Source: Panopea generosa (taxonomy: Eukaryota > Mollusca > Bivalvia > Adapedonta > Hiatellidae). From it: a stretch of DNA of 64,000 nucleotides. The stretch is from assembly GCA_029582155.1 (NCBI GenBank), contig CM055908.1, positions 20,127,406-20,191,405 on the forward strand, in the 5' to 3' direction. The notes under the pieces are model-generated. The model was not told the DNA's origin. It saw only the letters and a program-made list of their open reading frames with translations, and ran no database searches. The position numbers were made by a program, and so were the translations under genes. This document shows positions 1 to 64,000 of the stretch, one piece after another (the first letter of the stretch is position 1; every line of letters starts with the position of its first letter).

Positions 1-1140
1 AAACCAATATATGAGTTTTCAACACTGTTCGTGAACATAAGTAAAAAGTCAAACCTTATATAAGTGTTTGGTACTGTTTGTGAACATAAATAAAAAGTAA
101 AACCCTCATATAAGTCTTTGATATTGTTTGCGAACATAAGTAAATAGTAAAAACCTCATATAAGTCTTTGGTATTGTTTGTGAACATAAATCAAAAGTAA
201 AAACCTCATATAAGTCTTTGGTACTATTTGTGAACATAAATAAAAAGTAAAACCTCATGTACATCTTTGGTACTGTTTATGAACATAAATCAAAAGTAAA
301 ACCTCACATAAGTCTTTGGTACTGTTTGTGAACACAAGTAAAAAGTAAAAACCTCATATACGTCTTTGGGTATTGTTTGTGAACATGAGTATAAAGTAAA
401 AACCTCATTTAAGTCTTTGGTACTGTTTGTGAACATAAAAAGAAAACCTTATGTAAGTCTTTGGTACTGTTTGTGAACATAAAAAGCAAACCTCATGTAA
501 GTCTTTGGTACTGTTTGTGAACATAAAAAGTAAACCTCATGAAAGTCTTTGGTACTGTTTGTGAACATAAAAAGAAAACCTCATGTTAGTCTTTGGTACT
601 GTTTGTGAACATAAAAAGTAAATCTCATGTAAGTCTTTGGTACTGTTTGTGAACATAAAAAGAAAACCTCATATAAGTCTTTGGTACTGTTTGTGAATAT
701 AAAAAGTAAACATTATGTAAGTCTTCGGTACTGTTTGTGAACATAAAAAGAAAACCTCATATAAGTCTTTGGTACTGTTTGTGAACATAAAAAGTAAACC
801 TCAGGTAAGTCTTTGGTACTGTTTGTGAACATAAAAAGAAAACCTCATGTTAGTCTTTGGTACTGTTTGTAAACATAAAAAGTAAATCTCATGTAAGTCT
901 TTGGTACTGTTTGTGAACATAAAAAGAAAACCTCATATAAGTCTTTGGTACTGTTTGTGAATATAAAAAGTAAACATTTTGTAAGTCTTCGGTACTGTTT
1001 GTGAACATAAAAAGAAAACCTTATATAAGTCTTTGGTACTGTTTGTGAATATAAAAAGTAAACATTATGTAAGTCTTCCGTACTGTTTGTGAACATAAAA
1101 AGAAAACCTCATATAAGTCATTGGTACTGTTTGTGAACAT
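1..1140. repeat. Minisatellite array A (44-50 bp monomers)
   Basis: Head-to-tail copies of a monomer built around 'agtctttggtactgtttg' followed by 'tgaacata'. The period is about 50 bp in the first ~400 bases and then settles to 44 bp (for example units starting at 413, 457, 501 and 545). Short open frames on the minus strand here are artefacts of the repeat. The array stops at 1140, exactly where the tandem-core element begins. Related monomers reappear at 1761-1823, 2752-3835 and singly near 22260. Confidence 0.95.
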
Positions 1141-1760
1141 AAGTAACAAGAGCTGGCAGAAGACAACAAAGCTCGCTATTTGGATAAAACTTACTACCCA
1201 TTCAAAGATTGAGATTGAAGGCAAACACCAAAACTTAATGCAACTAAATGCAAAAGTTTAACTTGGGTGTCTACAGACAAAAAATTAAGTCCAAAATTCT
1301 GCCAAAAATGCAACCCCGAGCTATGGTTCTTGTCTCTGTGTGTTCCATCGATGATGGTGAACACACATGCAAAGTTTCATTCCTATCCAATAAGTTTTGC
1401 ACAGATATCTTACCTGATAAAAAACTATAACCTGAAAAATTAAGTCAAAAAAGGGCCATACCTCTGCCAAAATGCAACCCCGAGTTATGGTTCTTGTCTC
1501 TGTGTGTTCCATCAATGATGGTGAACACACATGTGAAGTTTCATTCATATCCAATCAGTGGTTGCATAGATAACTTACCTGATAAAAAACTTTAACCTGA
1601 AAAATTAAGTCAAAAAAGGGCCATAACTTTGCCAAAATGCAACCCAGAGTTATGGTTCTTGTCTCTGTGTGTTCCATTGATGATGGTGAATACACATGCA
1701 AAGTTTCATTCATATCCAATGAGTGGTTGCATAGATATCTTAAACTTAAATGCAACTAAA
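1141..1760 (+). mobile_element. Tandem-core dispersed element, copy 1 ('pearl'-like)
   Basis: It begins with 'taacaagagctggcagaag' and carries three internal units of about 165 bp, marked by 'ggttcttgtctctgtgtg' at about 1325, 1489 and 1654. The same left end and core occur at 61205-61917 (three units), at 37722-37968 (one unit, reverse orientation) and as a left-end fragment at 22254-22411. Bivalve 'pearl' elements, regarded as Helentron-related, have this layout of a flank plus a core of ~160-bp tandem repeats. Assignment to that group is inferred from architecture only. No protein is encoded. Confidence 0.7.
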
Positions 1761-1823
1761 AGTAAAACCTTATAAAAGTCCAAGGTACTGTCTGTGAACA
1801 TAAATAAAAAGTAAAACCTTATA

Positions 1824-2749
1824 CAGTTGATACTCGCTAACTCAAACTCTTATATTTCGAAATTCCTGTTATCTCAAATTTGAAGTTCGGTCCCGTTTTT
1901 TGCCCTTCTATTTTAATATTAATTAACTCCTGATATATCAAATTCCAGTAATTCGAATTATTCACTATTTCGAATCTGTTCTTCTGTCCCTCCGTCCTAA
2001 AATCTACTGATTTCTCACTCGTTATTTCAAATGTTTATCACCGCATGAAGATGAAAGGCAAACTGCTGAGGGTGATAATTGCTGATCCCATACCTGTAAT
2101 TTATTGCTTCATGTGTCTGTCCTGGCAGGTAAGGTAATTGTGCCATCAAATTGTTATGATACAAACATAAGCAAGACACACGCTAATTAGGCAAACAATG
2201 CCGCTTCTTGTTTGAGTGACGAAGTTTTAGAAGACATTTGTTCTATTTTTTCATCTTATTTTATTAGTCAAGTTGTTGGAACCATTGCTTGTAAACAACC
2301 TGTGTTTATTTTTCTGTTGCATATTCTATTTTTTTTATATTCATGAAAATAAGAAGTATAAAAACATTTTATTAATCTATTATAGCACACTTAAAAAATT
2401 ACAATGTTCACGCTCTGGGCAAATAGACAGTCAGCCTTCACACGGAAAACGTTTGCGTAGAAGAAAATGACAGTTAAACATTTAAATTTACGACGATTTA
2501 AGATAATTCCACAATACACATCAATATAAACAAAGTTTATATTCTGTGTAAATATAACAACACCATATTATTTTGAATATAAAACAACAAATATAGGTAA
2601 TTACATGTGCACATATATATTCTTGATTTATGAAGTGGGTGGGGTAACGGTAAAAGGTTACACAAAAGTGGACTCCTGATAAATCGAAATCTGGATATTT
2701 TGAATTATATTTACGGTCCCACGGAATTCGAAATAACGAGTTTCGACTG
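1824..2749. mobile_element. Non-autonomous pogo/Tigger-like DNA transposon
   Basis: A 926-bp element flanked by TA (1822-1823 and 2750-2751). The left end reads 'cagttgatactcgctaactc' and the reverse complement of the right end reads 'cagtcgaaactcgttatttc', an imperfect terminal inverted repeat with the CAGT(T/C)GA..CTCG signature of the pogo/Tigger branch of Tc1/mariner. It sits inside the minisatellite and splits it in two. The only internal ORF (2273-2470) shows no transposase motif, so the copy is non-autonomous. Confidence 0.7.
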
Positions 2750-2751
2750 TA

Positions 2752-3835
2752 AAAAGTAAAACCCTCATATAAGTCTTTGGTACTGTTTGTGAACATAAAT
2801 AAAAACCTTCATATAAGTCTTTGGTACTGTTTGTGAACACAAGTAAAAATTAAACCTTTATATAAGTCTTTGGTACTGTTTGTGAACATAAATAAAAAGT
2901 AAAAACTTCATATAAGTCTTTGGTACTGTTTGTGAACACAAGTAAAAAGTAAAACCTTCATATAAGTCTTTGGTACTGTTTGTGAACACAAGTAAAAATT
3001 AAACCTTCATATAAGTCTTTGGTACTGTTTGCGAACATAAATAAAAAGGAAAACCTTTATATAAGTCTTTGGTACTGTTTGTGAACACAAGTAAAAATTA
3101 AACCTTCATATAAGTCTTTGGTACTGTTTGTGAACACAAGTAAAAAGTAAAACCTTCATATAAGTCTTTGGTACTGTTTGTGAACATAAATAAAAAGTAA
3201 AACCTTCATATAAGTCTTTGGTACTGTTTGTGAACACAAGTAAAAAGTAAAACCTTCATATAAGTCTTTGGTACTGTTTGTGAACATAAATAAAAAGGAA
3301 AACCTTCATATAAGTCTTTGGTACTGTTTGTGAACATAAATAAAAAGGAAAACCTTTATATAAGTCTTTGGTACTGTTTGTGAACACAAGTAAAAAGTAA
3401 AACCTTCATATAAGTCTTTGGTACTGTTTGTGAACACAAGTAAAAAGTAAAACCTTCATATAAGTCTTTGGTACTGTTTATGAACACAAGTAAAAAGTAA
3501 ATCCTTCATATAAGTCTTTGGTACTGTTTGTGAACACAAGTAAAAAGTAAAACCTTCATATAAGTCTTTGGTACTGTTTGTGAACATAAATAAAAAGGAA
3601 AACCTTTATATAAGTCTTTGGTACTGTTTGTGAACACAAGTAAAAAATAAAACCTTCATATAAGTCTTTGGTACTGTTTGTGAACACAAGTAAAAAGTAA
3701 AACCTTCATATAAGTCTTTGGTACTGTTTGTGAACATAAGTAAAAAGTAAAACCTTCATATAAGTCTTTGGTACTGTTTGTGAACATAAGTAAAAAATAA
3801 AACCCTCATACAAATCTTTGATACTGTTCGCGAGC
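2752..3835. repeat. Minisatellite array B (same family as array A)
   Basis: About 21 head-to-tail monomers of 44-50 bp, nearly identical to each other and more homogeneous than array A. Monomer types alternate between 'tgaacataaataaaaag' and 'tgaacacaagtaaaaag'. It continues array A beyond the pogo-like insertion. No coding potential. Confidence 0.95.
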
Positions 3836-5526
3836 ACAAACAAAAGGTACAACACACTTCAGAAAAAGGCTATATATAAAACTGGTTTGTGAATAAAAGT
3901 AGATTTTAAAATTACCAACACAAAGTGCAAGTCAAAATACTTTGACAAAAAGCACTTAAACTCCATCACATTTCCAAGTATGGAAGGAGCTTCGCATTAT
4001 GGAGAGATGTGTAGAGATTCAAACATTTTATAATCACAACTAGAGCTCATGTAAACACGTGGAGACATGCAGGGTACTCCATGTACAATATGTATATTGA
4101 AAGTGAATAAATATGGTGTAAGCAGCAATCAGAGATATGTAACACATGTGATTATTAATGCATACAGTACATGTCAGATTCATAGTCAATGTAAAAGATA
4201 GTTGACCTTGACCATCTACGCTCTCTTAGTCATCTTGTTAAAAAAAAAAAAAAGCATAATTTTCACTGACAATTCTGGTAGGTTCTATTTGGTAACCATG
4301 GCTATAAAAACATCTCAGATTTAATCAACATGAATCAGAGAACAGCCACAATACTTTATAGAAATAATAGAGAATGTCTCACTAACAATGACTAGGCATA
4401 ACTGAGGCTAGAACCCAAAACATCAGCAGACCATCTATGATATAGCTAAGGATATGTATGCAAGCTCCTGTTCAACCAACATATTCATGTGATCATGATT
4501 TTAGACTGGCTCAAGTACAATTGCATATGGTTTCCTTGACATTGATTAAAAAAAATTAAAGTAGCAGTCAAAACTCACTTTAATTTTTAAGTATTTTTTA
4601 AATGAAACTTAAGAAAATATTCATGAAACGGAAGCCATGAAAGTTTTTTCTGTTAAAAACTTTTAAGTGTGTTCAAAAGAGCCTGATGGTCAAAGGTCAA
4701 AGGGAGAGGTCACCCTTACTGAATAAAGCTGCCACAGATTCAGGGTTCAATAAAATGTCAAAGAATGATTCACGTCTTTCATTGGCTGAAATTCAAAATT
4801 AAAAGTTGACCTAGTTGACAAATATCAAACTTGATCTGTAGATTATAGTTATACAGCTATACATAAAATATTAATTAAATACATAGACCACTTCAGAACT
4901 TAAGTAATTAATCATGTTTTTTTACCTCAGACAGACAAACAGACAGACAGGGATCCCATTTAATGCACTTTCAACATCCTTTGAATAGCAAGGGCATAAA
5001 ACACCCTCTCATTTAATATTCCAAATCATAAAACACTGACAATTATATGGAAAAATATCAGAATATGACAATGTATTGACAATATGTTAACCACAACATG
5101 CTTCAAATATATCACTCCACAATACACAACTAAGGTATAAAAACAAAACTGCAAACAACACAGCAGCTTCCATATAAATCATTTTCCACGACACGTAGTG
5201 GTCAACTTATCCAAAATATAAAATAAATGAAATTAAAGTTTCTGTGCAAAAAATAAAAAACAAAATCTGATAAAATCACAAAATAAACCAAATTTCTGAT
5301 AAAATCACAAAACATTGTCTAACTGAAGGTTTAACACTTTGGCTGTCAAAGAAGGCAAACAATATTGACATCTTGTATAATGCATCATGTCAAATTTTAT
5401 CTTTAATTATTTCACTTTTTTTTTTAAAATTTAAATTTTTTTAGAAAACCTTTTGTTACGAATCTTTGTCTGTTGACTTACAATTAAAGACAGTTATCAG
5501 AAAAAATGTAAAAAGTTATACATGTT
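3836..5526. other. Unannotated AT-rich sequence
   Basis: No exon, long frame or recognisable repeat was found here, apart from a CAGA-type microsatellite near 4930-4950. By position it is probably part of the EXOC4 intron after exon 17. Confidence 0.5.
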
Positions 5527-5530
5527 TTAA

Positions 5531-5684
5531 CCCTTTACTCCATAGATATGCATTTTACCACACCAATCACAGAAGTCCTTTGAAAACAGTGCAGGAAGAG
5601 TTCAGATTGCTCGTAATGAGCACTTCCTGCACTGTTTTCCACTCTGTCAGTTAATATAAACATAATTCAATATGAAGTAACGGG
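5531..5684. mobile_element. piggyBac-like MITE (TTAA-flanked, 154 bp)
   Basis: The short element is flanked on both sides by TTAA (5527-5530 and 5685-5688). Its ends are inverted: 'ccctttact' on the left, and 'agtaacggg' on the right, which reads 'cccgttact' in reverse. TTAA target duplication with CCC-starting termini is typical of the piggyBac superfamily. It encodes nothing and contains the strong hairpin at 5582-5639. Confidence 0.7.
5582..5639. other. Perfect 17-bp stem-loop, pre-miRNA-like
   Basis: 'gaaaacagtgcaggaag' (5582-5598) pairs perfectly with 'cttcctgcactgttttc' (5623-5639). After one mismatch the stem continues for about five more pairs, leaving a loop of roughly a dozen bases. 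Total length is 58 nt. It is nearly centred in the MITE, so it may simply be element structure. Expression and processing are unknown. Confidence 0.6.
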
Positions 5685-5688
5685 TTAA

Positions 5689-6220
5689 AACAATATATTA
5701 TTTTTAAAATGGATCAAAAGCATCTAATTATCGTCAATAAATAAAATCTAAATGATTAGGTATGTCAAATCCATCAAAATGTCACACAGATAAATATGTG
5801 ATAGTAACAATAACAAGTGAACTTTAGTTACTGTAAATGATGGTATTTTTAAACAAGAAGACCACTGTCCTGCTGTCATATAACTTGTTAAAATATATAA
5901 AATAATTCCTTTTTTGAAATATCTAAGAACGTTTTTGAGAATACACTATAGATAATATATGGCAGGTAAATTAAAATAAGCTGTTTACGGTAACTTGTAA
6001 ATAAAAATTATTTTCCAGATAATGGAATGGGCAAATGGCAATTGAATAACATCAAACTACTATATTTGGCAGATACTGTGTAGACTGTATTTGGGCACTG
6101 GTTCAAGTTATGATTGCATTAAAACAATAAAGACAAAATTTGACATAATGCGAGACAACAAAGTGACGGAAAACTTACACCCTTCCTCCTCGTCCACTGT
6201 CAGATTGAGATATCACAATT
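5689..6220. other. Unannotated AT-rich sequence
   Basis: No gene or clear repeat seen. It separates the MITE from the next minisatellite. Confidence 0.45.
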
Positions 6221-6224
6221 TATT

Positions 6225-7330
6225 GACAGGATTTTTGAGATATCATTATACACAATGTATGTTGTCAAGAATAGACAGGATTTGTCCGATATCTAAATAC
6301 ACAATGTATGTTGTCAAGTATAGACAGGATTTCTCAGATATAAGAATACACAATGTATGTTTGTCAAGTATAGACAGGATTTGTCCGATATCTAAATACA
6401 CAATGTATGTTGTCAAGTATAGACATGATTTCTCAGATATTAGAATACACAATGTATGTTTGTCAAGTACTGACAGGATTTGTTCGATATCTAAATACAC
6501 AATGTACGTTGTCAAGTATAGACAGGATTTCTCAGATATTAGAATACGCAATATATATAGACAGGATTTGTCAGATATCAGGATACACAATATATATATA
6601 TAGACAGGATTTGTCAGATATCAGAATACACAATGTATATAGACAGGATTTGTCAGATATCAGAATACACAATATATACAGACAAGATTTGTCAGATATG
6701 AGAGTTCAAAATGTATAGACAGGATTTGTCAGACAAAGAATACACAATTTATAAAAACAGGAAATGTCAGATATCAATATACACAACATATATGTTGTCA
6801 AGTATAGACAGGATTTATCAGATTACGAAATGTATATGTTGTTAAGTATAGAAGGATTTGTCAGATATTAGAATACACAATTTATATATATGTTGTCAAG
6901 TATAGACAGGATTTGTCAGATATCAGAATACAAAATGTATAGAAAAGGTTTTTAAATTATCAGAATACACACTGTATATATATAATTTGTCAGATATCAG
7001 AATACACAATGTATAGGTTGTCAAGTATAGACAAGATTTATCAGAATAAACAATGTATAGACAGGATTTGTCAGATATCAGAATACAAAATATAAATGTT
7101 GTCAAATATAGGCAGAATTTATCAAATATCAGAATGAACAATATATTGACAGGATTTGTCAGATATAAAAATATACAATGTATAGACAGGATTTGTAAAA
7201 TATCAGAATACACAATGTATAGACAGGATTTGTCAGATATAAAAATACACAATGTATATGTTGTCAAGTATCAACAGGATTTGTCAAATATCAGAAAACA
7301 CAATGTTTATGTTGTCAAGTAATGATAAAA
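6225..7330. repeat. Degenerate minisatellite (GACAGGATTTGTCAGATAT)
   Basis: Variable units around 'gacaggatttgtcagatat' plus 'cagaatacacaatgtat', often with an extra 'gttgtcaagtata' block, giving lengths of roughly 35 to 65 bp. The core GACAGGATTTGTC is a near-palindrome. Open frames of 80-170 codons across the array on both strands are repeat artefacts. Confidence 0.9.
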
Positions 7331-7484
7331 CTTGTCGGTTACCACATGTATATATATGGTGTCATGTCAACCCAGGATTTGTCAGCTATCGTGTTGCTTA
7401 GAGTGTCAAATGTTGTCAGGTTTTGTCAGATATCCAAGTTTAAATGTGTATATGTTGTTTAACCTGATTATTAAATAAGCTCAG

Positions 7485-7605
7485 GGCACTTGTGCATCCC
7501 TCCAAGGGTCATTTCCTGTATAAACAGGTTGGAGACAGGGATCAAACTTGTGACCTCTGTAGAGCAACCAGCACCCTATCGACTGAACCACCATCCCACA
7601 TAGAA
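7485..7605 (-). mobile_element. tRNA-derived SINE head (fragment)
   Basis: The reverse strand reads like a degenerate tRNA: 'tggttcagtcgatagggtg' resembles box A and 'agtttgatccctg' resembles box B. The body is not clearly preserved. Confidence 0.5.
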
Positions 7606-8008
7606 GTTATTAATTAGACATCTGCTTTTATATACAATTTCGATAGCTTATCATTAAAACTAGCAAGGACATTAAATCCTGTACTAAAATTTCCTTGTAA
7701 TATATCTATATTCAACCTAATATCTAAATACAACTTGAAACAAAATAATTTGGGGAAATCCTTATTTTTCTGTGAGTATTCTAAACAGATATAAGTATTT
7801 TTATCTGCTATCTCAACAATATTATTTTCATGAACTTTGCCAAGTAAGCATGCTATTCAACTTTTGTGATATTAGCTGCATGTTAGTCAGTATTCTTCCT
7901 ACATCAAAAAAGTTTTCACTTTAAGCAACAATATTATTGTGATAATCGTTTGTGGCATATGTATAGACTTCAAGACTTTCAGATAATATTCACATTTAAA
8001 ACAGATGG
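7606..8008. other. Unannotated AT-rich sequence
   Basis: No gene or obvious repeat seen between the SINE fragment and the 83-bp array. Confidence 0.45.
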
Positions 8009-10617
8009 CTACTGGTATATATCATATAACTTTATATTTCACTGAGATAAAAGTCAGGAGACTGCTGCTGAATCACCAATACAACAGATGACTACTGGTA
8101 TATATCATATAACTTTATATTTCACTGTGATACAAGTCAGGAGACTGCTGCTGAATCACCAATACAACATTTGACTACTGGTATATATCATATAACTTTA
8201 TATTTCACTGAGATAAAAGTCAGGAGACTGCTGCTGAATCACCAATACAACAGATGACTACTGGTATATATCATATAACTTTATATTTCACTGAGATAAA
8301 AGTCGGGAGACTGCTGCATAATCACCAATACAACAGGTGACTACTGGTATATATCATATAACTTTATATTTCACTGTGATAAAAGTCAGGAGACTGCTGC
8401 ATAATCACCAATACAACAGATGACTACTGGTATATATCATATAACTTTATATTTCACTGAGATAAAAGTCAGGACACTGCTGCATAATCACCAATACAAC
8501 AGGTGACTACTGGTATATATCATATAACTTTATATTTCACTGTGATAAAAGTCAGGAGACTGCTGCATAATCACCAATACAACAGATGACTACTGGTATA
8601 TATCATATAACTTTATATTTCACTGAGATAAAAGTCAGGACACTGCTGCATAATCACCAATACAACAGATGACTACTGGTATATATCATATAACTTTATA
8701 TTTCACTGTGATAAAAGTCAGGAGACTGCTGCTGAATCACCAATACAACAGATGACTACTGGTATATATCATATAACTTAATATTTCACTGTGATAAAAG
8801 TCAGGAGTACTGCTGCTTAATCACCAATACAACAGATGACTACTGGTATATATCATATAACTTTATATTTCACTGTGATAAAAGTCAGGAGTACTGCTGC
8901 TTAATCACCAATACAACAGATGACTACTGGTATATATCATATAACTTTATATTTCACTGAGATAAAAGTCAGGACACTGCTGCTGAATCGCCAATACAAC
9001 AGATGGCTACTGGTATATATCATATAACTTTATATTTCACTGAGATAAAAGTCAGGAGTACTGCTGCTTAATCACCAATACAACAGATGACTACTGGTAT
9101 ATATCATATAACTTTATATTTCACTGAGATAAAAGTCAGGACACTGCTGCTTAGTCACCAATACAACAGATGACTACTGGTATATATCATATAACTTTAT
9201 ATTTCACTGAGATAAAAGTCAGGAGACTGCTGCTGAATCACCAATACAACAGATGACTACTGGTATATATCATATAACTTTATATTTCACTGTGATAAAA
9301 GTCAGGAGACTGCTGCATAATCACCAATACAACAGATGACTACTGGTATATATCATATAACTTTATATTTCACTGAGATAAAAGTCAGGAGACTGCTGCT
9401 GAATCATCAATACAACAGATGACTACTGGTATATATCATATAACTTTATATTTCACTGTGATAAAAGTCAGGAGACTGCTGCTGAATCACCAATACAACA
9501 GATGACTACTGGTATATATCATATAACTTTATGTTTCACTGTGATAAAAGTCAGGAGACTGCTGCTGAATCACCAATACAACAGATGACTACTGGTATAT
9601 ATCATATAACTTTATATTTCACTGTGATAAAAGTCAGGAGACTGCTGCTGAATCACCAATACAACAGATGGCTACTGGTATATATCATATAACTTTATAT
9701 TTTACTGGAATAAAAGTCAGGAGACTGCTGTTGAATCACCAATACAACAGATGACTACTGGTATATATCATATAACTTTATATTTCACTGTGATAAAAGT
9801 CAGGAGACTGCTGCATAATCACCAATACAACAGATGACTACTGGTATATATCATATAACTTTATATTTCACGGAGACTGCTGCTGAATCACCAATACAAC
9901 AGATGGCTACTGGTATATATCATATAACTTTATATTTTACTGTGATAAAAGTCAGGAGACTGCTGCTGAATCACCAATACAACAGATGACTACTGGTATA
10001 TATCATATAACTTTATGTTTCACTGTGATAAAAGTCAGGAGACTGCTGCTGAATCACCAATACAACAGATGGCTACTGGTATATATCATATAACTTTATA
10101 TTTCACTGTGATAAAAGTCAGGAGACTGCTGCTGAATCACCAATACAACAGATGGCTACTGGTATATATCATATAACTTTATATTTTACTGTGATAAAAG
10201 TCAGGAGACTGCTGCTGAATCACCAATACAACAGATGACTACTGGTATATATCATATAACTTTATGTTTCACTGTGATAAAAGTCAGGAGACTGCTGCTG
10301 AATCACCAATACAACAGATGGCTACTGGTATATATCATATAACTTTATATTTTACTGTGATACAAGTCAGGAGACTGCTGCTTAATCACCAATACAACAG
10401 ATGACTACTGGTATATATCATATAACTTTATATTTCACTGAGATCAAAGTCAGGAGACTGCTGCTGAATCACAAATACAACTGATGACTACTGGTATATA
10501 TCATATAACTTTATATTTCACTGAGATCAAAGTCTGGAGACTGCTGCTGAATCACAAATACAACAGATAGCTACTGGTATATATCATATAACTTAATATT
10601 TCACTGTGATAAAAGTC
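8009..10617. repeat. 83-bp satellite array, about 31 units
   Basis: Regular 83-bp units (starts near 8009, 8092, 8175) containing 'ctactggtatatatcatata' and then 'actttatatttcactg'. Variant positions (GAGAT/GTGAT, GAGAC/GACAC, CTGAATC/CATAATC/CTTAATC, TATTTC/TGTTTC/TTTTAC) change in ordered patterns along the array. One truncated unit lies near 9860. The array ends 55 bp before EXOC4 exon 17, on the 3' side of that exon in gene orientation. Confidence 0.95.
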
Positions 10618-10671
10618 ACCAACACCCTAAAGCTTGTTTTTAAGTTAAGATATGCCACTACATGTACATAC

Positions 10672-10772
10672 CTTTTGTTGCCAGACTTATGTTATTGGAC
10701 ACAACAAAATGGACGTGGCCCAAGAAGATTTTCTTGATAAAATCTGTCAAAAACTCATGCAGACTTGACGTT
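10672..10772 (-). CDS. EXOC4: EXOC4 exon 17 (last in window)
   Basis: 101 nt. Encodes '[20 protein letters not shown]' and '[13 protein letters not shown]', matching the 'LREFLTVYIKNIFLNQV' block. Donor is GTATGT. The acceptor and first ~40 nt are copied twice more upstream (see 10726-10985). Confidence 0.9.
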
Positions 10773-13700
10773 CTGAAAAATAAATCAACATACTTTCATG
10801 GCTGATATTTTATAAAAGAGAATTGGATAAAATCTGACAAAAACTCATGCAGACTAGACGTTCTGAAAAATAAATCAACATACTTTCATGGCTGATATTT
10901 TATAAAAGAGAATTGGATAAAATCTGACAAAAACTCATGCAGACTAGACGTTCTGAAAAATAAATCAACATATTTTCATAGCTGTATTATGTTGTTTTTT
11001 AGCATCAGGTTCAACTCTTTAAGCTATTATGATGGGGGTCTATCAGGCTCAAGTTTTGCAAAGCACTGTTAGCTTCATGCCATGTAAGGATAATTTTTAG
11101 AATCATGGTATTTTGAGATTTAAATCATTTAAGGTAATAATTGACTGGCAATTGTAATAAAATGTCGTTCTATACTTTTATAACTGATCAACTCTGAATT
11201 TTAAACTTATCAAATATACAAGATTCCACGTAAGATGATGTTGAGCTAACAGAGCTTGGAACAACACAGCCCAAAATATTGTATTCTTGCACACCGGATA
11301 AGGGCCGAGATAAAGTTCTCACGCTTTGACGTTGAGACTCATTTATGACATAACGTAAAAAATATATGACGTAAATCATATGATGTAATGTCTTAAAAGC
11401 GACTGTTGTAAAAAATATAATGATAAAACAAGTTTAAATAATTATTCAATATGTTTGGTATGCAAAAAAAGGAATCATTTATGGCCTTTTCGATTCGGAT
11501 AGAAAATTCCATTCCTTGGGGCAACTGTATTTGCGGGAACGAGGCTGGATGGAATTTTCTATCTAAACCTCAAACCCATGTAGGATTCTTATCCGACACT
11601 AACTAGAATTGTGTGTATACAGGAATTCCCCCCATTATTGACATAAAACAATCGTTTTACTGAAAATTAAGTGGTTGGTTTGTTGTATGGTGTTTAACAT
11701 CGCTTTCAACAATTTTTCAGTTATATCGCGACGGTGTCTACATAAGACAGTATTCTAAGGTATGATACCTCACCGAGTCATATTATCCTGATACCCAGCA
11801 AACCAGACCTAGAACTATCCTCTAAATGCTGAGCATAATGTCTTTGGTATGACTTTCGGGGATCAGACCCTCAACCTTCTGCAGGTGAGGCAGAAACCCT
11901 ACTCCAAGACCATCGATGCACTTGAAAATTAAATGGAAAAAGGGGACGTAACGCCTGTAAAATTTGACAGACATTGACAAACATCAACCTTGACCTGCAT
12001 TTTTTACTTATACAGGTACACACGGAATAATAATTAAATATATAGACTCCTTCAGAAATTATTGATCAGAAACTAATATTCCAGAAGAATGGATGGACAG
12101 AGGTAAGATGTAATGCCCATCACAGTTCTTTGAATGGCTGGTGCATAAAAACAGCATGATCATGATTCATAACAGAAATATAGTATGGAAGGACAAGCAG
12201 GTAACTGACACGTAAATAATTACGCTGATATTTACTCACCCTGTTCCAGACGCTGTGGCCATCTCTATTTCCTTTATAAAACACTGCAGTGGCTTGAATA
12301 TAGCTAGGTAATAGTAAATACATAACTTATCATACAGTTTTATTTTATACAATCTCAAATACTGAGGATTTTTTTCACCTTTAGCTGCGTGCGTTCACTA
12401 GTTATACGGTTATCCCTACATTCCAACCTTTGTTACTCTGCATTAAATAGCAATATCTTGCACAGACATCAAATAAAACCTTAAACACTTTCATACATTA
12501 TTAGTTTATTTTTTCATACATGAAAGAAAAGTTACTTTTATCTGACAAATACATAAAAAATCACACAAACTACTTTTTCTTGAGTAGTTTAAAATGATAA
12601 GGAAGCAGTTAACAATTACGAAATGAGCTCCATTTTCACCTTCCCAAAGAGTAGCCAGAAGACTCAAAAAGAGATAGATGTGTGTCAAAATAATGATATC
12701 AACATATATTTATCAAGATGTCTTGCTTACCTAAGACAATAAGGTCAGGATAAACATTATATTTTGTAGTGAATTTTTTTAACAATTTGCAGCAACGTTA
12801 TCAAATATAATTTTATGTACAAACATTTAGTACATATTTTACTTAATTGTTGATTTCTTCATATATTTGTGAAATATTTGGCATCAAACATGCATTTCAA
12901 AAGTAGGATATTTTTGTAATGACGTCTATTATTTGCGGAAAAAATCTATCATGAGTTCATCCATGTGGGAAAGAAAAATTTCACCCACTGCGTCAAAATA
13001 ACAGCAAGAATAAATATCTAGTGGAATAAGTTAACTAATATTCAAAATGTCTATGTATCTGATTAAACATAATACATATTACAACTGTGAGTTTCAAGGT
13101 CTCTCATTTATAGAAATATAGATTTTACAAAGAATTTTGGGAGTGTTAAAAAACACCATACAGTAATCAATTCAAATATTTTCAAGATTTGTTCATAATG
13201 CAATATAATTTCCAAAAATATCTTTAAGCTGAAACAATAAATGATGTACCTTTAATATTATCCACAGATGGCTTGCAGACAAACACATGTTTCGGTGCGT
13301 CAACATGGATGGATCCTCCTCCAAATAACTCACTCTGAAAGATTTTTTTTTTAATGGGGTTTAACATATTTTTCAACATATTTCATGTTATATATTGCAT
13401 ATCACGTTTGATTGGTGGAGGATGACCTCAGACTGAATCTGAGTAGAACCATCATTCACCCCGAGTAACTGGCAAACTTTCTCACATAAAGTTTTTTGAG
13501 AGAGCAGGACTCAACATACAACCTTAACAGTGAGAGGTATGTGATCTTGAGATGGCACCTTAGACCACACGCCCAAGGAGGACCCTCTCCGAGATATTTA
13601 ATATGCATACTGTAGCAAATTGTATCGGGTCAAAACATCATAGTTAATCATATAAAGAATGACAATAGTAGAAATATATGAAAAAAATTAACATAACCTT

Positions 13701-16700
13701 TGAATTTCGAACAACCATTCAATATGTATGTGGGTCTTCCATGGCTTAGTGGTATAAGGCGCTGTATTTTAATGACCACTTACCTCTCACCACTAAAGTC
13801 ATGGGTTCAAGCCTCACTTGATCCAAAAACCTTATGACAGAAAGTTTGCCAGTTACTTACGGAAGGACAATGATTCTACTCAGATTCATTCCGGGGTCTT
13901 CCTCGACCAATTAAAACTGAATATGCTCATGTGTTGAAAATGGTTTTAAATTACTATGACAGGTTTCCATCTGAATTAAAAACACTAATAAACAATAATA
14001 ATAACAAAAACAGCTACATGTCTTGTTTGCACTGGTTAGAAGCATGTTAGATCCTATCTGTTAACAGATATTTATTTCAGGTGTAACAATGAATTTTAGC
14101 ATTCAAGTACTTACATCAAATTGACGTGTATCTTCAATATAGCTGTTTGTGCTGAGTGCATGTATGGATGCATCAAATCGGAACAAGGACACCTGCAATA
14201 GAAATAACATACAAACATGAAATTTTGTACAATTTTGTAAACGTACAATACAAAATAAGAAGAGAACATCTGCACTGATTGATATACAATTGCACTATAT
14301 TACCAAATAAGTATCTTTGCACAATAACTATTAATGGGTAATGTGTATGATCATTAAAAACTAGTAAGACTAACAATACCAATATACAAGTGTACTATGT
14401 CATAATATAATGTAATACATTCAGTGATTTATTATTGAATTTTAATATTTTTCTAAAACCTTAGGTTTGAAACAAATATGATTGTCCAAGGAGCAATAAC
14501 TGGACATGAAATCATGACAAATTAATAAATGACTCCTACTTATAACCTGAAGTAGTGATATTGGCTCAGTTCTGATCATATTGGCCTTGCCTTTTTCATA
14601 TTGGTCCAGGTCAATTTATATTGGTCGAGTTCAGGTCATATGCAATTAGCATTTTCCTTGATGACAAGTTAAATAAAATTGTACTGTACAGCCATACACT
14701 TATGAAAACTGTACTGCACAGCCATACACTTATGAAAACTGTAGTCAAATCATCAGATTAAAATTCTTGTCCAGGTGTTACAAGTCAATACTTCCTAACT
14801 ATATACATCATGCATGTGTATATTTATATGTATTCATACATCAAGCATATGTATATTTATGTATGTGTGTGTATATATATGCACATGCTGTGATATATAT
14901 ATATATATATCACAGCATGTGCATATTTATGTATTTATATTGAAGCATGTACATATTTATGTATTTATATTCAATCATGTACATATCTATGTATTTATAT
15001 TCAAGCATGTGCATATTTATGTACTTATATTCCATCATGTGCATATTTATATTTAATCATGTACATATTTATGTATTTATATTCAATCAAGTGCATATTT
15101 ATGTATTTGTATTAAAGCATGTACATATTTATATATTTATATTAAAACATGTTCATATTTATATTCAATTATGTGCATATTTATGTATTTATACTAAAGC
15201 ATGTTTATATTTATATTAAAGCATGTACATATTTATGTATTTATATTCAATCATGTACATATTTAAGTATTTATATTAAAGCATGTATATATTTATATAA
15301 AAGCATGTATATATTAGTATTTATATTAAAACATGTGCATATTTATATTCAATCTTGTGCACTTTTATGTATTTATATTAAAACATGTATATATTTATAT
15401 AAAAGCATGTATATATTAGTATTTACATTAAAACATGTGCATATTTATATTCAATCTTGTGCATATTTATGTATTTATATTAAAGCAAGTATATATTTAT
15501 ATTAAATCATGTATATATTTTTGCATTTATATAAAAGCATGTGCATATTTATACTAAAGCATGTGCCTATTTATGTATAATATTTAAGCATGCATATACT
15601 TATGTTATATTTAAGCATGTGTATATATGTATTTGAATATTTAAGCATGTATGTACATGTATTTCTTTTTAAGAATTTATATAAATAAAACAATCTCCAG
15701 GTACCTTTTTATGTTTCTGTGTTTTCTTTTTCGCAAAGTACACGCCAATGTCAAGGTTTGCTTCATCAAAGTTACTTGGCGCTTGTTGTCGGGACTTCTC
15801 TGTGTTCCGAATGTCCAAGTATTCACTCAGGAGTAACTGAATCTACAAATAACATGTAATTGTCAAGTAAGTGTATGCACATGTTACATTTCCATATGTG
15901 TTCTCCATCATCCTTTGTTAATAATGTGGATGCAAGATTACTTATAATAAATATCCCATAAATGATATAAGCGACTATATGTGTATAAAACCAAAAACAA
16001 ATGACACTTTTTTTTTGCATGTTAAGATGCATTAGAGGATTTTCAACCAAATTAAGTATTTCATTTATACATATTAACTTGTATCTATATTTAATGCAAC
16101 ACAACACTATTTTCTACATATACATGTACCAAGTAATATAGGGCATATCCAGTTTTACTGGTATAGGAAGACCTCGGAATGAATACGAGTGGAATCAGCA
16201 TCCTTCTGCAAGGAACCAACAAACTTTCTCATACAAGATGTTTGGACCAAGCTGGATTCAAACCCGTGACTTCAGTGGTGAGAGGTAAGAGGGTGTTAGA
16301 TGCCAGTGCCTTATATCACTTGACCCTTAAGGACCCACTTTATAGCCCATATCTTTCCCCAATTGCAATAAAGCACATATCATATTTACCACAGCCTGTA
16401 TTTTGGACCATACATCTTTCATGTTGTACATATGTTCAGATTTGATGTACACTCCAGCGTTCTGTAATTAACAACAATAATGCATATTTGAAAATGAACA
16501 CTTTATAGTAAATACACAATCAGGATCTAAAACCAGCAAAGTTTGCAACCTAGATCTCTGACTCGGAATATTATTTCTGTTCAATTCAAATCTAAACATT
16601 TAACAAGGTAAAACATCAGTAAAACAAATAATCTCGTTCTAATGAAACTTTTACTGTTAAATTGGATGGATGAAAACATACAAGATTCTACATCCAAGTC

Positions 16701-19700
16701 TCAAGTTAAGGAACCAAAAGTTGATTATTTAGGCCATGTGTTAACAGTCAACTCTACCAGATAATCATCTATCTCCAGTAAGCAGTTTTCTTCTCTCCTA
16801 AAAATATGGCTTTAATCCTGCCTTAAACAGCATGCTACCTTCTAGAGACCACTTTATCTTTATTTGTCATTCTCTCCAATGACAGTGATAGGTCTGATTG
16901 TATTTTCTTAAGTCTAACTCATGATCAGACAAGAACTTATACAAAACAAGAGAATGAAGAAACATTTAAACAAATAACAACATTAAACAATATTCACGTA
17001 TAAAACTCCCAGTCTCAATGCAAGTTAAAACTTTCATATTCAAATCAACCTCCCACTTTGGACAGGGACAGTATTCACCAACCATTCTTAAGAATATTCT
17101 TAGACTTGAACTCAAGAATGCATTTTTAAAAAAGACACTTAGAGATCATTTTTGAGACCAAAAACTTGCTAGCATGTAGGGAGACCCACTATAAAGTCAA
17201 ATAAACTCTCACATCTATTCTATCTGTCATGGTAAACTTTGTATCTAAGGATTTGGATTATCAAACTCATATCTAAGAATATTCTCAAGAATGGGTGGTG
17301 AATACAACCCAAGAAGGATAGTCTTATTTTTATGCCCAGACAATTGGGCACAACTGTGAGTTAATGACTATTAAATCTTGCAAGTTAAGTAGTATTTTGA
17401 ATCCATGCATCATTACAAACCAAACATTTGTTGTTGCATTCCCATATGCATAATAATAGCTGTATATACAATGAAATTATACAAAAACAACAGCAAATAA
17501 TTTAATGTAAAAAAGGCAAATTAATGTGGGTATTGGCAGGAAGCACTTGGAAACAGCCAACACATTAATTAAGATTCTGGAAACAAACAATTCGAATATT
17601 ATTTAGAATGTGAAATATAAAACAGGTTATATGAATATTGACAGGAAAGATTTCAAGTACTCATGCTTAACCCGTTTCCTTGCTGCATTTTTAAAGAAAT
17701 TTATGGCAAACCTCTTCACATAAAGTTTTTAAAACTGAGATTGAACCCATGACATCAGCGGTGAGAGATAAGTGGTCCTGGCCAGAACCTTAGACCACAG
17801 AGGGTCCCTAGTAGAGAGTATGTGATATGTCTTGTACACATCACAATAATCCAGTCAGTATGTTTTATACAAACTGACAATTTATAGACTGAAGCAGCTA
17901 GGAAAAGCGCATAAACAGATGTGCAGCACACTTCATTTATTTTACCTTTTATATCATGCTATTTGTTTGCATGATTCAAACAGTGGAATAGTATCCATTT
18001 ATCTTCATAGCAGGGCACGTTTGTACCAGCAGCCTCGTTCAGTATCTAATTCATTGAGTTTCATTCACAGCATGGAAAGGGTTTTAAGTTGACAAAAAAT
18101 ATAAAAGATATGAAATACCTCCCCAATGCAAAAACATGTGCAGAAATAAAAAACACATGTTTTGAAAAATAAAAATGCAAACAATATTTTATTTCATGAA
18201 ATAAAACATTAATCCTCAACACCAACATGGCAGGAGCAAGTGAGTGATGTATATATGTATGAAGAATTGGCAAACAATTCCTGGTAAGGGTAAGAAAGTT
18301 GAAGTGAAATAAATACTAGTATGCAACTATAAGATTATGTGAATGGAACATATTTAAAACATTTTGGTGATATATATATTGTTGTAGCTTGTTGGGGCGG
18401 GTGGTTTGGGAATTTTAGAATGTAAGGAGAAGGTTGGGCCTTGCCTATACTGTTCATATTAACATGTTTTAAGTATCGTCAATAAAAAGAAATGAAATAA
18501 AAAATTGTGACAAATTAAAAACCAGAGTTACATTCGTTCTTCAAAATGAAAATTTCCTAAATATTAAGTTATCATGTACATGACTCTACACCAATACTTT
18601 AGTTTATGCATAAAACTGTCTATATAGTTAGATGGTAACCATGTGGTATCACGTTTCAGCTTCTGTTCTTCTTCACATTTTTATGATCATTACTGCTGCG
18701 GATCTCTAGTCCTGTGCTGCCTAATCAGGCTTCTGTTTCACCAACATATTTAAGTATATATCTAATTACTTAAACAATTAAATTTAAGAAAATAAGTCAA
18801 GAAATAGTGACTTTAGACTGGTTCCAATAAACTGCAAATGATTTTATAATAAATAAATAACAAGTCAAAGTTGAGTAAAGTATTTACTGCTAAGTAAAAC
18901 TTAAGAAAATGTTGGTGAGACAGGAGCCAGGGATCTTCTTCAACACTACTGACTACTGCCAAGACTCCCTCCAGAATGAATTATCAAGTTGGACAAGTTA
19001 AACTGACTTTAAATCAAATATCTAAAGGATCAATTCGTTAAACATAACAACTGACAACATGAAAATGAACAGGCAGGCAGACAGACAGACAGACAGGCAG
19101 GCTAACAAATGTAATTAAGTTACCTCACTTCTTGCTTGCTATAAGACATCATGTAAACAAATTACAGCATGTAAAATAAGATCAGTGACGTATAAACCGA
19201 GTATTGGCCTGATATAAAACTCATATAGAAGTCTGATATATAACTCATATAGAAAGTCTGATATAACTCATATAGAAGTCTGATATAGCTCATATAGAAA
19301 ATCTGATATATAACTCATATAGAAAGTCTGATACAACTCATATACATGTAGAATATCTGATATATAACTCATATAAAAGTCTGATATATAACTCATATAG
19401 AAGTCTGATATATAACTCATACAGAAGTCTGATATATAACCCATACAAAAGTCTGATATATAACCCATATAGAAGTCTGATATAAAACCCATATAGAAGT
19501 ATGGTATATAACCCATATAGAAGTATGGTATATAACTCATATAGAAGTCTGATATATAACCCATATAGAAGTATGGTATATGACCCATACAGAAGTCTGA
19601 TATATAACCCATACAGAAGTCTGATATATAACCCATATAGATGTCTGATATATAACCCATACAAAAGTCTGATATATAACCCATACAGAAGTCTGATATA

Positions 19701-22700
19701 TAACCCATACAGAAGTATGATATATAACCCATATAGAAGTATGGTATATGACCCATACAGAAGTCTGATATATAACCCATACAGAAGTCTGATATATAAC
19801 CCATATAGATGTCTGATATATAACCCATATAGAAGTATGGTACATGTATATAACCCATACAGAAGTCTGATATATAACCCATACAGAAGTCTGATATACA
19901 TGTATAACCCATACAGAAGTCTGATATATAACCCATACATAAGTATGATATATAACCCATATATAAGTCTGATATATAACCCGTAATAAAGTCTGATATA
20001 TAACCCATATAGAAGTCTGATATAAAACCCATATAGAAGTCTGATATATATAACTCATATAGAAATCTGATACTTACTTTTTTTATAAGTTTTAAATGAA
20101 ACTTCTATATGAGTTAAATATCAAACATTCAATATGATTTATATAAAAGTCTTATTTATAAACTTATATAGATAAACCTCATGTTATATGGTGCATAGAA
20201 TATTCAAACTTTTTAAGCTTTATTTTTTTAACTATCTAATACACTAATGTTACATGTACTTCCATAAAAAAGTTGATATTCATATTAAAATACATGTTTA
20301 TGTAAGATACAATACAAGTTGAAAAAACTTTCACATATGTATGTTTTATGTACATGTATTACTTCATCATGACTGTGGCACACTCTATCAAAGGAATGAC
20401 TAACTGGCAAGTCATGTCCAAAAACAACAAGCATGTTGATCATATATTATTTTCCCTGCCCTTAATATTGTTTCAAGAGTACAAGTGAAGAAAACTGAGT
20501 GTCTTAAAATCTACATACATTACTTTGTATAGACAGACATGGAGCACATGGTTCAATGGCAGAGTACTGAACCAAGGATCGGAAGGTCCTGGGTTTGATC
20601 CTCCGCCATGTCTGTTAGTGATGTCCTTCAGCAAGATATTTTATCCATATATGCTTAGTTCTGGTTCTACTTAGAAAGATTTCGAGAGTGATTTGTCTAC
20701 TTTGTAAGAACTTGTTTCACAATCAAAGTAAAATAAATAAGTTAAAAATATATAGACAGACCCTGTGAATACTGACCACACTGCAGAAATGACAAATGCT
20801 GGGTGATCAAGGCTAACATAGTTGTAATGTATTGTACATGTATACAATGTTTCTGAATTGGTTCTGTAGAAGATCTTGTGAAAATCGACCAGAACAGCAG
20901 AACAGACAGAAGTGAGTAACCTACACTTAAACAATTTTAAATAAAATGGTGGCTGTATAAATATTTTACAGAACAGTGCACAGCTTGAAAAAGTTGAAGA
21001 CAGTGATGAGCTGAAAGAAGTTAGGTGACCAAGGCTTACATACATTTAAAACAATATGTTCAACAATTTTTCAATAGATGGTTTAATGCAACACTGCTAT
21101 ACTTGTGTATTTGTTTATATGTAAATAGAGCAATGAGGCACTGAATGTATTCTTTATAAAGGTCACAAAGCATATGAATTTTATCCCATACCTGAACTGC
21201 GAAAGCAAGCTACCGAAGCCTACACAATTTTAAAAAAAAATAAATTCTGTGTAAATTATATAAAACTGCTGAAGGCATGGTGAAATATGACCAAATAGTA
21301 GATATGACAGAAGCAAACTGACCCAGGCTTATATAACTTTAAACCAATAAATATAATTGATCTGTGTGTACTATACAAAATAACTTAAAGCTTGTGAATG
21401 TTGGCCACAATTATAGCAGAACTGACAGAAGCTGTGTGACCAAGGTTAACATGATATCAAACAATACCTACAATGGTTCTGTGTAGGTTATCCAGAACCA
21501 CCTTGTGAATGTTGGCAACACATCTGAACTGACAGAAGATAATCTCGAGAAGGTCCAGCAGATGTCTCGGCTGATACTGCGTGGATAAATTCTCTCCCTG
21601 ACTCCCCAAACTATAAGGTGGAAGAACAAAACATGGGAAATAATTTACAAATTTATGTACATCACTCACCAACGTACTTAAGATTCACACTTTATTATGA
21701 CCAATATTCACAAAAAATTTTATCTAAAAAAAACTCAGACTCTAACGTAATTAGTTTTTATCTAATTCAAGTACTTATTATAAAAAGAGAATGAAGGAAT
21801 TACAACAAGAATATTACATTTTGTGAAATTGATAATGAATGAATGAATAGGGTTTTACAGTGTACCAACACATTATAGGTTATTCGACGCCAACAGGAAG
21901 GAAGATTCCAGGTTCACTCTACACGTACAAAAACAACAAATTAACATACAGATAAAAAAATACATCAAAAAATGAATATGCAATATGAACCTAGAACCTT
22001 TAATACATGCAGAGTTTCAGCAAATTCTATCATATCACTCAAATTGTCACTTCTTACGACATGCATGAGCCACAGTGATTCTATTCTTGCCATCACTCAT
22101 ATGGCTCCCTGAAACCACACAGGGGTTGATAATTTAACCACAATAGTGAACATGACAAAAAATTATAACATGAACATGACACCCATTCAGAGGATTCCTA
22201 CCCCTCTGCAGAGATCGGCAATTATGTTATTCTTAGCCAGAACCACACGAACTAAAAAGAAAACCTCATATAAGTCTTTGGTACTGTTTGTGAACATAAG
22301 TAACAATAGCTGGCAGAAGACAACAAAGCTTGCTATTTGGATAAAACTCACTACCCATGCAAATATTGAGATTGGAGGCAAACACCAAAACTTAAACGCA
22401 ACTAAACGCAAACCGCAATAATGAACATGACAAAAAATGATAAAATGAACATGACACCATTCTGAGTATTCCTACCCCTCTGCAAAGATCGGCAGTGATT
22501 CTATTCTTAGCAGGAACCACACGGGCTTGTGAAATTGATAGACTGCGCTTAAGTTAACAAGAGCACTGCAAGCAGGTGCAGACATTCGCCTTCATTCATG
22601 TCTACCAAGTAGGTCAAGATCAGTGATGAACTTTTTTAAGAAGATGATGATCTGTTTATAGAATCAATAATATTACTGAAAAACAAAAAAAAAATTAAGA

Positions 22701-25700
22701 AAAAAAACACATTTAAATCCAAGCTAAACAAAAAATCTTTAAGGATTTAGAGCCTAAAGTATGGAAATAAGTATGAAACTTAGATATATGCATGTACATT
22801 GTTTGTATAACGTAATATGAATGCATATATGAAGTTTAGTCACTATAACATAAATAATGTGTTGAGTTGACAAATGGAGATAAAGATCAGCTAAACATAA
22901 AACTTGAACCAGACAATATAAGTCTATTAACTAGTTAATAAGTAGGTCAAGGTCAGTGATGCAAACTTTTTTTAACATGATAGTGATCAGTTTTCAGAAT
23001 CGATATCCATTACTAAAAACAAAAATGATTTAAAAAATTAAACTATAATTATTGCATGTCTGTTAAAAATAAATTAGCAAAATAATTCACCATTAGTATC
23101 TTTTTTCTTGTAATGGATCTATAGTCTTTTAACTTTCTAAGTTCAGTTCTTTTTACACATATAATATATGCATTAACTTCATATCATTGGGCAATATTGA
23201 TACCAGTTCATGAAAATGGATCAATAGTTGCAATAATCTGTTACCTGTCAACCACCTGATGAGATGCCCGGGCTACAATAGCAATCAGCTCTGGGTGCAT
23301 TCTTAACTTGATGGCCTGCAGAAAAGGAATTGTACATCACAGGTAAATGTTGAAAACTAACTTTCATAATATATCCATATATATTTAACTACATGTAATT
23401 GCATTCTTGTATCAGGATAAAACTGACAACCTGAATCAGTGTTATAACACATAAGATAAAATAAATTGCTTTTCAACTTTATTCAAACTAGACAAGTTGC
23501 TAAGGGGCAGACTCGAAATAAACCCGAAACTGAAATATTTGTTTTTGGTAATCACATATTCATGACACACCCTTCAGTCGTGGGCAACAACTAACGAAAT
23601 TTTGAAAGAGATCAGTTCATTGAAGGGACACAAGTTTGATGAATTTTCACTTAAAACAACTTTTGAAAACAACATACATGCATCTACACGATGCAAATAT
23701 GAAATAAATATACTCCCTGTAGATTAGCAGATCCTTGATTTGGTTTCTATATTGGAAAAGGTCATAACTCTTTCATATGGTTCTTTTACCTTACAGCAAT
23801 AAGATGGATCTAGCATGTAACATGTTGTCATGTCATTGCGATCTTTGTGCCAATTTATTTCAAAATCCCTCATTGTACAATACAGTAACAGACAAGACAA
23901 AAAATGTAATTTTCTGTACACATATTTGAGTTTCAAGTGTGACTTTAACTTGAGACCTACAGTCTTGTTCACTACACATCACCAAGTCACGGGCAACAAC
24001 TATGGAAAGTTTGAAAGATATATGTGTAGTAATGAAGGAATTACAGGCTGGAAAAGATTTCTTCTTTAGACAAACCAACAGAAAGATGGACAGATGTTCA
24101 TATAAAATGGTATCTCGGACTTTTGCATGCCCAATAGGTAGCTGTGTGTCTTGTCCAGTGGCCAAATTATTTAGTTTAAATTGTACCCTTCTTTTCATGT
24201 TGTGATATTTGTTCAACTTTTTTTTTGTTTTTTGTTAACTAACTTTGGTTTTAAAATGACCAAAATACATACTGAAAACTGAGCACAATCCCAAAGTGTA
24301 CTATATTCATGAAACTGATATTGCAGAGTGGAATAATCTTTATCTAAAATTTATTCTTAGGTTAAGGCAAATCTTACATAATGGAATTAACTTTACATCT
24401 TATTTTTTATTCATCAATGGAAATTATAAAAGTTGGCATTTCCTATTATCACATGATTGTACAAGTACTAATTTTTAGCATGTGTTTATGAATTTGTATA
24501 ATGTAAATTTGGTATTAAAATAAATGCCACTGCATACCTCTGCAGCCTCAGGTATCTTCCTCAATATAAACAATGACTCTATCAAGGTAGATATATACTT
24601 CTGTGGATCATCTTCAGCATCAATACCATAATCCTCGGACACCTTGGTTTGGGCCTTGATACCCCCTCCTTCCCCTGTTCATAAAATAGGCATACATTAA
24701 AATATATCGGACACCAAGCAAACTTCAGTGGAAATGATGGTTTTCATGTCACTCAGTTCAATTGTAACAGATACTGCAGCACAAAGAAAATGTGACTTTT
24801 GCTGCCCAATAAATCAACCTAAAGGTATGGATATAAAGATATAACAAACAATTCACCAGTACAGGATAAATTATAAATATATGTATTAAAAGTTGGTCAT
24901 AACATTGAAAGGTCTGATGAAACAGTCATTTAAAACTTCCGGATAAGGTGATTTATTCTTTAGTTTCATAAATACATTTTTATTTGCTTCACTGAGATAT
25001 AAAGTTTATCAGGAACATGCACTGCTACCAAAAAGATGGAATTTGTTATTGTGACAAATGTGAAAAAACTGAGGAAATTTGTTTGGAAGAAACAGAGGTG
25101 ACATGACTATTTGACCATTGACTTCTCAGTAGGACTATAACGTTTTACCAACATGACTGAAAGTTGCACTCTGCACATCATATCAATATGGTAAACATTT
25201 GTTACAATCCCTAAAAGTTTATAAAGATATGGAGCAGAAACAAAATACTGTCTATTTGACCTTTGATCTCTTAGTACAACCTAGACTTTGAATTGAAATG
25301 GCTGTAAATTGCGCTCTACACATTCTCATTGTGGCAAAAGTTTGTGCCAAGTATTCAAAAGTCATGAAATGGACATGATTTGTGATGGACAGTGAGATGG
25401 ACAGACAGACATTCAGATGAAAACAAAATATCTTCCACAAAAGTGGGAACGAAACATAATGTAATGTAGTACAGTCATGAAGTTCTTTGCTTTTGCTTTA
25501 TACTTGTTGGTTTAGATGCTGATGCAAATTCCATCATGGCCTTTGCCGAGAGTTCCCCACGTCTTGCTGAGCCCGTTCTCTGTTGCATCACTTTGGAAGA
25601 TGCCACGTAGATCTGTCTGTTTAGTTCCTCAATCAGTATCTCATGCATTCTCTGTAAGACAATTCAATAGATCATATAAAGGTTACACTGTGTCTGCCTA

Positions 25701-28700
25701 GACTGGGAAGCAATGTAAATTAGCTATCTAGCAAGTTCAAGATTTTTTCTTCCTGGAAATGTTTAGTCTAACAGGGATCTGTGACTACCACACATCTATG
25801 AATCAAAGAATATAGTTTTCATTTCCCTATGGACAATTCAAATTGCATTGATAATGTTGAGAGGTCGCAGTTTCCCCCTATTCTAGCTTACATGTACACC
25901 GAGACACATTTCTCCACTGAATTGGAAATAAGTTTCAATGGTAACATAATGAGCCATTCAAAAAGTTAAAATGTTTTTATTATTTTTTATTCTAATACTT
26001 ACTTTTCTTTCACTGCCAAACATCTTTTTACAATATCTTTATACAAGTGGAGGTCTTCCTCGGTTGAAACAGTTTGAGGACTCTCACAAAACTTTTTACA
26101 AAATATGGCAATGAAAATTGCACCTCTCCAATATTTAACAATATACTATATTAATGGAAATTTTAATAGGACTTAATGTCTATTAGCAGCTTTGAAAATA
26201 AAATATAACAGCAAATGCACTGACACTCTCGATGACAAATTACAGGACTTTGAAATAACATCTATACAACTCTTGTAATACTCATTGCGTTTTAGAATAC
26301 ATATAGCTTGCTTAATTTCCATCCAATTTTGTATAATTGTTGTCAATCATAGCTGTAAATTCTAGTTTATGTTTTTGTCAGTTTTCAACTTAAATGGTGC
26401 TTTAGTCATGACATGATATGGGTTACCCTCTCCAATCATTTAAGTGATTTTTTTAATCTGAAAACTATTTCTCTGTCACCCAGTCTGTTCATAGAATGTA
26501 TAACATTAAAGTTTTCAAACATATTTAATGTCTGTATGATGCTCTGCCAGTAGACCAGGGCTGCGTTCAGTTCAGTTAAACATTTGCTAATGTTAACATA
26601 GATTCCTCTTCAAATTAGCACCAAGTACACAACAATTTTAGCGAACCAGGCATTAAACTTTTTGTTGTTTTAACGGTACTGAATGCAACTCATGTACATC
26701 CCTGATTATTAAGAGACCCAAATGGGCCTTATAAGCTCACAATATTTCACCTGTCACTTCATTTTGAATGCACTATGCCTATGAAGAACTTAAAGATGAA
26801 AAAAATGAATCTGTTTTTTCTCGTAACACTACGTAAAAAGTCAGGGCAAGGGTAACACATAATGCCCAATCATCATCCTTCAAACTGCCGAGGTATTATA
26901 AAACAACAAAGTTGCACTAAGTACTACTTTTCCTGCCAGCCATCAGGTCAATCAAGGTGAATAAACAAAACTGGACATACCTCCTTCCTTGAGATAAGTT
27001 CTATTTTAAGATCCCTTAGTGCTTCCACACCAGAAAGATTCTTCTCCAGCTTTGTCACTGTAATATCACATTCAAATATTAATTTTACTCATTTCAACAA
27101 AAGCAAACAGATATACAATTGTAGTCATTTCGAAATTTAATGAGAATCTTTTTAAAATAATGTGAAATAATCCTTATAGGATGTGCATTACCATCCTGAA
27201 TAACTAAATATAAGACAGTTAGTAAAAGTGGCAACATATTTAGTTGTTTGGGAAATTAATGATCCTTCAGAACAAGTAATTCCTGTATATCTTAAGTTAA
27301 TATTAACTGATTTGTTACACATCTAAAATAAATTTACATGTACCTAGGTAAAAAATTATATTTGAAATAACAAACACAATAATCATTTACAAACCGTGTT
27401 GTCCAAATACCATTCCAAGATATTTCATATTTCAGATAAACATGACTGCTTTGGTTCCGAATAATAACCTTTGACTGACAATATCACTTTTTCAAAGAAC
27501 ATTGACTCTATTGACTCGACTAGTTAACAAAATGTACTGGCACATTTATTATCTAAACTAACACAAACACTGTCACTATCATGTTATAGTACCTGAGCTG
27601 ACAATAAGGTCTGTTGCAGGTAAGTATTGTTTCTTTGCCAGGTGGTCATCCAACTTGTCTGGTACATTCTTCACTTGTTCACTGTCAATGACGACAAAAC
27701 AAACATTACTGACAGTCAAACATGTCTAAAACAGACACTCAAAGAAACAATCAAATGTGGTCTTGTAATTATGGAAGCTAGTTTCTTAATAAAATTTAGA
27801 TTAACAGTGATAATATAAACTTGGCAAGTAAGAACTAGAAGGTGACTGATACCCCTACATCAATTAATTCCGCATCACAAAACTTGTGCAACAAACATCT
27901 GTACTTGATTTGATGTTGGTCATGTATGCAAAGTATCTAGATGATTGCCTGAAAACTGCAAAATAAGTTTACTCCATACAAATCACGAAATGGTAAATCA
28001 GCATATTTTAAATAGTATAAGGGAAATAGCTCTGCATGGAATTCAATCAGCATCACAAAATATCTTCACAAACTTCTACACTTGACCTTTGGCTGATAAC
28101 TGCAGGCGTAATTTGCTCTACAAATTGCTGACGGACCAGCAGACAAACTGACATAGCGACTCCTATATGCTCTCTCAAATTTTGTTTTCAAGGGCATAAA
28201 TACAACGGCTTAACACCAGTAGTGTAACTAAATGAAGTTGATTTAAAATGAATACTGGTAGCAAATAGACACTGATTTTCACTTAAACAAGGGTAATATG
28301 ATACCTGTATATGACTGTTTCAGACTAGTGGCAACCTAATGCAATGTCTGAATATGAACTGATTATAAGTCAAATGACTAGTTGAAATATTGATTTACGT
28401 TATAAACATAGCATAGGAGTCAAATAAGCTACCTATCATAAAGAGATAACCTTTAACAACATCCCTTGTAATAATAAGTGTTATAAGAATTGATGATAAT
28501 ACTTTGTAAGTATGTGTATAAAGTATGACACTGTTATAAGAACTACCAGTATGTACAAGGAGGAATCTATACAACAAGACTACCACTGTGGTTTGGAAAT
28601 TAAATTATTTCATCAAAAGGTTCAGGATAGTTAAGATCAGCATTATGGTACACGCTGGTACACGTATACTTACATTTGGTCGAGAAGTGCAGCAATAGTT

Positions 28701-31700
28701 TTTTGTTCAACGCCTTCAATCCAGAGCCTTCGTAACTCATCCCTTTTACAATGTAACAATGTCTTACAGCTACTCAGGTTGTCCTTTATCTTCTTGATTT
28801 TTTCACGAGATTCTGCACAAAGAATATTTATTTCCTGGTACATTTCTTAAGTAGCTGATTTACAATTTTTATATTAAAATTGAATACAGGTGTTAGTTTC
28901 ATGCAGTCATATTTGAATTTTTTTTTAAAATTTAAAGTAATTTATGAAAATGTTCATAATTTGAGGTGAAACAAGAATGAATTTAAGATCCTTTTAATTT
29001 GATTTTTACACACAATGAACTCTTAATAAAAACATGTAAAAAAAGATGTAATCAACAAAACAAAGATAGAATTTTTTAGGTTTTTTGCCATATGTCTGTA
29101 ACGGCAAAACTTGCATTTTGTGTATTGTTTCAAATTTAGCAATTAAGGTATTTTTGAATAATGGGAGACAGGATAATGACAGAAAAAGATACTGACATGA
29201 TAAAGAAAGTACAGTCCAAAATGAGCCACTCAAAGAAATATTTTACCATATTTTATGGCGACAAAAAGCATTTTGAATAATTGTAACTTTATAAATGTCT
29301 CTAATCGCAAACTTTATATCTTGAATATCTGTTGATTAAACAGCTTGGAAGAAATCCACCTATGGAATACACTATACCGTACTAGTCTTGTACCTACCAT
29401 TTACTTTATCACTGATACTGCTGAAGTTTGTGAGGATTGAAGTCAAATCCTGATAGTTATCTGAAATAGAGCAATTGTTTCTGAATTAACAGAATGATGC
29501 ACAATCAAGAATTTGTTCTTTTGTTACCATTTCTATGTAGCATTTCATTGCATTTTTGTGAAAAAGATGGCCAGTTTCTATTGGAAGGACGGTGGTTTTC
29601 CAACATGTTGCAAATTTGTTGAAAGTTTGGGATTTTATTATAAATCAAAAGATGACGCAGATATTGGTGATCCAATCCTTAAGCATTAACTTCACATTAC
29701 ACATGACAGGTGCTGAGTCAGATGTGTTAGTCAATAAAAGCTGAGGTGGCTTTCACCCGCAGCTAAATGATTGCGAAGTCATTTTTTATCCGTAAAGAAA
29801 GGCATATAAAATTTCATGTAAACAAATGGACTTTTGGTGACTGAATTGACAGGTTGTGTAAGAGCGAATGGATAATAAAAAACTCAAGATGTGACAAATT
29901 TTGATTTCACCTTGTTATGAAATTGCAAAACTCTCATCAATTTCTCAATGTACTTGGATTCATTCTGAGGTCTTTCTCCATCTATAAAACTGGTTATCCC
30001 ATATATAACCTGTCATGAGTTGAACATGGCTTTAAAAACCCATCAAAATACATATATACACAAGTATGTAAGTTGCATACAGTAGATGAGTGTATTATAC
30101 ATTGTTACAATCATAGTTATGTATTGCCAACTTCAAACCTTTAACTTGATCTCCAAGTTGCTTGTCACTTTGTTTAAAAGCTTTCTCAATCCGCGCCTTC
30201 TCTTTTTCTCTCTGTTGAAAATCAGCACTAAAATTGAAAAGAAATGAACAGTTTGCAAACAGAAGTATGAATTAAATAAATAAATAAATTAAACTTTAAA
30301 TTAAGACAAATCAAGCAGGGCTTCAGTGTAGTTGATAGAGTGTTGGCCCTCACACCAGAGGTTGAGGATTTGTTCCCCAGTTTGACCCAATGCCTCTCAA
30401 ATACAACACTCAATACTGATTTAACCAAGGAAGCAGATTTGAGAGCTGTTCATAAACATTTTTTTATAAGCTTTCTTCACAATCGTGCTAAAAAAATTAG
30501 TATATAAACTAAATAGGTTTAACAATGGATTTTTTTAAAGCTTCGTTAAAATATCTTATTTCAAGTTATGGAAGAAATAAAGCATGATTGGATGAACAAA
30601 AAATATATGGAATCGCTTGCCAAATACAACTCAACATCTCCGTAGATACAGCCAGAATTACTTGTTTCATGCAAATACCTAATTCTCTGATTTATAATAA
30701 AGATATAATAATCAAGAAAACAAACCTTGCAGAGAGTGTACGCACTATAGACATGAGGAATCCAGACTGAAAAAGAGAAAAAAGCAAACAAATTCAACCA
30801 TAAATGTTTTAACTTTTACGAAATCAGATATAATAAGAAAGTTTGCCTGACAAGACAAGCAATTACAATGTTTTCTGAAAAACAAAATTTCACATATGAT
30901 AGAACTTCTTCAATCAGCATGTGTATCTGGAAAATCTCTAAAACAACTTATTCTGGAGAGAAAAGTAAGGTTGGATTATTATTTTTATTTTTTTTATTAA
31001 TACTTCATATATGTGATATATTCATTACACAATCCTCCTATAACAGAGAATGGAATAGAAATGATAAAACAATAAACAAGAGGTCCAAGACAGCCTCAGA
31101 ATGCGCTTCTGACTTATGGGTTCGGTGGTATTTTGACCTCTTATAGAAATTATCCCCATCCAACTCTAACTGGACAACAAGAGGCCCTGTCAACGGTCCA
31201 TCTGATTTCACAAGTCACTTTTCTTTAAATTTGAATGGACTACCGGTAAGCAAATAGAACCTGTAGATTAGAAAAGTGTGAATTATCATGTTTAGGCCAT
31301 TATAAACTAATTGCTAGATTATCATCCATTTTTTTCTTAAAAACGGGGAGGACAGGAGGTTTTTATTTTCTATTCTTATTTTTAAAATTTTTGATGTTTT
31401 TAATAAATTTTTGACATATTTATTCTTTTTTTGGCCCCAGCTGGCCTCATATGGATATAACATACCCTTTAATGGACACTGTTTTAACTGTAACATATTT
31501 GACTAAACAATATTCCAGATCTCAAGATGTTTAAGAGAGTTTCTAAAATATATGAACAAGAAGCCAAAGTGCTTCACACTCCTTATTTCACCTGTCACTT
31601 TTTTTCAAATTTTGACTAAGCCTTTGACAAACTTATGATAATGACAAGAAAAATGAGAATTATCTGTTTTCCCATTGTTATAATAAAAGACTCTATAATG

Positions 31701-34700
31701 AGTCCACTGGGTCCAGTCACTTCTGCTGCTTTTCACATGCTTTGCCATAGTGCCTTATTCAGGCAAGATACTATGAAAATATACAATTCTTTGGAGTGGA
31801 TTTAAAGGAATGGGCATCATGTGCAGAGATAGCCATACCCAGTGAACGTCAATTATCTCAATGAACTTCTTAATCAGTGATTCAAATACCTGTAAAACCT
31901 CCCTAGAAAAATGATATATAATAAAAAATAAAGTCATGATTGCTGAAAGTATAAGTAGAAAAAGTAATGGTGCTATTAGAGGTTCTTAAACTGATAACCA
32001 AAATTTGGTATAAATTATCAATATGAGCAAGAATAAATAACAACCTGGCCACCTGGAATCAACCCAGGGATCTCTGTGTTTTGGAGCAAGCATGTTAACC
32101 ACAAGCCCACTGCAAATTTAAAACACTAAAATCAATTATGTTCTTTTTCTGTATTCATGATTCATTGAAATATCATAATAAGGAAATCATATCATTTTGA
32201 AAATTGTTTTTATTGTAGCGAGTTCAGCATATATCATAATCCTTAAAACAATTGATGATATACTGGTACATTTAAATGATATAAATTTAAATGCCTGCAG
32301 AACTCAGCCAGAATTTGTTAAAATGTTGAAAAATTGTTAAATAATGTTCGATAAACTAGATTTCTTTATAAATTAGTCTTTTTTTTTATTTTCTTGACTA
32401 CTGACAATACATTACATTAGAATTAAATTTTTGAAGAGGGGATACATGGGTTTGTAGGCTTAACCAATAATCACAATGTTTAAAGAATTAATTATTGTAA
32501 TACTGTGAGGTTATCTAGAAAGATACACTTATACACTCGAAGGCACACCTCTGGAAAATGTCAAATACTTGGGGGTGACCATTACCAATGATCTTAAATG
32601 GGAAACCCACATAAGTAATGTACGTTTAAAGGTAAACAGGACTTTAGATGTTCTAAGGAAAAACTTTGGCAAAGAAACAGCATACACGGGTTTACTTAGG
32701 CCAGTTTTAGAGTATGCTTAGTTCTGTCTTGGATTCTTACTATGTAGGTTTCCAGGAGACTTTTTACAAGGTATTAAATAGAGCAGCTAGGTTTGTTACA
32801 TCAGACTTACTACAATTATGAACCAGGTTGTATGATGAATATACTGTCTAAATTAGACTGGAAATCCTTGAAGCAATATAGAAAAGAAGCACATGCAATT
32901 AATTCTAATTTCTCACTTGAAAGGTCAAAATGATAGCCCTAACATACCTATCAATGAGCTAGTTCCTCTTGATAGGCAAGGTCTTAGTAGGAAATAATTT
33001 TAATTTATTGTTCCAAATGCAAGAACAGATAGTTTCAAGTTTAGTTTTATGCCTAATACTGCCAGGGACTGGAACTGAGTTACAGAAGTTTTGTACCACT
33101 ACAATTTTGTACCAAATTGAGAAGTTTCGTACTGCACATAGATTAATGCATAAACTTCATAGTGTTTCACAATCAAATAATTGTGATGGAAATTGTTTGT
33201 AATTAGTGTGTGATAGTATTGGATTATTATTGATACTAATAATGTTTGAGTGTGTCTACTAATTGAGCACACTGTCATTATAATTGTGCGTGCTTATTTG
33301 AACCATAACAAGGACTTATATAGAGATCTTTTAATTGAATCGTATACATTTAATCATTTGTTATAATTCAGTTTTTTTAAATTATTTTCATCATATTATC
33401 TAATTCCTAGACATGTTCAGCAAACGATTTTTCACAAGGGGACACATGTAATAAACAAAGTAAAGTTTTAAACATTATATATTTGATATAGGGTATGAAT
33501 CCTCCTTAAGTGGTATCCCTTGTATACCTAATACCGCGAATACCCGTATAATAACAATCTGGAAAGACATGCCCAAAGCTCCAACTTCTGTTAGCATCGG
33601 CATTTGTTTGCATTTCATATCGGCAACTGTTTTTATTACTCAGCACACTTAAGTAACCTTACTGTTTATTATTGACGCCATTCTTAACATGGTTGAAAAT
33701 ATTTTATACTTGCGGTATTAGGTATGACCATTATACGAAACAATCCGGGATAACAACCTTAGAGTTCAATTGTAGCTCAGGTCTTTTCCATAATGAAATG
33801 CAGCCACTGATTCTGTGGTCAACTTTGCTACAGCTGTCAGAGGTTGTAAGTCGAGTTTCACATCGTTTTCTTTATAACCGCGTTCAGTGAGATGTTGCAA
33901 TAGTTCTTTTGAACGGGTTTCAAAGTTTTCATTACCAGTGCATATACGACGTATTCGCAATGCCAAACTGTACGGAATGTTTTTACAGATATGTTTTGGG
34001 TGACAACTGCTTGGAAGAAGATACTGATGTGTATCTGTTGGTTTTGAATATAAATCAGTATGTACTGTATTGTTTATAATCTTAGACGTTGTGTCTAAAA
34101 ATATGTGTTCATCATTTGATATTTCTACAGTGAACTTTATAGTGGGGTGAAAGTTGTTAACGAAATTAATAAAATCATCAAGGTTATCACGACCATGGCA
34201 CCATCGCATGTCAATATCATCAATAAAACGGAGCCAAGAAAATGGCTTAAACGGAGCTTCTTGAAGTATTCTTTGTTCAAGATGGCCCATGAACACATTG
34301 GTATATGAAGGTGCCATGTGTGTACCCATAGCAGTGCCATTGATCTGAAGGTAATATATATATATATATGTAAGTATTACAATCTAATTCCTAGACATGT
34401 TCCACAAATAATTTTTCACAAGGGGACACATGTAATAAACAAAGTAAAGTTTTAAACATTATATATTTGTTAATGGGTACGAATCCTCCTTAAGTGGTAC
34501 GAAACAATCCGGGACAACAACCTTAGAATTCAATTCCAGCTCTGGTCTTTTCCATAAGGAAATGCAGCAACCAATTCTGTGGTCAACTTTGCTTCATCTG
34601 TTAGAGGTTGTAACTAGATATCTGAAAGAGCATGGTTCTCACCTGCCATATGACGTTGTACTTTAAATAATCAAGATCATCCGAAAAACTATTCATCCGA

Positions 34701-34882
34701 AAACCCATCTTATTTTAACGCCAATGAATGTCACCTCCCACTTCTTGAGTTGTGGAATTGCATGAGTAGTCATTACATTAAGTTCATAACATATCACTAA
34801 ACACAATATAGAGTAATAAAATTACCGATTGTTTTGACTTTGCAGGCGACCCAACGGATATTTTTGTGTCATTTTCCATCAT
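10672..34882 (-). CDS. EXOC4: EXOC4 / Sec8 exocyst subunit, N-terminal half (17 exons)
   Basis: EXOC4 (Sec8) is a core subunit of the eight-protein exocyst, which tethers secretory vesicles to the plasma membrane. Seventeen exons with compatible splice phases read leftward from the start at 34882 and encode about 529 residues; vertebrate Sec8 has about 970. Landmarks that match the family are '[13 protein letters not shown]' near the N-terminus, the coiled-coil segment '[19 protein letters not shown]', '[19 protein letters not shown]', '[13 protein letters not shown]', '[23 protein letters not shown]', 'YFAKKK', 'VFVCKPS' and '[14 protein letters not shown]'. No catalytic activity is expected; it is a helical scaffold. 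Exons for the C-terminal half lie left of position 1. The promoter region is shared head-to-head with iRhom. Identity is very secure; exact splice sites are inferred. Confidence 0.95.
10726..10985 (-). repeat. 90-bp triplication covering an EXOC4 splice acceptor
   Basis: Three near-identical copies, period 90 bp ('gataaaatctg' at 10736, 10826 and 10916). The first spans the 5' part of exon 17 and its acceptor. The next two carry the same acceptor and the first ~38 exon bases inside the intron, then diverge before any donor. Confidence 0.9.
10986..12239. other. EXOC4 intron 16 (SINE, small inverted repeat)
   Basis: Mostly unremarkable AT-rich intron. 'gatagaaaattccat' (11498-11512) is inverted at 11549-11563, a 15-bp stem with a 36-base loop. 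Its termini are not clear enough to call a MITE. A SINE lies at 11683-11915. Bases 11916-12239 show nothing further. Confidence 0.5.
11683..11915 (-). mobile_element. SINE (tRNA-like head, mollusc-type body)
   Basis: The left edge 'tggtgtttaacatcgctttc' is the reverse of a typical SINE 3' body. Toward the right, 'ggggatcagaccctcaacct' and 'aagaccatcgatgca' look like a degenerate box B and box A on the reverse strand. Ends not defined. Confidence 0.5.
12240..12303 (-). CDS. EXOC4: EXOC4 exon 16
   Basis: 64 nt, donor GTGAGT. Encodes '[20 protein letters not shown]', matching the 'FHPLLRFIQEIE' block. Leaves phase 2. Confidence 0.9.
12304..13249. other. EXOC4 intron 15, nothing distinctive
   Basis: AT-rich. 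No ORF with family similarity and no repeat structure seen. Confidence 0.5.
13250..13334 (-). CDS. EXOC4: EXOC4 exon 15
   Basis: 85 nt. Encodes '[20 protein letters not shown]' and 'KPSVDNIK'; VCKP is a Sec8 signature. Leaves phase 1. Confidence 0.92.
13337..13595 (-). mobile_element. tRNA-derived SINE
   Basis: On the reverse strand the head is 'gtggtctaaggtgcca' (box A-like) with 'ttgagtcctgctctc' (box B-like). The body carries 'gagaaagtttgccagttact' and the 3' tail is A/T-rich. It belongs to the same family as the plus-strand copy at 13734-13990, about 400 bp away in opposite orientation. Confidence 0.7.
13734..13990 (+). mobile_element. tRNA-derived SINE with intact A and B boxes
   Basis: 'tggcttagtgg' fits the RNA polymerase III box A and 'gggttcaagcc' fits box B, about 60 bp apart. 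The body includes 'gaaagtttgccagttactta' and ends 'atgtgttgaaaatggtttta'. It is the best-preserved member of the SINE family scattered through these introns. Confidence 0.8.
14115..14192 (-). CDS. EXOC4: EXOC4 exon 14
   Basis: 78 nt, donor GTAAGT. Encodes '[20 protein letters not shown]', matching the 'SLFKF..S.HAIS' block. Phase 0. Confidence 0.92.
14805..15655. repeat. 30-bp minisatellite (CATGTACATATTTATGTATT)
   Basis: Units such as 'catgtacatatttatgtatt' plus 'tatattcaat', period 30 bp where regular, breaking into shorter variants after about 15200. Overlapping ORFs encoding repeated 'HVHIYVFI' are artefacts of a period divisible by three. Confidence 0.92.
14881..14922. repeat. Perfect 42-bp palindrome
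   Basis: 'gcacatgctgtgatatat' reads into an AT core and then the exact reverse complement 'atatatcacagcatgtgc'. There is no spacer, so the sequence can form a full cruciform. It lies at the start of the 30-bp minisatellite. Confidence 0.95.
15705..15842 (-). CDS. EXOC4: EXOC4 exon 13
   Basis: 138 nt, phase 0 both sides. Encodes '[20 protein letters not shown]' and '[12 protein letters not shown]', conserved in Sec8. Confidence 0.93.
15843..16389. other. EXOC4 intron 12 with SINE
   Basis: No coding sequence. A minus-strand SINE fills about 16140-16340. Confidence 0.55.
16140..16340 (-). mobile_element. tRNA-derived SINE
   Basis: The reverse strand has 'ggattcaaac'-complement box B, 'acctctcaccactgaagtca' and the shared body 'gagaaagtttgttggttcc', as in the copies at 13.4 and 13.8 kb. 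Confidence 0.65.
16390..16461 (-). CDS. EXOC4: EXOC4 exon 12
   Basis: 72 nt between AATTACAG and GTAAAT, phase 0 both sides. Encodes '[20 protein letters not shown]' and 'IQAV', the conserved DVWxKIQ segment. Confidence 0.88.
17690..17815 (-). mobile_element. SINE fragment
   Basis: Reverse-strand copy of the same SINE head and body ('agattgaacccatgacatca', 'ccttagaccacagagggtcc'). Confidence 0.6.
19075..19105. repeat. (CAGA/CAGG)n microsatellite
   Basis: Tetranucleotide run of CAGG and CAGA units. Confidence 0.95.
19195..20075. repeat. 24-bp minisatellite (CTGATATATAACCCATAYAGAAGT)
   Basis: About 36 units of 24 bp. Because the period is divisible by three and most units lack stops, several frames stay open for up to 254 codons, giving translations such as repeated 'GYISDFCM'. 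There is no start context, splice context or family match, so I treat it as non-coding. Confidence 0.95.
20530..20700 (+). mobile_element. tRNA-derived SINE
   Basis: 'ggttcaatggcagagtac' (box A-like) and 'gggtttgatcctccgcc' (box B-like) are followed by 'gtccttcagcaagatatttt' and a 'ggttctactt' body. Confidence 0.65.
21472..21610 (-). CDS. EXOC4: EXOC4 exon 11
   Basis: 139 nt. Encodes '[20 protein letters not shown]', '[20 protein letters not shown]' and 'TI'. I placed the donor at ATT|GTAGGT because it keeps frame with exon 12. The overlapping GTATTG four bases downstream would give phase 1 and an early stop. Confidence 0.85.
21835..22526 (-). mobile_element. Short non-LTR retroposon, dimeric/nested copy
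   Basis: Flanked by a perfect 14-bp target-site duplication 'ttgtgaaattgata' (21821-21834 and 22527-22540). In reverse orientation it starts 'gcccgtgtggttcctgctaa' and ends with an ATTC-type simple-repeat tail, as expected for target-primed reverse transcription. Its first ~110 bp are duplicated around a foreign 160-bp block. A simple copy lies at 42881-43289. Confidence 0.8.
22254..22411 (+). repeat. Nested block: one satellite monomer plus tandem-core element left end
   Basis: Contains one 44-bp monomer of arrays A/B fused to 'taacaatagctggcagaaga' and the following ~110 bases of the tandem-core element. The junction is the same as at 1100-1240. Confidence 0.8.
23245..23315 (-). CDS. EXOC4: EXOC4 exon 10
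   Basis: 71 nt. Encodes '[20 protein letters not shown]' and 'VVD', leaving phase 2. Confidence 0.9.
23316..24537. other. EXOC4 intron 9
   Basis: No exon. Contains two diverged copies of a short motif ('gtgggcaacaactaacgaaa' near 23581, 'cacgggcaacaactatggaa' near 23986), suggesting an old duplicated repeat. Open frames of 60-118 codons on both strands match nothing I recognise. Confidence 0.5.
24538..24674 (-). CDS. EXOC4: EXOC4 exon 9
   Basis: 137 nt. Encodes a Gly/acidic linker and then '[20 protein letters not shown]', matching the Sec8 repeat helix that ends KIPE. Phase 0 out. Confidence 0.92.
24675..26980. other. EXOC4 introns 7 and 8 (either side of exon 8)
   Basis: No additional exon or structured repeat recognised. 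Bases 25080-25440 carry diverged direct repeats ('ttgaccattgacttctcagt' and 'ttgacctttgatctcttagt'), an old dispersed element. Confidence 0.5.
25504..25651 (-). CDS. EXOC4: EXOC4 exon 8
   Basis: 148 nt. Encodes '[20 protein letters not shown]' and a more variable linker rich in Arg, Ser and Ala. Donor GTATAA is weak, but its phase fits exon 9. Confidence 0.85.
26981..27057 (-). CDS. EXOC4: EXOC4 exon 7
   Basis: 77 nt. Encodes '[20 protein letters not shown]' and 'LISRKE', phase 0 out. Confidence 0.92.
27593..27681 (-). CDS. EXOC4: EXOC4 exon 6
   Basis: 89 nt. Encodes '[19 protein letters not shown]' then '[10 protein letters not shown]', which matches the Sec8 helical region. Leaves phase 1. 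Confidence 0.93.
28674..28812 (-). CDS. EXOC4: EXOC4 exon 5
   Basis: 139 nt, donor GTAAGT. Contains '[19 protein letters not shown]', the most conserved block of the Sec8 N-terminal domain. Leaves phase 2. Confidence 0.95.
29398..29460 (-). CDS. EXOC4: EXOC4 exon 4
   Basis: 63 nt between ATTTCAG and GTAGGTAC. Encodes '[20 protein letters not shown]', the heptad-like segment preceding the conserved 'SREKIKKIK'. Confidence 0.88.
30139..30227 (-). CDS. EXOC4: EXOC4 exon 3
   Basis: 89 nt. Encodes a charged helix '[17 protein letters not shown]' followed by '[12 protein letters not shown]', the start of the Sec8 coiled coil. Leaves phase 1. Confidence 0.9.
30318..30425 (+). mobile_element. SINE head fragment
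   Basis: 'tagttgatagagtgttggcc' resembles box A, followed by 'gaggttgaggatttgttccc'. Degenerate tRNA-like head only. Confidence 0.45.
30726..30766 (-). CDS. EXOC4: EXOC4 exon 2
   Basis: 41 nt, acceptor TTTTTCAG, donor GTTTG, leaving phase 2. Encodes '[13 protein letters not shown]', the conserved N-terminal Sec8 motif. Confidence 0.9.
30767..32524. other. EXOC4 intron 1, left part
   Basis: No exon seen. A degenerate SINE head on the reverse strand lies near 32040-32120 ('ggaatcaacccagggatctc'). Confidence 0.5.
32525..33240 (+). pseudogene. Decayed LINE, C-terminal reverse transcriptase segment
   Basis: Conceptual reading gives '[17 protein letters not shown]' followed by 'HISN' and '[13 protein letters not shown]', the C-terminal part of the reverse transcriptase of Jockey/CR1-type non-LTR retrotransposons (consensus KYLGV.I..DL.W..HI ... 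LVRP.LEYA). Stops and frameshifts follow. No endonuclease domain is present. It is a 5'-truncated, dead copy in EXOC4 intron 1. Confidence 0.8.
33516..33733. mobile_element. 218-bp TA-flanked MITE with visible empty site
   Basis: It interrupts the 3' region of Penelope-like copy 1. TA lies on each side (33514-33515, 33734-33735), and 'atacctaataccgc' at the left is inverted as 'gcggtattaggtat' at the right, each 8 bp inside its end. The sister copy reads straight through with a single TA at the same point (34497-34499 region). A Tc1/mariner-type origin is inferred from the TA target. Confidence 0.85.
33766..34350 (-). pseudogene. Penelope-like reverse transcriptase (partial)
   Basis: About 190 codons open. 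Motifs of Penelope reverse transcriptases in order: '[19 protein letters not shown]', '[15 protein letters not shown]' (the catalytic Asp pair of the Y/F-IDD box is kept), 'TIKFTVEIS', 'FLD', '[14 protein letters not shown]', 'SCHPKH', '[13 protein letters not shown]' and 'LTERGY'. The N-terminal fingers are missing. The frame stops about 35 residues after RGY with no C-terminal GIY-YIG endonuclease. Very probably inactive. Confidence 0.9.
34382..34640 (-). mobile_element. Penelope-like element, 3' end of copy 2
   Basis: About 85-90 percent similar by eye to the 3' region of copy 1. It includes the last ~28 codons ('[18 protein letters not shown]' before the stop) and lacks the MITE. Confidence 0.85.
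34826..34882 (-). CDS. EXOC4: EXOC4 exon 1 (start codon)
   Basis: Two adjacent in-frame ATGs (34880-34882 and 34877-34879) lead into '[18 protein letters not shown]', then donor GTAATT, phase 0. An in-frame TAA lies 12 bases upstream. The Ser/Lys-rich leader joins the 'SGFLMSIV' of exon 2 as the N-terminus does in other Sec8 proteins. Which ATG is used is unknown. Confidence 0.8.
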
Positions 34883-36328
34883 TTTTGTTTATTTTTCTGT
34901 ACTTCCGTATTTTGCAAAATCCTCCAATGTTGAAGAGTATACAAACCTAATACATAAGTGAAAGCAATCCCTCGTGATTCTAAACGTGTTAAATCATTGA
35001 TATATAAGAGGTAGTTACTTTTATATACATTTATACTGTAATAAATATCATAATGTACTCTACTGTCAGCTTTTTGATGATAATCATATTTTTAAAAGCA
35101 GATAAACAACTAATTTATTTATATTTATGGATTTATATGTTTATTTTCGTCTGCAAACACCAACAACAACAATAAAAACGCCAACACACGAAGTCAAAGA
35201 TATGCCACCATACACCAGAGCACCAGAGTAAAAATACATAGGTATAATAAGAATATATGAATAACAAATAAACAACTTCAACTTATCTAGGGCCACCAGT
35301 GCTCCATATTTACTTTTCTTCAAAGCTGTACTGAGTATCATGAGTCGACCATGCAAAAAATGTATAATTGAGTCACTTACAAAACCTGCAAAGCAAAAAT
35401 GTGTCCATGTTCGCCGCACAAGTAGATGTATGTAAACAAAATGAGGGTGACGTCGTCGTAAGTGTTTCTTTACCCTCGCACTTTGATCTGTGTCATTTTG
35501 GCGAGCAGGATAAGTTGATTAAGTAGCCAGTGGACAGCAACGGCAGAGTCGCTACTTCCCCCGGTGCTGCACCACTGGCTGGATAAGACGATTATGTAAA
35601 TAGGTTGATTCTGGTCGCAGTCGTTTGTTGAAACTGTCTTGTTGTTTAGTTGTTGAAGATGTTTTAGTCTTGAAGGCTGTTGATTAAGGTTCCCGTTGTG
35701 GAGCTGAAGTCCCTGTGTAGGTGTTGCCATTATGCTGTATGTTGTACCGCTGGTTATTGTTGACATCAAAACGATCCTGTCTAGGGCCACGTTAAAAGCA
35801 TAAAATCGATGATATGTTAAAATAGATGTCTCCACCAATCATCTAATGCAGAGACATCCGCCGCTTACGCGGTTTTTTTAAAAACCGTTACTTCTTTAGT
35901 GTACCATACAAATATACGAAGTTGACCCACTTTGAAGACTGGAGCGAAGTTTCATACGTCCTTCCATCTCGGCAGTCGCTTGTAGAGTTGATTGAGGGTG
36001 AATTGAGAAACAGCGATGTATTACTTCTTTTTTTGTTTAAACTGTTACTGTACTGTTATGATTGGTCCAAATTATCACTTTATTGTAAGCCATAGTTTGA
36101 CTGGCAAATTTTAGCAGAGTGTACATAGACTGGTGGATCAGTTTGTTTAACTGCTTAAAAAGAAATAGCAAATATTTTTTTACTGTTCGAGCAAATATTA
36201 GAATATAATAATATAAAGGTTATGATATGACATAATAATTTACGACTGATGCAATCAATAGTAGACTATTGAATGCTTCCTAGTTCGTTTCAAAACAGTA
36301 ACTCATTTTTTTAAAAGTTCTATTATAG
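34883..36328. promoter_or_regulatory. Head-to-head intergenic region, EXOC4 / iRhom
   Basis: Separates the EXOC4 start codon (minus) from the first recognised iRhom exon (plus). Bases 35440-35960 hold many more CG dinucleotides than the surrounding AT-rich DNA ('gacgtcgtcgtaag', 'catccgccgcttacgcgg'), as expected of a promoter. A bidirectional promoter and at least one unresolved 5' exon of iRhom probably lie here. A 122-codon open frame on the minus strand (35470-35838) contains a Gln/Asn-rich stretch but matches nothing I know. Confidence 0.5.
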
Positions 36329-36464
36329 GACAAAGGTGTCGTCAACGAAGCAGAGCAGCTACCTTAAAGCCAATATGCAGGCTGTGGGAATGTTTTTTGG
36401 GGTTGTAGAAACAAGATCTGAAAATCTACAGCAATGGAAAGACATGGCAGAAAGGAAAGTTAAG
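36329..36464 (+). CDS. iRhom: iRhom exon (first recognised)
   Basis: Acceptor CTATTATAG; it enters with one base completing a codon, so a coding or 5' exon precedes it. Encodes 'SSYLKANMQAVGMFFGVVET' and 'LQQWKDMAERKVK', equivalent to the FGV..QKW segment of vertebrate iRhoms. Leaves phase 0. An internal ATG (36375) could serve as start if no coding exon exists upstream. Confidence 0.75.
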
Positions 36465-39400
36465 GTGATTAGCAGTGGTGTTCCAATGATTTATAATAAT
36501 AAAAAAAAGTTTTAGCTTTAAAAGCAATTGTTGGATTCCATTTATTTAATCAATATTTGAAATCATGTTTTTATTATAAATCTAAGGCTTTTTTTATTTA
36601 TTTCAAATCTAACAATATGAAACTGAGAGTACAAAAAAAAAGTTGTTTAATATTTCCAGTCTCACAATGTCAAGCTGACTGTATCTAGTCAAAACTTATT
36701 TATTTTGCTTCAATTGTGAAATTAGTTCTCACAACTTAGGCAAATCACGCTCAAAGTCTTCCTGGTTAGAACCAGTACTTTAGCATATGCAGGAAAGTAC
36801 AGTATCTACATAATATAACATAAAGTTGAGTGTACCCGATTATCAATAGCAATTTTATCTCCGTTTCTCAACACTAGTGGTGACTGAAAGAAATGCCCCC
36901 AATCTTATAGCAATGATGAGTTAGTGTGATACTGATACCTTATATACAAAAATCACAAATGGCATTTACTAATTTACTTTTAAGATCCTCCGTGGCTGAG
37001 TGACCCATTTAAATTTAGTCTCTGTCTCCAGATCTCCTCTCACTAACCATTTAGGTATTGAGTTGAGTATCAGGTTAATCTAAAAATTACATGAGAAACT
37101 TAGAATATTTGTCTAATGTTCATTTAAACTGAATACTGTATTTATGATATATATTCATAAATGTGTTGAAAATGTATAATGTGTTCGAAATTAAGCATAC
37201 ATTGCTTTAGGGAATACAAGGTAGTAATTGCATATATTTGATAATAAAGGATGGAGAATTTGGTTTGAGCTTAAGGAGATCATGCACTGGAAGTAGCAAC
37301 AGTAGAAAGTTTGTTAATGATGCTGAGAAAGTGCTGTCCCAATTGGAAGCTGTACAGAGGATGGAAGATGACGATGAAATGCAGGTACTATTAATCTATC
37401 TATTGATTGTACAACACCCTCTCATGAGTATTATGTGCAGGCACAAAGTGCACAGATTAACGGGATTTGATACACAGAAATGACTGCTTTAAGTCCCCTC
37501 AAAAGGTTTTGCATGCTTTCACAGTACCTTGCCTGAATAAGGCACAGTGAGAATGTTTTTGAAAACCCCAGAAGAAACCCCACCGGGAATCAAACCATGG
37601 ACCTTGGGATCTTGGAGCAAGCATGCTAACCACCAGGCCACAGCAACTCTGTATTTTACAGGTTTAAAGGAAGGATTGCTTAATTCTTACATATTACATG
37701 AGAAATCTCCTTAAGAGTGCATTTTTAGCTTGCCTGGACAAAGTCAAAGGAGAGCTATTGCCATGACCCTGGCGTTGGGCGTTTAAGTTTAACATTTCTA
37801 TGCAACCACTCATTGGATGTGAATGAAACTTCGCATGTGTGTTCACCATCATCAACGGAACACACAGAGACAAGAACCATAACTCTGGATTGCATTTTGG
37901 CACAGTTTTGGCCCTTTTTGGACTTAGACACCCACGGGCGAGCTTTGTTGTCTTCTGACAACTCTTGTTTTTTTTGCAGCGTGAAGAGAGTTTGACCCAT
38001 GTACCCACCTAGTATACATATGTGGATATATGTACCGGTATATGGGATAATTATAATCATTTGTGAACAACCAGACCAGACTGGCGAGCGAGCCTTGCTA
38101 CAATACAAAACAAAGACACAAGACTATAGAACAAACCACCTCAATAGAAGTGGTTTCAATCATAGCTTATATGCAATGGCCTAATATGTATACATGTAAT
38201 ATGTCTGGACTAAAGGGATAATTTATGTATATGTACTGATCGCTTATATGAGTAGGATCCTGTTAAATTTTTTACATATATGAATGCTCCCTTTTTCAGG
38301 AGGTTATGCATAAATGTTGACCCCTGGTCAAAGTTGGGTCAAAATGAGTCGCATACTACACCAGGGTCAGGAGGCACCATATGATGATATTCCTTCTCAC
38401 TTCCATTATTTTTCATTGAATTGGATTTTGTTAAAACTGGGAAAATGTTCTGATCAAGAAAAACCTCTGATCAAAGGTGTATCAATGTTTAATTCCAAAA
38501 CCATGCTTTCAATGTCAAGGTAAAATGCTTCATAATTGTGTACACAGAAATGGCAAGCAGTTCATTTCTTGTGTGAATGATGACCTCTACTCTAAGGTGT
38601 GTCCCAATCTAGCTCTAAGGTCAATGTAAATTGTATGCATGTATTTGCATCTGAGTGGCCTACCGTAGGTGCTGTCTCAAGATCACCTATTTATATATAT
38701 CTATATACGTATATATACTATTTGTCTTAGGTTTTGTTACACTAATAAAGTGGAATACCATTATTATAAATCTATATTGTCTTGAAAAAACCAACAACTT
38801 TTTTTGAGAAAGTTAGTCAGTAACTTGGATAAGGACGACAGTTCTACTTGATTTATTTTGAGTTTATTTCTCTGCCAGTAAAACTGGGTATGCCATTTAT
38901 AACATGTTATGTGTTGAAAATGGCGATAAACCACATTAAAACAAAATTAAGAATGATTTATATAACTGGTAATCTGTACAGCTTGTTTGGTAAAGCAATG
39001 AAATCAGTATGAATTACTGGCACATGTACAATAAGGTGTTGTTTTTTATGATAGTCTGTAAAGGAAGGACAATTTCAAATTAACAGTATATTTAATATTT
39101 TTAAATGTTTTCTGTTTAAGGATAAAGAATGCAGTATAGACGAACAGAATGAAACTATTAAACACAAAGATAGCTTAAGTAGTGCTTCAAAATATCAACA
39201 AACACCAGGTCCAAGCAAACAGAGTGTTAGTAATATTGTTCAGAGAACTGGGGAAAAATCAACAACTCTGGCTTCTCATACTTACAGCCCAATTAAGTCA
39301 AAAGTGTCTTTAGTTTTTAATGAAATGTATAGTGAAAATGATGTTGAAGATGATGATGATATATTTAGTGTGTCACATGATTCTTCAGAGTTCATCAAGA

Positions 39401-42400
39401 CTATTACAACCAGAGAAAAACATGTGGATTTCTCACAATCTTCCCCTTATCAAGTTAAGAAATTGACAGAAATTTTAAAAGCACAATCAGACCAACAAAC
39501 AGTTGGTTTGGAGAGAGATAGATTAGAAAGCGGTAATTTTTCAGACCCATATGTTCCATGCAGAAATATTAAACTTGGAAGTTTGCAGCAAAAGAGCCAG
39601 TCATTAGACAATACAAAACTTGATCCAAATAAGTTTAACAGTGAAGATAGGCTTGTATGCAGAGACGAAGAAATTGATGAAAGTTCAAATATTGGAAACA
39701 AAACAGAATTTATATCAAATCAAAACACTGTAAAGCAATCTGTGTTCAACTTAGATACTGACATGATACCTAGAAGTACATCAAGACTATCTTGTCAAGA
39801 AATAACAGTAGTAATTAATAAGAACAAGGAAAATATTGATCCACCTGACATGAAAGTCATAGAAGGTGTGAACAAGAAACCAGATATCAGCAAAGGAAGT
39901 GAACAAGAAACAGATGACTTTGCAAATGGTGGCCAGGATTTATCTGAGGATATAAAACAAAAAGTGAGTAGCGAACAACTCAGGTAATGTAATATTTGAA
40001 CCAGGGTGAGGAAAATATGAAGTCAGTCCAGAATTCAAACCTGGAACCTCTCTTACTTACATGGTTCACTGACTGGTTATACATCAATAAAGCACTGGGC
40101 TAGCTAGGAGCTTTGCAGTGTTACCGTTTATCCAACAACTATATTCATCTTTTCATTGGTAAAGTCGTATCCTTTTTTTCAAATTTTAATTTTTTTTCTT
40201 TTTGTTGATTGTTGGGGTAATGTGTTTTGTTATTAAGTAATGTGTTACATTTACTGAAATGAATATATATCTATCAATATAAGCAGGCAACAGAAGAACT
40301 GCAGCCAGAAGATTTTGTATATGGAAGGGAGGCCTACAGTCACTATACTTTATTTACCTCGGTAGGTTAAGACAAGGTATTTGTATTGTTTTAATTTAAA
40401 CTTGATTTCATTAACTATTCACTATTGCAATCATCCTGTCAAATAAAAATGGAAAAAATAAGAAAGGTTAAATTACCAAATTATAATATTTGTTTATTTT
40501 ATTTATTTATTTTTTTTAAAGTCACCAAAAATAAGAATATGGTTACCCATTTAATCACTCTGTTATAGGTCTGTGGGGATCAGGGTCGGCCACCCCCCAA
40601 CAAACCTTACAAATAATTGACATGTTTGTTTTTATATATATTTTGCAAGTATGTATAACAAGGAGCAAAAAAAAACAAAAAAAAACAATGCATATTGTAA
40701 AAAGCTATATAAATGGGGATTTTTTTTTTAATATGTCATTACAATTATATAGAAGATCTGCACCAGAATGATTGATTTTAACATTATTTTTATCATGATG
40801 TAGTTCTAAATTAACCAAAAGACAAAAGTAGCAAGAAGAATATGATATAATTATATTAAGAATAAAATGATCAAGACAAACAAAAATTATTACAAAGATC
40901 TTTTCAATTCATACATTTGGCTTTTTACCATGTAAAAATAATGAAATTTTCCCCCCCAAAAACCCAGCCTTAAATATCACATATAAAAGAATTATTATAC
41001 CAAGTTTTATTTCTACCAGGTATTCCAAATGGTTTAACAATACAAATTATATAATAAAAAAATTACAGTACAAAAAATAGCAATAAAAAAAAAAAGGCAA
41101 ACTATTTCTTTTGGAGATGTGACTTCGCTTTTTCAAGTGAGAATAAAAAAAAAAGGAAAAGAGAAACAACAGGGAACACATCTGGCAGTTTGTTTGAACA
41201 TATTTCATTTAATTGATGATTGGTGTAGGCAGCATTTATGAGTAACAGTTGACCATGTTAATTTATTTTTTTTGTTAAAAAAAAAAACAAACAAGCAAAA
41301 GGAATTCAATTAAGTAACAATATTACTACAATAAAGATTCATATGCATTCCATATTTTTTCAAATTTTACTAATGTTTTTTTTTTGCATTTGATTTTTCA
41401 ATTTTTATTATTTTTTAAATTATTTCATTTTGACTTTGCAGGATGGTTAAGCAAAATATACAAGGATATGTTCTAAAACATATTGTGAGAAGATATCATT
41501 TTCGCATACCGTTCATCCAAGCAGTCCTCATCAGTATTATTGTTATCTTTATTTTCATAGTTATGATTATATTCATCACCAGTATCACAATCATCATCAT
41601 AACCATCATCATTACCATCATTTCACAGATTGAGAGGAAAACGAAAAAGAGAGAGCTACTGTGTCAGCTTGCTGACAAGATGTCTGAGTATGACTGGAAG
41701 ATACAAGCTATAGATGATCTTATCGCACTAGCTAAAGGTTCATATTTCACAAGATAAATAGCACTATAAAGCTATATATATTTCCAATTTGACATGTGCA
41801 TATTTTTATATACTTTAAAACACTTTAAATTTTGCATGAAATTCATTTCACAATTTGCTCTTAATCGTCCTATTTTATTTATTTCTGAAATGTTGAATTC
41901 GCAATGTTCAAAAAGTCAGACCGTTGGAAATGCATTTTTTATTTGGATATTATAAACATTTGGACAGTGAACATGATAGTAAGTTTAGCAAAATTTTTGA
42001 ATTTGCGAAGGTTGAAAATTTCGAATGATAGCGAAAATAAAGTTGTTGCTAATTATAAGTGTTTTACAGTATCAAAAGACCATATTGAAAAATATTTTGT
42101 AGGTTTGAATAGACTAACCTAGGTATAAATAAGTTAAAGATCAGAATTTGACTGTTTAGGTATTGAATGTGATGAATCAACCAGAGAATACCAATATAGA
42201 TATTCAGTGGTTGATATTACATCAAATGCAGTACCTAAGTAGGTGACACTTGTTTTATTTTGTAAAAAACTAACATTGAAATAATGGGTGAAAAATAAAA
42301 ATGATTTTCAATAAAAAATTTCACTTCATCTTTTATTGACACGTGAACAGATATTGTTCCTATTTACAAAATGTTTCAAAATTATATTGTTAATTAATAT

Positions 42401-45400
42401 CAGGTAATTGAAATCTTAATATATATATTGGTGTTTTTGAGGCAATCACATTTGTAATGTTCCTTGATCTGCTATTATATATTAGTACAGAACACAATTG
42501 TGGCACAACATGTATTAAATTGCTAATGGTGACGCTCGGTTAAACTATGATTGGTTCCCCTCATGTGAAACATAATCATTGGCCCCACATAATGAACCCA
42601 GTTACAGGAAATACATGAATATGCATAATGTGCAGTGCAGTTAAAAATTTAAAAAGTGATATCAGATGGGGAAAACGCTATACCAGTGCATATGATATAG
42701 TAGTTGAAGTTGAATTTATCGGTTTGAGCCGATAGAATTTGATTTATTTATAGATTATCTAAAACTGTATATTAAATTTTTTAGATTATGCATCAGTTTA
42801 TTGTAAAGACACTTAAATATTGAATTTATATATATCTAAATTTTGTTTTTACCTCATGTACAAATGTTATTGTATTTTGTGAGCCCATGTGGTTCTGGCT
42901 AAGAATAGAGTCACTTGATCTCTGCAAAGGGGTAGGAATCCTCCGAATGGGTGTCATGTTCATTTTATCATTTTTTGTCATGTTCACTATTGTGGTTAAA
43001 TTATCAACCCCTGTGTGGTTCCAGGGAGCCATGAGTGATGGCAAGAATAGGATAACTGTGGCTTATGCATGTCGTAAAAAACGACAAATTCTGCAGTTCA
43101 GAAACTCTGCAGTACTGCAGGTATCAAGGTTCTAGTTTCATTCTGCATATTCATTTGTTGATGTATTTTTTTTTAATCTGTATGTAAATTTGTTGTTTCT
43201 GTACATGTAGAGTGAACCTGGAATCTTCCTTCCTATTGGTGTAGAATAACCTATAATGTGTTGGTATGCCGTAAAACCCTAATCATTCATTATTGTATTT
43301 TGTAAACTTTTATTATGACCTGAATACCATTTTATTGAATTAAACAGAAGCCAGCATTAGCTACTTATGCTATAATATTTCTTGCAATTTAAGTTACCTA
43401 TTGAATGGTTTCAAGTCATTGCATTAGGATTGTACAATAATGGAAATATATGGCAGACTTGTACCACAGATTCTTAATAAAAATATGCTATAAAATACCA
43501 TTTTTAAAATAATTCTAAGAGATACACTAATTGTTGTGCTGATGATCGTTTCAAAGAAATTGATAGTCATAATATGAATTATAACTTGGGTCTTATTGGT
43601 TGCAAAGCTTTTCTTCTATTTGCCATCTTGAATGAGACAATCGTGTCGCCCTCTTACAACAGGGAGACTTATTGTTTTTGTGCTTTCCATCTGTTAGTCC
43701 ATCAGTCTGTCTGTCATAAAATCTTATTTTATTTACTCTACACTTGTGGACATATTAAGCTGAAACTTGCTGGGAAAGACCAATATGAGGTCTGGTTGCA
43801 CATATCTGTTTTTCATTCCAGTTTGATAATTTTTTACTGACAATCAGTTACAACCTTTTGCATTTTCGTATTGAAAAATTTTGTCAGGATATATTTATGA
43901 AAACCTTCTGATCCAAGATTTGTCATTGTTTCCCCAGAGAAAATAAATACATATAAGGCTATCTTTAAAAAATATTAGTTTGTAGTGCTCCGACCCAATA
44001 TTTTTCATGTAGGTAGGTAGGTAGCTAATTATTTTTTTTGCCAGATTTTATTTTTGCAGTCATTGTAAAGAAAAATGGACAGAAAACCTGAAGAAAATAA
44101 ATTCAATATTTTGAAAATCAATAAAAAAGTTTTGGGTACATGTAGTTTCAAATTTGAGTGAGTAGGTAGGAATAGGATAGTATTTCTGAATAGGATAAAT
44201 GCTTTGGCATGGATAAATTAACAACAAAGATATTATATTAACAGATTACTACTTCAACCCAGACTCCAAGAAAGCTGCAAACTGGAAAGACTTGAAGAGG
44301 AAGGTCAGACAAAGTAGTAGTCGTAAACTAGGACGGACAGAAGTCAGAAGAAAACTGGGAAGTCTTCCTGAATACAGACCTTTCTTCACTTACTTCATTA
44401 TCATTGTAGGTATCACTGTGACCAAAGTCACACAGTTTGGTACTTAAAACTGGTTTTATATTTTGAAGAGACATACAACAATGTTAAACTTTAATTTACT
44501 CCTATTCATACATCAAATATATTTTTCAGAAGATATAAATCTCCAAGTATTACTTTCTGAAACTCCATAAGAAACAAATTATTAACTTTTTTATGAAACT
44601 AATGAATTCATGCTAGTCTTGAAAATTTGAATAAAAATTCCTAAAAAAACAAACAAATTCTTTTCTTTCATACTGATAAATTCTGAAGAAAAGAAAACGT
44701 GACAATTTTCTATCATAAAATTATGACAGTGCTTTTCGCAAAATGTGCTTTTCATCAATTTACAAAAATTGTACCGCCTTCCAAAACAGAAACAAAATAA
44801 AGGGTCTGCAAACATACAGAATAGTAGGCCATCCAAAAAGCATAATAACCCTTATTTTAACTTTTGATGGCAATTTTTCAGTACCATAACAACATTCCCT
44901 AAGATGTATAGCATCATGTGAAGGTGGATACCACTCATGAAATTGCGTTTTAAGGTCACAGTTGAGGTCAAAGGTCAATCAGGTGCAAAAATTAACAAAA
45001 CGGCAGTGTATATAAATTATTGTTACTAATATTATAATTATGTTGCTTTTACATTTTTTTCTGTAATGCCGTGTTGTTAATAGTCTAATGAAACCATGTA
45101 GGGGACGATGAAGCATCTATTTAAAGGAAAATGAAGCATACATCTATCGTTCTGTTCGTACTTATACTAGCTGAAAGTTCAATAAGTGCATTTAAATTTT
45201 GGATATTTAAAATATTTTTTGTTTAATTACAAATATACAATTTGTTATTAACCTTAAATGTTATACATATCTTTGAAAATACAATACTAAAACTAACTCT
45301 TATTAAAAAAAGTTGCGTGTAAGCTTGAATGTCCGTATGATCTACACAAGGTGATAATACCCTGATGCACATTTTTATTTTATCAATTATTTTCAAATTG

Positions 45401-48400
45401 AAATAAGATTCCAGTAGAAATACTAATTACGAATATAAATGTACCTTAGATTAAAAGTAAATGTAAAAGAAAGACAGATTATGTTATGATGTAATCAAAT
45501 TACCTTAATTGTACTTAAAATTAGTAAAATTTGTCTCCCCATATATAAAGATGCCATACAAAGTACTGAGATTCGTAGAATATTACTTGTTACCTCCAGT
45601 ATAGATGTTCTTGACAGAATTGACAGTTTCAATCATGACACTTGACAAGATTGAAACACTTTATGGCATAAAATGTGTTATAGTGCATTCACTTCTGAAA
45701 ACAAAATTTATAAACTCAATGTAAAACTGGCACCTCTTAGATCTTCTACGAGAAGTGTTGAAAGATGTTCCTGTCCGTTCAACAACTAGAGCAAAGTACT
45801 ACCCACTGGTTGGAGTTGTATTTTATTTCAGTCGGAAGATGTAAAACAGTTTAATTGTGTAAGAATGATCTTTTTTAAGAATATGTATTGCGAGTGTAAA
45901 TGACCTTATTGCGTTCGAAGTAAAATACAATCTTAAATGTCTGTCTAAGTTTAAAAGACAAATTGTGAAGTATGAGCATACTATCGAAGATGATACAGTA
46001 ATAACAGAATTAAGATTTTAACTGGAATAGGGTTTAGCTCCGGGACATGTATATGTTATTGGTGGTGATTGGAGTAGCCATTTTAACAGGAAACAGGTAT
46101 TTAATCAGTCCACCCAAGCAAATATTTTTTACAGCTTTGTATTTTCCAAATATCTTTCTAAAGCATACCAAAAGCTACATTCTGAGGCTTATGCGTCTGA
46201 TTTCGGGTCATATACTGATTCATCTGATACTGATTCAAGTATTCTATATGAAAGTATACTTATAAAAGAGAGTTTTTACTGTTGCTCAACAAATACGAGG
46301 TGAGATGGGCATGATTCCCTTTGGGAAGTAAAACACATTGATTATGTAGACAAGGTAATTCCTGGAAGGTTCTTTCTCTATCTCGCTTGCTATTTGGTCA
46401 TATGTCGATTATTCTAGACAGCAATGCTGAAGTCATAAACTATGCGGATAACTGCAAAGTTTATACAATAGCAGAAGCTATAGAATTTCGTGTATATAAC
46501 GGCATACAATATCTCAAGAAAAATGTTGGCCTTGGACATGCACTTTATAAGGCAACTCGTTCTGAAATGATAGTCAGTCTTTCTCATGCTGTCAACAACA
46601 CTGTTGAAATAAATATGATCCACAGAGTTGACAATTTAGTTGCAAATAGTATTAAGAGGCATATCAAAAATAGATATGATCTGTTTGCGTTCATGAAAAG
46701 AAATCATACATTTGCCCATTACTTCTGTAATAATGTTGATGTCCTAGAAGCAACGTTAGATGAAAGAAACATACATGTATGTCACAGCACAATATGGTGG
46801 TCAGTTGCTAGATAATATCATGTGGATACTAATACCAGACTTGCTTCAACTGATACTATGAAAACTATCCAGTTAGATAAAGTAGCGTTACCTCATGACG
46901 GTAGGCCATATCCAATACATGGACCTTATAACATAAATGGAAGTAACTGGTACACAAACAGTAACGAAACACGTTGAACAGCATATATTCAGAATATTTT
47001 AATGGATTTTAGCAAGACAGTCAAAATGGTGTGCAAACAATTTGAAGAGCTTACAATGAATTAAACCTTCCAGATAATCTGTCAATGACCACTATGGGAT
47101 TGCATCCAATATTACAAGCCTATGTAGATAATTTGAACACATTTGCAATTGTTATCAATATATTTGAAGCATTTTCAAGTCATATTGGTCAAGCAACACC
47201 GTTATCACAGCAGATCAGGCACTCTTTTATGAAATGAAATAATTTGTATGAGGCAATCAAGACCAATTCAAGAATGCCATGTTCAGGCTAGGGGTTTCCA
47301 TTGATGTTTCAATTTACTGAAGGCAACTTGACAGTATGTATAATAGGCTGGTTTAGATGATGTGTCACCAAACACAACCGAAAACATTTTAGAGCGAAAG
47401 GCATATTGCAGAGCAGTGAAGCCTATAAAGCATTAGGGAGACTGCATTGATGTATCTTCATATCGTGGTGGGCACATGTAACTATTGCTGCTAAGCTTAA
47501 TTTTTATGATAGTACCGTAAACATGTTGCTGATGCATTCTCTATAAAAATGAAAAGGGTTCCAAGAAGATATATACAAAGCAATTGAACAGACAAATTAG
47601 ACAAAACGGTTGAGCAGTTTAATTGCTAATTACAGTGAGTTTGGTGAATTGTGTACGGATGTGTTTTGGATGACGTGCATAAGCATGGTTGGAATTTTGT
47701 TAGACTTCATCAGAGCGGAAAAAGAGAGCACCTGGGAACTCCATCTAGCGGCGTTTGCTGTTATATAACCATGGTTGACAGTCTAGAACCATTAGAACTA
47801 TGCTCAGTGTTGACCTATTTACTAGATGATATGAAGTGTTTCGAAAAGACAGCCCCAGATGTGTATCCGGAATTTAAAGATGGATTTTTTACAGTCAAAA
47901 GAAGCAATAATTACTAAACACTGACCAAGCAACAAGATTGATGAACAAGATTTTTATAATGAATCATGGTAAAATAGAAATCACACAAAATGACCAAGCC
48001 AGAAACAAAATCTGTGTCACTTTGGCAACTCAATCGGATGTGTCGGAGAAGTACCTACAAGGAGAAAGTGATGCAGAGGAAAACTACACCTACACCAGTT
48101 ATGATTATCTGCCTTCATGAATTGATCTTGTTCAAGTTTTGATCAAATAGATGGATACTTTTGACATTGTCTGAGTATAGTCCTTTGAAGAAAAAAAACA
48201 CAAACCATTTGCCTTGATGTTTGAACAAGCAGAAAATTCAGGTTGTTAAAGATGACAGAAAAATACTTCAGAGTCTTTTAAACATTTAAAAGTTTAAACA
48301 TATTTTTGTCTGCTGCAAATGCTAGCAGAAATGTAGAAATTGGTTCTGTACTGCAACACAAGTTGTCACTGGTACCTCTGCCACTTGCTAGGGTTGTATG

Positions 48401-51400
48401 CTCTAGAAACTCTACCACAAAGACGGAAATTTTGAATGTCTTGGAAAGTGATTTTAACTTGATGACCTTCCCAATTCTTCACTGCAATGGTACATAATCA
48501 TTGGTGGTCAAGTTCTGATTCATGCTTTTGGAATGCATGCTATCAGAATAGTTGCTTTCTGCATCCTAATAAATGTCCTTATAATGTAGCAACTTCTAAA
48601 CTAGTATACTTGTGTATATTAAAATGACTACAACTCATTAGTTTTCTTTGTTGGGCAATATTAGAGAATATTAACTATTTCTATATCGCTATTAATTTTG
48701 TCCAACTTCTATTGTGGTCTCATAAAGCTATTTCCTTCAGTTTTAATATACTTAATTTATCATAAGATTTGTTTATGTATTCAATTCATTTAATAAAATG
48801 TTTTTATGTACTGGAATCTTGCATTTCACAAAAAATTCAAATTCATAAATTTTGCACACTTTTGACCTTTGACCTCAATCAGACCTCAGTTTGACAACAC
48901 AATTTTTAACATATTTTATTCATATTCCTAGTAGTGGCTTACAACAAACATATTCCTATAGTTTTCAGTTCAATAAATAAATAAATAATTATTTTAACAA
49001 GACAGTGATCTACATTCTATATATCAATAACTGCACCCAGTTGACCTTTGACCTAATTTTGAGATTATGAGATGATTTCATGAGTGGCATCCACCCTCAC
49101 AGGTTTGTATACATACCAAGGAAGACATTAAGTATGGATGCCAAATTCTACTCAAATTTGCCATCAAAAGTTTTTTCTCTGTGTTTGGATGGCCTACTAG
49201 AAGTATTGTAATTTTATGTTTAATTTATTGTGTAGATATGTAATTTTTCTGAATAAAAAGAGCGAAATAAAAATTTATCAAAATTGCTGTGTCCCTTTAG
49301 AGAAATCTACTATGGTAGTATTGTAACAACAGTATGGTAATATGATGAAGTTTTATAAGTAAACAAGTCTAATTAATGTTTTATCATTATTCTTCAAATG
49401 CTCAAGTTATTTCTTATTTCCCAAACATTTAGGTATTAAGTTTCATGGTACAATACTAAAAGACTTGAAAACATTTTTGCACAAATTTCTTGTCCAGTTA
49501 TAAAATGAAAGAAGATTACTTTAAGGTCAATACGTACCCTCAGGAATAAATTCCCAAAACAAAACATTGAATGTTAATGTTCAGTAAGCTTTAGATTGAT
49601 TTCAGCTTTTCTTGGTCAAATGTCATGGTAACAGAGTATAACTAAATCAATTTCAGGATTATTCAATCAAAAGTCAAGGTCATTGAAAAGTGTTGTAAAC
49701 TCAATATAGTATTTTGAATTTTATATATTTAACAATGCAACAAATTTCAATATAAATTGCAGCCAATTAAAAGTAACTTTGAATTAATTTTTCAATCATG
49801 ATCAAGAATATTGTTGATATAAACAAGTAATTAGTTTTGACTCAATAATTGCAATTTGTATGAACAAGGATTACATTGCAGTTAAAATTGTCTGTTTATC
49901 TAGTAATTCTATAATATATGAAACGTGAATGTTTTTGAGCGAGTTATAGAGAAACTTAGAGAATTTATAATAGAGGAGCAAACAGTGCAGTCCTATGCAG
50001 GGTGATTCATTTTCACATTGATTCGAACTGTTACATGTTTAACATTGTATCTATAGGTATATTACTTAAATTGCATGTATTGTGTTTGACTATATGGTTA
50101 GTGCAGTTGAGAAATCACCAGATCTGAAGAGAAAGTGTTGGCATTTTAAACTCAATGTGTCAATAATTGGACAGCTTTAACATCTGCGAATCAGAATTCT
50201 TGGTTTGCATTCCTGGAAGTGAACAAGTTTCAGATAAAGTGATACTCTTGAAAATGTCAAGTTTACCTGAAAATGTTGAAATTTATACTGAAGGAAAATA
50301 AATATAATCATATTATTATCCTTGACCATGACTTCATTGTAGCTTTACGGTGGTAAATTCAACTTCATATGCTATGTTTGTGCAAATTTATGCAATACTT
50401 GTTTTAGAAACCAAATATATATTTCAGTTTCAAAAATCCCCTTTCACAATATTGGTGTTCAACAGGTAGATAAATGGTTCAGTGACCAGTGCAATTGGTT
50501 TGCGTTATGACTTTTTTCCTATATTACCGAATTAACATCTTCATCCACAAAATCACAAGTGAGTTCTATAAGGCTTATTCTGTTATATGTGGAAATTTAA
50601 AATATATTATTTAATTGACAGGCACAGTTGATATCATTTGGTGTGATGTGTGGGTTAGGGGGATTGACTTACATTGGTCTAGAACCTCAGTTGATATTGG
50701 AAACGGATGTCCAAACATTTCTAGGAATTGAGACTGTACACAAATGGATGCCACCAAATGTTTGGATTGGACCTGATCAGGCGTATATAGTAGGTGAGCT
50801 CAATTATCTTACTCAATCAATGATATGTTTGTTAATTTATCTGTTTGTCCATCACAATTACCAGGTCAACTCTTTCATATTTCCTATCACCAGTAATAAG
50901 AATATATAGCTAGAACCACATAACAGACATTTGTGTTAAATGTCTGCAGTGTTGTTGAGGCACAGGTAAGACTCTTTATATCTATTCTCAGTCAGATCTT
51001 ATTGTCAAGATATCTTGTATATATTTCAGTTGATTAAGATGAAACTTTGTGGAAAGGGATTGGTTTTGTATTTCGTTGAAGTTCTCAAGTCATACTTAGA
51101 ATTTGAAATTTAAGTTCTAAAATGGCTAATAAACTGTCATTTTGTTCATATTGGAGAAAAAAATAAGACCAGGAATTTAGATGTGTAAATGAAATTATGA
51201 GAATTCTTATTTTAACATGGATACAGTATTCATTTAGCTATATTTTAATTCAGATACCAAACAAAATTTATGATCAGGTTTCACACCTTCTCTCTCGGAA
51301 AGCTGGAATTGGCTTATTTTCTTGTTGAGATTCCTTCATATATTTTTAAAATCAGGTGACAGGATTTAATATTATTTTTTTAATTTTCATTCAGAAGTTG

Positions 51401-54400
51401 TTTATGCAATATTCATTACCAGTAACAATGTTTAGAAATTGTCTGCTTGTTACGTGGTTATTTAGCTCATTCCATCTATACTTCCTATACTATTGATAAT
51501 AATTATATACTCATGTTTATTATTGATAATTATATACTTTTTATTTATTGATAATAATTATAAACTCATTTGAATTATTGATATTAATTATCAACTGATT
51601 TTAATTATTGATACTAACTATCAACTCATTTTAATTATCATTTCATTTTAATTATTAATACTAACTATCAACTCATTTTAACTATCAACTCATTTTAACT
51701 ATCAACTCATTTTAATCATTGATACTAACTATCGACTCACTTTAACTATGAACCCATTTTAATTATTGTTACTAACTATCAACTCATTTTAACTATAAAC
51801 TCATTTTAACTATTGATACTAACTTTCAACTCATTTTAACTATGAACTCATTTTAATTATTGATACTAACTATCGACTGATTTTAACTATGAACTCATTT
51901 TAATTATTGTTACTAAATATCAACTCATTTTAACTATCAACTCATTTTAATTATTGATACTAACTTTCAACTCATTTTAACTGTCAACTCATTTTAACTA
52001 ACAACTTATTTTAATTATCAACTCATTTAAATTTTTGATACTATCAACTCATTTTAACTATTGATACTAACTTTCAACTCATTTTAACTATCAACTCATT
52101 TTAACTATCAATTCATTTTAATAATCAACTCATTTTAATTATTGATACTAACTATCAACTCATTTTAATTGTTGATACTAACTAAACTCATTTAAATTAT
52201 TGATACTAACTATCAACTCATTTGAATTGTTGATTCTAACTTAAAACTCATTTTAATTATTGATACTCAACTATCAACTCATTTTATGTATTGATATTTT
52301 GTGTAAACCAGGTGTTGGAGGTGTGTTTGCTCCGTGTATGAGGAAAGACATAGAGATACAGCTTATGTACTCAAGAAAGAACTACATCAAACGTGAAGCT
52401 CTGGGCTGTTGTGAGATAGCCAGCAGAAACACTGCAGGAACAACTACTGAGTCCGAGTGTATTCAGCTGACGGGATGTGAGTATCATAGAAGTGTGAAAC
52501 TTCAGTGACATGGTGCTAAAAAAAGTTCTTCAATGCTCTCTGTCTCCATTATTTGTTATCTGCCACTAGGTTGTTGAATATCATCTTTCACCTCTGAGGT
52601 TGTGAGTTGATCTCAATTTGGTCCAAAAGTGAACAAATTTGCCCAGTATAACTTTGTTTAAAGATGTTGTTTTTTTCACATTCATACACTGGTAAAAAAA
52701 ATTAATTGGCTATTTTATTATTTTGAATATAAAATATTATTGTATGTTTTGAATTGATGTTTCATACAAATCAATTTCACCAACAATCAATACACTTTGT
52801 ACTTCAAAGTCTGCACTTCCGGTCACATAACAAATTTTGGTGTGAAATCACATAATTCTCCCATGCTTCACGAGGTGTGTTTGTGTTTTTATAATTATTT
52901 ATAGCTTTTATCCAAAACAAAAACTTACAAAAACACTAAAGAAAAAATGCATTGGATGACAACAGCAGAGCGTATATGGACTGTACACATGATTATTGCT
53001 TATACTTTGATTCAACATGTAATGAGCGCTGTCGCTGTTGTCGCATGGAATGTGTGCTCAAACAGGGGTATTGATTTTTGTTTATTCTGAAATTACTGGT
53101 ATCTGTGAAATTCAATAAAATAAACTTTCTTGAAATTCATAAAATACTTTGTTTTATTTGTGTCAATAGAACATACATAAATTTATATTTTCATTTTTTA
53201 GGGACAAATAAAAAGGAAAATAACAAGTGATCCATTAACAATTTTGACCAGTCTGAGGTGTACTATAGTACCAGTATATAAATCTGAGATTGTGCTGCAC
53301 CTTTACATTTTGTCGCCATATTGATACAGCACATATGTTGAAAATGATGTTCAAAATAACAAAATATAAGTGAAGTTGAAGATGTAGAAATCCAGACTCA
53401 CTATAATAGCATAAATTCAATCACATTCAAACAACTCATTGTTCAGATATGATGAAAATGATGCATAGTTTGTACTTGTTAAACGTTAAATTTTTATTTC
53501 AGCAATAGGATATTGGAGAGCTGGTGTGACATGTGTAGAGAGATCAAAGGGACAGATGAGAGTTAGGCACAATTTAAAGCCTTGCTGTTTTGGACTTCGA
53601 GGGCAATGTGAACTTCTCTCACACAAACACTGTGTATTCCTTAAGGGAGTTTTCCACCAGTTTGGTCATGAACATTGTAGTCAGGTATTGTTTTATTCTT
53701 TAACACTTTCTAGGCGTTGAATACGTCTGGAACACCATATCTGCTCTGTTTAATTTTAAACTTCGACTTCAAGTTGAATATTATGACAATAGTTTAATGG
53801 TGCATGTATTTTACAAGTCACTTTACTTCTTGTTAAATTTGAAGTATTATTTAAATACTGCTTTTCATCATTTTGATATACCGGTAATCATAGGCTATTT
53901 TGTATTTTGCCATTGTTCCTCTTTGGTAGTCCACTTTACTCTATGTTATCATTACCCAAGCTTGAGAAAATGAAACTTCAAAGAACAACCAGCAGTTTTG
54001 GTTTTTCATTTGACTCAAATTTCATAAATCCTATATCTACATGATGAAAATATGAAATTAGAATACTCCTGCTTGTATGTCAGCAGTTCTTCAATATCAT
54101 GTCTATTTTGAAAATGGGCATTACTCTTGTTAATAGTTGAAAAGCATCATAGTTCACATATTCATACTCGCATGACAAAATAAATGTCAAATATTTCTTT
54201 GACGGTATGATAGATAAAACACTATTTAAAAGAAACATCTATGTGTCTTTTTTTAAGAATTTTTACTCGTGTTTTAAAATCTATCTTCTCTAATTTAAAA
54301 AAAAATGTAAATCCATTCTTATATTTTTATATAAAGTAAATGGTGATAAAAATATGTTCATATGGTTAAAAGTTCATTGGCGTAAATTTTGATTTGATGT

Positions 54401-56859
54401 GTGAACATGATAATATTCAATTTCAACATTGTTGTGTAGCTTTTAGTATTTTTTTCACTTTTTTAGCTCACCCAAGCCAAAGGCTTTTTTTCTGATGTCT
54501 ATCCATCCGTCTGTCAACAATTAATTTTAATGACTTCTCTGAAACAGCTGGACAGATTTTCTTCAAATTTGGTGAAGCATTTTTACATGAAGCTCTTTCA
54601 AGTTTGTTTCAGTCCCTGGGGTCAAATTTGGGGCCACCTCTAGGATTTACCTTTTTTTTCTTCAAAATTTCACAAATTTTCTCACAAACCAATCATCCAC
54701 ATTTGTTCAGAGTTCATATAAATGACCCCTGCACATTGTGGTAAACACCTCTTCTCAAAAAAAAAAATTAGGTTTAATTTCACAATATTTACCAAATAAT
54801 TGTGTTTAATTGAATAGGTAAACTGCCTCAGTGATGTCTGTAAGCTGGGCTATCTAGGTCCCTCCATGGATCAACCTTGGTTACCAGAGAACCCTAACCA
54901 GTGGTGGAGACTTCCACTCTCCCTCCTGTATCACCAAGGTATCATACACACTGTCTTGGTGACTGTGGCTCAGTGGTTACTACTCACCCAGATAGAGCGC
55001 ACCGCCGGCTGGCTCAGAATGCTGATTATATACCTGGTGTCTGGCACTGGAGCTCTCATGGTAAGTAGAATATTTTTGTAAAACCTGTGTTTGCAGTCAC
55101 AGTACTCACTGCTATCTGTAAGCAGTCATATATCCTATACTCTTATTAATATATTATCATATTTTTTTGTTTCCTGTCTTACACGATTTAATATACAAGT
55201 TAGCGATGTAGACTAAACTGCCCTTCTTGCAACGGTAGCTTATTCAAACAATGGTAAGGGGGCATTAATGTTAACCCAATCTCTCCATTCGTTTGTCTGT
55301 CAAACTGGTTTTTAATAAAGAACTTCTTACAAAGGTCTATGTATCTAATCAATATTTGGTGTGTAGTTAGCTAATTATAAAATTCAGATCAAGTTTGTCA
55401 ACATCAGTTAGTTATGGCCCCAGTTTCAACTTACTTTTAGGTAAAATTTACTAACATGTTGTGAGGACATCTTGTCCTATGGACACATTTCTTGCTATAT
55501 TTAAAGCAACAAATACATTTTGGTTTTCAAAGCATTGCCAAAATTTAGCCTTAAAACAGTTGAACAAACCCCCTCCAGCATTCGCATTTTCAAAGGTTGG
55601 TTACAATCCAATAAGAATGAAGTGCTAGAGTATTTACAAGGCAAATTATAGCATTTTCCCAGCTATTCAAGGAGCATACATACCCTGGTCAATATGGCCA
55701 AACAGTTGACTCATCCTAGCTCTCATGACAACATTTTGATAAAGTTTGATCAAAATCAAATTGAACACAAGGCATAATAAGGCATTTTCAGAGATTCATG
55801 ACTATTACTCCAAGGTAACCTACAACCAAGCTGCCTATCTGAGATCAGACAACCCACCTGGTTATCGAAATTGTCCAAGATCTGAAAACACACCTGGTTA
55901 TCGAACTTGTCCAAGATCTGAAAACACACCTGGTTATCAAACTTGTCCAAGATCTGAAAAAAAAACACACCTGGTAATCAAACTTGTCCAAGATCTGAAA
56001 ACAGACCTGGTTATTGAACTAGTCCAAGATCTGAAAAAAAAACACACCTGGTTATCGAACTTGTCCAAGATCTGACAACTCACCTGGTTATCAGACTTGT
56101 CTGAGATCTGAAAACCTACGTGATTATCAAAGTTATCCAAGATCGAGTGGCTATATACACTCTGAAGAAACTGTTCACAACTAAGAGAGATAGAGATTAA
56201 AATAAGTTGTCAGCATTGCTACAAATTCAATAACATTATTATATACCTCATTTTATTCTATTAAATAATTTCCCTTTTATATTTACATACTATACCAGTA
56301 ATACAAACATGTACTTTGAAAAGACCTACAATATATTACTTGACTGGCACTAAATGTAGTTGATACTTGTCTGTTTTAAAACTGTAAACAATTCTCAACA
56401 TGTATATTTCAGATGTCAGCGATCTTTTCACCATATCAGAGTCACATTGGTGGTGTGGGGGCCATATTTGGTATGGTTGGTGTAATCTTTGTTGAGCTGG
56501 TACAGTTCTGGACCCTCATTGACAGACCATACATTGAACTGGCAAAAATCCTAGCTGCCGTTGCTGTGTTTATCTTTTGCGGAACATTACCTTATTTAGA
56601 CATTTTTGGTATTCTGGCTGGTTTTGTACTTGGCACTCTGACGGGGGTTATTTTGTTACCGTACATCACATTTCAGAAATGGCACACAAAAGTCAGAGTT
56701 ATTCTTATAGCTGTAGCATTTCCATTACTGATCGTTGCTCTGTTTCTGTTATTTACCATTTTCAGTAATGTTCAGAGCCTGGATAATTGCAAAGTGTGTA
56801 AACTGATGAACTGTATCCCTTACACAGAGAACATGTGTAAAACTGAACTGTGGCAATAG
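36329..56859 (+). CDS. iRhom: iRhom (inactive rhomboid, RHBDF1/2-like), 11 exons, 5' end missing
   Basis: iRhoms are ER/Golgi multi-pass rhomboid pseudoproteases; in other animals they traffic ADAM17/TACE and regulate EGF-family ligands. Eleven phase-compatible exons give about 901 residues to the stop. Numbering from the first visible residue: a cytosolic N-terminus (1-490) with an FFGV..QQW motif near 22-36 as in vertebrate iRhoms, and a long acidic, low-complexity exon (104-384). Next come 'EYRPFFTYF' and TM1 (about 493-517), a Cys-rich lumenal iRhom-homology domain (518-690) with 'APCMRKD', 'GYWRAGVTC', 'CCFG..G.C' and 'HCS', then the rhomboid core ('SLLYHQGIIHT', 'IERTAGW'). The C-terminus 'CKVCKLMNCIPYTENMC' is the iRhom tail. 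The GxSG serine is Val768 in GGVG, and the TM6 histidine position is Ile820. Family assignment is secure; function of this divergent copy is inferred. Confidence 0.92.
37211..37384 (+). CDS. iRhom: iRhom exon, cytosolic region
   Basis: 174 nt, phase 0 both sides. Encodes 'SLRRSCTGSSNSRKFVNDAE' and 'VQRMEDDDEMQ'. Open from acceptor to donor; similarity is weak, as expected for this region. Confidence 0.7.
37500..37645 (-). mobile_element. tRNA-derived SINE head
   Basis: The reverse strand shows 'gtggcctggtggttagcatg' (box A-like) and 'tttgattcccggtggg' (box B-like). Confidence 0.6.
37722..37968 (-). mobile_element. Tandem-core element, short copy with one core unit
   Basis: Reverse-strand copy running from 'acaagagttgtcagaagaca' at the right edge to 'caggcaagctaaaaatgcac' at the left. 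Only one core unit is present, against three in the copies at 1.1 and 61.2 kb, so core copy number varies between insertions. Confidence 0.75.
39121..39963 (+). CDS. iRhom: iRhom large cytosolic exon
   Basis: 843 nt, fully open, acceptor TGTTTAAG and consensus donor GTGAGT, phase 0. Encodes 281 residues rich in Ser, Asp, Glu, Lys and Asn, with an acidic run 'DVEDDDDIFS' and 'SPIKSK'-type motifs. Probably disordered and phosphorylated. No domain recognised. Confidence 0.8.
39964..41628. other. iRhom introns around the 75-nt exon
   Basis: Very AT-rich with A and T homopolymer runs, and an ATC/ATT-rich low-complexity tract at 41520-41625. Nothing else supported. Confidence 0.5.
40287..40361 (+). 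CDS. iRhom: iRhom small exon
   Basis: 75 nt, phase 0. Encodes 'ATEELQPEDFVYGREAYSHY' and 'TLFTS'. Supported by open frame, AG/GT borders and phase; family match weak. Confidence 0.65.
41629..41737 (+). CDS. iRhom: iRhom exon before the juxtamembrane segment
   Basis: 109 nt after acceptor TTTCACAG. Encodes 'IERKTKKRELLCQLADKMSE' and 'YDWKIQAIDDLIALAK', leaving phase 1 for the next exon. The frame is also open upstream to 41443, but that part reads as low-complexity Ile/Thr and is out of phase with the preceding exon. Confidence 0.75.
41738..44244. other. iRhom intron before TM1 exon
   Basis: Contains the retroposon at 42881-43289 and an old dispersed repeat near 43620-43850 ('gcaaagcttttcttctattt'). 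Otherwise no feature seen. Confidence 0.5.
42881..43289 (+). mobile_element. Short non-LTR retroposon with 14-bp TSD
   Basis: Starts 'gagcccatgtggttctggct' and ends 'ccctaatcattcat'. It is flanked by perfect 'ttattgtattttgt' (42867-42880 and 43290-43303). Same family as 21835-22526. No clear box A/B pair, so the origin of the 5' end is unknown. Confidence 0.85.
44245..44405 (+). CDS. iRhom: iRhom juxtamembrane exon and start of TM1
   Basis: 161 nt. Encodes 'DYYFNPDSKKAANWKDLKRK', 'LGRTEVRRKLGSLPEYRPFF' and 'TYFIII'. RPFFTY is the conserved entry into TM1. I chose donor ATT|GTAGGT because it gives phase 0 into the next exon; GTATCA four bases later would not. Confidence 0.9.
44818..44985 (-). 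repeat. Dispersed repeat, inverted partner of 49030-49200
   Basis: 'gtaggccatccaaa', 'cttttgatggcaatttt' and 'aggtggataccactcatgaa' recur in reverse complement at 49030-49200, with 'ttgacctttgacct' at the edge. Origin unknown. Confidence 0.65.
45590..48500 (+). pseudogene. Decayed copy of a repetitive marine-invertebrate gene family
   Basis: Broken frames in order encode 'NDLIAFEVKYNLKCLSKFKR', 'VGLGHALYKATRSEMIVSLS', 'NNVDVLEATLDERNI' followed by His-rich 'HVCHSTI', 'DVFWMTCISMVG' and 'LSLVPLPLA'. I recall the same series in long, mostly intronless uncharacterised proteins (HFAADN.D..E.T.DG..TFHAT) that are abundant in molluscs and cnidarians and look mobile-element-borne. Multiple stops and frameshifts make this a pseudogene. 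The enzyme class is unknown to me. Confidence 0.6.
49030..49200 (+). repeat. Dispersed repeat, inverted partner of 44818-44985
   Basis: Reads 'ttgacctttgacctaatttt', then 'gagtggcatccaccctcaca' and 'gatggcctactag', matching the reverse complement of the left partner. Confidence 0.65.
50622..50793 (+). CDS. iRhom: iRhom exon, rest of TM1 and lumenal domain
   Basis: 172 nt. Encodes 'AQLISFGVMCGLGGLTYIGL' and 'WMPPNVWIGPDQAYIV'; the N/F-W-x-GP motif is typical of the iRhom lumenal loop. Leaves phase 1. Confidence 0.92.
50794..51479. other. iRhom intron, left part
   Basis: No feature seen before the tandem array. Confidence 0.5.
51480..52285. repeat. AT-rich minisatellite with repeated TACTAAC
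   Basis: Irregular units of 'ctatcaactcattttaa' and 'ttattgatactaa', about 15-50 bp. By eye the exact heptamer TACTAAC occurs about eleven times between 51611 and 52209. It ends about 25 bp before the acceptor of the 52312 exon. Confidence 0.9.
52312..52476 (+). CDS. iRhom: iRhom lumenal exon
   Basis: 165 nt, donor GTGAGT. Encodes 'VGGVFAPCMRKDIEIQLMYS' and 'ALGCCEIASRNTAG', matching the conserved 'FSPCMR.D' and 'CC' of iRhoms. The repeat array at 51480-52285 ends just upstream. Confidence 0.93.
53503..53684 (+). CDS. iRhom: iRhom Cys-rich lumenal exon
   Basis: 182 nt. Encodes 'IGYWRAGVTCVERSKGQMRV', 'KPCCFGLRGQCELLSHKHCV' and 'HEHCSQ', the 'RPCCIGTKG.CEI' block of iRhoms. The cysteines probably form lumenal disulfides. 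Confidence 0.94.
54455..54770. mobile_element. Dispersed element fragment (TTTTTTAGCTCACC...)
   Basis: Starts 'ttttttagctcacccaagcc' and continues 'ttcttcaaatttggtgaagc', a sequence style I associate with abundant molluscan interspersed repeats. The other end is not defined. Confidence 0.45.
54818..55060 (+). CDS. iRhom: iRhom exon, rhomboid core TM2-TM3
   Basis: 243 nt, donor GTAAGT. Encodes 'VNCLSDVCKLGYLGPSM', 'LPLSLLYHQGIIHTVLVTVA' and 'IERTAGWLRMLIIYLVSGTG'. The 'SLxLHxGxxH' and 'LEKLAGW' equivalents mark the rhomboid fold. Confidence 0.95.
55061..56412. other. iRhom last intron
   Basis: No exon or other feature seen apart from the 35-bp array at 55845-56145. Confidence 0.55.
55845..56145. 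repeat. 35-bp minisatellite (CCAAGATCTGAAAACACACC)
   Basis: About eight units of 'ccaagatctgaaaacacacc' plus 'tggttatcgaacttgt', some with an added A-run. It contains repeated BglII-type AGATCT palindromes. Confidence 0.92.
56413..56859 (+). CDS. iRhom: iRhom last exon (pseudo-active site, C-terminus)
   Basis: 447 nt including TAG at 56857-56859. Contains 'HIGGVGAIFGMVGVIFVELV' (GxSG serine replaced by Val, codon 56455-56457), 'LPYLDIFGILAGFVLG' (position of the TM6 histidine is Ile, codon 56611-56613), 'LLPYITF', a final TM helix, and 'CKVCKLMNCIPYTENMC'. Confidence 0.95.
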   Translation: MSAIFSPYQSHIGGVGAIFGMVGVIFVELVQFWTLIDRPYIELAKILAAVAVFIFCGTLPYLDIFGILAGFVLGTLTGVILLPYITFQKWHTKVRVILIAVAFPLLIVALFLLFTIFSNVQSLDNCKVCKLMNCIPYTENMCKTELWQ

Positions 56860-59042
56860 AATTTGTGCACGGACGACCAGTAACATTTAAGTGTTAAAAT
56901 TATTTTCTTTTCATATTTTCAGAATTAATGGACAAATTTAAATTACCAGTACCGGTACTTCAATCAACTAACTTTTTAAATTGTTCTGGTTCAGCAATAT
57001 ACTAGAGCTGTAAATACCAACAATCGTGCTTAATATTTACTAACAAAATAGAATATTTGTGTTTGAAAGAAGCTAACTTAAAATATATACCATTATGTTA
57101 ATAATACAGAGTATGCATGTTAACGTAACATCACTTGCAACAGCAATAGTTAGTGTACAGCAGATTGACGCTTACTCCTACATGATTCTGGTTTACGAAA
57201 ACGGAGAGCACTGTGTTCACCCATTTGTACATGTTCTATATCTGGGAATTGTCTATTTGCCTTCAAAACCAAAACAACATTGGTCTTTATCTAGATCATC
57301 TGAAGTGACTTATTGAAACTATTAAACTTTTTCCACAAGTTTTTTATTTGAATAATATTTAGAATATTATATGTACAATTGGTAACATATATTTTATAAA
57401 GAATTTGTTTGTTTGTTTGAATAGTTAGCTTCATTTTTATGCCATGGAAGGCCAACAGACAAACAGTTAATCACTCTTTCCTGGAATCCTGGAAGGTTAA
57501 CCAGTACTCGAGCACAAGCACACCCATCTTCGCTATTAACTGACAACTTTCTTTATTGAATCAGCAGTGAGAGACGAATGACAGTGATGTTGTATATCAA
57601 TCATGAAGAATGTGTCTGCATGGCGATTCAAACTCGTGATCCTAGACGCACTACCGACTGAGCCAACTGGGCCCAGTTACATTTATAAAGAATCATAGTA
57701 TAATGAAATGCAAAAACAGTTTATACAAAACTGAATTATTAGATGCTGTATATTGGAATTCATGTTTATCAATAAAAAAGAAATTTGAAACAGTTCACAG
57801 TTTATTCATCATAGGAACACATTTATATGGGTTGATTTTGCTGATTTTTATGTAATAACATATACATGAATTTGAATCAAGAGTTGTAGAGTAATTCTTT
57901 CTTGTATTATATACATAAAGATATACAAATGACTTTATTATACATTTTATGTGGAATGAAGTCTTCGCATGTTTTAGCTTGATTTACATTTTTTTAGTTT
58001 TAATTATTTACAATACAAACCCAATTGTTTATTTACGAAAACATACACATTCTTTTGTGATTTACTACAGTACATATATTTTAAATCCAGATAAAACTTG
58101 CCTGATTTACATAATTTGTAACTGAATTTCTTCCATAAACAATCACAATAAATTACATTCATCTACACTTGAGTTCCAAAAATCAAATTAAGAGCCACTT
58201 GCCATTATCTAAGAGTAATTTTTAATCAAGTACTTACAAAGTTGTACATGTGTTAACAATACCATTGAAATTGGGCAAATGATGATTTTGTGTTGTTAAG
58301 TTTAGGTGTAACTAAAAGAAGAATGATGAGCACATACTGCTTCATGTACAGGGATCTGAGGTTGTGGTGTTCCTTCAGCTGTTAATCAGATATCATATAA
58401 ACTACAGTGTTCTGATACACAATTCTATCAGCGAGTTCTTGAACCTCTTCCTCTACAGCTGAACATGGCTCATTGTATAAGAGCCCATTATAACAATTTG
58501 TGTTAAAAACATATATAGAAAAGACAATGAACTATAAGACAATACAAATGTGTATAGGATAAGTAAAAATGAAGATTTGCAATGTACCTTTTATCTTCAC
58601 CTCAGAGTCGGTAATATCAATAGATTCAAGCATGATAAGTTTCTATTTTCCAACAGTAGGACATTTAAACATTGACCTAATATGGGATCGAATCTGATTT
58701 CTATTCGAGAAATGTCTAATTTGTGCTTCCTGTGACATAATCTGTAATCCTTTCTACAGTTCTACACATGTGATTGGTATACATGTAGCTATTTAAACAT
58801 GTTGGTGTTTATCATTTTTTTTTATCATTACATTTAGAAACAAATATTGCCCACTAAGAATTTAGCACCGTTTTTGTATTGATTGTCAGTTAGAATAAAT
58901 GTGAATTTCTTCTATAGTCAAGTTTCTAAAATATAATTTGATTTTCAGTCTAATTTTCATCTCATATGTGTAAACTTCTTGCATAGAAACTTTCAAAATC
59001 TACATTTTGTGTTCCTTGTTTATAAGTAATAATCAAGAAGTT
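56860..59042. other. Convergent intergenic region iRhom / RPP30
   Basis: Both genes end here. An AATAAA at 57771-57776 is a candidate iRhom poly(A) signal, downstream of the SINE. No gene is supported; the 73-codon frame at 57095-57316 matches nothing I recognise. Confidence 0.55.
57405..57681 (-). mobile_element. tRNA-derived SINE with 12-bp TSD
   Basis: On the reverse strand it begins 'tgggcccagttggctcagtc' (box A) with 'gagtttgaatcgcc' (box B) and ends in a (CAAA)n tail. It is flanked by 'tttataaagaat' (57393-57404 and 57682-57693). The clean duplication suggests a fairly recent insertion. Confidence 0.88.
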
Positions 59043-59266
59043 TCAAGTGTTACTCAGTTTGATTTTTTTACATTCCGGCCCTTCATCACCAATCTCTTCA
59101 TCACTGGAGTTTTCTCTATGTGATTTATCAATGTTATTATTGGATGTTTTAAGTTGATCAGCATTATCAGTGTCCACGCTACACTTGTCTAAGATCCAAG
59201 ATTCCTCAGCTGGTAGGTTAGGCACTTTTTGTACTGACATCACAGACTTGTTCATTCGTCTGCTTT
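59043..59266 (-). CDS. RPP30: RPP30 last exon and stop
   Basis: 224 nt including the stop. Encodes 'ESRRMNKSVMSVQKVPNLPA' and an acidic, Ser/Asn-rich stretch, ending in a basic 'CKKIKL' motif that may act in nuclear localisation. Longer than the human tail. Confidence 0.9.
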
Positions 59267-62200
59267 CTGTTAGTAATGACAAAATAAAAAGTTAAGCACA
59301 CAGTATTAAAGTTCCTCTAGGCAACAAATCTTAATAAGAATTCTAGCATTATATATTAATCTGAGATATGAAACGATGTTAATTAAGCTTAACTAAACAA
59401 ATAATTGTGCAATCCAACATGTATATCATATATATACGTTTGTACTAAGAATGAAAGCCAGTGGGTGAAAACATAAATTACACATATATTTATATTAAAA
59501 TACATATTCTGCATATGGTGTTTTTTTTAATAAACACTGAAATGAATTAAATAATAGAGTTTATTATAAAGATATCTTCAAGCATGCCAACCCTAAAATA
59601 TGTTTCTTATCTCTACCTACCTGAATGATACATCACTGCCCGACAATTTTTGCCAACTGCACTCTTAGCTTGTGCTTCATTCATGTTGAACAGTATTCCT
59701 CTGACAATGTGTTAAAGAAAAAAAATCTCACTCCAATTGATTATAAACTGTAAAACATTCATACCAGTAAACGTTGCAATTACTAGTATAAAGGTTTTAA
59801 AAGTTTTAAAATAACATTTTCAAAAATTCTTCATGTTTAGGTCTATTTTAACTAAATCTATCACTGAAGGTGATTAATACCTCATTCCTTATTGGACGAC
59901 CGTTGTGCTTATAAATTGGTTAAGTGTAGTTGATCCACAAGAACTACAATTCATGTATGGTGAATAATACTATGGTACAATAATACTAAGTGTCTGACAT
60001 ATACATATCTTCTTTCAGATGTACAAAAACAAACAATGCTTAATCACAGGTTTCCCTCAACAAGAAAAGTTTATATATTGTATGATAAACATTGTTGATA
60101 GTCCAATTTGTAAATATTGCCAAATGGAAGAAACCTTGAAATACATGCCGTGGTCATACCCTGTTACACAATCATTACTAATTGTACTTAAACATTGGCT
60201 ATCCTTAAACATCTCAAATTACCACTGATGGAAGATCAAATTACCACTGATGGAAGAATCACTTCTAGTCAATAATTCAAAACGTAACTTCATATAATAC
60301 TTGAAACTAAATATTACCAACTGAACAATATTGCTACAATTAAGTCAGATTTTAAGGGACAGCTCGCAATTGTTAAACTGTACAAAAAGGTCCTTATACG
60401 AAAAATAAAAAAATGTAATTATTGTGTATTATCATTTTTTCACACCAAAACCTGAAATAACATTTGAAACAGCCTTGTTAGACAATTTCTTGCTCATTTG
60501 TTCCTAATAATAACTGGACTACGGCACCAAATACTAGTTACGCTGGAAATAACAGTAAATACATTTCTCTATATCTATTCAGTCTTGTGTTAATGTCTCA
60601 TAATAAACATTTTATTCACCTCATCTATCAAATATCAAACGGATTTTTACATGTAACATAATTCAGAGCTTAATCTCTAACTACAATATGTAAGAATTAC
60701 AGGATCATTAAAGGATACAAATTGGAGACATCATGTGGACCTCTCAACTGGATGGCCTGAAAAAGTCACAATTACATGTATAGTATGAATGCCACACACT
60801 TCGTTTTTAGTAACATGGATGTGTTGCCATTAAATATAAGATACTTGCAAAAATTTATCTATTTTATGTCCATTCACACAATTTCTTACAACTTGGACAA
60901 ATCTCAATGTCTTCCTGGGCAGATTCAGTACTAAGCATATGTGAATAAAGTGTTGCAAAATATGGGCATATATATATATTTATTTATTAAAGTGACGGGT
61001 ACAATACCTGCTATGATTTACAACATTAGCAATAATGTTAATAAAAGTTAGGAAATACCCACCCTAATAAGGCTTATCAGTCACTATTTTATCAAAATTG
61101 GAATTATTTCAACACAAATATAAAGAAAAATACATGATTTATTTAACAAAACAACAAGAACAAAATAAAATGAATAATAACATCTATCCATCAATGCAAT
61201 GACAAAAAGAAACAAGAGTTGTCAGAAGACAACAAAGCTCGCAGATGGGATAAAACTCACCACCTATGCAAAGATTGAGATTGGAGGCAAACACCAAAAC
61301 TAAACACAAAAGTTTAACCTGGGTGTCTACAGATGAAAAATTAAGTCCCAAAAAGGCCATAACTTTGCCAAAATGCAAATCCGAGTTATGGTTCTTGTCT
61401 CTGTGTGTTCCATTGATGATGGTGAACACACATGCGAATTTTCATTCGTATCCAATGAGTGGTTGCATAGATATCTTACCTGATAAAAAACTTTAACCTG
61501 AAAAATTAAGTAAAAAAAAAATGTGCCAAAATGCAACCCAGAGTTATGGTTCTTGTCTGTGTGTGTTCCATAATGATGGTGAATACACATGCAAAGTTTC
61601 ATTCACATCCAATGAGTGGTTTCAAAGATATCTTGAAATTAAACGCAACTAAATGCAAAAGTTTAACCTGGGTGTCTAAGTCGAAAAAGGGCCATAACTG
61701 TGTCAAAATGCAATCAAAAGTTATGGTTCTTGTCTGTGTGTATTCCATTGATGATGGTGAACACACATGCGAAGTTTCATTCACATCCAATGAGTGGTTG
61801 CATAGATATGTTAAACTTAAATGCAAAAGTTTAACCTGGGTGTCTACAGACGACGATGCTGCCGCAGCCGGGTCATGGCAATAGCTCTCCTTGGACTTCG
61901 TCCTGGCGAGCTAAAAAAAGTGTTTAAATTTGCCTTGTTTGAAGAGCGCTTTCTATAAACTTTGCGAGAGTTATAATTGCACTTTTATTTTGTAAAAGTG
62001 TGTCAATTTTACCTATATAGGAATGATTTGAATCACAAAATTCATCAATTTTTGCGTTCAAATGTTCACATAAATTATTAAAGCATAGTTTGAGGTCTAA
62101 CCTACGACCCGATCCGGTGATCTATCATTACCATAGACTGGCCATGTACTCCACATCCTTGGGTAGGACTTTTTGATGTACAACACCAAAAACTGGTATT

Positions 62201-63615
62201 ATCACATTACAGGAGTACAGAGTATATCACAATAGTATCAAGTTTGAACAAAATGTATCTTTCAATAATGTAACAATGACTCATATCCTACCTTATCACA
62301 TCCACTGGACAAGATAATGTTCTGCAATAATAAATAAAACAACCTTTGAGTTACTTTGCAATACAAGGATAAATCAATGTAAACACAGTTTAAACTCATC
62401 ATAACTTGCTTATAATTACTCATCAATGCCATCTTGAGTGAATTGTAATTTTAAGACATAGAAAAAAATAATAATAGAAATAAAATAAGATTATATAACA
62501 TGAAATAATGCAGCACTGATGAGACAGACACATTTGACTCTAACTTGTTTGAATTTCAATGTTGGATTTCACCCTTACTTTCATAGTTCTATAAATACTG
62601 TGAAATCATTAATTTCAGTTGGGTACTAATTTTTTGTTGATTTCGTAGGGGGCCTCGACAACGAAATTGAATACCAACGAAATGATCGTGGATAAACTTT
62701 TGTTACATCTGCACTGCATAGCATTTATCTTACCTAAAACGCAGACCTACCCCCTACCTTTCTTAGCTAGATCTATATGTTTCCCCGATAGTTTCTATTT
62801 AGTGTGCGCATTTAGCTATAAGATCTAATGAAAGTTAAATTTAAATTCAAAATCTTTAATTTAGTGCACTGATTAGGTTAAAAAAACAGTAACTGTATTA
62901 ATATTCCATCAGTTTCATTACATAAAATATGCATGTCACTATCAGAGGTTGTGTGTTTACAAGCATGTATTATTTTCACCACTGTGGAAAGCACTAAAAT
63001 AGACCGTTTCCGCAGGCAGCAACTTAATTAATGGTACAGGTCAGTAATTAAAACGTGTTATATAATAGAATACTCAAATTCAAAGGTCGCACTAAAACAT
63101 TTTTTTTTCTAAAATTCGTTTTTAACGAAATTAAGTCCCCATGAATATGGCCTTGAACCAAAAACAACGAAAATTAATAACAATGAAAATTAAAAAATTA
63201 GTCAAATAACTTATTTAGTGACAATATTCATTTTGGTAAATTAAAAACATTTTAATGTTAGGTAACAACATGTACATGTACCTTGTTAGCTTAAAGTAAA
63301 AAAAACAGTGAAAAAGCGCACACAAGCTTACAGTTAATAGCTAATGTAGCTACATGCCAATATTAACAGAAATATTTGTATTCCTGTATACAGTGTAAAT
63401 GACTGACAGATGCACAAGGAATGTAACCATATGAGTTCCCAACAGTTGCTCAGTGAGAAACTGATTAAATAGATGATACATAATAGATTACAACTTACCT
63501 TTCCTTTGCACCAGAAGTTAATTGTTTGTGCATTAGATATGAAGTATTTTCTCTTGGTCGGATCTTGTATTGCAGCACTATATTGTAATTCAAAATGTAT
63601 TCCTCTCTCCAAAGC
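59043..63615 (-). CDS. RPP30: RPP30, RNase P/MRP protein subunit p30, C-terminal five exons
   Basis: RPP30 is a nuclear protein subunit of RNase P (tRNA 5' maturation) and RNase MRP (rRNA processing), with a TIM-barrel-like fold related to PHP-domain proteins. Five phase-compatible exons encode the last 168 residues; human RPP30 has 268. Matching blocks in order: 'ALERGIHFELQYSAAIQD' with 'RKYFISNAQTI', 'NIILSSGCDK', 'AIQLRGPHDVSNLYPLMI', 'LGILFNMNEAQAKSAVGKNC' with 'RAVMYHSESRR', then a divergent acidic/basic tail ending 'ECKKIKLSNT'. The N-terminal exons lie right of the window. It is convergent with iRhom. Confidence 0.94.
59621..59700 (-). CDS. RPP30: RPP30 exon
   Basis: 80 nt, donor GTAGGT. 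Encodes 'GILFNMNEAQAKSAVGKNCR' and 'AVMYHS', matching the family 'A..A.S.NCRA.L.H'. Confidence 0.93.
59701..60700. other. RPP30 intron
   Basis: No feature supported. A 69-codon frame (60019-60228) encodes 'GFPQQEKFIYCMINIVDSPI' and 'CKYCQMEETLKYM', which looks like the zinc-knuckle-like tail of a LINE ORF2 and is probably a relic. Confidence 0.5.
60701..60756 (-). CDS. RPP30: RPP30 exon
   Basis: 56 nt. Encodes 'AIQLRGPHDVSNLYPLMI'; LRGPxDVxNL is diagnostic of RPP30. Leaves phase 2. Confidence 0.94.
60757..62291. other. RPP30 intron containing tandem-core element
   Basis: Apart from the element at 61205-61917 and a SINE-like body near 60895-60960, nothing seen. Confidence 0.55.
61205..61917 (+). 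mobile_element. Tandem-core dispersed element, most complete copy
   Basis: Left end 'aagaaacaagagttgtcaga', three core units with 'ggttcttgtct' at about 61390, 61548 and 61725, and right end 'ggacttcgtcctggcgagct' followed by A-run. The short motif AGCTCGC near the left is inverted as GGCGAGCT at the right. Each unit includes short open frames that are not genes. Confidence 0.8.
62292..62321 (-). CDS. RPP30: RPP30 30-nt micro-exon
   Basis: Encodes only 'NIILSSGCDK', the conserved '.NVILSSGA' strand. AG/GT borders and phase 0 on both sides fit the neighbours. Confidence 0.9.
62322..63498. other. RPP30 intron
   Basis: Around 62600-62700 and 63110-63190 there are two inverted, diverged copies of 'acgaaattaagtccccatga'-type sequence ('tttcgtagggggcctcgaca'), the ends of an old ~550-bp element. 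Nothing else supported. Confidence 0.5.
63499..63615 (-). CDS. RPP30: RPP30 exon (first visible)
   Basis: 117 nt, donor GTAAGT, phase 0. Encodes 'ALERGIHFELQYSAAIQDPT' and 'KRKYFISNAQTINFWCKGK', matching the barrel strand 'RG..FEI.YS.AI.D'. Confidence 0.94.
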
Positions 63616-64000
63616 CTGAAAAAAAAAACATTGTAATTTTTTTTTTATACATCTGCCATTTGAAAAATGGTGATATTTGAGGATTTTACAGTTTTGGAAA
63701 TGTCACAGTCCAAGCAGGCACAATCCACATTTAATAATGTAAAAACCCTGAACACAAATACACTCAAAGCATCTGCGTCTCATCGAAGCAATGATGTTGG
63801 TAATAAGCTGCTGTGGTAAGGTGTTCAGCTCCTGGTGGAACATTTGGACATGACCGCTGTCAACTGATGGGGTGGTGGAAGCGTACTGTGACATTACCAA
63901 AACTGTCAAATCTTCAAATATTAATATTTTTCTATGAAATTTGTACGACTGTTTTGAGAGACTGTTGTTGGTGTGTATGAAATTCCAATAAATTTGAAGG
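63616..64000. other. RPP30 intron, open to the right
   Basis: No exon recognised. The 68-codon minus-strand frame 63703-63909 is not RPP30. Confidence 0.5.

What the first reader, a model, noticed from the sequence alone, without database searches (positions are those of the whole stretch)
56413..56859. iRhom that has lost the serine, the preceding proline and also the TM6 histidine equivalent
In vertebrate iRhoms the rhomboid GxSG motif is GPAG and the TM6 histidine is still present ('AHI.GF'). Here the motif is GGVG (Val at 56455-56457) and an ungapped alignment from 'LPYLD' to 'LPYITF' puts Ile (56611-56613) where the histidine stands. Both catalytic positions and the iRhom hallmark proline are gone, while the fold, the Cys-rich lumenal domain and the C-terminal tail are kept. 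This could be a divergent molluscan iRhom paralogue specialised for client binding.
Basis: partly seen in the sequence, partly recalled or inferred. Interest (0 to 1): 0.75.

Follow-up and report, generated by a model that had tools for sequence, protein, structure and literature searches.

The report
Divergent second iRhom-like pseudoprotease gene
This animal genome carries, besides a normal iRhom, a much-changed second copy that has lost the protease's two catalytic residues and much of the part known to help switch on the enzyme ADAM17, so it probably does a different job.

Summary
The motif at 56449-56460 is GGVG, and the TM6 histidine position is Ile (56611-56613); the exon's two histidines lie outside TM5-TM6, so no gap placement restores one. 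The exon is the last of at least six (44245-56859) encoding 455 residues that match human iRhom1/2 (E 4e-63) far better than any protease rhomboid (0.0096). The same genome holds a canonical iRhom (C2, about 4.29-4.31 Mb) with GPAG and AHISGF, so the changes are not general to its iRhoms.

Further changes: three of four re-entry-loop positions and their TM2 partner Asp683, parts that human iRhoms need to activate ADAM17; 12 of 16 lumenal cysteines remain in my best splice model. Branch lengths put the duplication near the protostome-deuterostome split, with wide error. The intact frame speaks against a decaying copy.

Best reading: an old, fast-evolving iRhom-derived membrane adaptor, probably no longer an ordinary ADAM17 activator. 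It fails one published iRhom hallmark (the 'invariant' proline), so I call it iRhom-derived. Client, 5' exons, expression, species and distribution are unknown; no other animal genome could be searched.

The parts
44245..44405 (+). exon with the basic juxtamembrane stretch, RPFFTY and the first part of TM1
   Evidence: tblastn with the canonical iRhom; with donor ATT|GTAGGT the join to the next exon is ungapped against the canonical protein; other donors in the same phase exist
50622..50793 (+). exon: rest of TM1 and start of the lumenal iRhom homology domain (..NVWIGP..)
52312..52476 (+). exon: lumenal domain (APCMRKD, GCC, TESEC), followed by donor GTGAGT
53503..53684 (+). exon: lumenal domain (KPCCFGLRGQC...HCSQ); its acceptor is in phase with the previous exon
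54818..55060 (+). exon: end of lumenal domain, TM2 and TM3 (TM2 His pair YHQGIIH kept; human D683 position is Gln)
56413..56859 (+). last exon: TM4-TM7 and C-terminal tail, with stop codon
56449..56460 (+). GGVG, at the place of GxSG (protease) / GPAG (iRhom)
56611..56613 (+). Ile codon at the TM6 catalytic-histidine position

Best explanation
A protein-coding, long-retained and fast-evolving paralogue of the iRhom lineage, probably duplicated around or before the protostome-deuterostome split. By sequence it keeps the seven-helix rhomboid-like core and most of the Cys-rich lumenal domain. The two catalytic positions are Val and Ile, and the cytoplasmic re-entry relay by which human iRhoms switch on ADAM17 is largely changed. 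Most likely mechanism (inferred): a membrane adaptor or trafficking chaperone that recognises transmembrane helices of some client other than ADAM17, or that binds without activating. Shown: sequence identity, motif losses, canonical copy in the same genome, intact exons. Inferred: age, function, client, fold.
For: phmmer E 4.2e-63 to human iRhom1 against 0.0096 for the only non-iRhom hit. Canonical iRhom on C2 with GPAG/AHISGF, 51-54% identical to human iRhoms, against 31-33% for the window copy. The last exon occurs once in the genome plus the C2 paralogue at 35%. Six exons with AG/GT borders, 455 codons without a stop; coding G+C 44% against 29-34% in 4-kb steps. Neutral substitution to 0.1 per site keeps the frame stop-free in 0.05% of 2000 simulations. 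Of 200 residues invariant in the other three iRhoms 87 are kept, with Cys 12 of 16, Gly 16 of 24, Pro 10 of 14. At four re-entry positions (R369, Y371, G377 of iRhom1; R380 of iRhom2) the window has K, A, K, Q; iRhom2 D683 is Q, E734 is kept (residues from PMC13277793 and PMC12184519). From the point where the window copy joins, the canonical tip lies 0.45 and human tips 0.42 away; bootstrap ratio median 1.07, 95% 0.60-1.88, below 1 in 88 of 200; sites shared with human only 23, with canonical only 14, of 401.
Against: No expression data and no orthologue from another species, so constraint is inferred from the intact frame and the age. Age rests on four sequences and a clock; the window branch is long (1.5-1.6 per site). 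5' exons and start codon not found. The middle of the lumenal domain is uncertain. A codon-usage score gave the six exons only weak support (1.0 to 9.1), and a non-exon stretch at 52949-53068 scored 8.5. The model of the last exon was poor (pLDDT 64); none of the 50 Foldseek rows shown of 66 was a rhomboid. Client-binding surfaces other than the re-entry loop were not tested, and the re-entry stretch aligns with low similarity.
Confidence: 0.6

Rival explanations
1. Lineage-specific duplicate (arisen within the animal's own phylum) that evolved fast after relaxed constraint, rather than an ancient class.
For: The window branch is 3-4 times longer than the others; the lower bootstrap bound puts the duplication at about 75% of the age of the protostome-deuterostome split (arithmetic mine); one intron (CSQ|V, phase 0) is shared with the canonical copy (by eye).
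Against: The window copy is no closer to the canonical copy of its own genome than to human iRhoms (30.5% against 31.1-33.1%; 14 against 23 exclusive shared sites); only 1 of 5 window introns coincides with a canonical one, by eye.
Confidence: 0.25
2. A recently silenced or decaying gene: motif residues lost through relaxed selection, no function.
For: Only 87 of 200 iRhom-invariant residues are kept; part of the lumenal domain seems missing; 5' end not found; no expression evidence; weak codon score.
Against: No frame break in 455 codons, AG/GT at all five introns; structural Cys/Gly/Pro preferentially kept; simulation.
Confidence: 0.1
3. The copy still works as an ordinary iRhom for ADAM17; Pro and His are dispensable vestiges.
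For: iRhoms showed no proteolytic activity and act without it (PMC3149277, passages); re-entry-loop mutants still bind or mature ADAM17 (PMC12184519; PMC13277793).
Against: Changes coincide at the re-entry loop and its TM2 partner, needed for activation, while the canonical copy keeps most of these.
Confidence: 0.15

Closest known systems
iRhom1 / iRhom2 (RHBDF1, RHBDF2)
   Same: Cys-rich domain between TM1 and TM2, rhomboid-like core, TM7, C-terminal Cys tail (iRhom2); 31-33% identity over TM1-TM7
   Different: GGVG instead of GPAG, Ile instead of TM6 His, re-entry loop and D683 changed, 12 instead of 16 lumenal Cys in the best model; cytoplasmic N-terminus not located
Canonical iRhom of the same genome (C2, 4.29-4.31 Mb)
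   Same: same domain order from TM1 on; one intron in the same place and phase (by eye)
   Different: keeps GPAG, AHISGF, the R369, G377 and R380 equivalents (Tyr371 is Val), D683 and E734; 51-54% identical to human iRhoms
Protease-type rhomboids of this genome (L009; L011, L012, L014; the labels PARL-like and RHBDL-like are my reading)
   Same: Pfam Rhomboid fold (PF01694)
   Different: keep GASG; L009 also HLAG in TM6

Membership tests
iRhom (features as in PMC3149277) | lacks the catalytic Ser and/or His of rhomboid proteases | tested here: met
   both lost: Val and Ile
iRhom (features as in PMC3149277) | invariant proline before the serine position (GPx) | tested here: not met
   Gly at that place, 56452-56454
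iRhom (features as in PMC3149277) | iRhom homology domain between TM1 and TM2 | tested here: met
   aligns to human iRhom1/2 in two stretches but reduced: 12 of 16 Cys; its middle is uncertain
iRhom (features as in PMC3149277) | long N-terminal cytoplasmic domain | tested here: inconclusive
   tblastn of the canonical N-terminus found nothing convincing upstream; 5' exons unsolved
iRhom | re-entry loop anchored by Arg residues and the TM2 Asp / TM4 Glu | tested here: not met
   four loop positions read K, A, K, Q (one conservative); D683 is Q; E734 kept; low-similarity stretch
iRhom | nearest relatives by sequence are iRhoms | tested here: met
   phmmer against the PDB: 4e-63 iRhom1 against 0.0096 GlpG homologue
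iRhom | binds and regulates ADAM17 or EGF-like clients | not testable with these tools
   needs a cell assay
Rhomboid protease | GxSG serine and TM6 histidine | tested here: not met
   GGVG and Ile

The most novel reading that the evidence does not exclude
An ancient third class of iRhom-derived pseudoprotease, as old as or older than the split of protostomes and deuterostomes and not among the one fly and two mammalian iRhoms counted in the review read here (PMC6451368), in which the catalytic relics, the 'invariant' proline and the ADAM17-activation relay were discarded: a rhomboid-fold adaptor uncoupled from ADAM17 that serves a different client.
Probability: 0.4. Interest if true: 0.65.

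Novelty: new variant of a known kind. Interest (0 to 1): 0.48.

Why it matters
iRhoms are described as having an invariant GPx motif (PMC3149277), with one gene in the fly and two in mammals (PMC6451368). A retained paralogue without proline, serine, histidine and most of the re-entry relay would be a natural separation-of-function variant. It could show which iRhom parts serve client recognition and trafficking and which serve ADAM17 activation, and that the fold can be kept without either residue of the catalytic dyad.

Tried and rejected
Search for the same paralogue elsewhere: viral contigs and genome contigs with the window exon (54 and 167 pattern matches, none a relative) and with the canonical exon (3 and 150, none a relative). 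These collections hold viruses, bacteria and archaea, so this says nothing about distribution in animals.

Middle lumenal exon: 133 candidate extra exons between 52477 and 53503 were enumerated; none passed my pyrimidine-tract and donor filter. tblastn of the middle segments of iRhom1, iRhom2 and the canonical protein over 52300-53600 (one search showed only iRhom2 rows; repeated) gave only weak matches; the one worth naming is ITKWEICTD over VVAWNVCSN at 53037-53063 (E 0.21), whose frame could fit the splice phases with a poor acceptor. A second, Cys-rich frame at 52949-53068 scored 8.5 for codons, more than five of the six accepted exons, but fits the phases badly. Neither is excluded.

N-terminus: the 310-codon frame at 39055-39987 could not be tied to the gene; no Pfam match at E <= 1; its donor phase fits the 44245 exon only through an inner acceptor.

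Rooted tree with two protease-type fragments puts the window copy outside canonical plus human iRhoms with local support 0.76; long branches make this weak.

Structure: AlphaFold on the last exon alone had pLDDT 64; Foldseek gave 66 matches, none with E <= 0.001, and no rhomboid among the 50 shown. Not used.

Client count: three exons at or over the ADAM17 membrane-proximal-domain cut-off, but the best-scoring one belongs to a protein whose closest solved structure is ADAM10, so I drew no conclusion.

Literature: I judged listings by title and start of abstract; 3 listed of 4; 13: 20 of 81; 44: 15 of 177; 46: 15 of 14,692; 47: 9 of 9; 82: 12 of 771; 83: 1 of 1. None listed is about a molluscan or third iRhom; the unlisted ones were not seen, and only open-licence papers are held. 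The 2007 genome-wide rhomboid survey (PMC2045146) is not held. PMC7065720 (passages) reports predicted mouse Rhbdf1 splice forms with two extra residues at GPAG and the histidine changed to proline, so His loss as such has been noted among predicted iRhom variants.
Full report
What is there. The exon at 56413-56859 encodes MSAIFSPYQSHIGGVGAIFGM...GTLPYLDIFGILAGFVLG...NCIPYTENMCKTELWQ and ends at a stop. Against human iRhom1 and iRhom2 chains the alignment is ungapped across both motifs; GPAG stands over GGVG and AHI.GF over GILAGF. The exon has only two histidines, both outside TM5-TM6.

The gene. tblastn with the canonical iRhom of the same genome located further exons. With AG/GT borders in compatible phases I obtain six exons, 44245-44405, 50622-50793, 52312-52476, 53503-53684, 54818-55060 and 56413-56859, coding for 455 residues with no stop. 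A hydropathy scan gives seven membrane helices once two overlapping windows over TM2 are merged. phmmer against the PDB gives E 4.2e-63 for iRhom1; the only non-iRhom hit at E <= 0.01 is a GlpG homologue at 0.0096. Pfam calls only the Rhomboid domain.

The middle of the lumenal domain. The donor at 52477 (GTGAGT) and the acceptor before 53503 are in phase with each other, which gives a shortened lumenal domain. Of the 16 lumenal cysteine columns of human iRhom1/2 (eight disulfides, PMC12184519 and PMC13277793) the window keeps 12; the four lost are two inside the missing middle segment and one on either side of it (columns 152, 178, 185, 224). An even number is lost, as two disulfides would be; the pairing is my inference, not seen in a structure. 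None of 133 alternative inner exons passed a simple splice-quality filter, but two frames near 52949-53068 remain possible, and either would change the count.

The canonical partner. The first genome search with the exon found itself and one other place, C2:4293592-4293990, at 35% identity. That locus reads VGPAGSQFG...WIDNWAHISGF, and its exons over about 21 kb assemble to a protein matching iRhom2 at E 3.1e-158, including part of the cytoplasmic N-terminus. A search of the genome with the Pfam Rhomboid family gave 11 exon matches at E <= 0.1: two on C2 and two in the window are the iRhom-type ones; of the other seven, L009 (C14) and L011, L012, L014 (C12) show GASG, and in L013, L018 and L019 I did not read the motif. 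The scan goes exon by exon and is a lower bound; a repeat with the window's other exons did not complete. So the genome holds one canonical and one divergent iRhom-type gene, as far as these searches see.

How the copy differs where function is known. PMC3149277 (passages) names three distinctions of iRhoms: a long cytoplasmic N-terminus, the iRhom homology domain and an 'invariant proline'. PMC6451368 (passages and one section) repeats the conserved proline and counts one iRhom in Drosophila and two in mammals. The window copy lacks the proline. PMC12184519 (sections 5, 7, 8) and PMC13277793 (parts 1 and 2 of 3 of the Results) describe a cytoplasmic re-entry loop wedged between TM2 and TM5, anchored in iRhom2 by R367 and R380 to E734 and D683; in iRhom1 R369E, Y371G and G377W reduce stimulated shedding while maturation and surface transport of ADAM17 persist. 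In my alignment the window has Lys, Ala, Lys and Gln at the R369, Y371, G377 and R380 positions, Gln at D683, and keeps E734. The canonical copy keeps all of these except Tyr371 (Val). The K-E contact could persist; the R-D pair is gone on both sides. This is a low-similarity stretch and its alignment is less certain than that of the membrane helices.

Is it kept by selection? Of 200 positions invariant in the canonical and both human proteins, the window keeps 87, but Cys 12 of 16, Gly 16 of 24 and Pro 10 of 14, against Ala 0 of 8 and Ser 3 of 11 (the canonical sequence lacks part of the middle, so the 200 omit it; these 16 Cys are 15 lumenal ones and one in TM4). A substitution-only neutral simulation of the 455-codon frame leaves it stop-free in 1.3%, 0.05% and 0% of 2000 runs at 0.05, 0.1 and 0.2 substitutions per site, while the protein has diverged by about 1.5 replacements per site. 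Exon G+C is 44% against 29-34% around. A codon-usage score trained on 1325 codons supports the exons only weakly (1.0 to 9.1). Together this argues for long-lasting constraint; there is no expression or orthologue evidence.

Age. Identities: window-canonical 30.5%, window-iRhom1 33.1%, window-iRhom2 31.1%, canonical-iRhom1 54.3%. Of 401 ungapped columns, 14 are shared by window and canonical against both human proteins and 23 by window and both human proteins against canonical. On the unrooted tree the canonical tip lies 0.45 and the human tips on average 0.42 from the point where the window copy joins (maximum likelihood); the bootstrap median ratio is 1.07 (95% 0.60-1.88; below 1 in 88 of 200). 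With a clock, and if the animal is a protostome, the duplication is then about as old as the protostome-deuterostome split, at the least about three quarters of that age. Few taxa and one long branch make this suggestive only.

Mechanism. Catalysis by the rhomboid dyad is excluded by the loss of both residues. Rhomboid-like folds are viewed as recognisers of transmembrane helices (PMC6451368, section 3.1.1), and human iRhoms act as partners of ADAM17. I think the most likely function is a helix-recognising adaptor or trafficking chaperone for a client other than ADAM17, or ADAM17 binding without activation. This is inference; 0.6 covers the paralogue being functional, old and no ordinary ADAM17 activator.

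Limits. Species, expression, 5' exons and distribution remain unknown; the fold was not independently confirmed.

Noticed in passing
39055-39987 (+): Open frame of 310 codons, Ser/Asp-rich, with a GTGAGT donor near its end; could be a cytoplasmic N-terminal exon of this gene or another gene; no Pfam match at E <= 1.
   Followed up: partly
55842-56144 and 51491-52296: Minisatellites in two introns of the gene (36-base unit AGATCTGAAAACACACCTGGTTATCAAACTTGTCCA; AT-rich 17-, 47- and 88-base units), the second ending 15 bases before an exon.
   Followed up: no
52949-53068 (+): Cys-rich frame (YMDCTHDYC...CNERCRCCRMEC) inside the lumenal-domain intron with good codon score; another frame here reads AWNVCSN, weakly like canonical KWEICTD.
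   Followed up: partly
33766-34383 (-): Frame resembling the reverse transcriptase of Penelope-like retroelements ([13 protein letters not shown]); the resemblance is recalled, not tested.
   Followed up: no
19268-20104 (-): Long frames in several readings made of a short tandem repeat (SDFCMGYI...).
   Followed up: no
L023 (C4:87899000-87908900, - strand): Single-exon, 827-codon open frame of an ADAM10/17-like metalloprotease with a HEFGHSFGSPHD site; closest solved structure ADAM10; looks like an intronless copy.
   Followed up: partly
L011, L012, L014 (C12:64.94-65.23 Mb): Three near-identical protease-type rhomboid exons (NLVGASGGCYAI) within 0.3 Mb, apparently a young tandem expansion.
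   Followed up: no
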